A stretch of 64,000 bases of DNA from Nymphaea colorata (Eukaryota; Streptophyta; Magnoliopsida; Nymphaeales; Nymphaeaceae). Each line of letters begins with the position of its first letter. Position 1 is the first letter of the stretch. Below, piece after piece: positions 1-64,000 of this stretch. Under the pieces are notes generated by a model. The model was not told the origin of the DNA. It saw only the letters and a list, made by a program, of their open reading frames with translations, and made no database searches. Made by a program: the position numbers and the translations under genes. The DNA lies in the NCBI RefSeq assembly GCF_008831285.2, contig NC_045139.1:27312808-27376807 (forward strand). Direction: 5' to 3'.

Positions 1-3000
1 TGATGAATAATGAAGCAATGGTCAAGACTAGTCACATCTGCAATGTTGGGGAGACTGAGAATGCTTGAGTGCTCGTCTATGAGGGAGCCATCTCTCTAAA
101 CGGGAACCAAAAAGTAGAAGTGACTTCAACCCTACTTGCATGAGAGAGGTATTGACTTCAACCCACAGTCATCCAAGTAATGAAGATATGCCATTTGGAA
201 CTATTCTAACCACTGTAGTTACCATTTTGAATCCATGTGGTCTGTAGAGACGAACGAGGTGCCTCGGTCTCCTCGAAGGATGCAATATACAATGTGACTA
301 TGGGGGTGTGTCCTAAACATGGTGACTGAAATAAAATGCATGGTGGAGGTCACAACAGACACATGATAGATGAACATACAAATGCATATAGCCAGACTAA
401 GTGGAGGGAATGTGCCTAACATAATGGACAATTTTGACCCTAATTAGGCTCGAAGAAACATGGTAAGAGCTGGACCGAATAAGGCTGGAATAGACTTGCT
501 CTCTAGATGCTTTTGACAAAGAAAAAAGACAAGTTCATTTGACACTCACCTCTAGTTAAAAAAGTTAACTTTATGTAAAGTAAAAACAAGTTAACCTAAA
601 CATGCTTAGTATAAAAAGAAAACCTAAAGCATGCTATTTGGGAAAGAAACAGAAGAAAAGAATCAAAATGCAAAATGGAAAAAAAAAAGAAGAAGGAAAA
701 AAATTATCTAACCTAGAATACTCCTAGCCTGAACAACAACTCCTACTGGCTCTCTTCAGCTTAGTTAGCTGACTTGGTTGCCCAATGTTGTGACTCAAAT
801 CAAGCCTAAACTCAAATCCAGAAAAGCTACAAATTTTACTTTATCTCTTGAGAGTTTTCCAAACACTTAAGTGAACACGACTCCTACTGGATCTCTCCGG
901 CCTTAGTCGACTGACTTGATTGCCCATTGTTGTGATTCAAATCAAGCCTAGCCTCAGACCTAGAGAAGCTAAAAGTTTTACTCTCTCTTGAGAGTTTTCC
1001 AAGCACTTAAGTGATTTTTTCTCAAAATGAGATGACATCTTTAGAGGGAGGGGGACGTCCCCTTTTATAGTGCTAGCCTGAACAACAAAGTATGACTAGA
1101 AAAATTGGGTCCTCTTCTATTGGAAAACGCAAAAGCAGGTTAAAATGTAATTTTAATGCAAATTCTTCCTATCTCACTCAATTTTAATCACAATCTGATT
1201 TTGTGAAAAACATGTATTCTCAGAGATTTGCTGATCCGTTCATGAAAAATGAGTTTGGTTGACATGTGATGTAGAGGATGGACAATGCATGAACATGAAG
1301 GACAGAAAACACACATCAAATCATATATTATAACCGACATTCAAGAGAAAAAACGTCCTTTTGGCTTTGTATGGACACGATATGAATTTCGTGTGCCAGC
1401 CTACTCAGCTCCGAATTTTGCACACTTCATATCCTTTTGTATGGACTGAAATCTGGCACAAAATGAGTAATTGACAATGCATTAGATGGATATAGTGTGC
1501 ATGAATGATTATATGGATCATGGATCTTGACTTGATACTATGATCCACAATAGGATATGGATCTGAAGAGAATTCTACAATTCAGATTTAGATATGATAG
1601 GAAGATTTAGATCATGATTAGAGATTGACATTTTAAATTTTAAAAGATACTTCTGGTGAGGGTAGAAAGGAGGCAACCTATAAAATTTGGCTGAAAAGTG
1701 ACCTCAATGACCCTTCCAAAATTCAATTTTCAAAATTGATGGGTTTCAAAATGAACAATTGGTAAGTGCAAAATGGGAACTTTTCATCCACGGCATGCGA
1801 GTCTGATCTGAAATTGAAAATACTCTATTGAGGAACATATCATAGCAATCATCTGAAGAATATTTAGAAACTGATTTCCGGTTTGACCAAAATTAGTTCA
1901 AGATATTGAGCATTACCACAGTACAGTGTTCGAAGCTGGACAACACTTAGTGAACACTTAGTGAATTTGTATATCTGCCAAGGAACATAAATCTAAATGA
2001 TTGAACTGAAATTGAAGTCAAGAATATTTAGGTCGAGCATTGAACAATATGATCCTAGCTTGAAGCAAGCTAACATGTTTACTATTGAGAGAATTCTAGC
2101 TTGGTCCTGCTGAAATGAGTGAGATAGTCCCTCTGGTTTCAGCGCAACTTTTGTAGATATCAAATCTGGATCCCGGAGTTGGCAGTAACTCAAGAAATAC
2201 TTTGTGAACACTGAAGAGGCCATGTGTGGAGCTTGGTTAGGTTTGATAGGGTTTTGGTGCTTCAAAATGGTAGGTGGTTGACATCGGTGAGCTCATCAAA
2301 TTAGAGTGAGCATGTTCTGAGGTAGGATAAATATGGCAGACCAACTCTAACGATCCTAAAGACTCGAAAAGGTAGGCAGAGAACTGGTTTCTGGTGGGGA
2401 CTAGAAGCATAGTTGTCTAAGGGAAAGGGAAGGTGGCGTAGAAACACAAAATCCGTGGAACGCATGGGGATGGTCGATCATTGAGTGTTGAGACAGAGTT
2501 CAAACATTAAATCTGCCGCATACAGTGGACACTTTGATTGAAAAAGTTATAATAGTTTAATCTTATTCTTGTGCAAAGGGTGAAAATTTCTTGTTTTTTT
2601 TGGCATTTCAAGCTAAGGGCAAACGTACTGGGTACCAAGATGGTCCAGCTCTTCTAAGGACTTAGGTTCGAGTTTTGGATTAGTTACTGTCACATCCCAA
2701 TATGCTCTACCTCTCACCCGTAAAAGAGCTCGAAGCATGGTTTGTGAAAACCCATGAGGGTGAGCACAAAAAGACAAGTGACTTTTCTTAGGGCGTGGTA
2801 GAATAAACCACTCACCCTCAAATAAAAAAAAAAAACACTAAGGGCATATGGGAGATCAGCACTTACCCAATGACCCACGTTGATACCACAACACACTCAC
2901 CACTAATCCCATGGCCCGCGTGTTAATATCTCGCGTGTTAATATCTCGAAACATGTTTTATATCCGGAATAATAAACATTAGACGGGCTATATCCGGCTC

Positions 3001-3040
3001 TCACGCCCGACGATTCACCAAGCCTCGAATCTTGGATCTA
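1..3040. other. Upstream intergenic, repeat-like DNA
   Basis: No supportable gene. AT-rich sequence with only short, codon-poor open frames on both strands. It contains the 141-bp tandem duplication listed separately, a short phrase (TAGCCTGAACAACAA) present near 725 and again near 1074, and a 15-bp unit (CGCGTGTTAATATCT) repeated twice around 2920-2950. A minus-strand open frame at 1993-2265 (90 codons) has no domain I recognise. The texture suggests decayed repeat DNA. Confidence 0.5.
739..1014. repeat. Tandem duplication, 141-bp unit, two copies
   Basis: Copy 1 starts at 739 and copy 2 at 880. Both begin ACTCCTACTGG and end with GAGAGTTTTCC followed by CACTTAAGTGA. The copies differ by scattered substitutions and small indels, so the duplication is not recent. 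Confidence 0.85.
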
Positions 3041-3163
3041 TCTGAATCGGTGCTCCGCCCAACACGGCCCAACAAAATTTTAGCCTTCGAGGCACCATAT
3101 AAATAAGCGCTTTCGGACGCTTTTATCACTGGAGACTACGGAGCCACTGAAACATAATACAAC
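3040..3163 (+). promoter_or_regulatory. Core promoter and short 5' leader of the YchF-type gene
   Basis: A consensus plant TATA box (TATAAATA) lies at 3098-3105, 59 bp before the start codon, which predicts a 5' leader of roughly 30 nt. A GGCCCA (TGGGCC on the minus strand), the site II type motif common in promoters of plant genes for organelle and ribosome biogenesis, is at 3066-3071. The start codon context (AAC ATG GC) is strong, with A at -3 and G at +4. The transcription start is inferred. Confidence 0.7.
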
Positions 3164-3364
3164 ATGGCGTGCTCCCACCTTGTTCCTTCTCTCGGCATCC
3201 CTCTCAGAACAACCTCCATTCTTGGTATTCCCCTCTTGAAGCTAGGTTTGGTCTTCCGAGTGCCAATGAGGCGGTTCTCGAGTAGTAGTAGAATCAGTAT
3301 GAGCTTGAAGGCAGGCATTGTCGGCCTGCCGAACGTCGGAAAATCGACTCTCTTCAATGCCGTG
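3164..3364 (+). CDS. ENGD-2: Exon 1: transit peptide and P-loop
   Basis: 67 codons. Encodes the Ser/Arg-rich leader and the G1/P-loop (GLPNVGKST). The donor is GTG|GTGGGT. A GGT further on (3368) could also be read as a donor, but only 3364/3365 keeps frame with exon 2 and the family pattern FNAV-VENG. Confidence 0.92.
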
Positions 3365-6300
3365 GTGGGTATCTCTTTGTTTGTTGGATTTCTGCTAATG
3401 AATGAGGAAAGAATAGTGGTGTATTTGTTGTGGTGAAATAGTATTAAAGGGATTTTTATTAATTCTCCTCGTTGTTGGTGGATGATATTTTATCAGTCTT
3501 ATGAATTCGTCTGGTGTATCCAATGATTGTTTACTAACAATACAGACAATTTGGTCGCTTAGTTGCTGAAGGAGATAATTTTTGGGCGTTCTTTTGGAAA
3601 GGTTGCTTTGTTAATGAGCAATAACCATTAGCTTGTTCTGTTTGAATCAGAGACTTGGCGGTTTTGTTTTTTGCAGAATTGGAGTAAGTGGCTAAGCTGC
3701 TCTTTCATTTCTTCCTGCTTCAATATTGGGACTAATTTAGTTTATTTTGTTTTTCATTGTTCTCGATACTGTTGAAGTGGTTCTGATATTGATTGGGTGT
3801 GCTGGTCTTGCACTTCTTATTGGCTCGTTAGTTTGAGAATTAATTAATTTAATGCATTATTACTTTCACAAATGTCAGCGTTTCCTTAATTAAAATTACC
3901 TTTTTTTTGGTGGTCTCCACATGCTTCACAAGAGCATACATATTTTTACAAGGACAAAACGTGTTACGCATAATCAAGAGTCATGAGAATCCACTTTTTT
4001 GTAAAAACCTGCATCTCAGTTCTACTGGCTTCTATTTCATTTGCAGGTTGAAAACGGAAAAGCTCAAGCTGCTAATTTTCCCTTTTGCACAATCGAACCT
4101 AATGTTGGAATTGTTGCGGTACCAGATCCACGTCTTAATATGCTTTCTAAATTGAGTAAATCTCAACGTGCTGTTCCAGCATCCATAGAATTTGTGGATA
4201 TTGCAGGGCTTGTGAAAGGCGCCAGCCAAGGGGAGGTAACGACCTTATGAATTAGCTTAGAAGATTTTGTGAAAAATTTTTGCTATTACTTTCTGCGGTT
4301 AATGGTAACATGTCCATATCTGTAGTACACTGACATCACCTGAACTGATGAAATAGTGAATCTTGATTTAGAATTCTCTAATCAAGAATATTCAACAAAA
4401 GCTTTAGAAAGTAAATGTCAGAAAAAAATGCATGTTGTTTGAAGACGAACAAGAACCATTTTTTGGTTTTGGTATTTCTAGTGTCTACTAGTATGCATGG
4501 CTGATCTTCAACACTTGGCCAGATATTATAAAAAAGAGGTCTCTTTACCTATTCTCATGCAGCGTGAATTATGGTACAGTATTAAGGGCCCTTCTGAAGT
4601 ATGCTTTTGGTTGACATCATGACTGAAAAAGAATATCGACTTGTTTATACCTGGTTTCTTTGTATTTGTGATTATAGACAGAGATTGAAATGAGTTTTTG
4701 GATCATGTTATGAGTGCAAAGGGTGGGGGCTTCTTGTTGTAAAGTTTCTTGGTATCTGTGAATAGGTGGAGAACTCTTTTTATCAAATTTGTATATATTT
4801 GTTGATGTAAAAGGAAATGGCAAAATAACACTGTCAGGGGATAAAGGAGTTCATGCCTCCTGTAACTAATAGCACAATAAGTTCTGTCATGTCACATAGT
4901 TGCAGTGCACACATTCCAGGTCAAAGTATATGACACAAAACCACAAAAAATCTGTTCTTCATTACATGGGGCCTTCAATAATCAAAGGCTATTGATTGAT
5001 GGTGCCCTTGCAATTGTCAGTTTAGGAACAAATAGCAGTAACATGTATTTGTCTTCAATTTTCTCAAAGAGAAAGATGCTGATGTAACTCCATATTCTTA
5101 CTTTTCCAAGTCACTGTTATGTATATAAGAACCACAGTTAGGCTGTCACAGTAATAGTGGCTTACCAGTTTTGGAGATCATCAGGATACATAGTGTTGAG
5201 TCCATAAATTTTATGCAGCCATTGGTGACATGACAGTATTTTGCTAATCTGCATGCCAGAATTCCTAGGATATCTCTGCAATACTTAGATGGTGATTTCC
5301 AGAATTGTGATGGTGGTATTCAGATGGTGGAAGACATAAATTCATCTATCTTTTCGATTTATTTCTTTTCATTTCCTTGTATGGTGAAATTTCACTATTG
5401 TGTTGCAGACATTCAATCTTCTATAAAGATGTCTGCTTACTGATGTAGCTGGATAGAGAAATGGAGTTTGACCTTATTATGTTTCAATTTTGGTTTCCTT
5501 CAAGAACGGGAAAAATAGAAGACACTTTATGCTTTTAACTTGTGAGAACAATTAAACCACAGCAAAGAGATTAATGGTAGCTATTTACCTTATTCTGGAA
5601 CCTCATCTATTTTTATAAGTAGAAGAATATAATTCTATGCATAAGAGTAAAAAAAATCTGTAATGCATACCTTAAGCATTACACATGGCTGATTGAGAAG
5701 AATTCATTAATTTCTATTATTGGTTTCAACTAACTCAGTAAAATAGAAAATTTTCTCCTGATCAAGTTTAGTTGTTAGCTTAGAAGTTCAGATATACCTA
5801 CACAATCTTAGAAATTGAAAGTTTTCTGATTTCTGATGGATGCCAAAAATAAAAACTTTCTGAAAATTATAATTCTGACAAGTTGGACACTGTCAGATAA
5901 AGATTAGATGTACAATTGTGCAAGTTACAGATCAACAAAAAATTCCTTGTTTAAGAAAGCTGAGTTCTCCTCTTATGATTGCTATGCTTTCCTCAGTTTT
6001 ATTTATTGTATCATATTTTCAGTGGTCATAACTCATAATATTTGAGCATAAACACACATACTCTCTCTCTCTCTCTCTCTCTCTCTTTGCTTCAGGGATT
6101 AGGTAACAAGTTTCTTTCACACATTCGTGAAGTGGATGCTATCCTTCAGGTTTGCCAACTGTCCATATTCTGCCTCTTATATTTCAAGAATCCTTTTTCA
6201 TTAATTTATGTGTTTTTGTGCTTTCGACATATGCTGCTATTTTTGGTGTAGGGACATCTACTTTTTCATTGTCTTGCATTTCTCACATCCCAATATGTAT

Positions 6301-9300
6301 TTTGATCAATATGTGTGGTATCTTCTCTGAATTAATCTTTGTCAACATAAAGTGCCTTTGTGTTTGACCTTTACAAATTATGAGCAAAGATTCAAAACCA
6401 TGGGATTCATGTGGTTCTCTTTCCATAATTAAGGGATGGATGTGAAGTATACTCACCGAGTCACTAAAAACACATTAAAGACGTGAAAAATAAGTCAGCT
6501 GAATAAAACGGCAAAAAAAATGCCGAAACGAAAAAAACTCGAAAACTCTTGTTTTTGCCTTTTTTCCTTTTTTTTTTCATTTTAGGTGTTCTTTTCACAT
6601 ATTTTTAATGTCAAACTACTTGTTTCCATTTTCTAGTTTTTAGCATTATGGTTGCATCCCAATGAATTTTCTTATGTTTATCCATAATTCGACTCAATTT
6701 TCTTATAGCTACAGAAATGTCTGGCCTTGTCACTGTCACATAGAGGGATTTCCCAAACAAGGACCTATATGATTTGTTGTCCACTGGCTCAAACTCATCA
6801 TCATGTAAACATTGTTGAAATTAGAAAGTTTATAGTTAAGTGTGGTAGTTTTCTGATTCTTTAAAAGTTAGAGTCTTCTTCAGTCATTTATATCTTTATT
6901 TATCTCTCTTGTGTAAAGACTCTAGCCGACCCTTATTCTCTCTTTAAATAAGAGATTAGGGTTAGCAATGAATAAGCAAGTTTATTCTCTCTCTCTCTTT
7001 TCTTGTTCTCTTTTGTTCCCTCTCTTTCTCCATCTTTCTCAACATGGTATCAGAGCCAGCGGCGTGATCCCTTCAGGCTGCCGGCGATTGGCAGACTTTC
7101 GACAACCTCCTCTTTGGTGATTATCAGACTTCTTTCTCTCCTTTCTCGTCTTCTTCTTCTTCCTCTCTTTTCTCATCTTTTTCCTCTCCTCTACCGCTCG
7201 CTGGTTGGTGGAATCTGATCATGCCTATGTAGAACGCGTGATCAGATCCACTAGTGGAACGTGTATAGCCTGCTGCTGTGATTGTGGAGAAAGCCTGTAG
7301 TTTTTTATTAGAGATGGCCTGTAGTTTTTTGTTAGAGATGGCCTGTTGCTGCTGCTGATTGTGGAGATAGCCTGTTGATGCTGCTGACTGTGGAACAACA
7401 AGATGTGGACTTGTTGTTTGAGAAGTTGAGGTTGGGATCAGCAGAAGCAGCGACAGTCTTTGTTGTTTCGTCTGTAAGTCTTTCTCTTCAGGGTCGTGAA
7501 GAGGGTGTGGCTGTTGTCTGATCCAACTGCAAGTTAACAACGTCTGGAAGCTAGAAACTGTTTTCTGGCTTCCAAGAAAGGTCTAAATTTTTGGTATTAT
7601 CTAGTCATGGAATGACACACAACACTGTTTTCTTATATCGCTGAAGTCTCAGGTCATGTTGAAAGTTCTGAAGTTGTCTGAAAATAAGTTTTAGTTGGCT
7701 GCCGTTAAGTCTGTGCACAACTTATGATATTATTGCTCACGTCTGACTTTGAAAAAAAATATACATATACTTAGTTAGAAGATGTTGGCATAATCATCAC
7801 TGTGACATTAGTGGCATGTGACAGTGGTGCTGCGACTGCGAGTGATATTGTTGATCAGCCCCTTGCGTGACTGATTAATTATATGTTGGACGTTCTTTTG
7901 TGTTTTCAAACTGCTGCAACATTGTTTTGGTGCCCCTGCTGTGTTCATTATGGCTGAGATTAGCAAACCAGATGATGACAATGATTATAAAGGAATTGGG
8001 AATCCCTCCTCCTTTGGATCTACAGTCATAGTTAACATTGACAGATCTGAGTATGAACAGTTTTTGACACACAAAGCCTCACAGGCTTCAGCTTCCACTG
8101 CTTTGATTGATTGACCTCTCTCTACGGGTACATCCATGCTTGATTCAAGTATCTCTTGGATTATTGACTCAGGAGCATCAAGACATTTTTGCAGTAGACC
8201 TGGTTTGTTCATTACGTTGCATAGATTCTCTCAGCCATGTCATGTCAAAATTGCAGATGGTAGAATGTCACTTATATTGGGTTATGGAGATGTGAAGCTT
8301 TCTCAGTCTATGACCATTCCACATGTCTTATACGCTCCTGAATTTCCATCCCATTTACTTTCTGTTAAACAGTTGACTATTGATTTACACTGTCGCATTA
8401 TTTTTGACCCTAGTGCATGCTCATTTCAGAACTTACAAACTAAGAAGACTATTGATGGTGACTATGAAAAATGGGGTGTCTACATCCTGTCGACCCCTAT
8501 GGGTCTTGCTGCTACCTCTTCTACACTAGATTCTACACCCTTTCAGTGTCATCTCAGGCTCGGTCATCCTTCAGGGTCCTTACTCCGTTCCATCCTACCT
8601 CACCTTTCAGTTCCAGAGTCATTTTAGTGTGAGGCCTGTCAACTTGGCAAACATACTCGTAGTAGTTTTCCTTTGAGTCTTAGTCCATCAAGTCAAGGGT
8701 TGTTTGATCTTCTTCATGTTGATGTGTGGGGTCCTAGCAGGGTTGCTAGCCGATCTAAGTTTAGGTATTTTCTGGTTGTTGTTGATGATTACTCTCGAGT
8801 TAGTTGGGTATTTCTTTTGAATGAAAGGTCTGAAGTAATACCTATTCTCAAAAACTTGATTATTGAAATAAAAACTCAGTTTGGTCCTCTGGTCAAGTGT
8901 ATTCGTACTGATAATGCTCTTGAGTTCAAATCATCTATCTTAATGACCTTTTATGCTGAAAATGGTATATCTCCCCAATTTACATGTTCTCATACCTCAC
9001 AACAGAATGAAGTTGCTGAATGAAAACATAGGCAACTTCTAACTGTTGCTCGTACCCTAATGCTTCATAATAATGTACCTGCATACTTATGGGGTGATGC
9101 CATACTCATGGCTTGTTACCTGACAAACCGTTTGCCGTCATCCTCCATTGACAACAAAGTACCGATTAAACTTGTTTATCCCAATCGAAGCTTATTTCCT
9201 GTTGCACCAAAAGTATTTGGTTGTACTTGTTTTGTTCACATCCTTGGGCCTAAACGTGATAAAGTTACTGCTCAAGCCTTTAAGTGTGTGTTCATTGGCT

Positions 9301-12300
9301 ATCCTCGAAACCAAAAAGGGTACAAGTGCTTTGATCCAATAACTCACAAAGAGTATATCAGTGCGGATGTCACTTTCTTCGAGTCTCAGTCCTACTTTAA
9401 TCCTACTTCTATGTCATCTGAGATGCCATGTCCTATTCCTCTACCTATCCCTCCAGTTCCATTGCAGTCTTTTCCCTCTCCTACTCTAACTATGAATAGG
9501 TTCCAAGACCCTCCATTGGTATATACTCGTCGGCAGGATCCCTCTCATGGTCGACCATCAGAATCTTCTCAGGATGTGAGCTCCATTGAAGTAAGTATAC
9601 CTGACATTGATCATTCTCATGACTTGCCTATAGCCCTGCGTAAAGGCAAGAGACAGTGTACTATGCATCCTATCTCACAATTTGTTTCCACTGACCATCT
9701 TGTTGACAACTTACAGCAGTTTCTTCATGCTATGACAGTTCATACTATACCAACTAGTCATCAACAGGCATTACTAGACTGTAAATGGCGAAAAGCCATG
9801 CAAGATGAGATGGATGATCTCTTACAGCGTGGTACCTGGGAATTGGTTGATTCTCCTTCAAATTGTGATATTGTTGGCTCTAAGTGGGTCTTTACAGTCA
9901 AGTACCATTCAGACCCACCATTCAGATGAGTCTGTAGAGAGATATAAGGCTCGATTAATGGCTAAAGGTTATACCCAGACATATGGAGTTGACTTCTTTG
10001 AGACTTTCTCTCCTGTGGCCAGGTTGGGTACTATTCGGCTCATTATCTCTGTTGCGGTACACTCTGATTGGCCTATGTATCAGTTGGATGTAAAGAATGC
10101 ATTTCTTTATGGTGACTTTGAAGAGACTGTATATATGCAACCCCCAGGGTTCGAGCGACAGGGGGAATGTAGAAAAGTGTGTCGTCTGAAGAAGGCAATT
10201 TATGGACTTAAACAAAGTCCTAAGGTATGGTTTCACAAATTATCTGAGGTCGTTTCACAGTGTGGATTTGAAAGATCTCCTTTGGACCATTCTCTATTCA
10301 TCAAGAAGATCTCCGAAGGTATAGTTGTTATGGTAGTTTATGTTGATGACATTATCCTGACAGGTGATTGTGATGAAGAAATTTCGGTCACAAAGACTTT
10401 CCTTCAGAAGCACTTTGTCACGACACTTGCGATATTTTCTTGGGATTGAGGTTGCTCATAACAAAGAAAGTGTAGTGTTGTCTCAGAGGAAATATGTACT
10501 TGACCTACTGCAGGATACAGGAATGTTAGGAGCCAAGCCGGCTAATCTTTCGATAAATCCACGTCTTCATCTTCATGATGATCAATCAGAACTAGTGGAT
10601 TCACGATCTTACAGGTCTCTTATTGGCAAACTTCTGCATGTCACTGTGACTAGACCAGACATTAGCTTTGTTGTTGGGAAACTAAGTCAGTTTATGGAAA
10701 AACTTGGAAAAGTCTATTGGGATGTTGCATTGATGGTTTTGAAATATCTAAAGTCATCCCCGGGCAGGGGCCTTTTTTCAAGAAAGGTGAATCTCTAGAA
10801 ATTGTTGCTTACAGTGATGCTGACTATGCAGGGTCTGTTGATAACAGAAAATCCACCACAGGCTTCTGTATCTTTGTTGGGGGGAACCTCATATCATGGA
10901 GAAGTAAGAAACAAAATGTAGTTTCGAGATCAAGTGCAGAATTTGAATATAGAGCAATGACTCAAACGGCTACTGAGATGACTTGGGTTAAGTCTATGCT
11001 GACAAATATGACTATGAGTATTCAGGTTCCTCTTCTATGAAAATGTATTGTGATAATAAGGCTGCCACTTACATTACAAATAATCCAGTATTTCATGAGA
11101 GAACAAAACACATAGAGGTCGATTGTCATTATGTTCGGGATCTTATACAAGGAGGTGTTGTGTCTACAGTTCATGTAACTTCTAAAGATCATGCGGCAGA
11201 TATGTTTACTAAGGCTCTTCCTATTGGTGATTTCTCTAGATGTTGTAACAAGCTGAGCATGATTGATATCTATGCTCCAGCTTGAGGGGGAGTGTTGAAA
11301 TTAGAAAGTTTATAGTTAAGTGTGGTAGTTTTCTGATTATTTAAAAGTTAGAGTCTTCTTCAGTCATTTATATCTTTATTTATCTCTCTTGTGTAAAGAC
11401 TCTAGCCGACCCTTATTCTCTCTTTAAATAAGAGATTAGGGTTAGCAATGAATAAGCAAGTTTATTCTCTCTCTCTCTCTCTTTTCTCGTTCTCTTTTGT
11501 TCCCTCTCTTTCTCCATCTTTCTCAACAAACATCATCATGGATTCATGGAAATAGTAGCTAGTTTAGCACCAAGCATGCCTATTTCTTACAACAAATCAA
11601 ACACATACTTCCTTTGGATGACAACACCTTTTTTATTTCTAGCTACTTCAATTCCCCAAGAATATCTGAGTTGGTAATAAAATATTTTTGAAAATACTTC
11701 TTTGTATTGTATCTGAAATTTCCTGATCATTATCAAGCACACAGGCTTCATTTTAACCCATAAATAGTCTTTTTAAAACTACATGCCTTTCCACACTCCC
11801 CCTGTCGTTTAAATCCAGACGGCTGCTGCATCTAAACAGTTTCAGCCAAATCACCATATAAAGAGACATTTTTAACATCAAGTTGGGACATATGCTAGCC
11901 GAAATGTACTACAACAGAAATAACAAGTCTAATGGTACCAAGTCGGGCTATAGGAGGAAAGTTTTCAAAGATGTCCACACAATATGTTTCGGTATAACCC
12001 TTGGCCACTAGTCGTGCCTTGTATCTCTCCATTGAGCCATTTGAACCATACTTAATGGAAAATACCTACTTTGAGCCAGCAATTTCAACATCTGAAGGAG
12101 GATCTGCAAGTTCCGCGTGTGGTGTAAATGGGTCGGGTCTGACTGGACCCGAACCATATCTTAACACCCATGTACCTCGGGACACAAGAGCATCCATTTC
12201 ATCTTACATGGCCTGCGTTCACTTAGGGTTAAAAGGAGCATGCTGATAACTGATAGGAATTAAAGCTGCACACAAGTTTGTTGTGAAGTGCGGCATACTT

Positions 12301-15300
12301 TCTCCAAGTCTGTCAGTAGAAACATACCAAGTATCAGTATCGGTAGGAGGACAAGGAACATACTCTAATGGGACAGGAGGAAAAGGCAATGGAAAGGGGG
12401 ACAACACCTCAGGCTGCTGGGTAGTTTTAGGAATTGAAAAATATGGAGATGACTCAAAAAAGGTGATGTCTGCACTGATATACTCCCTTTTGGTAATAGG
12501 ATCAAAGCATCTGTATCCCTTTTGTTTTTTTGGATATCCCAAAAATGCACATATAATAGCTTGGGCAGGTAGTTTGTCTTGAGTCGGTGGGTTGCTTACC
12601 TTGTAAAGATTGAAATAACATGAAAATAGAGCAAAGGAAATATAAAAAAAGCAAGAGCGTGATGAAAGTGTGTAATCAACTTGAATTAAAGAATAAAAAA
12701 AATTACAAATGGGTGTGCAGAACTCTTGAGACCCGATTTAGGGCAGAACCAACTTGGTGCATCAATTTGGTCCTTTATATAGATATGTTTTTGCGAGGTG
12801 CCAGACTTGGACATGAAGAAAGCATAAGACCATAGAGAGGTTCAACAAGGTAAAACAATATAATGGCTCAATTATGCAAAGTAGCGCAAGGGAACAATGA
12901 CAATATATCTTTAATTTTTTTGGCATATCCATCTTAATGCGGCTCACAAACTGTGCAATAGAAACATAACTTGACTAGTTTTGACAAATTGCAGAAGCTA
13001 ACTGTGTGCAATAGAAACATAACTTGACTAGTTTTGACAAATTGCAGAAGCTTACTGAAGAATATCGTTCATGGATTTTCTTTTAAAACTAACATTAAAA
13101 AAGTTTGTTATTAGGTTAATTTTTTTGGTGCCAATTTACATATAACACTTGGAAAGTGCAGCTATTGATTTAGATAGAGGATGTGAGTCATGAGAATGAT
13201 TGTGCATTAGAAGGCACAAGGATTTTACTTGCTCTGGAGACAAGGTTCTCCTATGTCCACGACCGCACAATACTTCTTTTCACTTAAGTCTGCCTATCAA
13301 GGCTGAATGCGGTCCGACCTCCAAGCAAACCTTGTTATACACCACATCTGGAGCAAACTATGGTGGCCAGATTCTTATCTAAGTTGTCTCATGAGTACAC
13401 AGTCGCCAAGGTGCAAATGCTTATAAAGGGTACGTTAGAGATTCCTAATCTTGCAGAAATCTAGTGATACCCTGCTTTAGCGTTGGTAACTACTGGGGGT
13501 TGTTGACATACTACTGGGGGTTGTTGACATGGCTCTTACAGATCATCTCATGGAAGAGGTGGTGGCAGAGGGACTGGAGGCTGTGGGAAGCTCCAGTGCA
13601 CGTTTTGTGGCAGGTAGGGTCCTTTGGAGGATAAGTGTTGGAACAAACATGGCTGCAACCCTTCTTCATCTACTCATTCTCTTGGAAATGCCACAGCCTA
13701 GTTTGCATCTCCCATAGTTGCAGTTCAGATTGCTTCCCCCACAGTTGTGCATGTTCCTGGCTGCTCTACAGACCCAATTACCCTCAGTGTCAGCCATGCA
13801 GAGTATGAAAACCTCTTTGCTGAATGGTTTGGATCTGCTTCTGCTTCCACAGCTTTGTCTGATATAGCTTTTTCAGCTGATATGGCGATGAAGTATACAT
13901 GCAATAAGCTTATGGCCACCTATTGTTATTGTGAATTACCGCCCCTAATCCTTATTTAGTCATGGATTAATGTTAATGTAAAAGAACAAGTTTCCTCTCT
14001 ATCTCCTCGTCTTCTTCTTCTTCTTCTTCTTCGTTAACTCTCTATACAGCACCAAGCATGGAGAAACAGTGAAGGTAATGATATAAAAGGAGGCAAATGA
14101 AATGCATGATGAGATTCTAGGGAAGAGGATAATACATTTCAGGAAATAGTAACATTCTATTTATGAAACAAACATCTCTTCATATGTTTAAGATTTGTAA
14201 ATTGTAGTTTAAAATTTTAAATAAATTCAAATTGCATTTCGTGATAACGTCTTTCTTGACACTTCATTGTCAGGTAGTTCGTTGTTTTGAGGATAATGAT
14301 ATAGTTCACGTGAATGGCAAAATTGACCCAAAATCAGACATTGATATTATCAACTTGGAACTTGCATTTGCAGATCTTGATCAGGTATGTTCCATGTTTG
14401 TTGTGATCTTTTTACTTGATATGGAACACTCTTCATCATGATCTTCCTTTAGAGTACATGTTCTGCAGATTATTATGCTGAAATTCTGTAGCTCTAATTG
14501 GTTGAATAAGAATGACGACACTATGTTTACTTTTGACTGATGTATAACAGATTTCTTTGAACTTGCTGGCTGTATCAAATCTATTGCTGAATATGGATTG
14601 GGTGTCACACCCCAACCATTTTGACTCTCAAATAACTTTTTTTTTAAACATAAAACAGTGAGGTGCGATGACACAATAATTCAAAAGAATAGTCTTGCAA
14701 TTCAAAACAATGGGGCAAACTTTCCATTATATAATCAATTTCATTCATACAAAATTACTCCACATTTCTCAATAACACATATGACAAAAATGCCCCAAAA
14801 CCATGACATTGATGTCTAACAATAACAAGACATCAATAAGACCAAAACAAGACGCGCTGACACTACAATTGACCCAAAACCTCCCCAGTAGGATGTGAGT
14901 TTAACCATCTGATCAACCTGCTGCCCCGGGTCCACTAAAACCTGAAAAATAAAAACAACAGAAGGCTTAGCCTTTGCAGTATGACAACAAGCCAGATAAA
15001 TCCCTAACCCTCTAAGGTAAGAGCTCAAATATGAGGTATAACAATTACCAAAAGCGAAATCACTATCATGACTTGATTAACTTAAGCCATTTGCTTAAAC
15101 TTGAAACTTAGTTGAGGCACCATTACTTGTCTAAACACACTATAAACTACGTGATTAATCTAATTATGTATTAAGGCCAAGGTTATCTAACCAAAATTGG
15201 CTCCTAGTAGACCAATATCTACTAGTAATCATGGTCGATTAAGGCTAGCAGGGTCCCATGGCTTAGTGTAGCCCACTGTCAAGTTTCATGATACAATAAA

Positions 15301-18300
15301 CTGGTATGCGGTTCAACACAGATCTTGACGCAGCTTAGACAATTAAGCCACACAAAGTCGCGAACACTGTTGGCAACTTTGCACAGTCCGTTTGTTGCTC
15401 ATATGCACTACATGCAAGACAAGGGTCAAGGTTTCTAACAAAAATTCAACTATGCCTCGTCTACCGCTTCTGATTTCTTGGATTCTGATCATTCAGGATC
15501 ATGAAGAATAGTTGCAGAGCACAACCTTAAAGCAGCCATTAGAATTTCTATGGTTAACTTAAAACACTAAAATTTTACATGTAATTGGAAAAATTGCAAT
15601 AACTTTCATTATACTTGATATTTTGGTAAAATCTCTGCTCCAAGTGATTACAATTCTCTAGAGGAAGAATTCGGCAAAGTTTCGTGACTGACGAATACTT
15701 TCTCTCTACTCAACTTTCTCTCTCTACCCTCTCTTTCTCTCTCATCTCTCTCTCTCTCTAGTTTCTCTCTCTTTCTCCTCTTCTCTCTTTTTCTCCTTTC
15801 CTCCCTCTTTTTCCTCTCATCTCTTTCTGTTCTCTCTCTTCCTCTTTTCCCTCACGTTGCAGACCAAAAGGGGTGGCTGATAAGATGTTAGATCTAATTT
15901 GATCCAGATCCAACACGCCTAACTATGTTTGATCACATTTATTTAGGCAGGGTCATGATTGTAATTTTTGTAATTGTTTCATTTTAGACTCTAGATTATT
16001 GTGTTTGCTTCACTCTAGACTCTAGATTATTATGATTGCTTCATTCTAGATTCTTGTAAATTGTGTGGAAGGATCATTATATGAATGGGCTACGTGAGAA
16101 TCTAAGTCCTTACCTCCCTTCCTCATTTCTTTTTTCCTAGTCTCTCTCTTAACCTTTCCTTTGTTGAAACTGATAGTGGGTTATAGTTCGATACCCAAAA
16201 TGTAACATGGTATCATAGCAAGGTTTGGCTGGTTCTACCAAAGAGAATGATTGAACAAACTTGAAATCTCCTGGTTGGTTTTCTCTTACACCCATTCCTA
16301 TCTTGACAACATTCTTATATTTTTGTTAGTACTTAGTATATATCTATGTTGATAGATATATAAATTATCATGGATACTCTCTCCCAATCCTTCTTACTAC
16401 ACCTTATTTATGAAAAACTGAACCACTCCAACTACCTTGCTTGGAAAAGGCAGATCACTCCTTTCATAAGGAGTCAAGATCTGTATGAGCATCTTGATGG
16501 TTCCATTCCAATCCCACCACAATTCATTCAACAAGAGATTAAGAATGAGAGAGGGGAGACAATTTCTACTCTGGAAATTCGTCAAAGTCTTGTTGCATAT
16601 ATCACATCAACGCTCTCTCAAAAAGTGTTGATTTCTCTTTTTGATGACTGTACAACAAGACAGTTATGGGTTAGACTTGCCGAAACCTAATCTCAGATTT
16701 CAGAGGCACATATTCTATATTTGAAGGAGTTTCAGAATCTCAGCAAAGGGTCAATGTTGATTATGAAATATTTGGGATGTGTTAAAAGGGATAGCTGATC
16801 AGTTGGGAGTTGTTGGATACCTTGTTTTTGACAAAGAAAAAGTTCAGCAGACTCTTATCTGTCTTGGACCAGATTTTTATGCCTTCACTACTGCTCTTGA
16901 AGTTTCGCCTATCTTGCCCACCTTCAATAAACTTCAGGGTAAGCTGCTTCAACATGAAATGAACATGAAACAACTAATAGGAAAAACAAATCCAGGTAAT
17001 GCTCACAATGTTTTAGTTATTAAAGCTATTGCAGGTCATAGAAAAGGAAATGGGGTTCATCAAGGAGGGAATCGTGGGCACATTGGACAAAATGGCCGAA
17101 GTATTTTGCCAACACCGAGTGTTACAGGAAGATTTCAGACCAATACAACAAAGAAAGTACCAACGTGTTTCCAATGTAACAAGAAAGGTCACATCAAAGC
17201 AAATTACTGGTGCAACCCACAAAACAAAGGCAATAAACATCAAGTTGAACAGAATGTCAAACTCCCACCAGCCAATGTACAACAAATATTAATGACTGCT
17301 CTCTCCAAGATAACAATGAAACAAAATGATCAAGGTGAATGCTATTTGGATTCAGGTGCTGCTACTCATGTAACTGGAAATGCTGGTAAGTTACATGATC
17401 TTTTTCCTTATTCTAGTAAAAGTAATATAGTTGTTAGAATATGTTGTTGTGGGAACCGGGTCCATATCTGGACCCGGTTCTATGGGGCGCGGGTACCGAG
17501 GCGGGCTCGGTACCCTAGGTGGCTTCTCTTCTCTCCCTCTTTATATTGTCACTTATGTTTAAGTGTTGAATTAAGTGAAATATAATTCTCTCTCTCCTAG
17601 GGTTGCGGTGAGCCCCTAGGTCAGAGCTTCCCCGTGGTTTTTCACCTCTTTCTGAGGTTTTCCACGTATATTGTGTGTTCGTTCTCTACTCTCTCTTTGT
17701 GGTTCGTGTTTCTACATGGTATCAGAGACAGCGAAGTTGGAGAAGCGTTTTTTTTTTCCCGAGGATCGTCAAGTTTTTTCGTCGCCCGACGCCGTTGAAG
17801 TTCCGGCGTCGCTGCTGACCTTGTGACGTCGCCCTGCTCTGCCGCCGTCGTCCTCTGTTCCGCCGCCGCCGTCCTCTGTTCCGCCGCCGTCCTCTGTTCC
17901 GCCGTCCTTTGTTGCGCCGTCGCCTGCCCGCCGTCGCCGCTGCCTCATTCCCGTCGCCGCTTCCTCATTCCCGCCGCTGCCTCATTCCCGTCGCCGCTGC
18001 CTCATTCCCGCCGTTGTGCCTCTTGTTGCTGTGTGCTTGTCTGTGATGGCAGAAGCGATGGGGACTCAAAAAGATGCCGTTCTTGACGCGGGCAGCGCCT
18101 CCAAGACTGAGAACGTGCCGATCCAGGTCACCTCCATCCGTCTGACCAAGGACAATTACCTATCTTGGTCTGCCGCTCTCGAGATTGGGATTACTAGCCA
18201 TGGGCGTCTCTCTTACATCACTGGCGACAAACCTGCGCCCATCAAATCTGATCCTCATTGGGCGACGTGGGCGTTGGAGGACAGCCAAGTGAAGGTGTGG

Positions 18301-21300
18301 ATTATCAGCTCCGTGTCCTCCGATATCCAGCCCCTCATTCTGCGGAAGCCGACCTCTTTTGATATGTGGACTGTGCTTGCAAAGATGTATGGTCGCAAGA
18401 AGAGACATCTGCGCACCTATCAGATTAAACGCACTATTTACTCCCTGACACAGGGTGATTTGTCTGTTGCTGCCTTCTATGCTGCCCTGAAGACCAATGG
18501 GAGGAGCTAGATTATCATGTGACTGATGAGTGGAAGTGCGGTTCAGATCATTCCCTCTACCGGGAAAAGGAATGGATGGACCGTACGTTTTTGTTTCTGG
18601 GAGGCCTGCGGGATGAATTTGAGTCTATTCGTAGCCAGATTCTTAATGGTGATGAGATTCCGGGGATAGAGGAAGTATATGCTCGTGTTGAGTCTGAAGA
18701 ACAACGTCGCCAGGTGATGCATCTTGACACCGGTCATGGCCCTTCTGCCTTTGTCAGCCGTGCCTCAGGGACTGGGCAGCGTCCTGCCCGGCATTGCACT
18801 CATTGCAACAAGTTGGGGCATTCGGTGGATTTCTGTTGGGATCTTCATCCCGAGAAGAGACTGGTCAGAGGTCGTCCTCCCTCTGGCAAGCGTAGCCCTT
18901 CTGTGTCTGATTCCAGTCAGAGCAATTCTTCTAGTGGTGCAAAGTCCAAGCTGTCCCCTGCTCAACTCAAGGAGCTACAGGCGTACATCAGCCGCCTATC
19001 TACTACCCCTGAGGAGTCCTCCACGTCTGAAGGGGCTCAGCTAGCCCAAGCCCTCGTTGCCTCGACTGATCAAGGTAACCCTTCTCTTGGTGATTGGATT
19101 GTTGATAGTGGAGCCACTCACCACATGACAGGGGACTCTAAACTCTTTCAAGAATATCAACTTTCCTCTGGCAAGCAACGCGTGTCTATGGCAGATGGGT
19201 CTTCTATCTCTGTGGCTGGGAAAGGGAGCTTGTCCCTGTTGAACAAATACCGTCTCCACAATGCCCTGCATGTTCCAAATATTCCTGTGAACTTACTCTC
19301 TGTCATCAGTATTACTAAAGAATTAAACTGTAATCTGATTTTCTCTGCTGATCACTGTTCCCTGTAGGATTTGGTGACGGGGAAGAAGATTGGGATTGGT
19401 TCGGTTACTGATGGGCTCTACAGGCTGCCGGTGCAAGTTGCTTCAGCATTGATTTCTGCCACGAGTGGTCACTTGTCTGGTGTGAACGATAGATCTACTA
19501 TTCTGCGATGGCACGAGCGTCTTGGACATCTCCCCTTCCAGTTAATAAAGAAGTTGTTTCCTCATTTGTTTGCTTCTGTCTCCATTGACTCCTTCGTTTG
19601 TGAAGTGTGTCAATTGGCTAAACATGTCAGGGCTTCGTACCCTATTTCATTGAATAAAACCACTCATCCGTTTGCCTTAGTTCATTCCGATGTTTGGGGT
19701 CCTTCTGGAGTACCCACGTGTGGTGGTTGTCACTATTTTTTGACGCTTATTGATTATTACTCTAGATGTACGTTCGTGTACTTGTTGCGAGAACGTAGTG
19801 AGGTTCCAGCAGTTGTGAAAAACTTTGTTGCCTTTGTTGAGACTCAATTCCATACTACTGTTCAAGCTTTCCGTACGGATAATGCAAGGGAATATGTCTC
19901 CCAATCCCTTGATGAATTCTTGAAAGGCAAGGGTATTGTTCATGAAACCTCTTGTAGTTATACCCCTCCTCAAAATGGTATATGATGAGTTTAAGAGAAC
20001 TAATCTTTGATTAACCTCGAAAGAATCCCTAACTCCTCTTTATATAGACTAGAGGAGAGGGATAAGTTACAAGAAAGCCATTAAAAAGAAACATTATTAC
20101 ACAAGTGCCCTCTCAAGCCTAATACTGAGTATAAACACGTCTTAACACTCCCCCTCAAGTTGGAGCGTATATGTCAAACAAGCTCAACTTGGAACAACAA
20201 CTTTGGAATGGTCCTCTTGCAAGAGCTTTAGTAAAAATATCAGCAGTTTGCCCTGTAGTTGAAATATGGGAGGTACTTACAAACCCCTTTTGAATCATGT
20301 CTCTGGTATAGTGACAATCTACTTCAACATGCTTGGTTCTCTCATGGAAAGCAGGATTATTAGCAATAAACAGAGCAGCTTTGTTATCACCTAACAATTG
20401 CATAGGAAGAGGCACTTCCACAGTAAGATCCAACATCAGAGATCTAACCCACATAACTTCAGCAGTAGCCTGAGCCATAGCTCTATACTCAGATTCTGCA
20501 CTTGATCTGGCAACCACTGTCTGCTTCTTACTCTTCCATGTGACCAAGTTGGATCCAATAAACACACAAAACCCAGTAGTGGATTTTCTGTCAAGGTGAC
20601 ATCCCGCATAATCAGCATCAACATACACAGATATAGTGAGAGATGTACCATTTTGAAAGAAGAGTCCCATTCCTGGTGAATTTTTCAGATACCTGAGAAT
20701 CATCATGGCAGCATCCCAATGGACTTTCTTGGGCTTATCCATAAATTGACTCACTCTGCTGACAGCATAGGCAATATCAGGTCGAGTAACAGTGATATAT
20801 AGGAGCTTCCCAACAATCCCTCTATATTGTCTAGCATCAACATCTTCAGTATCATCATCATACAAGCGAGTATTGATGTCCATGGGTGTAGAGGTAGGTC
20901 GACATCCTAGCATACCTGTCTCTCTTGCAAAACATCAGTAACGTATTTCCTTTGGCACATGATAAGACCCTTCTGATTTCTGGCAAACTCAATACCTAGG
21001 AAATAGCGTAGCTCACCAAGATCCTTGGTGACAAAGTGTCGTCCAAGGACGCCCTTGATGTTGGAAATCCCCTGAATATCATCCCCTGTAACAATGATAT
21101 CATCAACATAGACAAGAACTATCACTGTACCTGTAGAAGTTTTCTTGACAAAAAGGGAATGATCAGCCGAAGAACGTCTGAAGCCCTCATTCTCAATATT
21201 CTCTGATAATTTTTGAAACCAAGCTCGAGGACTTTGTTTCAGACCATAAATTGCCTTTCTCAATCTACACACTTTCTGACACTCCCCCTCAGCAACAAAC

Positions 21301-24300
21301 CCTGGTGGTTGCTGCATATACACTTCTTCATGTAGGTCACCATACAGAAAGGCATTTTTGACATCAAGTTGTGATAGAGACCAATTCTTGCTGACGGCAA
21401 CAGCGAGAAGAACCCGTAAAGAAGCATGTCGTGCCACAGGAGAGAAGGTATCATAATAATCAACCCCATAAGTCTGAGTATAACCTTTTGCAACCAGGCG
21501 AGCCTTATATCTCTCAATGCTGCCATCTGCTCTGTATTTAACAGTAAATACCCATCGACAACCAACAATAGCTGCATCAGATGAAGGAGTAACTAGTGTC
21601 CAGGTGCCTCTAGACTGAAGGGCATCCATCTCTTCTTGCATAGCTGCGGCCCATTTGGGATCAGAAAGAGCGGCCATGGGAGTCTGTGGAAGAGCTACAG
21701 CCGACAGTCCCTTGACAAACTGTCGGTAAGTGGGAGTGAGTCGAGCCATGGACAAATGACCAGAGAGAGGATGCATAGTGCAACTGCGTTTGCCTTTCCT
21801 TTGAGCAATAGGCATATCAAGTTCATTAATATGAGGACCCGTAGCATGCTCTGGAGAGTCCCCTGTGGCATCATCACATAAAGAATGGTCAACAGGATTT
21901 GTGTGTTCAGGAAGTACCTTGGGCATGCTGGGTGAAGGCACAGGAGCACAGGGGGCAAGTTGAACAGGTTTAGTGCGACGTTGGTAGATAGCCCCAAAAC
22001 GCGAAGCAACGGGTTGTGGATAACTCATGAGAGGTAAAGGAAGGTGGACTTCATCACTAAATGCAGGCACCCTTAATTGAGTTCCATTTGGAGAGAAATA
22101 AGAGGTGGACTCAAAAAAGGTAACATCAGCACTCACATAATATCGACGAGTAGAAGGATCATAACAACGATATCCCTTTTGAGTGCGGGAATAACCAACA
22201 AAGATCGTTTTGATAGCCCGAGGGGATAACTTATCTCTCTCAGGACCAAGCAACTGAACAAAGGCAACACATCCAAAAATACGAGGTGCAACAGAAAACA
22301 ATTCTCTGTCAGGAAAAAGAACAGAGAAAGGAATAAGATCTCCCAACACAGATGACGGCATGCGATTAATAAGATAGCATGCTGTAAGAACAGCATCTCC
22401 CCAATAAGAATGGGGAACATGGCTGTGTATGATAATGGTTCTGGCGACATCAAGAATATGGCGGTGTTTTCTTTCAGCAACCCCGTTTTGTTGAGAGGTA
22501 TAGGCACAAGAAGTTTGGTGAATGATACCCTTATCCCTGAAAAATTGTTCTAAAGAGGAAGCACAGAACTCAAGAGCATTGTCAGAGCGCACAATCTTGA
22601 CACAAGTATCAAACTGAGTTAGAATTTCATTGATAAAATTTTTGATTACATGACCCGCTTCAGATTTGTGTTTCATAAGAAAAACCCAACTAACACGACT
22701 GTAATCATCAACAGCAACAAGATAATACCGATGACCCTGAAGGTCAGGAGTACGACTCGGGCCCCAAACATCAAAATGAAGTAACTCAAACACAGAGTGG
22801 CTACTTCTACTAGACCGCGGAGGAAAGGATGACCGATGGTGTTTGCCTAACTGACAAGACTCACATTGAAAAGACGACTTATGAGACAGCTGAGGGAGAA
22901 CATGCAGCAGTTTCTGAAACGGGAGATGTCCAAAACGTAAATGCCAAGTATAAGCCGAGGATGAGGACGACCCCGACGAGGTAGATCCAGCAAAGGGAAA
23001 GGAATGCACTAGCCTGTAGAGACCTCCCTGTTCATGGCCACTGCCAATCACCCTGCCCGTCAGTATATCCTGAAACACAAGAGAGGAAGAGTCAAATATA
23101 GCACGACAATTTAATTCTCTGGTAATCTGACTGATAGAAAGTAGGCTATGGGGGAATTCTGGTGCATGAAGAACGTGCTGCAGCGGCAATGATGAAGTAA
23201 GTTGGACCTCTCCATGTCCAACAACTGGTGAATCTTTTCCATCTGCTAGAATAACCGAACGACCTGGTGGAGTAGGGACGTAAGAGGTGAATTGCGTCTT
23301 ATCCCCACAGAGATGTGTCGATGCACCAGAATCAATAAGCCAATCTGTAGTGTCAGGAGGAGAGCAGACTGTACAGGCAGAATACATACCAGATGAAGAA
23401 GCACTCGCAGCGGTAGGAACAGTAGAAGTGGTCGGACCAGGGGCTTGATGGGCGCTGTCGCCAATCAAGAGCCTCAACTGAGAGAGAATGTCATCTACAT
23501 GCAACTCACTGGAGGAGGCAGTGTGCTGAGGCTTAGGCTGCTCAGGAGAATCAGTAGATACAGTCTGATTTGCAAAAGCTGGACGACCATGTTTCTGCCA
23601 ACACTTATCCACAGTATGACCAATGCGGTGACAAAACTGACATACAGGGCGCGAAGGGGTATTGCCACGGCCACGGCCCCCTCGTCCTCTGGCAAAAAAG
23701 GGTCCACCTCTGCCACGAGTAGCAAGCATAGCAGAAGTGGTATCAGGAACAGTCGATGCAGAGATCGGAATTCTGCTGAGCCTACTGTAAGCCTCATCAA
23801 TAGGAGGAATCGAGGGACTAGTAAGCATTTGGTTCTTTGCGGATTCATAAACAGAGTCTAAACCAGAAAGAAAGACCCCTACCATAAGCATGTCTCTGTA
23901 TGCCTTTTGTTGTTCACACTTGCATGCGGGAAAGTAGCTATTCAGTCTCTCAAACATGGACTTGAGACTAGAATAATAAGTGTGAAGAGGTCTGCCATCT
24001 TGTCGCATCTGATGGATATCATGATGAAGCTGCATAATGCGCGTTTCATTTCTTGCCTGTGAATACGTGGCAGCAAGGGAATCCCACATATCCTTTGCAC
24101 TGTCCTTGTGCAAGACTTCATTTGCAATTTCTTGTGAGAGAGTACCAACAATCCATACCATAACCAATGAATTATCTTTAAACCAAGTAGTATATTTTCC
24201 TACCTTCTGTACGGGCTCGGGCTCCAATATGAGATGTTCCTTCTCATGAGCGATCAAAGTTCTTTTTACTTGCATGGCCCACATCTCGTAATTACCCCCA

Positions 24301-27300
24301 TCCATTTTGGTGATAATGCTGGAAAATGGGGAACTCTTCATCTCTCCCGACGATACAAAGGAAGAGGTATTAGCGCCACTGCTAATTTCAGACATCTTTC
24401 AACACAAAGGAGGAAACCGAGCCACGGAATAGGAAGTGCAGGCAAAAGAATACAATCACATAGCGAAAGACAACATGCTGATCATGAAGCAATATGCAGT
24501 TAACGCAGGTAGCAATCCAGAAGTCTGATCGGCGAGAAGAGGCAACAGCAGAGCTGAACGAAGAGAGATACCAGAGACGACGCTGAGAAGAAAATCAGCG
24601 TGCAGAACCACGGGCAGAGCAGCGGCGGAGCAGCGTGCAGCGGAGGAGCAGCGTGCAGAGCAGCGGCGGAGCAGCATGCAGCGGAAAGACGCTGAGAGGA
24701 AAAATCAGCGTTGAGGCGGCGGCGAAGATGACAGGCGAAGATGTGGCGGCGAAGATGACAGGCGAAGCAGTCTGCTGGGCGGAGCAACGGCAGAGTGCAC
24801 ACGCGGCGGCGGCGCAGGCGGAGGCGGAGGCAGCGCAGGCAGACAATGGGTAGGGAGACGAGGGGCAGCAGGGATGGATCAGGCGGCAATGGACAGGGCG
24901 GCAAAGGGCGAGGCGGCAATGGACAGCGGGCGGCAATGGACAGGGCGGCGGCAACTGACGCCGATGAGGCGGCGGCCGGCGCCGCTCAGTCGGCGACAAC
25001 TCGCTGAGGAGGAGACGGCTGGAGCTCTGATACCATGATGAGTTTAAGAGAACTAATCTTTGATTAACCTCGAAAGAATCCCTAACTCCTCTTTATATAG
25101 ACTAGAGGAGAGGGATAAGTTACAAGAAAGTCATTAAAAAGAAACATTATTACACAAGTGCCCTCTCAAGCCTAATACTGAGTATAAACACGTCTTAACA
25201 GTATAGCTGAACGTAAAAATCGTCATCTATTGAATGTTACCCGGGCCATTATGTTCCAACGTCATGTCCCGAAGCGGTATTGGGGTGATGCACTTCTCAC
25301 TAGTGCACATCTCATTAACCGTATACCTACTAGGGTGTTGGATGGTCAGTCTCCTTATTCTACCCTGTGGCCCACTTAGAATCCGTGGCCTCTTACTCCT
25401 CGTGTCTTTGGGTGCAGTTGTTTTGTGCATAATCATAGCCCTACTCTCAAAAAACTTGATCCCCGGTCTATTAAAGGAGTTTTCTTGGGGTACTCTTCCA
25501 CTCAGAAGGGGTATAAATGTGTGGATCCCACTACTTCCAAAGTGTATGTTTCGAGGGATGTCACATTTCATGAACATGAGTCGTATTTTCCGGTGAATCC
25601 TCTTCAGGGAGAGTGTCTTGGGAACAAAGGGGAAGAGTATTCCTCTAATAAGCTGATTCAGTTTATGGAGTTTTTGGATTACAAGGTTAGTCCCAGTGTG
25701 ATTGACACGGTCACGGTCAGTAATGAGAAGGGGAGTCATATGGAAGGGGTCACGGTGGATGCTCAGCCCACTGTTGCCCGGGATCACTTGTTTGGCCAGG
25801 TTTATGTCAGAAAGGAGAAAGCTACAGTGGAAGATGTTGGTGATGAGGATAGAACCAATCCCAATCCTGTGATCTCCCCGGATGACCCAAGTCCATCGAA
25901 TGAAGAGCTCCCCATTGCTTTGCGCAAAGGCACCAGGTCATGTACTTCTCACCCTATTCAGAGATTTGTTTCTTATGCTAAGCTCAGTACAAATTACAAA
26001 TGTTTTATCACAACCTTATCCAAAGTTGTTATTCCCAGGTCGGTGGATGATGCTAAGGATGATCCCAAGTGGTTACATGCTATGACGGAGGAGATGAGTG
26101 CGTTAGCTAAGAACAAAACATGGGAAGTTGTTGATATCCCTAAAGGGACACACTTAGTTGGCTCTAAGTGGGTTTACAACGTGAAGTACAAACCTGATGG
26201 CACTGTAGATCGATATAAAGCTCGTCTGGTTGCAAAGGGGTTCAGCCAGAAGTATGGGATCGACTATCTTGAGACCTTTGCCCCTGTTGCAAAGTTGAAG
26301 ACCGTGAGGGTTATTCTTGCTCTTGCTGTGCACAGGAAGTGGCGCATGGACCAGCTTGATGTTAAAAATGCGTTCTTGAACGACCATCTGGAGGAAGAAG
26401 TCTATATGAGCATGCCTCCCGGGTATGTTCAAGAGGGAAAATGTTGTCACCTCAAGAAAGCTTTGTATCAGTCGCCTAGAGCGTGGTTTGAGAGACTAAG
26501 GATCGTTATGAAGTCTACTGGGTACAAGCAAGGAAATGGAGATCATACCCTATTCATAAAGCAGAGAGATGGTCTGGTGAGTCTTCTCCTTGTCTACGTT
26601 GATGATATGATTGTCACTGGTAGTGATGAAGAAGAAAACAGAAAGATGAAGGAGAGATTAGCTAAAGAATTCGACCTCAAGGATCTGGGTAAGCTGAGAT
26701 ACTTTCTGGGGATAGAGATTGCTCGATCAGAGACAGGGCTGGTTATGAATCAAAGGAAGTACACTCTTGACTTACTAAAGGAGACAGGTAAACTTGGTTG
26801 TAGGCCCTATCTTACTCCTATGGAGTCGGGGACTAAGATAAGTATCAAGACGGGCACTATTCTAGATGAGGAAGGAAAAGGGCGATATCAGAGGCTAGTC
26901 GGTAAGCTTATCTATCTTACTCTAACTCGCCTTGATATCACGTATGCGGTAAATGTGCTAAGTCAATTTATGCATGCTCCCACGGATTGTCACTGGAAGA
27001 GTGCAGAAAGAGTGTTGGGATATCTAAAGAATGACCCAGGAAAAGGTCTGCTGTACACTCGACAAGACAAACTTACTATTGAGGGCTACTCAGATGCAGA
27101 TTGGGCAGGTTGCACTGACACAAGGAGGTCCACTACAGGGTATTGTATCTTTCTTGGAGGAAACCTAGTTGTTTGGAGAAGTAAGAGGCAAGAAGTATGT
27201 TCGAGGTCTAGTGCTGAGGCTGAGTACAGGGCTGTTGCAATGGGGGTTACAGAGATGCTGTGGCTGAAGATTCTTTTGACTAATATTGGTGTGGAACTGG

Positions 27301-30300
27301 GAGATAAAATGAAGATGTACTGTGACAACAAGTCTGTGATTAATCTTGCCAATAATCCAGTTCTACATGACAGGACCAAACATGTGGAGATTGACCGTCA
27401 TTTTATCCGAGAACGCATTGACTCAAAGGAGCTGATTCTGCCATATATGAAGTCTGAAGATCAAATTGCAGACGTCCTAACTAAAGGGCTTTGTACTTCT
27501 TCATTCGAAAAGAATGTTAGCAAGCTTGGCATGTTTGACATGTATGCCAAGCTTGAGGGGGAGTGTTAGAATATGTTGTTGTGGGAACCGGGTCCATATC
27601 TGGACCCGGTTCTATGGGGCGCGGGTACCGAGGCGGGCTCGGTACCCTAGGCGGCTTCTCCTCTCTCCCTCTTTATATTGTCACTTATGTTTAAGTGTTG
27701 AATTAAGTGAAATATAATTCTCTCTCTCCTAGGGTTGCGGTGAGCCCCTAGGTCAGAGCTTCCTCGTGGTTTTTCACCTCTTTCTGAGGTTTTCCACGTA
27801 TATTGTGTGTTCGTTCTCTACTCTCTCTTTGTGGTTCGTGTTTCTACAATAGTTAAAAATGATAGAAGTTTTCATCCTACCACACATGTTAGGAATGCAC
27901 AAATTTCTCTTCCAACATCACTATTTCCACTATCTTTGTAAAAAATGTTGCCTTTTCTCCAAATATCAAAAAGAATATTATTTCCATTTCTAAACTTGTA
28001 GATGATACAAACTCATTGGTAAATTTACTTCTTCCTCTGTGTATGTCAAGGATCTTCTAATGAAGAAAACATTCGCTAAATGGGAAGAACAAGGAAATAT
28101 GTATGTCTTCAAGGAAAGCTCTTATTTCTTATAGTCCTCTTCAAGCCCAGCTCAATTGACATGCTTTCCTTCCAATGTACCTTCACAAATTCCAAGCTCT
28201 AGCTGTCTCCATTCAAATGTCAGTAAGCCAGATTTATGGCATGGTCGTATGGGATATTGTAGTCGTGGGTTTTTGAAAAAACTTGCATCAGATAATCTCA
28301 TTCCAAAATCCAGTCTATCTTTTGTATGACAAAAAATGTTCTAATTACGAACTATGTAAGAGCCATATACTTCTTTTTCATAATATCAATAAAAGAGCTT
28401 CTAAACCTTTTGAGATTGTCTATTCTGATCTATGATACACGGGTACGTCTGTAAAGGTGAAGTACCCGTTTGGTATCGGTACGACACCGGTACGGGTACG
28501 GGTACGGGCTTGGGTACGCCGATGCGCATTGACCGTACCTGGTACGATCAACGCACCGAAGGCCGTATCCATCCATTTTTGGACACAGTCAAATTTGACC
28601 GAGTTCAAATCCATCTGTTTTTATTTTTAACGATTATTTGATTTTAATTTTTAAAACCATTTTAACATTAAACAAAAAGAAACAAAACCCTTAAAACTTA
28701 AAGTTTTCGTTCGTTTGTTCTTACCTCTCACCGAGCTACGGCAGCGGCGACTGGCGACGACAGCGGTGACTGCGACTGACGACGGCAGCGGCGACAGCAG
28801 ACGGTAGGAGGCGATTGTCACGGTATTTTTTTTTTCGTTTTTTCATTTTTCTTTTCATTTTCATCGGCTCCACCCCTGCCTTCGCCGTCGGCGATGACCG
28901 TCGATGGCAACGACGGCCACCCCTATTCTATTCTGTGTGTTCAAGGTGTTCTGCTTGTTTCTTTCCTTTTGTTTTTTTCAATAGCAGTTGTTTTTCTGTC
29001 TCCAGCCAGTCTTCCTCTCCTACTGCTCGAAACTCTCACACGGAAGTCGTCTCTCTCGTCGCCTCACTCTCCTGCACACTCGCGGTCTCCCTCTCCTACT
29101 GCTCGAAACCTCACTGAAGTCGCCTCTCTCACCTTTCGATCGACCTTCTTTGTCTCTGTGTCTCCCTGTTTCCTTATGCAATACGTGTCATGCCTCTTTT
29201 GTTTTTTCCTGCCAATTTTATAATTGTAAAGCTCAACCAGAGCCTACTCTTTTGTCTCTGTCATTGCGTGCTTCCTTCTTTTATTATCTTTGTTGTCTCA
29301 TTTTTAAAAATACACATTTTTGTATCTGAATTTCTTCTCTGAGCTTGAAGATGACATTATGCAAAATACAACAGAATAATGCTAGTTCTTTAAATTTTGA
29401 ATGTTTTGATACAATTTTTGTGTGTGGATTTCTTGTATGCTCTTGAAGGCATAATCTTCAAAGTATGGCAATTGGCAGCATATATGCTCATTCTTTATGT
29501 TTGATGTATTTTGGATGTTAATTATGAGACTGAGGAGAATGAGAATCAAGACTGATAAATTTTGGATTATGATTTATGAATATGTTGTTCTGTTTGTAAT
29601 TTTTGATATATATATGTGCGAATAGGTTATTTTGTTTGAATTTTTTTGACATATATATGTATATGTGCATGTGTGTGTACGGCCATACCCCCGTACCCAA
29701 GTTTTTTAAAAATGGTCCGTACCCGTACCTATGTGACATAGATTCTGATGTATGGGAGCCAACTTTCATTGATTCCTTGTTTGGCTCCCGCTATTATGTT
29801 TTGTTCATATGTTCTTATTTTCGATATACTTGGATTCACTTTATGAAACAAAAATCAGAAGTGTTTAGTATCTTTGGAGAATTTCATGCCATGGTCCAAA
29901 CACAACTTTCGTCTAAGGTTGTCATTTTCAGTGTCATGGTGGGGGAGAATATTCTTCACATGACTTTATTAACTTTTTACGAGAAAATGGGATAACTCGA
30001 CAGATTTCATGCCCATACATCCCACAACAAAATAGCGTAGCTGAACAGAAACATCGTCACATCGTGGAAAGTGGTATGAGTATGATTCATGATAGTAACA
30101 CTCCTATTACTCTATGGACTGAGGCTTTTCACCCTACTGTACACATAATAAATTGTCTGCCCATGACAGTTTTGAATTCAAAATCTCCTTCACTCTTTTT
30201 GGTCGAAATCCAAACTACAATGATTTAAAGGTTTTCGGGTACGTGTGCTATGTTCACATTGACTCGTCATTAAGAAATAAATTTGAAAGTAAAGCAGTTC

Positions 30301-33300
30301 AGTGCAAGTTTGTTGGTTATGTAGATGACTATAAAGGTTTTGGATGTTATGGCTGTGCAATCGGACAAATCAAAGTAACAAGAAATGTTGTGTTTGACGA
30401 ACACTTTAACATTTCTACTGAGAATTCTCAACCCATGGAATCATATAATCCTTGGGTAAGTGTTGAATTATTTGCAGGAGGCAGTCTAGAATCTCATCCA
30501 CGTGATGAGATAGGATGTCCACATATCACACAAATAGAAGAAAACAAATTCGTTCCATCTATGAAAGAAGGAGAAAACAATGCCTCATGTCGATTTTCAT
30601 GACAGGTTTATACTCATCAGAAAAGAGGGATAGATGGCAATCCGACCTCTTCCCATGATGAAGTCTACGATGATCAGCTTGTTAGAGCGAGTGCGACACC
30701 CCATTCATAGATGGGTAAGTTATGATAACCTTTCCTTAGATTTTTAGCTCTTTATGTCTCAAGTTATAAAACAAGATGAATCTACTTCTTTTGAGGAAGC
30801 ATCCAAGTCGTCGCAATTGGATCAGGGCAAGGAATGAAGAAATAGATGCACTACACGAATGTGGGACATGGAAAATCGTTCCTAGACCCAAAGAAAAGAA
30901 TGTAGTAGGATCGAAATAGATTTACAAAGTCAAATATAAATCTGATGGCAGTGTGGAAAGATACAAGGCAAGATTGGTGGCACGAGGCTTCACGTAGCAA
31001 TATGAACAAGATTATGATGAGACATTCAGCCTTGTGACCAAAATGGGAACGATCCGTGTGATTATATCATTGGTAGTTGAGTATGAATGGAGACTACATC
31101 AAATGGACGTGAAAAATGTTTTCTTCACAGTGATTTGAGGGAGGAAGTATATATGGAACAACCTCCAGGATATGCGAAAGAAGACTCATGCGTGAGCTTG
31201 TAAACTAAGAAAATCTATTTATGGACTCAAACAGGCCTCACGTTCATGGTTTGACAGTTTATCATACAAGATTCAAGAATGTGGTTTTTGGAGATGTCCT
31301 CTAGATCACTCTCTTTTCATTTATCGAAAGGAAAACATATTTTCTTTACTTCTTATATATGTTGATGATTTTGTTATCACAGGCAATTCTGGAAAACACA
31401 TAGAAGACACTAAAGCTTTGATGATGCAAAACTTCAAAATGAAAGAGCTTGGTGATTTACGATTCTTTCTTGGAGTGGGAATTGGTAGGCACAATGATTG
31501 CCTCACGTTGACACAACAAAAGTGCACGCTGGATCCTATTGAAAAAGACACATGTATGTCTAATTGTAAGCCTGTTGGAACTCCTAGTGTTCTAAATCAA
31601 AGACTAAGTGCTCAAAATAGAGAGTTATATGAAGATCCTACACAATATCGAAGCATTGTCGGGGCACTCTAATATCTTACATTCACTAGACTACATATTA
31701 GATATGCTGCGACAGTGTTGTATGTTGTACGTATCATACGATACGTATTGTACGATACGTATTGTCGCGTTTCAAAAATGCTATACGATATACTACTTGT
31801 ATCGTAAACAGGTGGTGTACCGTGCATGTATCGCACGTATCAAATGATACAGGCACCGTATCGTACTATATAGTTACGATACAATTACGATATGTTATGT
31901 ACTTATGTTATGTTCCTTGTGCTTTCTAGATTGATATTGACATAATTGTTATGAATTTTGATGTTTGTGAATGATGAAGTAATGAATCGTAACTTTATAG
32001 CAATAATAAGTCTATCATTCTGTAAAATATGTTTTTTATGAAGAACACATCATTATTGATTTTTACTGATTTTTTGTGATTTTTTCGAATTTTTTTTCTT
32101 TTTTCTGATTATTTTTTTTAAATACGATACAGTTATGATACGTTACAATATTTTACGATATGGCGTATCTTAAAGGCAGACTGATATGGCTTACGATATG
32201 CTTTTTACAATATTGTGCTGCGAATCAAGTATCTCAATTTATGCTTGCACCTAGAGATACTCACATGGATGCTGTCAAAAGAATATTAAGATATCTAAAA
32301 AGGACAACAGGAGATGGCTTAGTTTATGGTAAGAGTGGAAATATAACTGGTGGACATCAACTTATAGCATTCACAGATGTAGATTGGGCTAGAGATCCCG
32401 ATCAAGAAAGTCTATTTCTGGTTTTTGTATTTTCATTGGACGTAATCTTGTGTCTTGGAGTTGTTGAAAGCAAAGCCAATGACAAGATCCAACACTGAAG
32501 TTGAATACAGATGTATGGCTGCAGTAGTGGCTGCAGGTACTACTGAAGTTTGGGTTAAACATTTGCTAGAGGACATTGGAGAAAAGATTAAAATGTCAAT
32601 GTTAATGTGCGCTAATCAAAGCGCTGTTAACATTGCTTTTAATCCCATACAACATGGTTGAACAAAGCGCATTGAGATTGATCAACATTTTATTAGACAA
32701 AAAGTGGAAGACAAGGAGATTCAACCTATTTATGTTCGTATATTTGAACAAATCGCAAACTTATTTACAAAAGGACTAACAAAGCAACGATTCTGGTTTT
32801 TAAAAGACAAGTTGCACATAGTGCAAAACCATATACAACTTAAGGGAGGATGATAAGATATTGAATCTAATCTGATCCAGATCCAACACGTCTAATGGTG
32901 TCTAATCACATTTATCTAGGCAGGGTCAATTGTAATTTTTGTAATTGTTTCATTCTAAACTCTAGATTATTGTGATTGCTTCATTCTAGATTCTTGTAAA
33001 TTGTATAGAAGGATCATTATATAAATGGGCTGCATGAGAATGTAAATTCTTACCTCCCTTCCTCATTTTTCTTTTCTTGTTCTCTTAACCTTTCCTTTGC
33101 TGAAACTGATCATGGGTTATAGTTCGATACCCAAAATCTAATAGTGACAACCCCTATTTATAGCCAAAAGTTATTATTTTTTATCACTTATTATATTATT
33201 GTTTACATTATTCTATCTTGAGGTTTAGAAAAACAGTAATATATTTGAGGAGGTTTATTCAATTAATTAGATTTAAATGATTAGTTTCAGTTCCGGTTTA

Positions 33301-36300
33301 ACTTTGTGTCTAATCTTAGCTTAAAAGCTCTAATCTATCATTAATTAGGTGCTTAATCTCTTAAACTATTATTAGCTAAATTTAATCCCGATTAGCACAA
33401 TGTAATCTCAATTAGCTAATTACTACTCTGCCCCTGGTCATGACTGAAAATTACAAGTTTGCCACTGACCAAAGACCATAACACCCGGACTTACTGGATC
33501 TTGGACTATTTTAGCCTTCTAGTATGACTGCGAATTCCGTAACCATCCGACATCCATTTTTCGTCTGCTTAGGTCGTATACTTTTTATATGTATTATTAG
33601 TTTCAAATTCTGATGTAATGTCTAGACTCTTAGCAATACTCACACAGAAACAAAATAAGGTTTACGAACTTCTAAGGCTAAAACTGTAATTCATAAACTG
33701 TTTTTTATGCCAAGAAGCTGGATGTTACATCCTGCCCTACAGAAAGCTTTACTGGAGTCATATTCATCCTAATTTCCCTAAAGTTCGATAAGTAAGGTAC
33801 TAAAAGTTTCCTGCTAAATGAATGTGTCTTGGTGCATGTTTGTGAGTAAAAGTGCATCCAATGGTTTAGAACAGACAAGAAGGAACTTTTGAAAACCAAA
33901 GGCCATAAGGAACCTATGAGTACCTGTTACGTATATCTATCTCTTCATGGATCTCTACCTTGGGTCTGCATGTTCCTTCCTGGTTACTAGTTTAATGGTC
34001 CCTATAAGACAATTGTTCCCACATTAACATAAAACAATAACGAGATGACTATTTTTTCCCTAATCTGGACTCACTAATCCATTCATAATTAGTAGCCTCA
34101 TTCAGGATGTTTTAGCATTAATAAGTCGTTTTGTAGCAATACATGATGCGGGGAAAGCTCTTGGAGCACATACTTTTCACGCAGAAACAACTGGGTCATT
34201 TTCAAGGTGTCCTAAGTGTTTATTTAGATACTTTCCTATGAAGTAACTGCAATCATCCTGCAGCCATTATGTTGGACTGTGGTTTTCCATTCTAGATTCA
34301 GATGATAAAGTTAGTGTTTAGGCTCAGAACTTGTTGATGCCATTCAACCTCATGCACTGTGACCAAGATTCACATGTTCATATAATAATATGGCTATTTA
34401 ATTGATGCATCGTTGATTATGCAAATGAATTTTGAAGTGGAGATTTTTCAGAAGGCTATTTGAATTAAGCAGTAACTATAGTTTTATTGGCTGACACTGT
34501 TTTTCTTGCCTATGAAATGAATAGCACCAAATCTTTTGGTCAATATGTTTGTTAAGTTCAAATTCTATAAGGTGGTCAACGAAGGTGATGCTTTGCATGT
34601 GTTTTTTGTATTATTTATTAATGCTTCTGGTTTTGAAAATATCTGAATTATGTTGTTGTACAGATTGAGAAAAGGATGGAGAAGTTAAAAAAGGGGAAAG
34701 CAAAAGATTCCCAATCAAAACTAAAGGTTACTTTTCTGTGACAGTCGACATGTTTTATATGAGCACTCTCACAAATTCCAGTAACTTAATCTTTCAGCTT
34801 ATTTGGAAGTTTAGGAAGAAGCTGAAAGGTGTGCCTTGGAAAGGATTCAGGAGACACTGATGAAAGGAAAGCCTGCAAGATCAGTTTTCCTGTCAGATCT
34901 TGAAAAGGAATCAATACGCCATCTATGCCTGCTGACGATGAAACCAGTCATATTTGTTGCTAATGTGGCTGAATCTGAGATTGGTCATCCATATGAAAAT
35001 TCACATGTTAAAGAAGTAGCAAATCTTGCATATGAGTTCGGATCTAGGGTGGTAACGATCTCAGCACAGGTACATCTTTATCCAATTTTATACAATCCAA
35101 GACTTTCTGGATGTGAAAGTATTCAGAGATATATGTCCTGTTGTTTTCTGATGTACATGTCTAATTCTAAGTAAATCCTTAAGGTTTTTGTTCTGATATT
35201 CATCCCTAATGTCTTCACATCACCATGCCATTGGCTTATGGGATTGTATATTCTTGGAGTCTGTGTGAGTGTGCATGCATGGTGCACTTAGATGCATGTT
35301 TTATGGTCCATTCTATTGGATCTCTTAAAGTTGTCATCTGTTTTGAAGTTTCATCCTTTGTGCTTATCTAAATGATAGTTGAATTGTTTCATGAATAATT
35401 GTTTATTTGCTTCATGTCATTTTTTTTTTGTCTTGGCTGAATGACTCATTTTATCTAGTTAAGGTTCATTTGGACTTTCACGAATACATCTTGATTTCAG
35501 TTGAATACCATGATTTTAGTTTTTTTCCATATCTAATATAATATCCTTTGACATGGTTTTGAGGTGGGTTCAGTTGCGTTTATTATCTCTCTTTTCTGTG
35601 ATTGTGGCTATGGGTTCCTCATTTTCTCCTTGCATAAAACTTTGCTGGATCATGATTCCTTTACTCGGACATTTTCTTGGATGTGTCACAAGATCTTGGT
35701 ATTGGACGTAGAGATGGCTATTTAAAAATCTTGCCTTTTTATTACATTTCTCATTTTCATCTACAGTATTAATTCTGTGAACACGAGAATAAAATTTAGA
35801 ATACGAGGAAAAAAAATTGAAAAATCCAAATATTTTTGCGAAATTAGATTTTGATTAAAATGAAACTTTTCCAATTAATAAAAGAAAAGGAAAACGAGAC
35901 TTTCAAATTTTTCAGAAGCTTGTCTTTATATCTTGGGTGTTTCATTCATGGACTGGAATGATGCATTATAAAGAAGAGTGTTGGTTCCCTTTCTCTTCAA
36001 CTGTGGACTACCTTTAATCAATGCTGTAAAGGGTGTACCACAGCCTTTGTCAATTGGGTCAATAGATATCCTGTATCATAATGTGTCATAAATATATAGT
36101 AAATTTAATTATAAAGAGTCAGAAAAATCAGTGAAAATGTATAAAAATGAGTTCTCTATGAAAAGGATGTCATACACAAATATAGTGATGAATTAGGAGG
36201 AGATTATATTTTGATTAACCTCGAAATCTGCCCTAACTCCTCTTTATATAGACTAGAGGAGAGAGAGAGAGAAGATACAAGAGAACAATCTAAAAGAAAT

Positions 36301-39300
36301 GTTATTACAAAAGTACCCTCTTAAACCTAAAACTGAATATAAACACATCTTAACACTCCCCCTCAAGTTGGAGCGTATATGTCAAATAGGCTCAACTTGG
36401 AACAGCAGCTTTGGAATGGTCCCCTTGCAAGAGCCTTAGTAAAGATATCAGCCGTTTGCCCTGTAGTTGAAATGTGTGAGGTACTTACAAACCCCTTTTG
36501 AATCATGTCTCTGGTGTAGTGACAATCTACTTCAACATGCTTGGTTCTTTCATGAAAAGCCGGATTATTAGCAATAAACAGTGCAGCTTTGTTATCACAT
36601 AACAATTGCATAGGAAGAGGCACTTCGACAGTAAGATCCACCATCAGGGATCTAACCCACATAACTTCAGCAGTACCTTGAGCCATAGCTCTATACTCAG
36701 ATTCTGCACTTGATCTGGCAACCACAGTTTGCTTCTTACTCTTTCATGTAACCAAGTTGGATCCAATAAACACACAAAATCCAGTGGTGGATTTTCTGTC
36801 TGAGGGGCATCCCGCATAGTCGGCATCAACATACACAGATATAGTGAGTGAGGTACCATTCTGAAAGAAGAGTCCCGTTCCTGGTGAATTCTTTAGATAC
36901 CTAAGAATCATCATAGCAGCATCCCAATGAACTTTCTTGGGCTTATCCATAAATTGACTCACTCTGCTAACAACATAGGCAATGTCAGGTCGAGTAACAG
37001 TGATGTATAGGAGCTTCCCAACAATCCCTCTATACTGTCTCGCATCAACATCTTCAGTATCATCATCATATAAGCGGGTATTGATATTCATAGGCGTGGA
37101 TGCAGGTCGACACCCCAGCATCCCTGTCTCTTGCAAAACATCAGTAACGTATTTCCTCTGGCACATGATAAGACCCTTTCGATTTCTGGCAAACTCAATA
37201 CCGAGGAAATAACGTAGTTCACCAAGGTCCTTGGTGACAAAGTGTTGTCCAAGGACATCCTTGATGTTGGAAATCCCCTGATCATCATCCCCTGTAACAA
37301 TGATATCATCAACATAGACAAGAACTATCACCGTACCTGTAGAAGTCTTCTTGACAAAGAGGGAATGATCGGCCGAAGAACGTCTGAAGCCCTCATTCTC
37401 AATATTCTCTGACAATTTCTGAAACCAAGCTCGAGGACTCTGTTTCAGACCATAAATCGCCTTTCGCAATCTGCACACTTTCTGACACTCCCCTTCAGCA
37501 ACAAACCCTGGTGGTTGCTGCATATACACTTCTTCATGTAAGTCACCATAGAGAAAGGCATTTTTGACATCAAGCTGTGATAAGGACCAATTCTTGCTGA
37601 CAGCCACAGCAAGGAGAATCCGTAAAGAAGCATGTCGTGCCACAGGAGAGAAGGTATCATAATAATCAACCCCATAAGTTTGGGTATAGCCTTTAGCAAC
37701 CAGTCGAGCCTTATATCTGTCAAGGCTGCCATCCGCTCTGTATTTGATAGTAAAGACCCATCTGCAACCAACAATGGCGGCATCAGCTGAAGGAGTAACA
37801 AGGGTCCAGGTGCCTCTAGACTGAAGAGCATCCATCTCTTCTTGCATAGCTGCAGCCCATTTTGGATCAGAGAGAGCATCCATGGGATTCTGTGGAAGAC
37901 CAATAGCCGACAGCCCCTTGACAAACTGTCGGTACATAGGAGTGAGTCTATCCATGGATAAGTGACCAGAGATAGGATGCAAAGTGCAACTGCGTTTGCC
38001 TTTCCTTTGAGCAATGGGCATATCAAGGTCATTAGGAGCATGAACCTGCTCGTGACATTCTCCTATGTCATCATTACATAAAAAATTGTCAGCAGAGTTT
38101 GTGTCAGGAATGACCTTGGGCGTGCTGGGTGAAGGCACAGGTGCACAGTGAGCAGGCGCAACAGGTTTAGTACGACGTTGGTAGACAGCCCCAAAGCGTG
38201 AATCAACTGGTTTTGAACAACTCATGAGAGGTAGAGGAAAATGGACACCATCATTCACTTCAGGCGCCCTTAATTGAGTTCCATTTGGGGAGAAGAAAGA
38301 GGTTGACTCAAAGAATGTAACATCAGCACTCACATAATATCGACGAGTAGAAGGATCATAACATCGATATCCCTTTTGAGTGCGGGAATAACCAACAAAG
38401 ATCGTTTTGATGGCCCGAGGAGACAACTTATCTCTCCCAGGACCAAGCAACTGAACAAAGGCAACACATCCAAAAACACGAGGTGGAACAGAAAACAAGT
38501 CTCTGTCAGGAAAGAGGACAGAGATAGGAATAAGGTCTCCCAACACAGATGACGACATACGATTAATAAGATAGCATGCTGTGAGAACAGCATCTCCCCA
38601 GTAGGAATGAGGAACATGGCTATGTATGATGATGGTTCTGGCAACATCAAGAATATGACGGTGTTTCCTTTCAGCAACCCCATTTTGTTGGGAGGTATAG
38701 GCACAAGAGGTTTGATGGATGATACCCTTATCCCTGAAAAATTGTTCTAAAGAGGAAGCACATAACTCAAGAGCATTGTCAGAGCGCACAATTTTGACAC
38801 AAGTATCAAACTGAGTCAGAATTTCATTGATAAAATTTTTGATTACATGACCCACTTCAGATTTATTCTTCATAAGAAAAACCCAACTAACACGACTATG
38901 GTCATCGACAACAACAAGATAATATCGATGACCTTGAAGATCAGGTGTACGACTCGGGCCCCAAACATCAAAATGAAGTAACTCAAACACAGAATGGCTA
39001 CTTCTACTGGGCCGCAAAGGAAAGGATGACCGATTGTGTTTGCCCAACTGACAAGACTCACATTGAAAAGAAGACTTAGGAGACAGCTGAGGAAGAACAT
39101 GCAGCAGTTTCTGAAACGGTAGATGGCCAAAACGTAAATGCCAAGTATAAGCCGAGGATGAGGATGACCCTGAAGAGGTAGACCCAGCAAAAGGAAAGGG
39201 ATGCACCAGCCTGTAAAGACCTCCCTGTTCACGGCCACTGCCAATCACCCTGCCCGTCAGTATATCCTGAAACACAAGAGAAGAGGAGTCAAATATCGCA

Positions 39301-42300
39301 CGACAGTTTAAATCTCTGGTAATCTGACTGATAGACAGTAGGCTATGTGGGAATTCTGGTGCATGAAGAACATGTTGCAACGGCAATGATGAAGTAAGTT
39401 GGACCTCTCCATGTCCAACAACTGGAGAATATTTGCCATCTGCTAGAATAACCGAGCGACCAGGTGGAGCAGGGACATAAGAAGTAAACTGGGCCTTGTC
39501 TCCACAGAGATGTGTCGATGCACCCGAATCAATGAGCCAATCTGTAGTGTCAGTAGCAGGAGTATAGTCAGAATACATACCAGATGAAGACGCACTGGCA
39601 GCAGTAGTGGTAGTAGAGGTGGTCGGATCAGGAGCTTGTTGAGTTCTGTTGATAGATTGTGGGTTTCGGGTCCGGATCCATACCCGACCCGCCTTGTAGC
39701 CCGTTTTGGGCTCTACTTAAGTCATGTAACCCTAATCCTTAAGTGTTAATGATAATCTTAAGAGAGAGAGAGTCTGGCTGCTAGTGGGCACCAACTCCTC
39801 CTCATTCGTGGTTTTTTCTCCCTCGTGTTGAGGGTTTTCCACGTTACATCGTGATCATTGCTTCTCTTCCTCTTCTTCTTGTTCGTATCTCTACATGGTA
39901 TCAGAGCGGTGAAGTTCCGGCGTTTCTGGTTGTCTTTTGCCCGTGTTAGAGGAGAATCGCCCGGCACTGTTCATCGTCTCGCCCGTGCCCGACGCTCGTG
40001 CCCGAGCGTCGTCTGTCGTCCCGCCGCCGTCTCCGCCCAGCGCCGCCCTGATCAACGCCGCTCAGGATTCCGCCGTCTCCGCCTAGCGACAACCGGCCCA
40101 GCGACGCCCTGATTAGCGCAGCCGCTTCCGCCCAGCGTCGGCCTGCCCAAACGACGACCTGTCCAGCGGCGGTCTTTTTCCGCCCAACGCCGTGTCCTTT
40201 TCCGGCGCCGTGCCGCTCTGCCTGATCTGTTTCCGCCCAGCGCCGCGCCGCTTTGCCTGGTTCCGTTTCCTGCTCTCTGTCCGTTTTTTGGTGTTGTATC
40301 GTGTGATTGCTTCTTGCTGCCTACTGGTCTGTGATTATGGCAGCCTCTTCCTCGTCAACCGTCAACACCAATCCCACTGAAATAGGGGCTTTTAGAACGG
40401 AGAATGTTCCCATGCAGGTCATCACTCTTCGCCTCACCAAGGATAATTATTTTTCGTGGTCGCCTGCTATGACCATGGGGATTGCTGGCCGTGGTCGCAT
40501 GGCCTATATTGATGGGAGCAACCCCGAACCAGCAAGAACAAGTGATGTGTGGCATACTTGGTTTCTTGAGGATAATCAAGTGAAAACTTGGATTGTCAAT
40601 TCCGTTTCCGCCGATATTCAGCCCCTTATCCTTCGGAAGAAGACTGCTAGAGACATGTGGGTGGTCCTCGAGCAAATGTATGGCCAAAAGAAGACCGCAA
40701 TTCGTACTTACCAAGTAATGAAGACAGTTTATGGCATTCGACAAGGGACCTCGTCTGTTGCAGAGTACTATGGGGCTTTGAAAGCCAAGTGGGAAGAGCT
40801 TGACTATCATTCTGATATTCCTTGGCATTGTCCCCATGATCAGGCACTCTATGTTGCTCATGAATGGGAAAACAGGGTGTTCCTATTTTTAGCAGGTTTA
40901 AATGATGAGTTTGAAGGTGTTCGAAGTCAGATTTTGAATTCAGGGGAGGTGTCCAGTATTGAAGATGTGTACTCCTGTGTTGAAGCGGAAGAACAGCGAA
41001 GGCTTGTTACAAAAGAAGGGAAGAGGGAACTTGTGCCCTATAACGAGAGATCTGCTCTCGTGAGTCGTGGTCCTGGCGGCCCATCTAGGTCTCTTCGCCG
41101 GTGCACTCACTGCAAGAAGACAGGTCACACTGTGGATTATTGCTGGGATCTTCATCCAGAAAAGAAGGGGAACAGAGGGAGATCTTTGACTGGGAGAACG
41201 CCCGTGTCTGAGGTGCAAGCCTCTAGTGGAGAAAAAGTCTCCATTTCTGCTGACCAGCTTCGTGAACTAAGGGCTTATTTGGGCAGGCTCGATGTCAACA
41301 AGACTGAGACCTCAGAGGGAACTACAGCTAATCAGGCTCTTGCAGCTATTGGCAATCAAGGTAACTCTTCTGTGGGGGAATGGATTGTCGATAGTGGTGC
41401 TACTCATCACATGACAGGTAATCCAAAATTGTTTCATGAGTATAAGTTGTCCTCGGGAAGGGAACGTGTTTCTCTTGCCGATGGTTCCTCTACCTGTGTG
41501 GCAGGCGAAGGCACTCTGTCCTTGTTGGACAAATTTCATGTGCAGGGCGCTTTACATGTTCCCCAGTTTCCTTTAAATCTCTTATCAGTCAGTAGACTTA
41601 CTAAAGAATTGAATTGTGAACTTATATTCTCTGCCGATCGTTGTGTTTTGCAGGACTTGGTGACAGGGAAGAGGATTGGGATTGGTTTAGCTTCTGATGG
41701 ATTATATCGTCTTCCCATACGTGTGGCTACTGCTCTGTTGACAGCGATCCGCAAGACAGATAAGAGAAGAGAAGATTGTCTTCAGTCTTTTATGTACTGG
41801 CATGAACGTTTTGGGCATTTACCTTTTGGGATTTTGAAACATTTGTTTCCAGACTTGTGTTCCTCCTTTGATGTGTCTTCCATTTCTTGTGATGTTTGTC
41901 AGTTTGCCAAACATGTGAGGGCTTCGTACCCTCTTTCTTCTAGTTGTGCTAATGAAGCTTTTTCTCTGATTCACTCTGATGTATGGGGACCTTCGGGCAT
42001 TCATACCCGTCAAGGTTTCCAGTACTTTATCACTTTCATTGATGATTTCTCTCGTGCTACATTTATATACTTGTTAAAAGACCGCAGCGAGGTTCCTCGA
42101 ATCATCGAGACATTTATTCTTCTTGTGCATACCCAGTATGGTGCGAATGTTAAAACTTTCAGGTCCGATAATGCCCGTGAGTACATGTGTCGGCCTGTTG
42201 AGGAGTTTCTTAGACAACGGGGGATTGTTCACGAGACATCCTGTAGTTACACCCCCCTCAAAATGGGGTAGCTGAAAGGAAAAATCGTCAACTTCTTAAT

Positions 42301-45300
42301 GTCACCAGGGCTCTTTTGTTTCAGAGAAATCTTCCTAAACACTATTGGGGTGATGCAGTTCTTACTAGTGCCTATCTTATTAACCGCATGCCCAGTCGTG
42401 TTTTGAATGGTAGGACTCCCCACTCGTTGCTTCCTGGCAGTCGTCCACCCTTTCCTCTTCCTCCTCGTGTTTTTGGTTGTGTATGTTTTATCCATGATCA
42501 CAGTCCAAATGTCAAGAAACTTGATCCTAGGTCTATCAAAGGTGTCTTTGTTGGATACTCCCCTACGCAAAAAGGATACAAATGTATTGATCCTATTACT
42601 GGTCGAGCTTATGTTACGAGGGATGTTACCTTCTTGGAACATGCCTCTTACTTTGGTGCGAATCCTCTTCAGGGGGAGCAGTCTGTGGGCAGGGAAGAGT
42701 ATTCTCAGAGACAGGAACTTCAGTTTATAGATTTTTTGGACTACAAGAAAACAGAATCACTTAATACTGTTGATGTGCCTGAGAAGGAGGAAAGGGGTGA
42801 CAATAGCATTGAGAAGGAAGGCCCTCAGTTGTTTGGACAGTTCTACTCTAGACGAGGTACTCGGACAGAGGTGATGACTTGTGATGCTAGATCTACTTCC
42901 AATCCCAATGCCACTCCTTCCCTGGATGAACCAAGTCCTACCGAGGAGACCGTGGAGACCCATGATGAGGTTGAAAAGAAGAATGACGATCTTCCCATTG
43001 CCCTGAGAAAGGGTGTCAGGTCATGTACTCAACACCCCATTGGTAATTTTGTTTCTTATTCCAGACTTGGGAAAGATTACAAGTGTTTTGTTTCTACTCT
43101 TTCTTTGGCTGTGATTCCCAGGACTGTCGCTGAAGCTCAAAGTGACTCCAAGTGGGCCGATGCAATGAAAGAAGAAATAGATGCCCTAAGAAGAAACTTG
43201 ACATGGGAAGTGGTGAAGATTCCTGAAGCCGCTCACCTAGTTGGATCCAAATGGGTGTATACCATCAAGTACAAACCAGATGGGAGTGTTGAAAGATATA
43301 AAGCTCGACTTGTGGCCAAGGGGTTTAGCCAGAAATATGGAATTGATTACCTGGAAACCTTTGCTCCTGTTGCGAAAATGAAGACTGTGAGGGTGGTTAT
43401 ATCCTTAGCTGTGATGAAGGAGTGGAAGATGTATCAACTGGATGTTAAGAATGCATTCCTCAATGGTGACCTCGAAGAAGAAGTATATATGCATATGCCT
43501 CCAGGATATGAAGAACCAGAAATGTGTTGTAAGCTGAAAAAGGCATTGTATGGCCTTAAGCAATCGCCCAGAGCGTGGTTTGAACGACTGAGAAGAGTGA
43601 TGATACGTCATGGATACAAACAAGGAAATGGAGATCACACTCTGTTTGTGAAGAAGAAGGAGAGCAAGGTTACTCTCCTGCTCGTCTACGTAGATGACAT
43701 GATTGTTACTGGAGATGATGAGGAGGAGATTATCAAGCTAAAAGGGTTACTGGCTACAGAATTCGACCTCAAAGATCTTGGAAAACTAAGGTATTTTCTT
43801 GGTATGGAGGTTGCTAGGTCTAGTACTGGTCTTGTACTAAACCAAAGGAAATATACATTAGACCTGCTGGAAGAAACTGGTAAATTGGGATGTAGACCTG
43901 CTCCTACCCCTTTTGACACTGGGCACAAGTTGAGTCTCAGAGATGGAGAGCCTCTCTGTGAAGAAGACAAGGGAAGATATCAACGTTTGGTTGGGAAGCT
44001 AATTTATCTTACCCTCACGAGACCTGATATCACCTTTGCGGTGAATGTTTTGAGCCAATTCATGCATGCGCCAACCGATGCACATCTGAAGGCTGTGGAC
44101 AGAGTGCTATGCTACCTGAAGAAAAATCCTGGTAAGGGACTCCTGTATGTGAAACAAGAGACTGTGGAAATCGAGGGCTATTCTGATGCGGATTGGGCAG
44201 GTTGTGGTGATACCAGACGATCCACTACAGGGTACTGTGTCTACTTGGGAGGAAACCTTGTTGTATGGAGGAGCAAGAGACAGGATGTTTGCTCTAGATC
44301 CAGTGCAGAGGCAGAATATAGGGCAGTTGCTATGGGAGTGTCAGAGTTATTATGGTTGAAGATATTGTTGACTGACATTGGAATAGAGATTGAAGGACCT
44401 ATGAAGATGTATTGTGATAACAAGTCTGCAATCAACTTAGCCAACAATCCTGTACTTCACGACAGAACAAAACATGTTGAAATTGATCGTCACTTCATTC
44501 GGGAAAGGATTGATGCGAAAGAGTTGATCTTACCCTACATGAAGTCTGAAGACCAAACTGCTGATGTTCTGACGAAAGCTCTTCCTTCAGCTTCATTTGA
44601 GAGGAATGTATCCAAGTTGGGCATGTTTGATATGTACGCCCAACTTGAGGGGGAGTGTTGATAGATTGTGGGTTTCGGGTCCGGATCCATACCCGACCCG
44701 CCTTGTAGCCCGTTTTGGGCTCTACTTAAGTCATGTAACCCTAATCCTTAAGTGTTAATGATAATCTTAAGAGAGAGAGAGTCTGGCTGCTAGTGGGCAC
44801 CAACTCCTCCTCATTCGTGGTTTTTTCTCCCTCGTGTTGAGGGTTTTCCACGTTACATCGTGATCATTGCTTCTCTTCCTCTTCTTCTTGTTCGTATCTC
44901 TACAAGTTCTATCACCAATCAAGTTTCTCAACTGAGAGATAATATCATCTGCACGTAACTCACTGGAGGAAACAGTATGCTGAGTCTTAGGCTGCTCTGG
45001 AGAATCAGTAAATACAGTCTGATTTGCAACAGCTGGACGACCATGTTTCTGCCAACACTTATCCACAGTGTGACCAATGCGATGACAAAACTGACATACT
45101 GGGCGCGAAGTGGTATTGCCACGACCACGGTATCCTCGTCCTCTGGCAAAGAGGGACCCACCTCTGCCACGAGTAGCAAGCATAGCAGAGGTGGTATCAA
45201 GAACAGTCGACGCAGGGATTGGAATTCTGCTTAGCCTACTATACGCCTCATCAATAGGAGGAATCGAGGGACTAGTGAGCATCTGATTCTTTGCTGATTC

Positions 45301-47210
45301 ATAAACAGAGTCTAATCCAGAGAGAAATACCCCTACCATAAGCATATCTCTATATGCCTTTTGTTGTTCACACTTACATGCAGGAAAGTAGCTATTTAGT
45401 CTCTCAAACATGGACTTGAGACTAGAATAATAGGTATGAAGAGGTCGACCATCTTGTCGCATCTGATGAATATCATGATGGAGCTGCATAATTCTTGTTT
45501 CATTCCTTGCTTGTGAATAGGTGGCTGCAAGGGAATCCCACATATCCTTTGCACTTTCCTTATGCAAGATTTCATTTGCAATGTCTTGAGAAAGAGTACC
45601 AACAATCCATACCATAACCAACGAATTATCTTTAAACCAAGTAGTATATTTTCCTACCTTCTGTACGGGCTCGGGCTCCAATATGAGATGTTCCTTCTCA
45701 TGAGCGATCAAGGTTCTTTTTACTTGCATGGCCCACATCTCGTAATTTCCCCCATCCATTTTGGTGATAATGCTGGAAAATGGGGAACTCTTCATCTCTC
45801 CCGACGATGCAAAGGAAGAGGTATTAGCTCCACTGCTAATTTCAGACATCTTTCAACACAAAGGAGAACACCGAGCCACGGAATAAGAAGTGCAGGCAAC
45901 AAGGAATATAATCACATATGTAAAGACAGCATGCTGATCATCGAGCAATAGCAGTCAAACGCACGAAGTAATCCATAAGTCTGATCGGCTGGAAGAGGAG
46001 GTAATAACAAGCTGACAACGCTGATCAGACACAAGCCGACGAAGAAGAACGAAGAGAGATACCAGAGACGACAGCGAAGCAGCGGTGGCAGGCAGCGGCA
46101 GAGCAGCGGTGGCAGGCAGCGGCAGAGCAGCGGTGGAGAGCAGCAACGGTGCAGGGCAGCAGCGAAGCAGCGGCAGTGCAGAGATGCTGCGAGAGCAGGC
46201 AGAAACGAATGCTGCGAGAGCAGGCAGAAACGACGGGCAAACGCGAGCAGGCGGCGGCGGGCGAGGACGCGAGCCGGCGGCGGCGGGCGATGCTGCGGCG
46301 AGACGCGAGCAGGCGGCGGCGGGCGATGACGGTCGTGGTCAGGCAGCGACGGACGGAGAGGGCAGCGATGCAAGCGGCAGCGACGGTCGTGATCAGAGTA
46401 GCGACGGGCGACGATGGGCGGACACGAGCGACGGGCGGAAGAGCAGCGACGGTCGTGATCAGGCAGCGGCTGGCGCCGCTCAATCAGCGACGACGCGCTG
46501 AGGAGGAGGCGGCTGGAGCTCTGATACCATGATGAATTAGGAGGAGATTATATTTTGATTAACCTCGAAATCTGCCCTAACTCCTCTTTATATAGACTAG
46601 AGGAGAGAGAGAGAGAAGATACAAGAGAACAATCTAAAAGAAATGTTATTACAAAAGTACCCTCTTAAACCTAAAACTGAATATAAACACATCTTAACAT
46701 ATAGGTTATAGCAAATGACTGAATGAGCCTTCATTAATTTGACATGACATATCATATCATCATAAGCCATATTAAGAAAAAAGTTTAAGGTATCATACAT
46801 CACAAAATGAAATTGCTTAATCATCAATGCAAATAACAAATGAAAATAACATCAGCAGTCATCATCTTCATCCTTTTTTGCTGTAACCATAGCTTTATGG
46901 ATACACCCTATGGTGGACTTATGTTCACTGTCAAGTTGTCAACAAACTTAGGACTTTGACCAGAGGTATGCATATATTTTTGATAACTTCATGCATGATC
47001 CCCAAAATTCATATTGAATATAAGTTCTATGATTGTAGCAGACTTTCTTTTATGGGGATGTGGATATGCTGCCTATTCGTCACTAGCGAATATTTGCCTC
47101 AAAGGATTTCTTTGTTTGGAAACACTTTGTACAATTGAAACATTTATACCAAAGTTAGTCGATCATGCGAAAATTTTCTCATGAGACTCAATAGTCAAGA
47201 CATAGGCATG

Positions 47211-47255
<45 letters not shown>

Positions 47256-50200
47256 ACCTTTGAGCATTGTTCAATATAAATTGAACTTCATATGAAAATT
47301 TTCTCACGAGGCTCAATACCTAAGGATGATCGTGGGTATGGGTACTGGTATGAGTATGGGTTTAGACTATTTTCAAAAGACTTGGGTACAAGGGTGAAAC
47401 GAGAGTAAGAATTCAAATAGACCTGATAACATATTCATGATTCAAAATTTATAGATTCTAAAGAGGAAACTATTGAATAACAATATAAAAATAACATACT
47501 AAAATTCCAAAATATATTAGCGTTAAACTCTCATATAGACTTATATCATAGTCACAAATAACGTTTCGGAGTTTTAAACGGTGAAGTTTTTCTCGAGTAT
47601 AATATGGCGAGCTTAAAGATAGAAAAAATATGGTAAATTTTTAAAAATTTTAAAAACTAAAAATGAGGAAAGAATAAAATAAGTGAAAAACTAATAACAC
47701 AAACATCTTGCAACAAATAAAAAATAGATAATTGAAAAAAAAAAATGAAAAAAAAAATGATAAATGAAAAAAATGCTTTAAAAACACATTTTTTTAAGGG
47801 ACTGTTGTCCCTTGTTGAGTATGGGCTTGGAGGCCTAGTTTTGGGTGTTCTTTGAGACTTAGTAATACAAGTTATCCACTTCTAGTTGAAGTTTCTCCTT
47901 GTGTGAGTTCTTGGTGTAGCTGGTGTCTTCAAGGGTGTGATTATCAAAGTATTTCTTTCATCAAGTTCAACTCTGATTTACAACGGACTCCCCAACTGCT
48001 ACATTTCTCGCTGTTCGGCCTTCCAACTCCTTCCTATCCTCTTATACAAAGTCCTCTTGTAACATTTTTTTTTTGAGGTTGTTTTTACTGCCCTCATTCT
48101 TTCTTAATAGATGTTCTCTTTCTGTTCTCTCAGGTGTTTTTTCCCTTTGCCCTTAGTGCCTGGTATATGTTCTGCATGTTACTGAGAGGTTTCTCATTGC
48201 TGTGTTACCTGCTGGTTTTGTGCATTAGTCATGATTTCTTGATATCTGCTTTAACAGCAAGATGTTGCACGTTAATGCCTTATTTGTATGCTGCTTATTG
48301 CTATTAACAGCAAGTTAGTGCCATTGGTGCATTGGTTCTCTCATTACTAAGAGATTTCTTGTTGTAGAGTACAGATTTATATCTATACTTGAGTGTCATG
48401 AAGATTGGATGTTATATTCTTTGAAAGAGATTCAAAGATTAAGGTTTCCTAACAGGACTGCAGGGTTTCTTAGCCTGGTCTACGTTCAAATGTAAAAGAA
48501 TCTTGTTTTATATGTGGTAGAACAAAGTCAACCCTCAATAGGAAGATTAGAAAGAATCCATCGGACCATTCAAGGTCATTAGGTATGATAATTGGATTTT
48601 CAGCTATTTGTCTTGGAGAAAATAACAAACCCATTAAGTTCGATCTTCAATTTCAGAAATAGATAGATGACATGAATGAAAAGATGGAGGTTCTACATGA
48701 ATACCCAAATTGGAAGTTGCTTCCACACCTGAGGAGAAAAAGGTTGTAGTACCCAAATGGCTTTACAAGATCAAATCTAAACTTGGTGTAAGATTGAGAG
48801 ATAAAGCAAGACTTGTCACATGAGGTTTTGCACAAGATTATGGACAATAGTATGATGACCTTTAGCCATGTGGTCAAGATATGGACTGTTCACAATGTTA
48901 TCTTTTTGGCAGTTGATTATAGATAAAAGTTGAGTCTATGATGAGACCTTAAAGTATTTCTGCTGCTCCTTTTCTATGTTGCTTTAAAATTTTACAGGGC
49001 AGTACACTAAGCTCAACTAATAGTTGGCTGTTTATGTCTAATGTATCCTGTACATCTGTTTAATTTTCTGGTCAGATTTGTGGGAAATATTTTTTTTGTT
49101 TTGCTAAATGTCATGTTTTTGTTTCTTTTTATGCTTCAATTTTGTTTTAGAAAATAATGAATTATATACTCCTTTGTTGTATTCACATCCTTTCTGCATT
49201 TCATTGAAGTGATGAAGATTTCTACTATGTAATAACAGGTGGAATCTGAGCTAACTGAACTTCCATCCGAGGAAAGGCATGAGTACCTGAAGTCTCTTGG
49301 TGTTAATGAAAGTGGTCTTGGAAATCTGATCAGAGAAACATATAGTCTTTTGGGATTGCGCACATATTTCACATCAGGTGAGAAGGTAAAGGAACTCTCA
49401 CTACTATCTTATTATCTTAATATCTTGATGGTTTTATCCATATAATTGGATCTACTTTGTTTTCGTTTGTTCAGGAAACTAAAGCCTGGACGATTCTTGC
49501 AGGTTTTTCCCTCTTTCCTCCATTTGTAAGCTTCATAGTGCATTCCTGTCACATTCTTGACTCTGATTTCTGGTTTTTAGGGATGACTGCACCTCAAGCA
49601 GCAGGAGTTATTCATTCTGATTTTGAAAAGGGCTTTATTCGAGCGGAAACAGTAAGAGCATGTGCTTGGTTCATTTTATTCTAAAAAACAAATCTGGCTA
49701 CACATATCAAGGGAAGCAAATATGGCTTTTCCTGATATGATGGGGTATCCTATATAATGAAACCTCTCTCTCCCCCTCTCTCCCTCTCAGGCACATGCAC
49801 ACATTCTATTCAAAAATTTGGTTATATATAAAAGTGTGGATATATATGTATAAGTATTTTTGTATGATAACACATGCATGTAGTTATGTAAGTCATCTAT
49901 ACAAACATATTAACTTAATGCACTGTATAAGCCTCTATATTTTTTGAGGAAGTGTTTGAATTCCACTGGTTTTAATCCTGTTTAAGTAGTTGCAGATGAA
50001 AAGAAGTTCAGCTCAAAATGAGTGTCAAGGTTTAACTGGGAATGGAGCTAGGATGTGCATCTGTGAACTTGATATCTTTGTGTCCGCGATTCATCTTGGC
50101 ATCTCATTGTCCATCTGATATTGGTCCTTTTTTGTGTGTGTGCATGGTCACTTGATATTTAGTGTTAATCTATGTGTTTTCTGCAGGTTGCCTACGATGA

Positions 50201-50850
50201 CTTTGTTGCTGCCGGTTCACTAGCAGCTGCTAGAGAAAAGGGCCTTGTAAGTTTCTTTCAGTAAAATTATCACATATGCCCTTCTGAATGCATTTTCATT
50301 TTTGGTTATGGGTCAGCACCCTATTTTACAGGTACCTGTTTTGTTTTAAAAATTGCTGATTTCTCAGTTTGATTTCATGTCTCATTTCTGTCTTCAGGCT
50401 GGACGATGCTGGTCCTTATAGAATTAGTTGAGATATTGCATCCCTGTAAATTGGTGCTGTTTGGGTAACCATTTTTGGTCCTAAGATCTATGGTTGAATG
50501 TGCAAAATTTTCCACTTCATGTCCAGGCATAAAATTGAGTCTAGGCATTTTTTCTATTATTTGCCAAGTACGTAGAACATAATATCGCATGAGCATCACA
50601 GACAACAAATTAAATATAAGCACGTGTTCCTGGTGATGCATGTAATGAATGTCTTAGCAAAACAGGTCAAGGTTTGAATGAACGGGGGATAAAAGCCTCA
50701 TTGTTGCTGTGCAAATAGTAAATATGCATTGCCAAATGTGCATAGGTATGGATGTTTAACCTCTTATGTTTGTTTACGCAGTTGAGGTCAGAAGGAAAAG
50801 ACTATGTGGTTAAGGAAGGTGATGTGATGTTGTTCCGCTTCAACGTATAA
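3164..50850 (+). CDS. ENGD-2: Organelle-type YchF/EngD Obg-like ATPase, 11 exons, 415 aa
   Basis: CDS join: 3164-3364, 4047-4235, 6096-6149, 14274-14384, 34664-34726, 34815-35069, 49239-49385, 49475-49502, 49581-49651, 50187-50246, 50782-50850. All junctions are GT-AG. The frame is open throughout; all introns are phase 0 except intron 8 (phase 1). Residues 1-45 are a Ser/Arg-rich, acid-free leader, typical of a plastid or mitochondrial transit peptide. The P-loop GLPNVGKS is at 54-61, G3 is FVDIAGL in exon 2, and G4 is NVAE rather than NKxD, which in this family favours ATP over GTP. Residues from about 330 to 415 form the TGS domain, ending LFRFNV. YchF/OLA1 proteins associate with ribosomes and act in translation and stress control. 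The length matches Arabidopsis At1g56050 (ENGD-2), recalled from memory, hence the symbol. In-frame Met codons at 35 and 46 could give a leaderless form. Introns 3 (8.1 kb), 4 (20.3 kb) and 6 (14.2 kb) are swollen by retrotransposons. Confidence 0.93.
4047..4235 (+). CDS. ENGD-2: Exon 2: switch regions and G3
   Basis: 63 codons between TTTGCAG and GAG|GTAACG. Contains [10 protein letters not shown], the YchF signature after the P-loop, and the G3 motif [12 protein letters not shown]. Confidence 0.93.
6061..6086 (+). repeat. (CT)13 microsatellite acting as polypyrimidine tract of intron 2
   Basis: An uninterrupted CT run ends 9 bp before the exon 3 acceptor (TTTGCTTCAG). It supplies the whole polypyrimidine tract for that 3' splice site. 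Confidence 0.9.
6096..6149 (+). CDS. ENGD-2: Exon 3: 18-codon micro-exon
   Basis: Encodes [18 protein letters not shown], the loop after G3. Its last codon (Gln148) sits where bacterial YchF has its proposed catalytic His. Flanked by TTCAG and GTTTGC. Confidence 0.92.
6813..7044 (+). repeat. Element A 5' LTR (232 bp)
   Basis: Begins TGTTGAAATT and ends TCTCAACA directly before the primer binding site. The outer half carries an AT-rich promoter-like stretch; the 3' half is CT-rich. Confidence 0.95.
7045..7950 (+). other. Element A 5' leader
   Basis: Non-coding interval between the primer binding site and the gag remnant. A 138-codon open frame on the minus strand here (7124-7540) is low-complexity and judged spurious. 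Confidence 0.6.
7951..11285 (+). pseudogene. Element A gag-pol pseudogene
   Basis: A gag start (MAEIS) at 7951 runs about 54 codons to a TGA before the protease, so most of gag, including its CCHC knuckle, is missing. The protease motif IIDSGAS lies just after 8136. Integrase follows (HLRLGHP, VDVWGP, VDDYSRV), then RT ([16 protein letters not shown]) and RNase H (DADYAG, ending IYAPA). Lesions seen: TAG at 8625, TGA at 9021, a 13-bp duplication at about 9904-9929, a frameshift near 10428, a 1-bp loss in the T run near 10771, and a frameshift near 11035. It cannot encode functional proteins. Relatedness of the linker ([12 protein letters not shown]) to elements E and F is visible. Confidence 0.93.
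11293..11528 (+). repeat. Element A 3' LTR (236 bp)
   Basis: Near-identical to the 5' LTR: two substitutions and four extra CT-repeat bases. Preceded by the polypurine tract and followed by the target duplication AACAT. Confidence 0.95.
11808..12590 (-). pseudogene. Reverse-strand copia fragment (IN C-terminus to RT N-terminus)
   Basis: Read on the minus strand from 12590: integrase C-terminal region ([24 protein letters not shown]), then the RT N-terminal region ([26 protein letters not shown]), fading at about 11808. No LTR, PBS or polypurine tract flanks it. In-frame stops include TGA at 12229-12231 (where Trp is expected in PKW) and TAG at 11832-11834. It is a truncated relic, unrelated in position to element A, which ends 280 bp upstream. 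Confidence 0.88.
12591..13530. repeat. Intron 3 spacer with a 53-bp tandem duplication
   Basis: Ordinary AT-rich intron sequence without recognised coding content. A 53-bp unit starting TGTGCAATAGAAACAT is duplicated head to tail at 12952-13004 and 13005-13056 with almost no divergence. A second, about 21-bp direct duplication (ACTGGGGGTTGTTGACAT core) lies at 13490-13532. Confidence 0.75.
13546..13900 (+). pseudogene. Copia gag C-terminal remnant
   Basis: A Gly/Arg-rich stretch leads into a degenerate zinc knuckle (CTFCGR, stop, [12 protein letters not shown]; the knuckle His is Pro), then HAEYENLF and ASASTAL. The last phrases match the gag remnant of element A (SEYEQFL, ASASTAL), so this is a fragment of the same lineage. 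It retains the knuckle that element A has lost. No LTR is attached. Confidence 0.75.
14274..14384 (+). CDS. ENGD-2: Exon 4
   Basis: 37 codons, starting VVRCFEDND and ending AFADLDQ, the linker into the helical insert of YchF. Acceptor TTGTCAG, donor CAG|GTATGT. Confidence 0.93.
14603..15877. other. Uncharacterised repeat-like segment in intron 4
   Basis: Begins TGTCACACCCCAACC, a terminus style seen in some plant LTRs, and ends in a long pyrimidine tract (about 15695-15855, CTCTCT/CTTTTT). I could not find matching ends or a target duplication, so a solo LTR is only one possibility. No coding content is recognised. Confidence 0.35.
15878..16207 (+). repeat. Element C 5' LTR (330 bp)
   Basis: Longer than its 3' partner because a unit of about 31 bp (core GACTCTAGATTATT) is duplicated at roughly 15988-16049. 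Confidence 0.9.
16370..17431 (+). pseudogene. Element C gag and start of protease, interrupted by element D
   Basis: Starts MDTLSQSF at 16370; the gag core (NYLAWKRQI) breaks at TAA 16688 and shifts frame before 16779. The zinc knuckle [16 protein letters not shown] has Tyr where the final Cys of CX2CX4HX4C belongs. Protease [10 protein letters not shown] follows near 17350. The reading is cut at 17431 by the left LTR of element D and resumes at 27849. Confidence 0.9.
17432..17716 (+). repeat. Element D 5' LTR (285 bp)
   Basis: TGTTAGAATATG...TTTCTACA. Contains an internal inverted repeat (GAACCGGGTCC and GGACCCGGTTC) in its first 60 bp that can form a hairpin. Confidence 0.95.
17717..18045 (+). 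repeat. Element D leader with GC-rich minisatellites
   Basis: Between the PBS and the gag ATG. Two tandem families are visible: a CCGCCGTCCTCTGTT-type unit at about 17835-17920 and a CGTCGCCGCTGCCTCATTCC-type unit at about 17930-18012. Composition is strikingly GC-rich against an AT-rich host intron. Confidence 0.8.
18046..19977 (+). pseudogene. Element D gag, protease and N-terminal integrase (broken)
   Basis: Gag starts MAEAMGTQK at 18046. A 1-bp loss near 18497 shifts the frame inside gag (KTNGRS, stop). The second frame carries the zinc knuckle [15 protein letters not shown], protease [13 protein letters not shown] and GAG-pre-integrase. TAG at 19365-19367 replaces an expected Gln. Integrase ([13 protein letters not shown]) runs to the PPQNG motif, where element E has inserted. 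Confidence 0.93.
19983..20147 (-). repeat. Element E 3' LTR (165 bp)
   Basis: Lies downstream of pol on the minus strand, next to the polypurine tract. Contains TTTATATAGACTAGAGGAG, a short TATA-like stretch shared with element F. Confidence 0.95.
20155..20930 (-). pseudogene. Element E RNase H end of pol, out of frame
   Basis: Continues the polyprotein after a 2-bp GA duplication near 20929-20934 (CAAGAGAGACAGG where element F has CAAGAGACAGG). Carries the C-terminal RT and RNase H motifs ([16 protein letters not shown]) and ends IYAPT before the polypurine tract. It is intact apart from the shift. Confidence 0.93.
20907..24395 (-). CDS. Element E gag-pol polyprotein (1162 codons before frameshift)
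   Basis: One long frame from MSEISSGAN. In order: gag UBN2-like region (about residues 30-210), Gly/Arg-rich segment, zinc knuckle [15 protein letters not shown] (about 251), protease [12 protein letters not shown] (about 350), GAG-pre-integrase HLRFGHLP, integrase with [15 protein letters not shown] and [10 protein letters not shown], a variable linker, and RT with [13 protein letters not shown] and YVDDI (about 1092). The copia strategy of one gag-pol frame is kept. It terminates early (LQERQVC) because of the 2-bp GA duplication, so RNase H is not in frame. It is expressed, if at all, antisense to the host gene. Confidence 0.95.
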   Translation of the reverse strand: MSEISSGANTSSFVSSGEMKSSPFSSIITKMDGGNYEMWAMQVKRTLIAHEKEHLILEPEPVQKVGKYTTWFKDNSLVMVWIVGTLSQEIANEVLHKDSAKDMWDSLAATYSQARNETRIMQLHHDIHQMRQDGRPLHTYYSSLKSMFERLNSYFPACKCEQQKAYRDMLMVGVFLSGLDSVYESAKNQMLTSPSIPPIDEAYSRLSRIPISASTVPDTTSAMLATRGRGGPFFARGRGGRGRGNTPSRPVCQFCHRIGHTVDKCWQKHGRPAFANQTVSTDSPEQPKPQHTASSSELHVDDILSQLRLLIGDSAHQAPGPTTSTVPTAASASSSGMYSACTVCSPPDTTDWLIDSGASTHLCGDKTQFTSYVPTPPGRSVILADGKDSPVVGHGEVQLTSSLPLQHVLHAPEFPHSLLSISQITRELNCRAIFDSSSLVFQDILTGRVIGSGHEQGGLYRLVHSFPFAGSTSSGSSSSSAYTWHLRFGHLPFQKLLHVLPQLSHKSSFQCESCQLGKHHRSSFPPRSSRSSHSVFELLHFDVWGPSRTPDLQGHRYYLVAVDDYSRVSWVFLMKHKSEAGHVIKNFINEILTQFDTCVKIVRSDNALEFCASSLEQFFRDKGIIHQTSCAYTSQQNGVAERKHRHILDVARTIIIHSHVPHSYWGDAVLTACYLINRMPSSVLGDLIPFSVLFPDRELFSVAPRIFGCVAFVQLLGPERDKLSPRAIKTIFVGYSRTQKGYRCYDPSTRRYYVSADVTFFESTSYFSPNGTQLRVPAFSDEVHLPLPLMSYPQPVASRFGAIYQRRTKPVQLAPCAPVPSPSMPKVLPEHTNPVDHSLCDDATGDSPEHATGPHINELDMPIAQRKGKRSCTMHPLSGHLSMARLTPTYRQFVKGLSAVALPQTPMAALSDPKWAAAMQEEMDALQSRGTWTLVTPSSDAAIVGCRWVFTVKYRADGSIERYKARLVAKGYTQTYGVDYYDTFSPVARHASLRVLLAVAVSKNWSLSQLDVKNAFLYGDLHEEVYMQQPPGFVAEGECQKVCRLRKAIYGLKQSPRAWFQKLSENIENEGFRRSSADHSLFVKKTSTGTVIVLVYVDDIIVTGDDIQGISNIKGVLGRHFVTKDLGELRYFLGIEFARNQKGLIMCQRKYVTDVLQERQVC
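24396..25035 (-). other. Element E 5' leader and primer binding site
   Basis: About 630 nt between the PBS (complement of 25024-25035) and gag. Highly GC-rich, with repeated GCAGCGGCGGAGCAGC-type units on the + strand at about 24610-24690. The roughly 55 nt next to the PBS are conserved with element F and include a self-complementary GCCGACTGAGCGGC. Overlapping open frames on either strand are low-complexity and not called. Confidence 0.75.
25036..25200 (-). repeat. Element E 5' LTR (165 bp)
   Basis: Adjacent to the PBS on the minus strand; one C/T difference from the partner at 19983-20147. Confidence 0.95.
25206..27569 (+). pseudogene. Element D integrase C-terminus, RT and RNase H
   Basis: Resumes the D polyprotein at [11 protein letters not shown] at 25377-25379 interrupts the frame. 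From about 25380 it is open to 27569 (ending LEGEC): linker, RT ([29 protein letters not shown]) and RNase H ([18 protein letters not shown]). Nine bases are missing within the conserved [14 protein letters not shown] block (here [11 protein letters not shown]), an in-frame loss of three residues in RT. Confidence 0.93.
27564..27848 (+). repeat. Element D 3' LTR (285 bp)
   Basis: Same length as the 5' LTR; three transitions apart. Followed by the ATAGT target duplication and by element C sequence. Confidence 0.95.
27849..28429 (+). pseudogene. Element C GAG-pre-integrase and integrase start (decayed)
   Basis: Continuation of element C after D. Multiple stops; recognisable only by position and by phrases such as KPFEIVYSD at its end, the copia integrase start, which is split by the hAT-like insertion at 28430. 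Confidence 0.7.
28430..29741. mobile_element. hAT-like non-autonomous DNA transposon 1 (1.3 kb) in element C integrase
   Basis: Flanked by the perfect 8-bp duplication ATTCTGAT (28422-28429 and 29742-29749), the hallmark of hAT insertion. Ends are imperfect inverted repeats: CTATGATACACGGGTACG against CTATGTCACATAGGTACG (14 of 18 match). Both subterminal regions are packed with GGTACGGGTACGGG-type motifs, in opposite orientation at the two ends. Removing it rejoins the integrase phrase IVYSD with WEPTFIDS. Internal open frames (28815-29329, low-complexity) do not resemble a transposase. Confidence 0.85.
29742..31712 (+). pseudogene. Element C integrase, linker and RT (decayed)
   Basis: Integrase ([29 protein letters not shown]), integrase C-terminal region in a 149-codon open stretch at 30153-30602 ([20 protein letters not shown]), then RT ([29 protein letters not shown] near 31358). 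Stops and frameshifts are frequent. The frame breaks at the second hAT-like insertion. Confidence 0.88.
31713..32215. mobile_element. hAT-like MITE 2 (503 bp) in element C RT/RNase H
   Basis: Flanked by the perfect 8-bp duplication TGCTGCGA (31705-31712 and 32216-32223). Ends CAGTGTTGTA and, inverted, CAATATTGTA match at 8 of 10 positions; CARTG termini are usual for hAT elements. Both ends carry clustered ATACGATACG / CGTATCGT motifs. No coding capacity. Its excision would rejoin RYAA(T) with [11 protein letters not shown] of RNase H. Confidence 0.85.
32216..32850 (+). pseudogene. Element C RNase H and polypurine tract
   Basis: Motifs [26 protein letters not shown] and [10 protein letters not shown] are visible, with TGA at the [12 protein letters not shown] junction near 32659. 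Ends at the polypurine tract before the 3' LTR. Confidence 0.85.
32851..33143 (+). repeat. Element C 3' LTR (293 bp)
   Basis: Starts TGATAAGATATTG, ends CCAAAATCTAATA where the 5' copy has CCAAAATGTAACA, so the terminal CA has mutated to TA. Confidence 0.88.
33149..34663 (+). other. Remaining intron 4 sequence
   Basis: AT-rich intron with no element I can define and no coding content. Ends in the exon 5 acceptor (TTGTTGTACAG). Confidence 0.6.
34664..34726 (+). CDS. ENGD-2: Exon 5: 21-codon micro-exon
   Basis: Encodes a basic, Lys-rich helix start ([14 protein letters not shown]) of the YchF coiled insert. Separated from exon 6 by a short 88-bp intron, unlike the giant introns on either side. 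Confidence 0.92.
34815..35069 (+). CDS. ENGD-2: Exon 6: coiled insert and G4 motif
   Basis: 85 codons. Contains the charged helical segment ([15 protein letters not shown]), the [11 protein letters not shown] strand-loop with the atypical G4 NVAE, and ends VVTISAQ, the G5 region. Donor CAG|GTACAT. Confidence 0.93.
35070..36185 (+). other. Intron 6, part before element F
   Basis: AT-rich intron without coding content or a definable repeat. Its last five bases (TATAG) are the target site duplicated by element F. Confidence 0.6.
36186..36355 (-). repeat. Element F 3' LTR (170 bp)
   Basis: Starts TGATGAATTAGG and ends ATCTTAACA on the + strand; identical by eye to 46530-46699, including a GA microsatellite of the same length. 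Confidence 0.95.
36363..39641 (-). pseudogene. Element F protease, integrase, RT and RNase H
   Basis: Open from the element G junction down to 36744: protease [15 protein letters not shown]-pre-integrase, integrase ([25 protein letters not shown]), RT ([18 protein letters not shown]) and the start of RNase H. TGA at 36744-36746 replaces a Trp codon (element E has TGG) in the SNLVTW segment. The frame then continues undamaged to IYAPT at 36363. This single nonsense change is the only lesion seen apart from the G insertion. Confidence 0.95.
39647..39895 (+). repeat. Element G 5' LTR (249 bp)
   Basis: TGTTGATAGATTG...TATCTCTACA; carries an inverted repeat CGGGTCCGGATCC and a run of AG dinucleotides. 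Followed directly by the PBS. Confidence 0.95.
39896..40336 (+). other. Element G leader
   Basis: GC-rich leader between PBS and gag ATG, rich in CGCC/CCGCC repeats (for example CCGCCCAGCGCCG). Similar in style to the D leader. Open frames here are low-complexity and not called. Confidence 0.7.
40337..42271 (+). CDS. Element G gag, protease and N-terminal integrase
   Basis: Start taken at MAASSSSTV (40337), matching the element D gag start; the frame is open 10 codons further upstream. Order: gag ([19 protein letters not shown]), zinc knuckle [15 protein letters not shown], protease [16 protein letters not shown]-pre-integrase ([10 protein letters not shown]), integrase core ([24 protein letters not shown]). 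It ends SYTPLKMG because one C is missing from the C run at 42252-42257, just before the conserved [10 protein letters not shown] motif. Confidence 0.95.
   Translation: MAASSSSTVNTNPTEIGAFRTENVPMQVITLRLTKDNYFSWSPAMTMGIAGRGRMAYIDGSNPEPARTSDVWHTWFLEDNQVKTWIVNSVSADIQPLILRKKTARDMWVVLEQMYGQKKTAIRTYQVMKTVYGIRQGTSSVAEYYGALKAKWEELDYHSDIPWHCPHDQALYVAHEWENRVFLFLAGLNDEFEGVRSQILNSGEVSSIEDVYSCVEAEEQRRLVTKEGKRELVPYNERSALVSRGPGGPSRSLRRCTHCKKTGHTVDYCWDLHPEKKGNRGRSLTGRTPVSEVQASSGEKVSISADQLRELRAYLGRLDVNKTETSEGTTANQALAAIGNQGNSSVGEWIVDSGATHHMTGNPKLFHEYKLSSGRERVSLADGSSTCVAGEGTLSLLDKFHVQGALHVPQFPLNLLSVSRLTKELNCELIFSADRCVLQDLVTGKRIGIGLASDGLYRLPIRVATALLTAIRKTDKRREDCLQSFMYWHERFGHLPFGILKHLFPDLCSSFDVSSISCDVCQFAKHVRASYPLSSSCANEAFSLIHSDVWGPSGIHTRQGFQYFITFIDDFSRATFIYLLKDRSEVPRIIETFILLVHTQYGANVKTFRSDNAREYMCRPVEEFLRQRGIVHETSCSYTPLKMG
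42259..44661 (+). CDS. Element G integrase C-terminus, RT and RNase H
   Basis: Picks up directly after the 1-bp loss with QNGVAERKN and stays open to LEGEC. First Met in frame is at 42316. Contains the integrase tail ([11 protein letters not shown]), linker, RT ([45 protein letters not shown]) and RNase H ([18 protein letters not shown]). No further lesion seen. The element is one base away from a full-length frame. Confidence 0.95.
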   Translation, partial: QNGVAERKNRQLLNVTRALLFQRNLPKHYWGDAVLTSAYLINRMPSRVLNGRTPHSLLPGSRPPFPLPPRVFGCVCFIHDHSPNVKKLDPRSIKGVFVGYSPTQKGYKCIDPITGRAYVTRDVTFLEHASYFGANPLQGEQSVGREEYSQRQELQFIDFLDYKKTESLNTVDVPEKEERGDNSIEKEGPQLFGQFYSRRGTRTEVMTCDARSTSNPNATPSLDEPSPTEETVETHDEVEKKNDDLPIALRKGVRSCTQHPIGNFVSYSRLGKDYKCFVSTLSLAVIPRTVAEAQSDSKWADAMKEEIDALRRNLTWEVVKIPEAAHLVGSKWVYTIKYKPDGSVERYKARLVAKGFSQKYGIDYLETFAPVAKMKTVRVVISLAVMKEWKMYQLDVKNAFLNGDLEEEVYMHMPPGYEEPEMCCKLKKALYGLKQSPRAWFERLRRVMIRHGYKQGNGDHTLFVKKKESKVTLLLVYVDDMIVTGDDEEEIIKLKGLLATEFDLKDLGKLRYFLGMEVARSSTGLVLNQRKYTLDLLEETGKLGCRPAPTPFDTGHKLSLRDGEPLCEEDKGRYQRLVGKLIYLTLTRPDITFAVNVLSQFMHAPTDAHLKAVDRVLCYLKKNPGKGLLYVKQETVEIEGYSDADWAGCGDTRRSTTGYCVYLGGNLVVWRSKRQDVCSRSSAEAEYRAVAMGVSELLWLKILLTDIGIEIEGPMKMYCDNKSAINLANNPVLHDRTKHVEIDRHFIRERIDAKELILPYMKSEDQTADVLTKALPSASFERNVSKLGMFDMYAQLEGEC
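44656..44904 (+). repeat. Element G 3' LTR (249 bp)
   Basis: Identical by eye to the 5' LTR; preceded by the polypurine tract and followed by AGTTC. Confidence 0.95.
44910..45849 (-). CDS. Element F gag (separated from pol by element G)
   Basis: Starts MSEISSGAN like element E. The gag core ([18 protein letters not shown]), Gly/Arg-rich segment and zinc knuckle [15 protein letters not shown] (about residue 250) are all intact. The frame runs into element G at about LIGDRT, where translation would read a short LTR-derived tail. In element E the same region is continuous with pol. Confidence 0.94.
45850..46529 (-). other. Element F leader and primer binding site
   Basis: GC-rich leader with GCAGCGGTGGCAGGCAGCGG-type tandem units at about 46078-46135 and GCGAGCAGGCGGCGGCGGGC-type units at about 46240-46330 (+ strand). 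The PBS-proximal block is conserved with element E. Open frames on both strands here are repeat artefacts. Confidence 0.75.
46530..46699 (-). repeat. Element F 5' LTR (170 bp)
   Basis: PBS-adjacent copy; identical by eye to 36186-36355. Confidence 0.95.
47162..47400. repeat. Microsatellite flanked by an imperfect repeat, plus hAT-1-like remnant
   Basis: A (TA)n tract at 47214-47251 sits between two copies of a GAAAATTTTCTCAYGAG-type sequence (about 47168 and 47293). From about 47325 to 47400, GGGTATGGGTACTGG followed by ATTTTC and ACTTGGGTACAAGGG resembles the inverted right end of the transposon at 28430-29741, with many CG dinucleotides changed to TG/CA. It is a decayed relative. Confidence 0.5.
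48655..48930 (+). pseudogene. Ancient copia RT fragment in intron 6
   Basis: With several frame changes, phrases of a copia RT N-terminus are readable in order: [40 protein letters not shown], and IFLAVDYR. No LTR attached and stops in every frame. Much older than the other elements. Confidence 0.7.
49239..49385 (+). CDS. ENGD-2: Exon 7
   Basis: 49 codons, [10 protein letters not shown] through RTYFTSGEK; the end of the helical region and the beginning of the TGS domain. Donor AAG|GTAAAG. Confidence 0.93.
49475..49502 (+). CDS. ENGD-2: Exon 8: 28-nt micro-exon
   Basis: ETKAWTILA plus the first base of a Gly codon, split by the only phase-1 intron of the gene (78 bp). The next exon supplies GG. 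Part of the TGS domain (KAWTI). Confidence 0.9.
49581..49651 (+). CDS. ENGD-2: Exon 9: TGS domain
   Basis: Completes the split Gly and encodes [20 protein letters not shown], the most conserved stretch of the YchF TGS domain. Donor ACA|GTAAGA. Confidence 0.93.
50187..50246 (+). CDS. ENGD-2: Exon 10: TGS domain
   Basis: 20 codons, [10 protein letters not shown] through AREKGL. Donor CTT|GTAAGT, a consensus plant donor. Confidence 0.93.
50782..50850 (+). CDS. ENGD-2: Exon 11: C-terminus and stop
   Basis: [16 protein letters not shown] and LFRFNV, then TAA at 50848-50850. The FNV end is shared across the family. Confidence 0.93.
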   Translation: MRSEGKDYVVKEGDVMLFRFNV

Positions 50851-51080
50851 ATGGGGAATTCAATGTGGAGAACAAATAGTCGCGTTTTCATATTCCATTT
50901 ATTTTTTTTCTCATTCGGTGACCAATATCGAATGGTTCTTGCAGCAGCCATTGCAGCAACCCTTGTAATTGTAATGAACTCTAGATAATGTATCATACAT
51001 GGAATCAATGTTTTAGTCAAACTGTATTTGATTAAATAGTTCTTTCCTTAGTTAACTCATCAAATAAATGTGGTTTGGTT
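50851..51080 (+). terminator. Probable 3' UTR and polyadenylation region
   Basis: TTGTAATTGTAATG upstream elements at about 50966 and an AATAAA at 51063-51068 follow the stop codon. Position of the cleavage site is inferred; plant signals are loose. Confidence 0.45.
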
Positions 51081-51287
51081 GCTTGAAAATTCAATTGTTT
51101 ATCTCGGCCTTTCGGCTGAGATCAAGTGTCGTAAAAACAGAAAAGGTGCAGTTTGGTTGATGCAATATGGTGATCAGCGTTTGGGACCAACTTCTGAAAA
51201 ATTTGGAAATGTTCATGGCACAGTTATTATTAGATGAAGGGAAATGCTAGAAATATTTAACGACGATTCCTTTTGAGAAATTAAATT

Positions 51288-51644
51288 ATGTATAATTCAG
51301 AAGTTAAGTTTTACATCTCTCTCTCTCTCTCTCTCGTATTACTAAGCATAAATGTAATGCACTGCAATGAGAAAATTGTAGCATTATCATTTGGCAGTGG
51401 ACTAGGGTACCTACTGTTTGCATCTTACGGTGTTCAAGGACTACAGCTGGCCATAAATTGCACAACTGAAAATTTGATTCGAGGAAAATTCGCCTGTTGG
51501 CATGCAGAGTGGTGGATTACTTCTCTTGGCGTTGCTTGCATAGGCTTGTCTACATATGCTACATATACAGTATGTTATGCACATATATTATATTATCTGT
51601 GGTTAATATATTTTCTGGACTTATTAGACAACAAAGCATGTTAG
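51288..51644 (+). other. Unrecognised 118-codon open frame, doubtful
   Basis: Open frame starting right before a (CT)n run at about 51311-51334; a second Met at 51354 would skip the CT-encoded part. The product has two or three hydrophobic stretches (LSFGSGLGYLLFASYGV and similar). I recognise no family, see no promoter or splice signals, and it may be chance. Listed because it is the longest downstream frame that is not low-complexity. Confidence 0.2.
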
Positions 51645-51699
51645 CAATTATCTTTATTTAATATTAATATGTACACAAATTCGTCTTTGCTTGCTTAAT

Positions 51700-53000
51700 G
51701 CAGCCTACGCTTTAAAAGCTTGGTTTGTTCTCTTCAATCAAGTGCTTTCGAACAATATGAGAAGTTAAGTTAATTGCTGTAAACATAGCTGAGCATGAAA
51801 GATCTAACTTGGCACATGTGATAATAAGTACACTATGTAAGTCACATCTATATATATAGTCCATCACTATACTGGATGCAATATATCGTTGGATGGTTAA
51901 AATTAAAATCCATCACTAAAAGCATCATGAACAGCTGCTAATTTTCATTTAAGCCGTTTTGGAGTGAAAACACTTTCTTTTTTAAGATTATATCGTCAAA
52001 AGAACTCTGAGAGCACGCACCAATCAATCTTATTTCCTTACTCCCAAGTAGAGTGAACAAGGGTCGATCTCATACGGAATTTGGAAAGTGAATAAATACA
52101 TATGTTTAAATAAATTCTACTTCATTAATAGTGAATAAATGTTCGCAAGAGTGTATGACATTAAATTCCTAAGTAAGCTCAGGTTTTAAATTCAATGACA
52201 TGCCTTGATATATTTCTCAAGAGCACCAAACTCAACCTATTTATCTAAACAAGAATGGAAAACAAGTTTGAATACAAACTGTAATGAAGATATCAACCAA
52301 AACATTACATACAAAGACATGCACCAGCTGTGAAAACCCCAAATTTCACTTGCACAAAATCTCTATTTTACCCATAGCCAAAGCTTATATTATCATGACC
52401 ACTAATCCAAATCATGGACTAAATACAAGCCTCCTGTAATGCCCCATTTGCCAAATCCCAACCTGTTCCCTAGCAATTTCAGTTGCAGCTTGAAAATGTC
52501 TATGCACTAGGACAACCAATCGCTTAACAACTCCATTATAAGTCCCCCAAGATTGTTCACAATCTTATATATAAGTCTAAACTTTTGGAGTATTACATTC
52601 CACCCTCCTCAAAGCACACAAGTCTACACGTGTGGGACCCCATGTCTGAGTGTTGAATTGAATCTCATACATTACAATGATCTACCTAGTGGATCCCAAC
52701 CTACCCTATAGTAGTTTCCATTGGAACGCAAAAAGCTAAGAATTAGAACAACCAATTACTTAACTACCACCATTGTACCTCCACAAAGATTTTTCACAAC
52801 CTTAGGTACAAGACTAAACTTTTGGTGTCACACTCTAATTCAAAAATATCATCTAAATTTAACGTCAATCCTAGTTCTAGACAAAAACTACATCATTTAT
52901 GTGCTTTAAAGGTCCAAGATAGATCCATATCACATTCAAATCTTACCTTTCGATCCATTTCAAATCCAAATTGTTAATTTCAAAACAAATATCTCACTTT
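51700..53000. other. Intergenic, nothing recognised
   Basis: AT-rich sequence without coding potential, definable repeats or regulatory motifs that I can support. Confidence 0.5.
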
Positions 53001-53215
53001 CAATTGATTTAAATGATTATAATCATTGAGCAAATGAATGAATTAAATCCCTATCATGTTCATGCAAACTTGCGATTTAAATAATTTAAATCAAATAATA
53101 TATTCGAAATTACAAGTTAAACTCATTGGATAAGCTACAATTGAGCAAATGAATGACTTAGATCTTTATCATATTCAAATGTCCTTGTTATTATAATTAT
53201 TTAAATAAATCAGTG
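53000..53215 (+). repeat. Two outlying copies of the 115-bp repeat, forward
   Basis: GAGCAAATGAATGA and TACAAGTTAAACTCATTGGA phrases match the main array at 55850-58175 in the same orientation. Confidence 0.75.
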
Positions 53216-53378
53216 TTGAGGCAATACTGATTTTTTCATCATTGCCAAAAGCGCCTCCATTGTTCCGATCAGGACAAGTGGGTTGGGCCAAATGGCCGGC
53301 GGACGTGAAACGACAATTCCTAGGCAACTCACCATATATATGGCATTGTCTTTCTATATCTATTCATAGAAGCAAGCT

Positions 53379-53541
53379 CAATGAAAAGAGAAGTGGAACT
53401 AGGGGAACGTGAAAGCCAACAGCCTGACGGTTGACAATTGCCTGCAAACTACTTGAGCTTCAATGAAAAGAGAAGTGGAACTAGGGGAAGGTGAAAGACA
53501 ACAGCCTGACGATTGACAGTTGCTTGCAAACTGCTTGAGGC
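53379..53541. repeat. 82-bp tandem duplication
   Basis: Units at 53379-53460 and 53461-53541 both begin CAATGAAAAGAGAAGTGG and share AACAGCCTGACG. About 10% divergent. Confidence 0.85.
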
Positions 53542-54239
53542 GTGGGAAGGGTGTCCATGTCTGTTAAGGAGAAGAACAGGCATGGTGTGTGACGTCCTCA
53601 ACAAAGCTAGAAAGCCACTTGCAACTCAAATTGCTTAAAGTTACGTTACGTTGGAACAAAGACCTATTTGAGAAGGAATCAAAACAAGGATGGACGCTAT
53701 GCATCTGGTCAGATAACACGCATCGTAGGCCATCCTCGGTTTTCTTCGTTTTTTATGAAGCTTTTATAGCTGGATCTCCACCCAATTCCAATTTCTCCTT
53801 TCCATTAATGTAAGTTTCATTCTTTTAGAAAGCAGTTGCAAAGCATGGGGCTTTGCTCGTGACGTGATGTGACTTAATATGACGTGACTGCTTTCCTTTT
53901 CTTTCCAAAATCCATTAAGGTGGAGTTGTGGAGTCTAGTTCTGAAGGCCGTGTTTAAGTCAAGTAAAGGCTCTCAAGTCAATGTGGAGCAAGCTGCAAGC
54001 GTCACTTGCTTGATAGACCTCCCAGCACCAATGTGATTAGAGCACACACGAGAGGACGGGCAGCTTCACATCTGATTTGACTAGCAGCCCATCAGCTGGT
54101 CGAGTCCTTACTATACGTAACATTCATTGAACCGACCGACCTTAGCGACCAGTTATAGGACCTTCACGTTGTTGGCCTCTTCAAACCGCTAGTAGTGGAC
54201 CTTCCAATGCGATTGCATGCTTTCTGTGCTCCTTTAGAT

Positions 54240-54460
54240 GCGTATTACAAGTCAATTTTATTGGATCAAGTCATTCATATGATTGTAGTCAATTTAGTGA
54301 GACTGACAGGTATTACATATATGGAAATTAGTCATTTAAATTATTGTAATCATAAGTTTATATCACACAAATGAAATTTAAGCCATTTATTTTCAATTAT
54401 AATACATCAAATGTGTTTAACTTCTAATGACATCTATATTGATTAATTTAAATGATTGTC
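54240..54460 (-). repeat. Inverted outlying copies of the 115-bp repeat
   Basis: Read on the minus strand, the ACAATCATTTAAAT and AATCAATATAGATGT phrases match the main array. Opposite orientation to the copies at 53.0 kb and 55.9-58.2 kb. Confidence 0.7.
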
Positions 54461-54828
54461 AACACATTTTCGCACGTAGGCTTGAAAAATAGGCTAAGTA
54501 ACTCAAGCTCATCGCGTTAAAACTCGGATTGAACTTGAGTTTTCCTTTTTGTTAAATAAGCTAAGCTCGATTTAAATTAAAACTTGAATGTATAAATGAT
54601 CTGAGGACGACTTTAAATTAAAACTTGAGCTTGACTCAAATAAGCCCGAGTTGGCTCGTTTACCTTATTTTTGAAATATGAAAAAATAGCTTCAGATTTG
54701 CGAAAAGAACAGCAAAAAACTCCTTTTTGCAAATATATTATTCAATAATGTTGCGGCTTTAACATTTTAGAATTATGACAGCTTTTTGAAAATAGACAAA
54801 AAGTTTGGGTCATTTTGAAATTAAATGG

Positions 54829-54872
54829 TATAAAAGCCTTCACTTCACCTGCAATCCTCCTTTGCTTCTTTC

Positions 54873-54906
<34 letters not shown>

Positions 54907-55171
54907 CTCCTATCCCATACCTCTTCACTCCTCCTGTTCTCCCAAATCTCGAGTTCCACAACCGTGCCAGCATCTCTGACGGTTAGCATGCCAACAACGA
55001 TTCTGAGGCTGCAACCCACCATAGTAGAACGATGGCGGTAAACCCATGCTTAGCTTTCACTATCTTTTCTGTTTATTTATTATTTTATGTATTTCCTTTT
55101 AATTTTTAACAGGTTCTCCCCCTTTTGGCTGAGGGTTTTCGTGGATGAAAACTGAATCTGCCTTGTCTGGC
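54829..55171 (+). promoter_or_regulatory. Promoter-like block and possible small spliced transcript
   Basis: TATAAAAG at 54829-54836 is followed after about 40 bp by a CT-rich leader, including (CT)n at about 54876-54902. An ATG at 54988 opens MPTTILRLQPTIVERW. GATGGCG|GTAAAC could act as donor and TTTTTAACAG at about 55111 as acceptor, continuing the frame to a TGA near 55152, for a product of about 30 residues. I do not recognise it. It may be the 5' end of a gene or of a repeat. Confidence 0.25.
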
Positions 55172-55619
55172 AAGGCTATCGGTGGCTCTGAGACCAGGCA
55201 ACCCATCATACATGATGAGGGCTGACCTAGAATAAGTTTTCATGTTGCTGCGCCCTACAGTGATGACCCTAATTATTTTATCTAAATGTCATTCCTCTCA
55301 GTTTTAGAAACTCCATTTAAGTAATCAAGTTACATGAGCTTAAATGAGGTCATTCCTCTTTGTTTTTAGGGTTTCTAGAAACTCCATTTGAGAAATTGAG
55401 TTAAACGAGCTTGAACAAGGTCATTCTGCTTTGTTTTTAGGGTTCTCTGTAGGGTTTCAAAAACTCCATTTGAGAAATCAAGTTGCACAAGCTTAAAAGA
55501 GTCGAGTTCAAGCTTGACACAAATTGTCAAGTTGAGCTCGAGTCAAGCACTAATTAGTCAAGTTGAGCACGAGCTCGACTCTGCTATTGTTCACTTCTAT
55601 TCATACGAATACGAAAGGG

Positions 55620-55790
55620 GTTCAAGTCTTTCATTCACTCAATTGTAGTTCATCTTGTGAGTTTAACCTATAATTACATCTATATTGATTGATTTAGATG
55701 ATTATTATTATAAGTTTGTATTTAAACAAATGAGATTTAGGTAATTTATTTTTTCAGTTATAACTTATCTAGTGTTCTCATCTGGCTACG
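55620..55790 (-). repeat. Further inverted copy of the 115-bp repeat
   Basis: Contains GAGTTTAACC, ATTACATCTATATTGATTGA and TCACTCAATTGTAGTTCAT, reverse complements of array phrases. Confidence 0.7.
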
Positions 55791-55849
55791 ATTGAGCTAA
55801 TGAATAACATAAAATTTCATTCATATTAGTATGAAATTATGATTATAAT

Positions 55850-58175
<2,326 letters not shown>

Positions 58176-58299
58176 TAAGCCAAATCCTAGACCCAAAACA
58201 AATTTGCAACTACTCAATCCAAAATGAATTTCTATACCCTTGTTCGAACCCAAACACAAAATTCAATTTCAGAACCCAACTTTAGACACGAGATTCAAA

Positions 58300-60355
58300 C
58301 CCAACATCCAATTCTCAGATCCAAATTAGATCCAAAACCCAAGTCTAGATAGAAATCAAGAAATTAAAACTCAAATTCCAAAGCTGAGATCCAAATGACA
58401 AAATTCAATGCTATTGAGCACCCCGCACACGTGCATGGACCTTCCTTTGTTTTATGTTTCGTTCTTGTGCTGAAATGCGTTAATAAGCTTAAACCACTCA
58501 GTAGAGTGTGTTGGCAACCAATTGAACCCCAATCCGGATCTAAACAACCCGAAATCATTCAAAACGGAGTCGGCTTCATTTTTAACGAAAACCATTTTTA
58601 CCCCTTTTAAATATATATCTAAAATATGATTTTTAGCTCTTTTTATTTTATTCTTTGAACGACCCTCGGGAGGTGAAATCAACATCTTAATGGTTCATAG
58701 AAGACAATAAGGGGTGCGTTTCACCCCCCTTTATGCAAACTTGGTGTGGCAGGGCTGCTTCGACATGCTGGCAGGGCAAGCGTAGGCACGCATCCATGCA
58801 CTGCACGGTCACGCATGAGCACACCTTTGCGCATCGCGCCTGGCCTCACGCCGCGTGTCGAGACCTCCCATTTTGATGAAAAATTGGCTTGGCTGGGTCG
58901 ACATTAGCCCACACACCAAAGAGGTGTTTGCAGGGCTAATGGCCAATCCCACTTAGTCAAAGCCTATTTAAAAAAATTAAAAATTATTCAAAAAATACTT
59001 GAAATTTGCATGAAAATCATGTTAAATTAAAAGAAGATCAAATTTTGAATTTTGACTCCAAAACTCTTTATAAATACCTCTACAATCCTCCCTCTTGGGC
59101 ATGAGCTAACCCTTGGGGGAATTTTTAGTGCTTTATCACTTGAAATCTTAAAGTTTTTCCTTAACTTTTTCTCTCAATTTCTCTCTTCTTCTCTTCTTCT
59201 TTTTCTCCAACCTTGAGAGCAAGCAAGCTCAAACTCTTCAAGGGAGCACGAAGAGATCTCTTGGGGGAGATACCCTCATCATCTTGAGGTTTCATCTTAG
59301 GTGACCCTAGGATCATTCAAAAGAAGAAGACATTTCTAATATCATCTATATTCAAGGTATGTAATCATCCTCTCATTTATTTTCATTTCCTCTTGCCACC
59401 TCCCCATGGCCATGCAAAAAGCTCTAAAGATTTCTTATCCGAAGTCATGAGCTACTCTTGAGTGTACTAGGAGTATGAGTAGGGTGAATAAATTACATTT
59501 CCTCATTTATTTTCAAAAAGGTGCTTGTTACATTGCTTTACTCATCATTTATCTTTGAGATGATGCTTATGCATGATGTATTAATTTTTCTTAATTAATG
59601 AGCAAATGCATCACAAGAATGAGTGTTTTGGTTGAGATCTTTTCATTATTATGTTGATTTTTGAGGTTGGAATTCGTCCAACCTGGGAAAGCTCTTTACA
59701 AATATGTACACATTAAAATGTATTTTCATGTAAATATCATAATTAGTTTCTTTCTTAATCACCCGATTAGGAATATCAAATAGTGTTTTGTTACGTTGTT
59801 TTCTATGTCATGACTATTTGGTTTTCTTCCATACCTAATGGTGGGAGAAATACATTCTCTTGTAACAAACAAAATGATTATGGTTTTATGTTCACATATA
59901 AAAAATATTGGAATCATGTTTTCCAAAAGATTTTCAAAAGCAAAAACACTCTCTAATGGGGCCTTGGAGACTTAGCTTAAGCTCTTGCATAAGCCCAAGT
60001 TCCTCTTCGGCCTACATAAAAAATTGAAGTCGGATATTTTTAAGTTATTTATTGATTTCGATTCTCATAAAGACATATGCGTATATATATGCTATATACG
60101 TATATGTGCACATGACTATCTCTCTTTGTCTTTCTCTCTTTATGATTTAACATATTATTTTACAAACTCTCGTATATATAAATATATATACGTGTATTCC
60201 ATTCTAAAATCTCTCTCTCTCTCTCTCTAGAGTTTTATTTTCTTTAAAAAAAATCTCTTTTTCTCTAAAATCTCTCTCTTTTTTTAAAATTTTCTTCTCC
60301 CTCTTCATTTGAATTAATACTTTCTTTTCACAAGCTTTCATATACGTATCCATAC

Positions 60356-60398
<43 letters not shown>

Positions 60399-61245
60399 TA
60401 TGTACATATATATGTATCTTTCTCTCTTTTAAATCCTTTGTTTTGTGATTTTCAAAATCTCTTTATCTTTCTCCATATTCCTCTTGTATTGAAGTCTTTC
60501 CTCTTTTCTATTCCTTTGAATATCTCTCTCCCAAGAACTTTTCATTTGCCTACTTCATCAAGACCAAAACTTAAGTAATGACTCAATATTGGAATCATGC
60601 TTGATGGTCTACAATCTCATTCCATTTATAAATACTTTTATCTTTACGTAAAAGTGTTTATGATAAATATTTAAATAAAAATAATAAGCTTAGATGTATG
60701 TGATGGTAGGAATACTTTTAGATAAATGTTGTGATAAGAATGAACGATTTGCTTATAATCATGTAGGGCCAATGCATTCATACGTTTACTTTCACTTAAC
60801 ATCACGAACGATCACAAACACCTCTCTAAAAGAACTTAAGCAGGATGAGATGAAGTTCTAGGTAGGTAGCAACCGAATTAAAGCAAAGTCTCAAACCTAC
60901 ACTTCTTAAGAGAACACTAAATCAACTTCAAAAGTAATTTTCAAGGGTTTCTAGAAAATATTTGTAAAGATCTTCTAATTCAAAATTTCAATCAAATCAA
61001 AGCAAAGGACATTTAAAAACTTTCTCAAAAATTTGAAATATCAAGTCTTCAATATTTTTTCAAACACCGCACCACATTTAGAATGAAAAATATGTTTAAG
61101 TAAAAATGAAATGCATCAAGAAAAACATAGTCATTGAATTGATTACCCTGATAAAGGGGCCAAGAACGATCGATCCTCCTACTGTTGGGTGAGTCCATTT
61201 CTATCTCATTTAAAATAAAACTCACTTTTTTAGCACTCCAAAAAT
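58300..61245 (+). repeat. Left arm of a giant inverted repeat
   Basis: Reverse-complement similarity to 61254-64000 throughout: for example GGCAACCAATTGAACCCC at about 58512 against GGGTTCAATTGGTTGCTAG at about 63794; CAACCTTGAGAGCAAGC at about 59209; ATGCTTGATGGTCTACA near 60600; and GAACTTAAGCAGGATGAGAT near 60832. A TATAAATA box lies at 59069-59076. Arms differ by substitutions, small indels and microsatellite length. Confidence 0.88.
60357..60396. repeat. (TA)n microsatellite, left arm
   Basis: About 20 TA units; the mirrored position in the right arm holds the tract at 62133-62184. Confidence 0.9.
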
Positions 61246-61253
61246 CAAATAAT

Positions 61254-62130
61254 ATTTTTGGGGATGCGAATAGAAAAATGAGATTTTATTTTGAAATGAG
61301 AAAGAAAGGAACTCGCCCATCGGTACAAGAATTGACCGTTCCCAGCGCCTTTGCCAAAGGTAACCAATCCAAGGGCTGTGCTTATGTTTGATGCATTTCG
61401 TTGTTGTGTAAACATCTTTTTTATTCTAAATGTGGTGCGCTGTTTGAGTAAATATTGATGATTTGATGTTTCAAAATTTTTGAGAAAGTTTTGAAGAATC
61501 ATTTGAGAGTTTAAAACATTTTACTTTAGAAAATGTTGAGTGAAATTTTTTTTATAAATATCATTTATAAACATTTGAGATCACTTTTGGAAATCACTTT
61601 GGTGTTCTCTTAATGCTCTAAGTAGGTTTGAGGTCTTGCTTTAAGTCGGTTACTACCCAGTTAGAGCTCAATCTCATCTTGCTTAAGTTCTTTTAGAGAG
61701 GTGCTTGTGATCATTCATAGTATTAAGTGAATGTGAGTATATGAATATATTGATCCTACATTATTAGAAAAAAATCATTCATTCCTACCATGACATTCTC
61801 TAGAAGCATTCCTACCATTACATACATCTTAGTTTCTCATTTTTGTTTATAAAATTGTCATAAGTATTTTTATGAAAAGAGAATGTTTTTAAAAATAGAA
61901 TGGTGTTGTAGACCATCAAGCATGATTCCAATGTTATTACTTGAGTTTTGCACTTAGTGAAGTCAGAAAATGAAAAGATCTTGGGAGAAAAATATTCAAA
62001 AGAATGGAAAAGAGAAAATGCTCTAATTCGAGAGGAATAGAGAAAAAGAGAGAGAAAAAGAGATTTTAAAATCACAAAATAAAAGGTTTTTAAAAAAAGA
62101 AAGAGAGAGAGGTACGTATACATATACGTA

Positions 62131-62187
<57 letters not shown>

Positions 62188-62315
62188 GCTTGTGAAAAGA
62201 AAGTATTAACTCAAATAAAGAGAGAGAAGAAGATTTTAGAAAAAGAGAGAGAGAGATTTTAGAGAAAAAGAGATTTTTTAGAGAAAATGAGACTCGAGAG
62301 AGAGAAAGAGAGAAT

Positions 62316-62350
<35 letters not shown>

Positions 62351-64000
62351 CATATGTGAGAATTTGTAAAAGAAAGTGTTAAATCATAAAAAAATAAGGA
62401 CAAAGAGAGATAGTCATGTGCATGTATATGTATATAACATGTATATACATATATGTCTTCATGAGAGTTAAAATCAAGAAATGACTTGAAAATATTCAAC
62501 TTCAATTTTTTTGTAGGCTAGAGAGAAACTTTGATTCATGCAAGAGCCTAGACTAAGTCTCCAAAATCTTATTAGAGACAGTATTTTCATTTGAAAATCT
62601 TTTAGAAAACATGATTCCAAATATTTTGTATATTAACATAAAATCATGATTGTCTGTTACAAGAGAATATATATCTTCCACCATTGGCTATAGAAGAAAA
62701 TCAAACACACATGAAATAGAGAGCAACGTAGTAAAGTACTCATTGGGGTTCTTAATTTGATGATTAAGAAAGAAACTAAACGTCTGAATGACATGAGGAT
62801 GCATGTTAATGTGTACATATTCGTGAATGACTTTCCCTAGTTAGACAAATCTCAACCTCAAAATCAACAAAAAAATGAATAAATCCCAACCCCAAACACT
62901 CATTCTCGCTGTACATTTGCTCATCAATTAAAAAAAATTAATACATCATGCATGAGATCATCTCAAACATAAATGAAGAATAAAGCGATATATCAAGTAC
63001 ATTTTTTAAAATGAACGAAGAAATGGAATTTATCTCCCTAAGCGATCCCCTCATGTTCCCTTGAAGAGTTTGGAATTGGAGAGGCTTGCTCTCAAGGTTG
63101 GAGAAGAAGAAGGGAAGAAGAGAAAAAATCTAGATTTTCAAGTGACAAAACACTAGAAGTTTTTTATGGGTCATGCTCAAGAGGGAGGATTGTGGGGGTA
63201 TTTATAGAGAGTTTTGGAGCCAAAACTCAAAATTTGAATTTTTTTAAATTTAACAAGATTTTCGTGCGAATTCACAGTATTTTTAAATAATTTTAATTTT
63301 TTAAAAATATGATTTAACTAAGTGGAATTGACCGTTTGCCCTGCAAAGACCCATTTGGGGCATGGGCAGGGTAATGTCCACCCTAGATGGTTAAAACTGC
63401 CCCCAAGGGGCGGTTTAGCACAAAAATAGGGGCATGCATGCCTGTTCGGTGCATCAGTGCTATCACACAGCAGTGCATTAGGCACTAGTGAGTCACGTGA
63501 CGCGCACAACGCCTGTTCGCACCTTTGCGACGCATGTGCAGGAGCGCTCACCATCACAAGTGCACTCGCCATCGCGCGCAGCAGGGTGCATGAGCAAGCG
63601 CCATTGCATGCAGCATGGTTTATTTTCTTTTTTTTTTTTGCATAAACTAAAATAAAATGGAATAAATAATAAAAAACGATGTTTTAATAAGAAGGCATAA
63701 AACCAATTTTTTGAATGTGTATAAAAATGGTTTTTGTTACAAATGGGGGTCGACTCCGTTTTGAGTGACTCCTGGCTCATTTTAAATCTGGATTGGGTTC
63801 AATTGGTTGCTAGCGCGTTCTAAATGAGTTGTTTAAGCTCAAAAACACAATTTTGGTGTAAGGATGAGAAATAAAATAAAGGGAAGGTTTTTGAGCTCAT
63901 GTCCGGTGCTTGATAGCATCAAATTTTGTTGTTTTGATCTCGATTTTGGATTTTGAGTTTGAAATTATTGATTTGGATCTAAACTATGATTTTGGATCTA
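61254..64000 (-). repeat. Right arm of the giant inverted repeat, truncated by the window edge
   Basis: Mirror of the left arm around an axis near 61249 (GCACTCCAAAAAT and ATTTTTGGGGATGC flank an 8-bp loop). The mirrored TATA box reads TATTTATA at 63199-63206. Similarity still holds at 64000, so the arm continues outside. On the minus strand, TTTGGCAAAGGCGCTGGG near 61360-61343 resembles the primer-binding region of Tat/Athila-type gypsy elements, only loosely. Confidence 0.85.
62133..62184. repeat. (TA)n microsatellite, right arm
   Basis: About 26 TA units, counterpart of 60357-60396. A second TA-rich run follows at about 62313-62351 beside an AG-rich stretch. Confidence 0.9.

Follow-up and report, generated by a model that had tools for sequence, protein, structure and literature searches.

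Introduction

Foldback inversions, known from yeast and cancer genomes, consist of mirror-image arms around a tiny loop and a short inverted repeat, and work in yeast is reported to have demonstrated fold-back priming at inverted repeats close to breaks (PMC10622511). Inverted arms with inward promoters are also found in foldback and Mutator-like elements (MULEs) with long terminal inverted repeats (TIRs); the TIRs of MULEs, as in MuDR, carry such promoters, typically measure 100-500 bp and are accompanied by a target-site duplication of 9-11 bp, as described in PMC3310237. Among the long-LTR Ty3/gypsy retrotransposons (Tat/Ogre, Athila), a TATA box, a pyrimidine-rich leader and long non-coding arms are combined. 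Finally, IR71 and IR2039 of Arabidopsis are described as inverted repeats that yield small RNAs (PMC5910406).

Here we describe a large palindrome at the right end of a stretch of plant DNA of 64,000 nucleotides, referred to as the window. It shares the mirror-image arms, the tiny loop and the short inverted repeat with the foldback inversions of yeast and cancer genomes, but it lies in a plant, its arms have diverged by about 23%, and the event itself is deduced from sequence alone. Its apparent likeness to long-LTR Ty3/gypsy elements is countered by a primer-binding site (PBS) that does not exceed chance, by the lack of gag and pol signals among the arm ORFs covered by the search, and by undefined LTR ends. 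Compared with MULEs, which share the inverted arms and inward promoters, its arms of about 3 kb are far longer, and its right end is outside the window. Like IR71 and IR2039 it is a long inverted repeat capable of forming dsRNA; unlike these small-RNA producers, it is known only as a sequence, one with no known relation to theirs.

Results

Extent and centre of the palindrome

Alignment of positions 55001-64000 against their own minus strand by blastn revealed that the region from 59480 to 63040 is palindromic (3,640 columns, 77.5% identity, E 0, 2,704 bits). Two further inverted pairs were found in the same comparison, 58895-59272 with 63031-63383 (73.2%) and 58327-58600 with 63722-64000 (74.8%), the latter reaching the window end. 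When 58300-64000 was dinucleotide-shuffled 20 times, no inverted pair exceeded 40.1 bits, as against 2,704 for the real palindrome; the low-complexity filter was on for the shuffles and off for the main comparison, and the 3,640-column match persisted with the filter on. The palindrome and its left flank are made up of the following features.

56111-58172, + strand: satellite array of 113-115-bp units, flanking the palindrome and ending cleanly at the probable start of the left arm
58327-61245, + strand: left arm (self-blastn, alignment, identity by segment)
61246-61253, no strand: loop CAAATAAT, 8 bases, between CCAAAAAT and ATTTTTGG (read from the sequence)
61254-64000, - strand: right arm, cut by the window end (self-blastn, alignment, identity by segment)

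The centre reads CCAAAAAT - CAAATAAT - ATTTTTGG, so that two inverted arms are separated by a short spacer, as in a foldback inversion (palindromic duplication); arm homology ends no more than 8 bases short of the centre, at which an 8-bp stem is found. A preceding sequence-only reading had proposed inverted arms of at least 2.7 kb around an 8-bp loop near 61249, extending past the window end. The orientation, the arm coordinates, the loop and the run to the window end (the outermost block is cut by its edge) agree with the present analysis, and the arms turned out to be slightly longer than claimed, at least 2.9 kb. The same reading had excluded an assembly artefact from the differences between the arms, and we concur: because the arms have diverged by about 23%, an ordinary fold-back read artefact, which would be expected to give near-identical arms, was rejected.

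The left arm probably begins at 58173, because satellite units run to 58172 and end there. The mirror position of 58173 is about 64155, beyond the window end, and the mirror partner of the arm outward of 58327 thus probably falls outside the window. The only match to the arms elsewhere in the window was to a TA tract (47212-47251). No Rfam match was obtained at the gathering threshold, and each of two arm-derived DNA patterns gave no match against viral contigs.

Surroundings in the window

The satellite of 113-115-bp units spans 53009-58172 in total, with stray units on both strands to the left of the array. A second, weaker palindrome is present at 55617-56410 (64% over 844 columns), centred near a 122-bp TA tract (56000-56121) that supplies much of its score and bearing satellite units in opposite orientation on its flanks. 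At 16767-46700, copia-type LTR retrotransposons that contain long ORFs form a nest; it includes an ORF of 1,163 aa (20907-24398, - strand) with RVT_2, rve and gag domains, and self-blastn detected direct copies of 90% identity at 20006-23458 and 36210-39649. Furthermore, a YchF-type GTPase gene with introns has its last exons at 49239-50850 (+ strand): of four exon pieces, two are recognised by Pfam YchF-GTPase_C (E 7e-10 and 2e-6), a third matches YchF chains in PDB (best E 2e-10), and the fourth, of 20 aa, is without match. The copia-type ORFs and the intron-bearing YchF-type gene are consistent with a plant nuclear genome.

Divergence along the arms

With simple repeats set aside, the arms are 77.0% identical across 2,058 homologous columns, with 295 transitions, 179 transversions and a K2P distance of 0.282; this count leaves out 58610-58895, the gap at 59272-59480 and the microsatellite-rich 60110-60420. 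If 1.3e-8 or 7e-9 substitutions per site and year are assumed, this distance would place the age of the palindrome, as a rough estimate, at about 11 to 20 million years. Identity per 50 columns is near uniform along the arms, without clear heterogeneity (p = 0.076), and the arms contain 28 and 27 CpG dinucleotides, 6 of which are shared. Identity is low at 60916-61015 (58%, p = 0.003), where indels make the alignment uncertain and where misaligned indels are perhaps the cause. Three features interrupt the correspondence between the arms.

58610-58895, no strand: left-arm block, barely alignable with its mirror at about 63383-63722 (forced alignment about 41%)
63383-63722, no strand: right-arm counterpart of this block (forced alignment, local and global tests)
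59272-59480, + strand: left-arm stretch of about 207 bp without right-arm counterpart (self-blastn, alignment)

The block at 58610-58895 reaches about 41% identity with its mirror in a forced alignment, between flanks of 71-80%. A weak similarity to the mirror was nevertheless detected, with p 0.002 and 0.022 for two scorings of a global alignment and p 0.048 for a local one. Same-strand alignment gave p 0.94 and 0.99 globally (two scorings) and 0.092 locally, and an inversion of the block relative to its arm is therefore unsupported. The CpG observed/expected ratio is 0.82-0.85 in the GC-rich part of the block, 0.80-0.88 in the outer arm segments and 0.44-0.48 in the remaining arms; high CpG as a mark of recent replacement was set aside, since the outer segments are similarly high. 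The two blocks are either fast-evolving or were replaced in one arm.

This block disfavours a single event, because its near-random similarity between well-matched flanks is not explained by plain decay, and it fits two different family members better; the low identity at 60916-61015 also tells against one event, if misaligned indels are not its cause. The arms might accordingly represent two related LTRs, solo or truncated, of one long-LTR family that were inserted separately, tail to tail. The block is located upstream of the TATA box, a part in which LTRs of the same family frequently diverge; moreover, the TATA box and pyrimidine-rich leader have an LTR-like appearance, and much of the window is filled by copia-type LTR elements. 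Nevertheless, both ends would have to fall at most 8 bases apart at the identical family position, the PBS is not above chance for the two tRNA complements scored, gag and pol signals are lacking in the 10 of 16 arm ORFs searched, and the promoters are conserved without excess (see below). We consider this origin unlikely.

Opposed TATA boxes

Each arm contains a TATA box at a mirrored position.

59069-59076, + strand: TATAAATA, left, pointing inward (surroundings 87% alike over 100 columns, within chance)
63199-63206, - strand: TATAAATA, right, pointing inward and mirroring the left one (sequence)

Within 58300-64000, TATAAATA occurs five times on the + strand and once on the - strand. The most similar 100 columns of the arms, 59003-59102, hold the left box and are 87% alike, which is within chance in column shuffles (p = 0.67); the same applies to the best 50 columns, 59545-59595 (94%, p = 0.31). 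Hence, the existence, mirroring and inward direction of the boxes, as proposed before, are confirmed, whereas their special conservation is not, and promoter conservation as a sign of function was rejected, as the TATA stretch is within chance for arms of such overall identity. As far as the data go, both boxes were probably retained by common descent and not demonstrably by selection. Chance-level conservation is what would be expected if neither arm had been active during most of the period after their separation.

Inward TATA boxes within inverted arms could also be the remains of a foldback or Mutator-like DNA transposon that consists almost entirely of long TIRs and has lost its internal genes. 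At 58172/58173 the left arm seems to break off sharply against satellite DNA, which points to an inserted element no less than to a chromosomal fold-back. We nonetheless doubt this origin: the arms of about 3 kb exceed the TIR length given for MULEs (PMC3310237), the right end and any target duplication fall beyond the window, and the absence of a transposase from the 10 of 16 arm ORFs searched, though expected for a foldback, lends no support.

Proposed primer-binding site and coding content

An Asp-type 18-mer matched at 12 of 18 positions at 61162 (- strand) and at 11 of 18 at 61343 (+ strand), with two further + strand places tied at 11, and best scores in shuffled sequence ranged from 10 to 14. 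Of the two tRNA complements scored, Asp-type and iMet-type, neither revealed a PBS of the Ty3/gypsy kind; plant elements also prime with Arg, Lys and Asn tRNAs (PMC6317226). The two central matches represent one homologous site that reads outward in both arms, and it cannot be the PBS of LTRs whose TATA boxes point inward. The loose match near the centre that had been taken to suggest a possible gypsy origin is thus at chance level and in the wrong direction, and was rejected as such.

Of the 16 arm ORFs of at least 70 aa, 10 were searched against Pfam at E 0.1, and none had a match; the other six comprise five overlapping TA/CT tracts and the ORF at 63430. Neither gag-pol, which a solo LTR would lack anyway, nor transposase was detected in these 10 ORFs. 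Frame-by-frame comparison of the arms gave, among the first 10 matches, similarity in several frames, as expected from DNA identity alone; in view of this and of the Pfam result for 10 of 16 ORFs, coding remnants in the arms were rejected. The arm DNA is probably non-coding and transposon-derived; its TATA box and pyrimidine-rich leader we take to be LTR-like, and the element type is presumed from resemblance.

The origin offered by the sequence-only reading, in which auto-integration of a gypsy element brought together two of its 5' ends, both truncated, agrees with LTR-like inverted arms that meet at one centre. With a primer site at chance level that reads outward, and with no internal gypsy sequence in the 10 of 16 arm ORFs searched, it appears the least probable of the origins considered here.

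Hairpin RNA potential

Summed over 15 pieces of about 150 bases each, predicted arm-arm pairing amounts to -2008 kcal/mol, as compared to -666 for the same pieces folded alone. A + strand transcript would form 1,827 Watson-Crick and 180 G:U pairs among 2,364 aligned columns (108 gap columns set aside), and a - strand transcript 154 G:U pairs among the same number of columns; the longest stretches of unbroken Watson-Crick pairing measure 34 (in the TA tract), 27, 24, 24 and 23. The arms are thus predicted to be capable of forming long dsRNA, as in endogenous hairpin small-RNA loci, and the proposed potential for a long hairpin RNA holds, given transcription. AATAAA occurs between the TATA boxes seven times on the + strand and six times on the - strand, which makes read-through of both arms uncertain.

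A role as a small-RNA source is possible. The strong predicted pairing would suit a hairpin locus under selection, comparable to the small-RNA-yielding IR71 and IR2039 (PMC5910406), and mismatches need not abolish function, since hairpins with one mismatch in four are reported to have still given uniform RNAi in tobacco transgenes (PMC9263138). Constraint is not seen, however, as decay is near uniform and the TATA surroundings are at background level, and the AATAAA motifs add to the doubt, which makes such selection improbable. Quite improbable, too, is a recurrent foldback element with arms of about 3 kb and opposed inward promoters, the hairpin transcript of which would yield small RNAs against the parent repeat family.

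Discussion

The palindrome is tentatively interpreted as an old palindromic duplication, generated when one fold-back at a short central inverted repeat copied about 3 kb of non-coding repeat DNA, a reading to which we assign a probability of roughly 0.45. It is preferred because the arms remain homologous until the last 8 bases before the centre, a short stem is present, decay is near uniform and promoter conservation shows no excess, and it is ranked above related elements placed tail to tail and above a foldback DNA transposon.

The source DNA would probably have been one end, with its promoter, of an LTR-like or TIR-like transposable element. A strand that broke or stalled may have turned back on itself where the short inverted repeat CCAAAAAT/ATTTTTGG lies, and filling-in and replication of the folded strand would have produced two mirror-image arms with an 8-base loop. 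Point mutation, CpG loss and indels would then have lowered the identity of the arms to about 77%, with the inward TATA box staying in both through common descent. RNA across the centre, if transcribed, would fold into a long hairpin with imperfect pairing, a possible substrate of Dicer-like enzymes, and it would act mainly on itself and on related repeats.

Most likely, the palindrome is repeat DNA of the ordinary, decayed kind. Palindromes that are very large and have tiny loops tend to be unstable, and this one, with arms that have drifted about 23% apart, may be read as the trace of an ancient rearrangement that has endured. Were it expressed, the palindrome would provide a natural parallel to the tobacco transgene hairpins that carry one mismatch in four.
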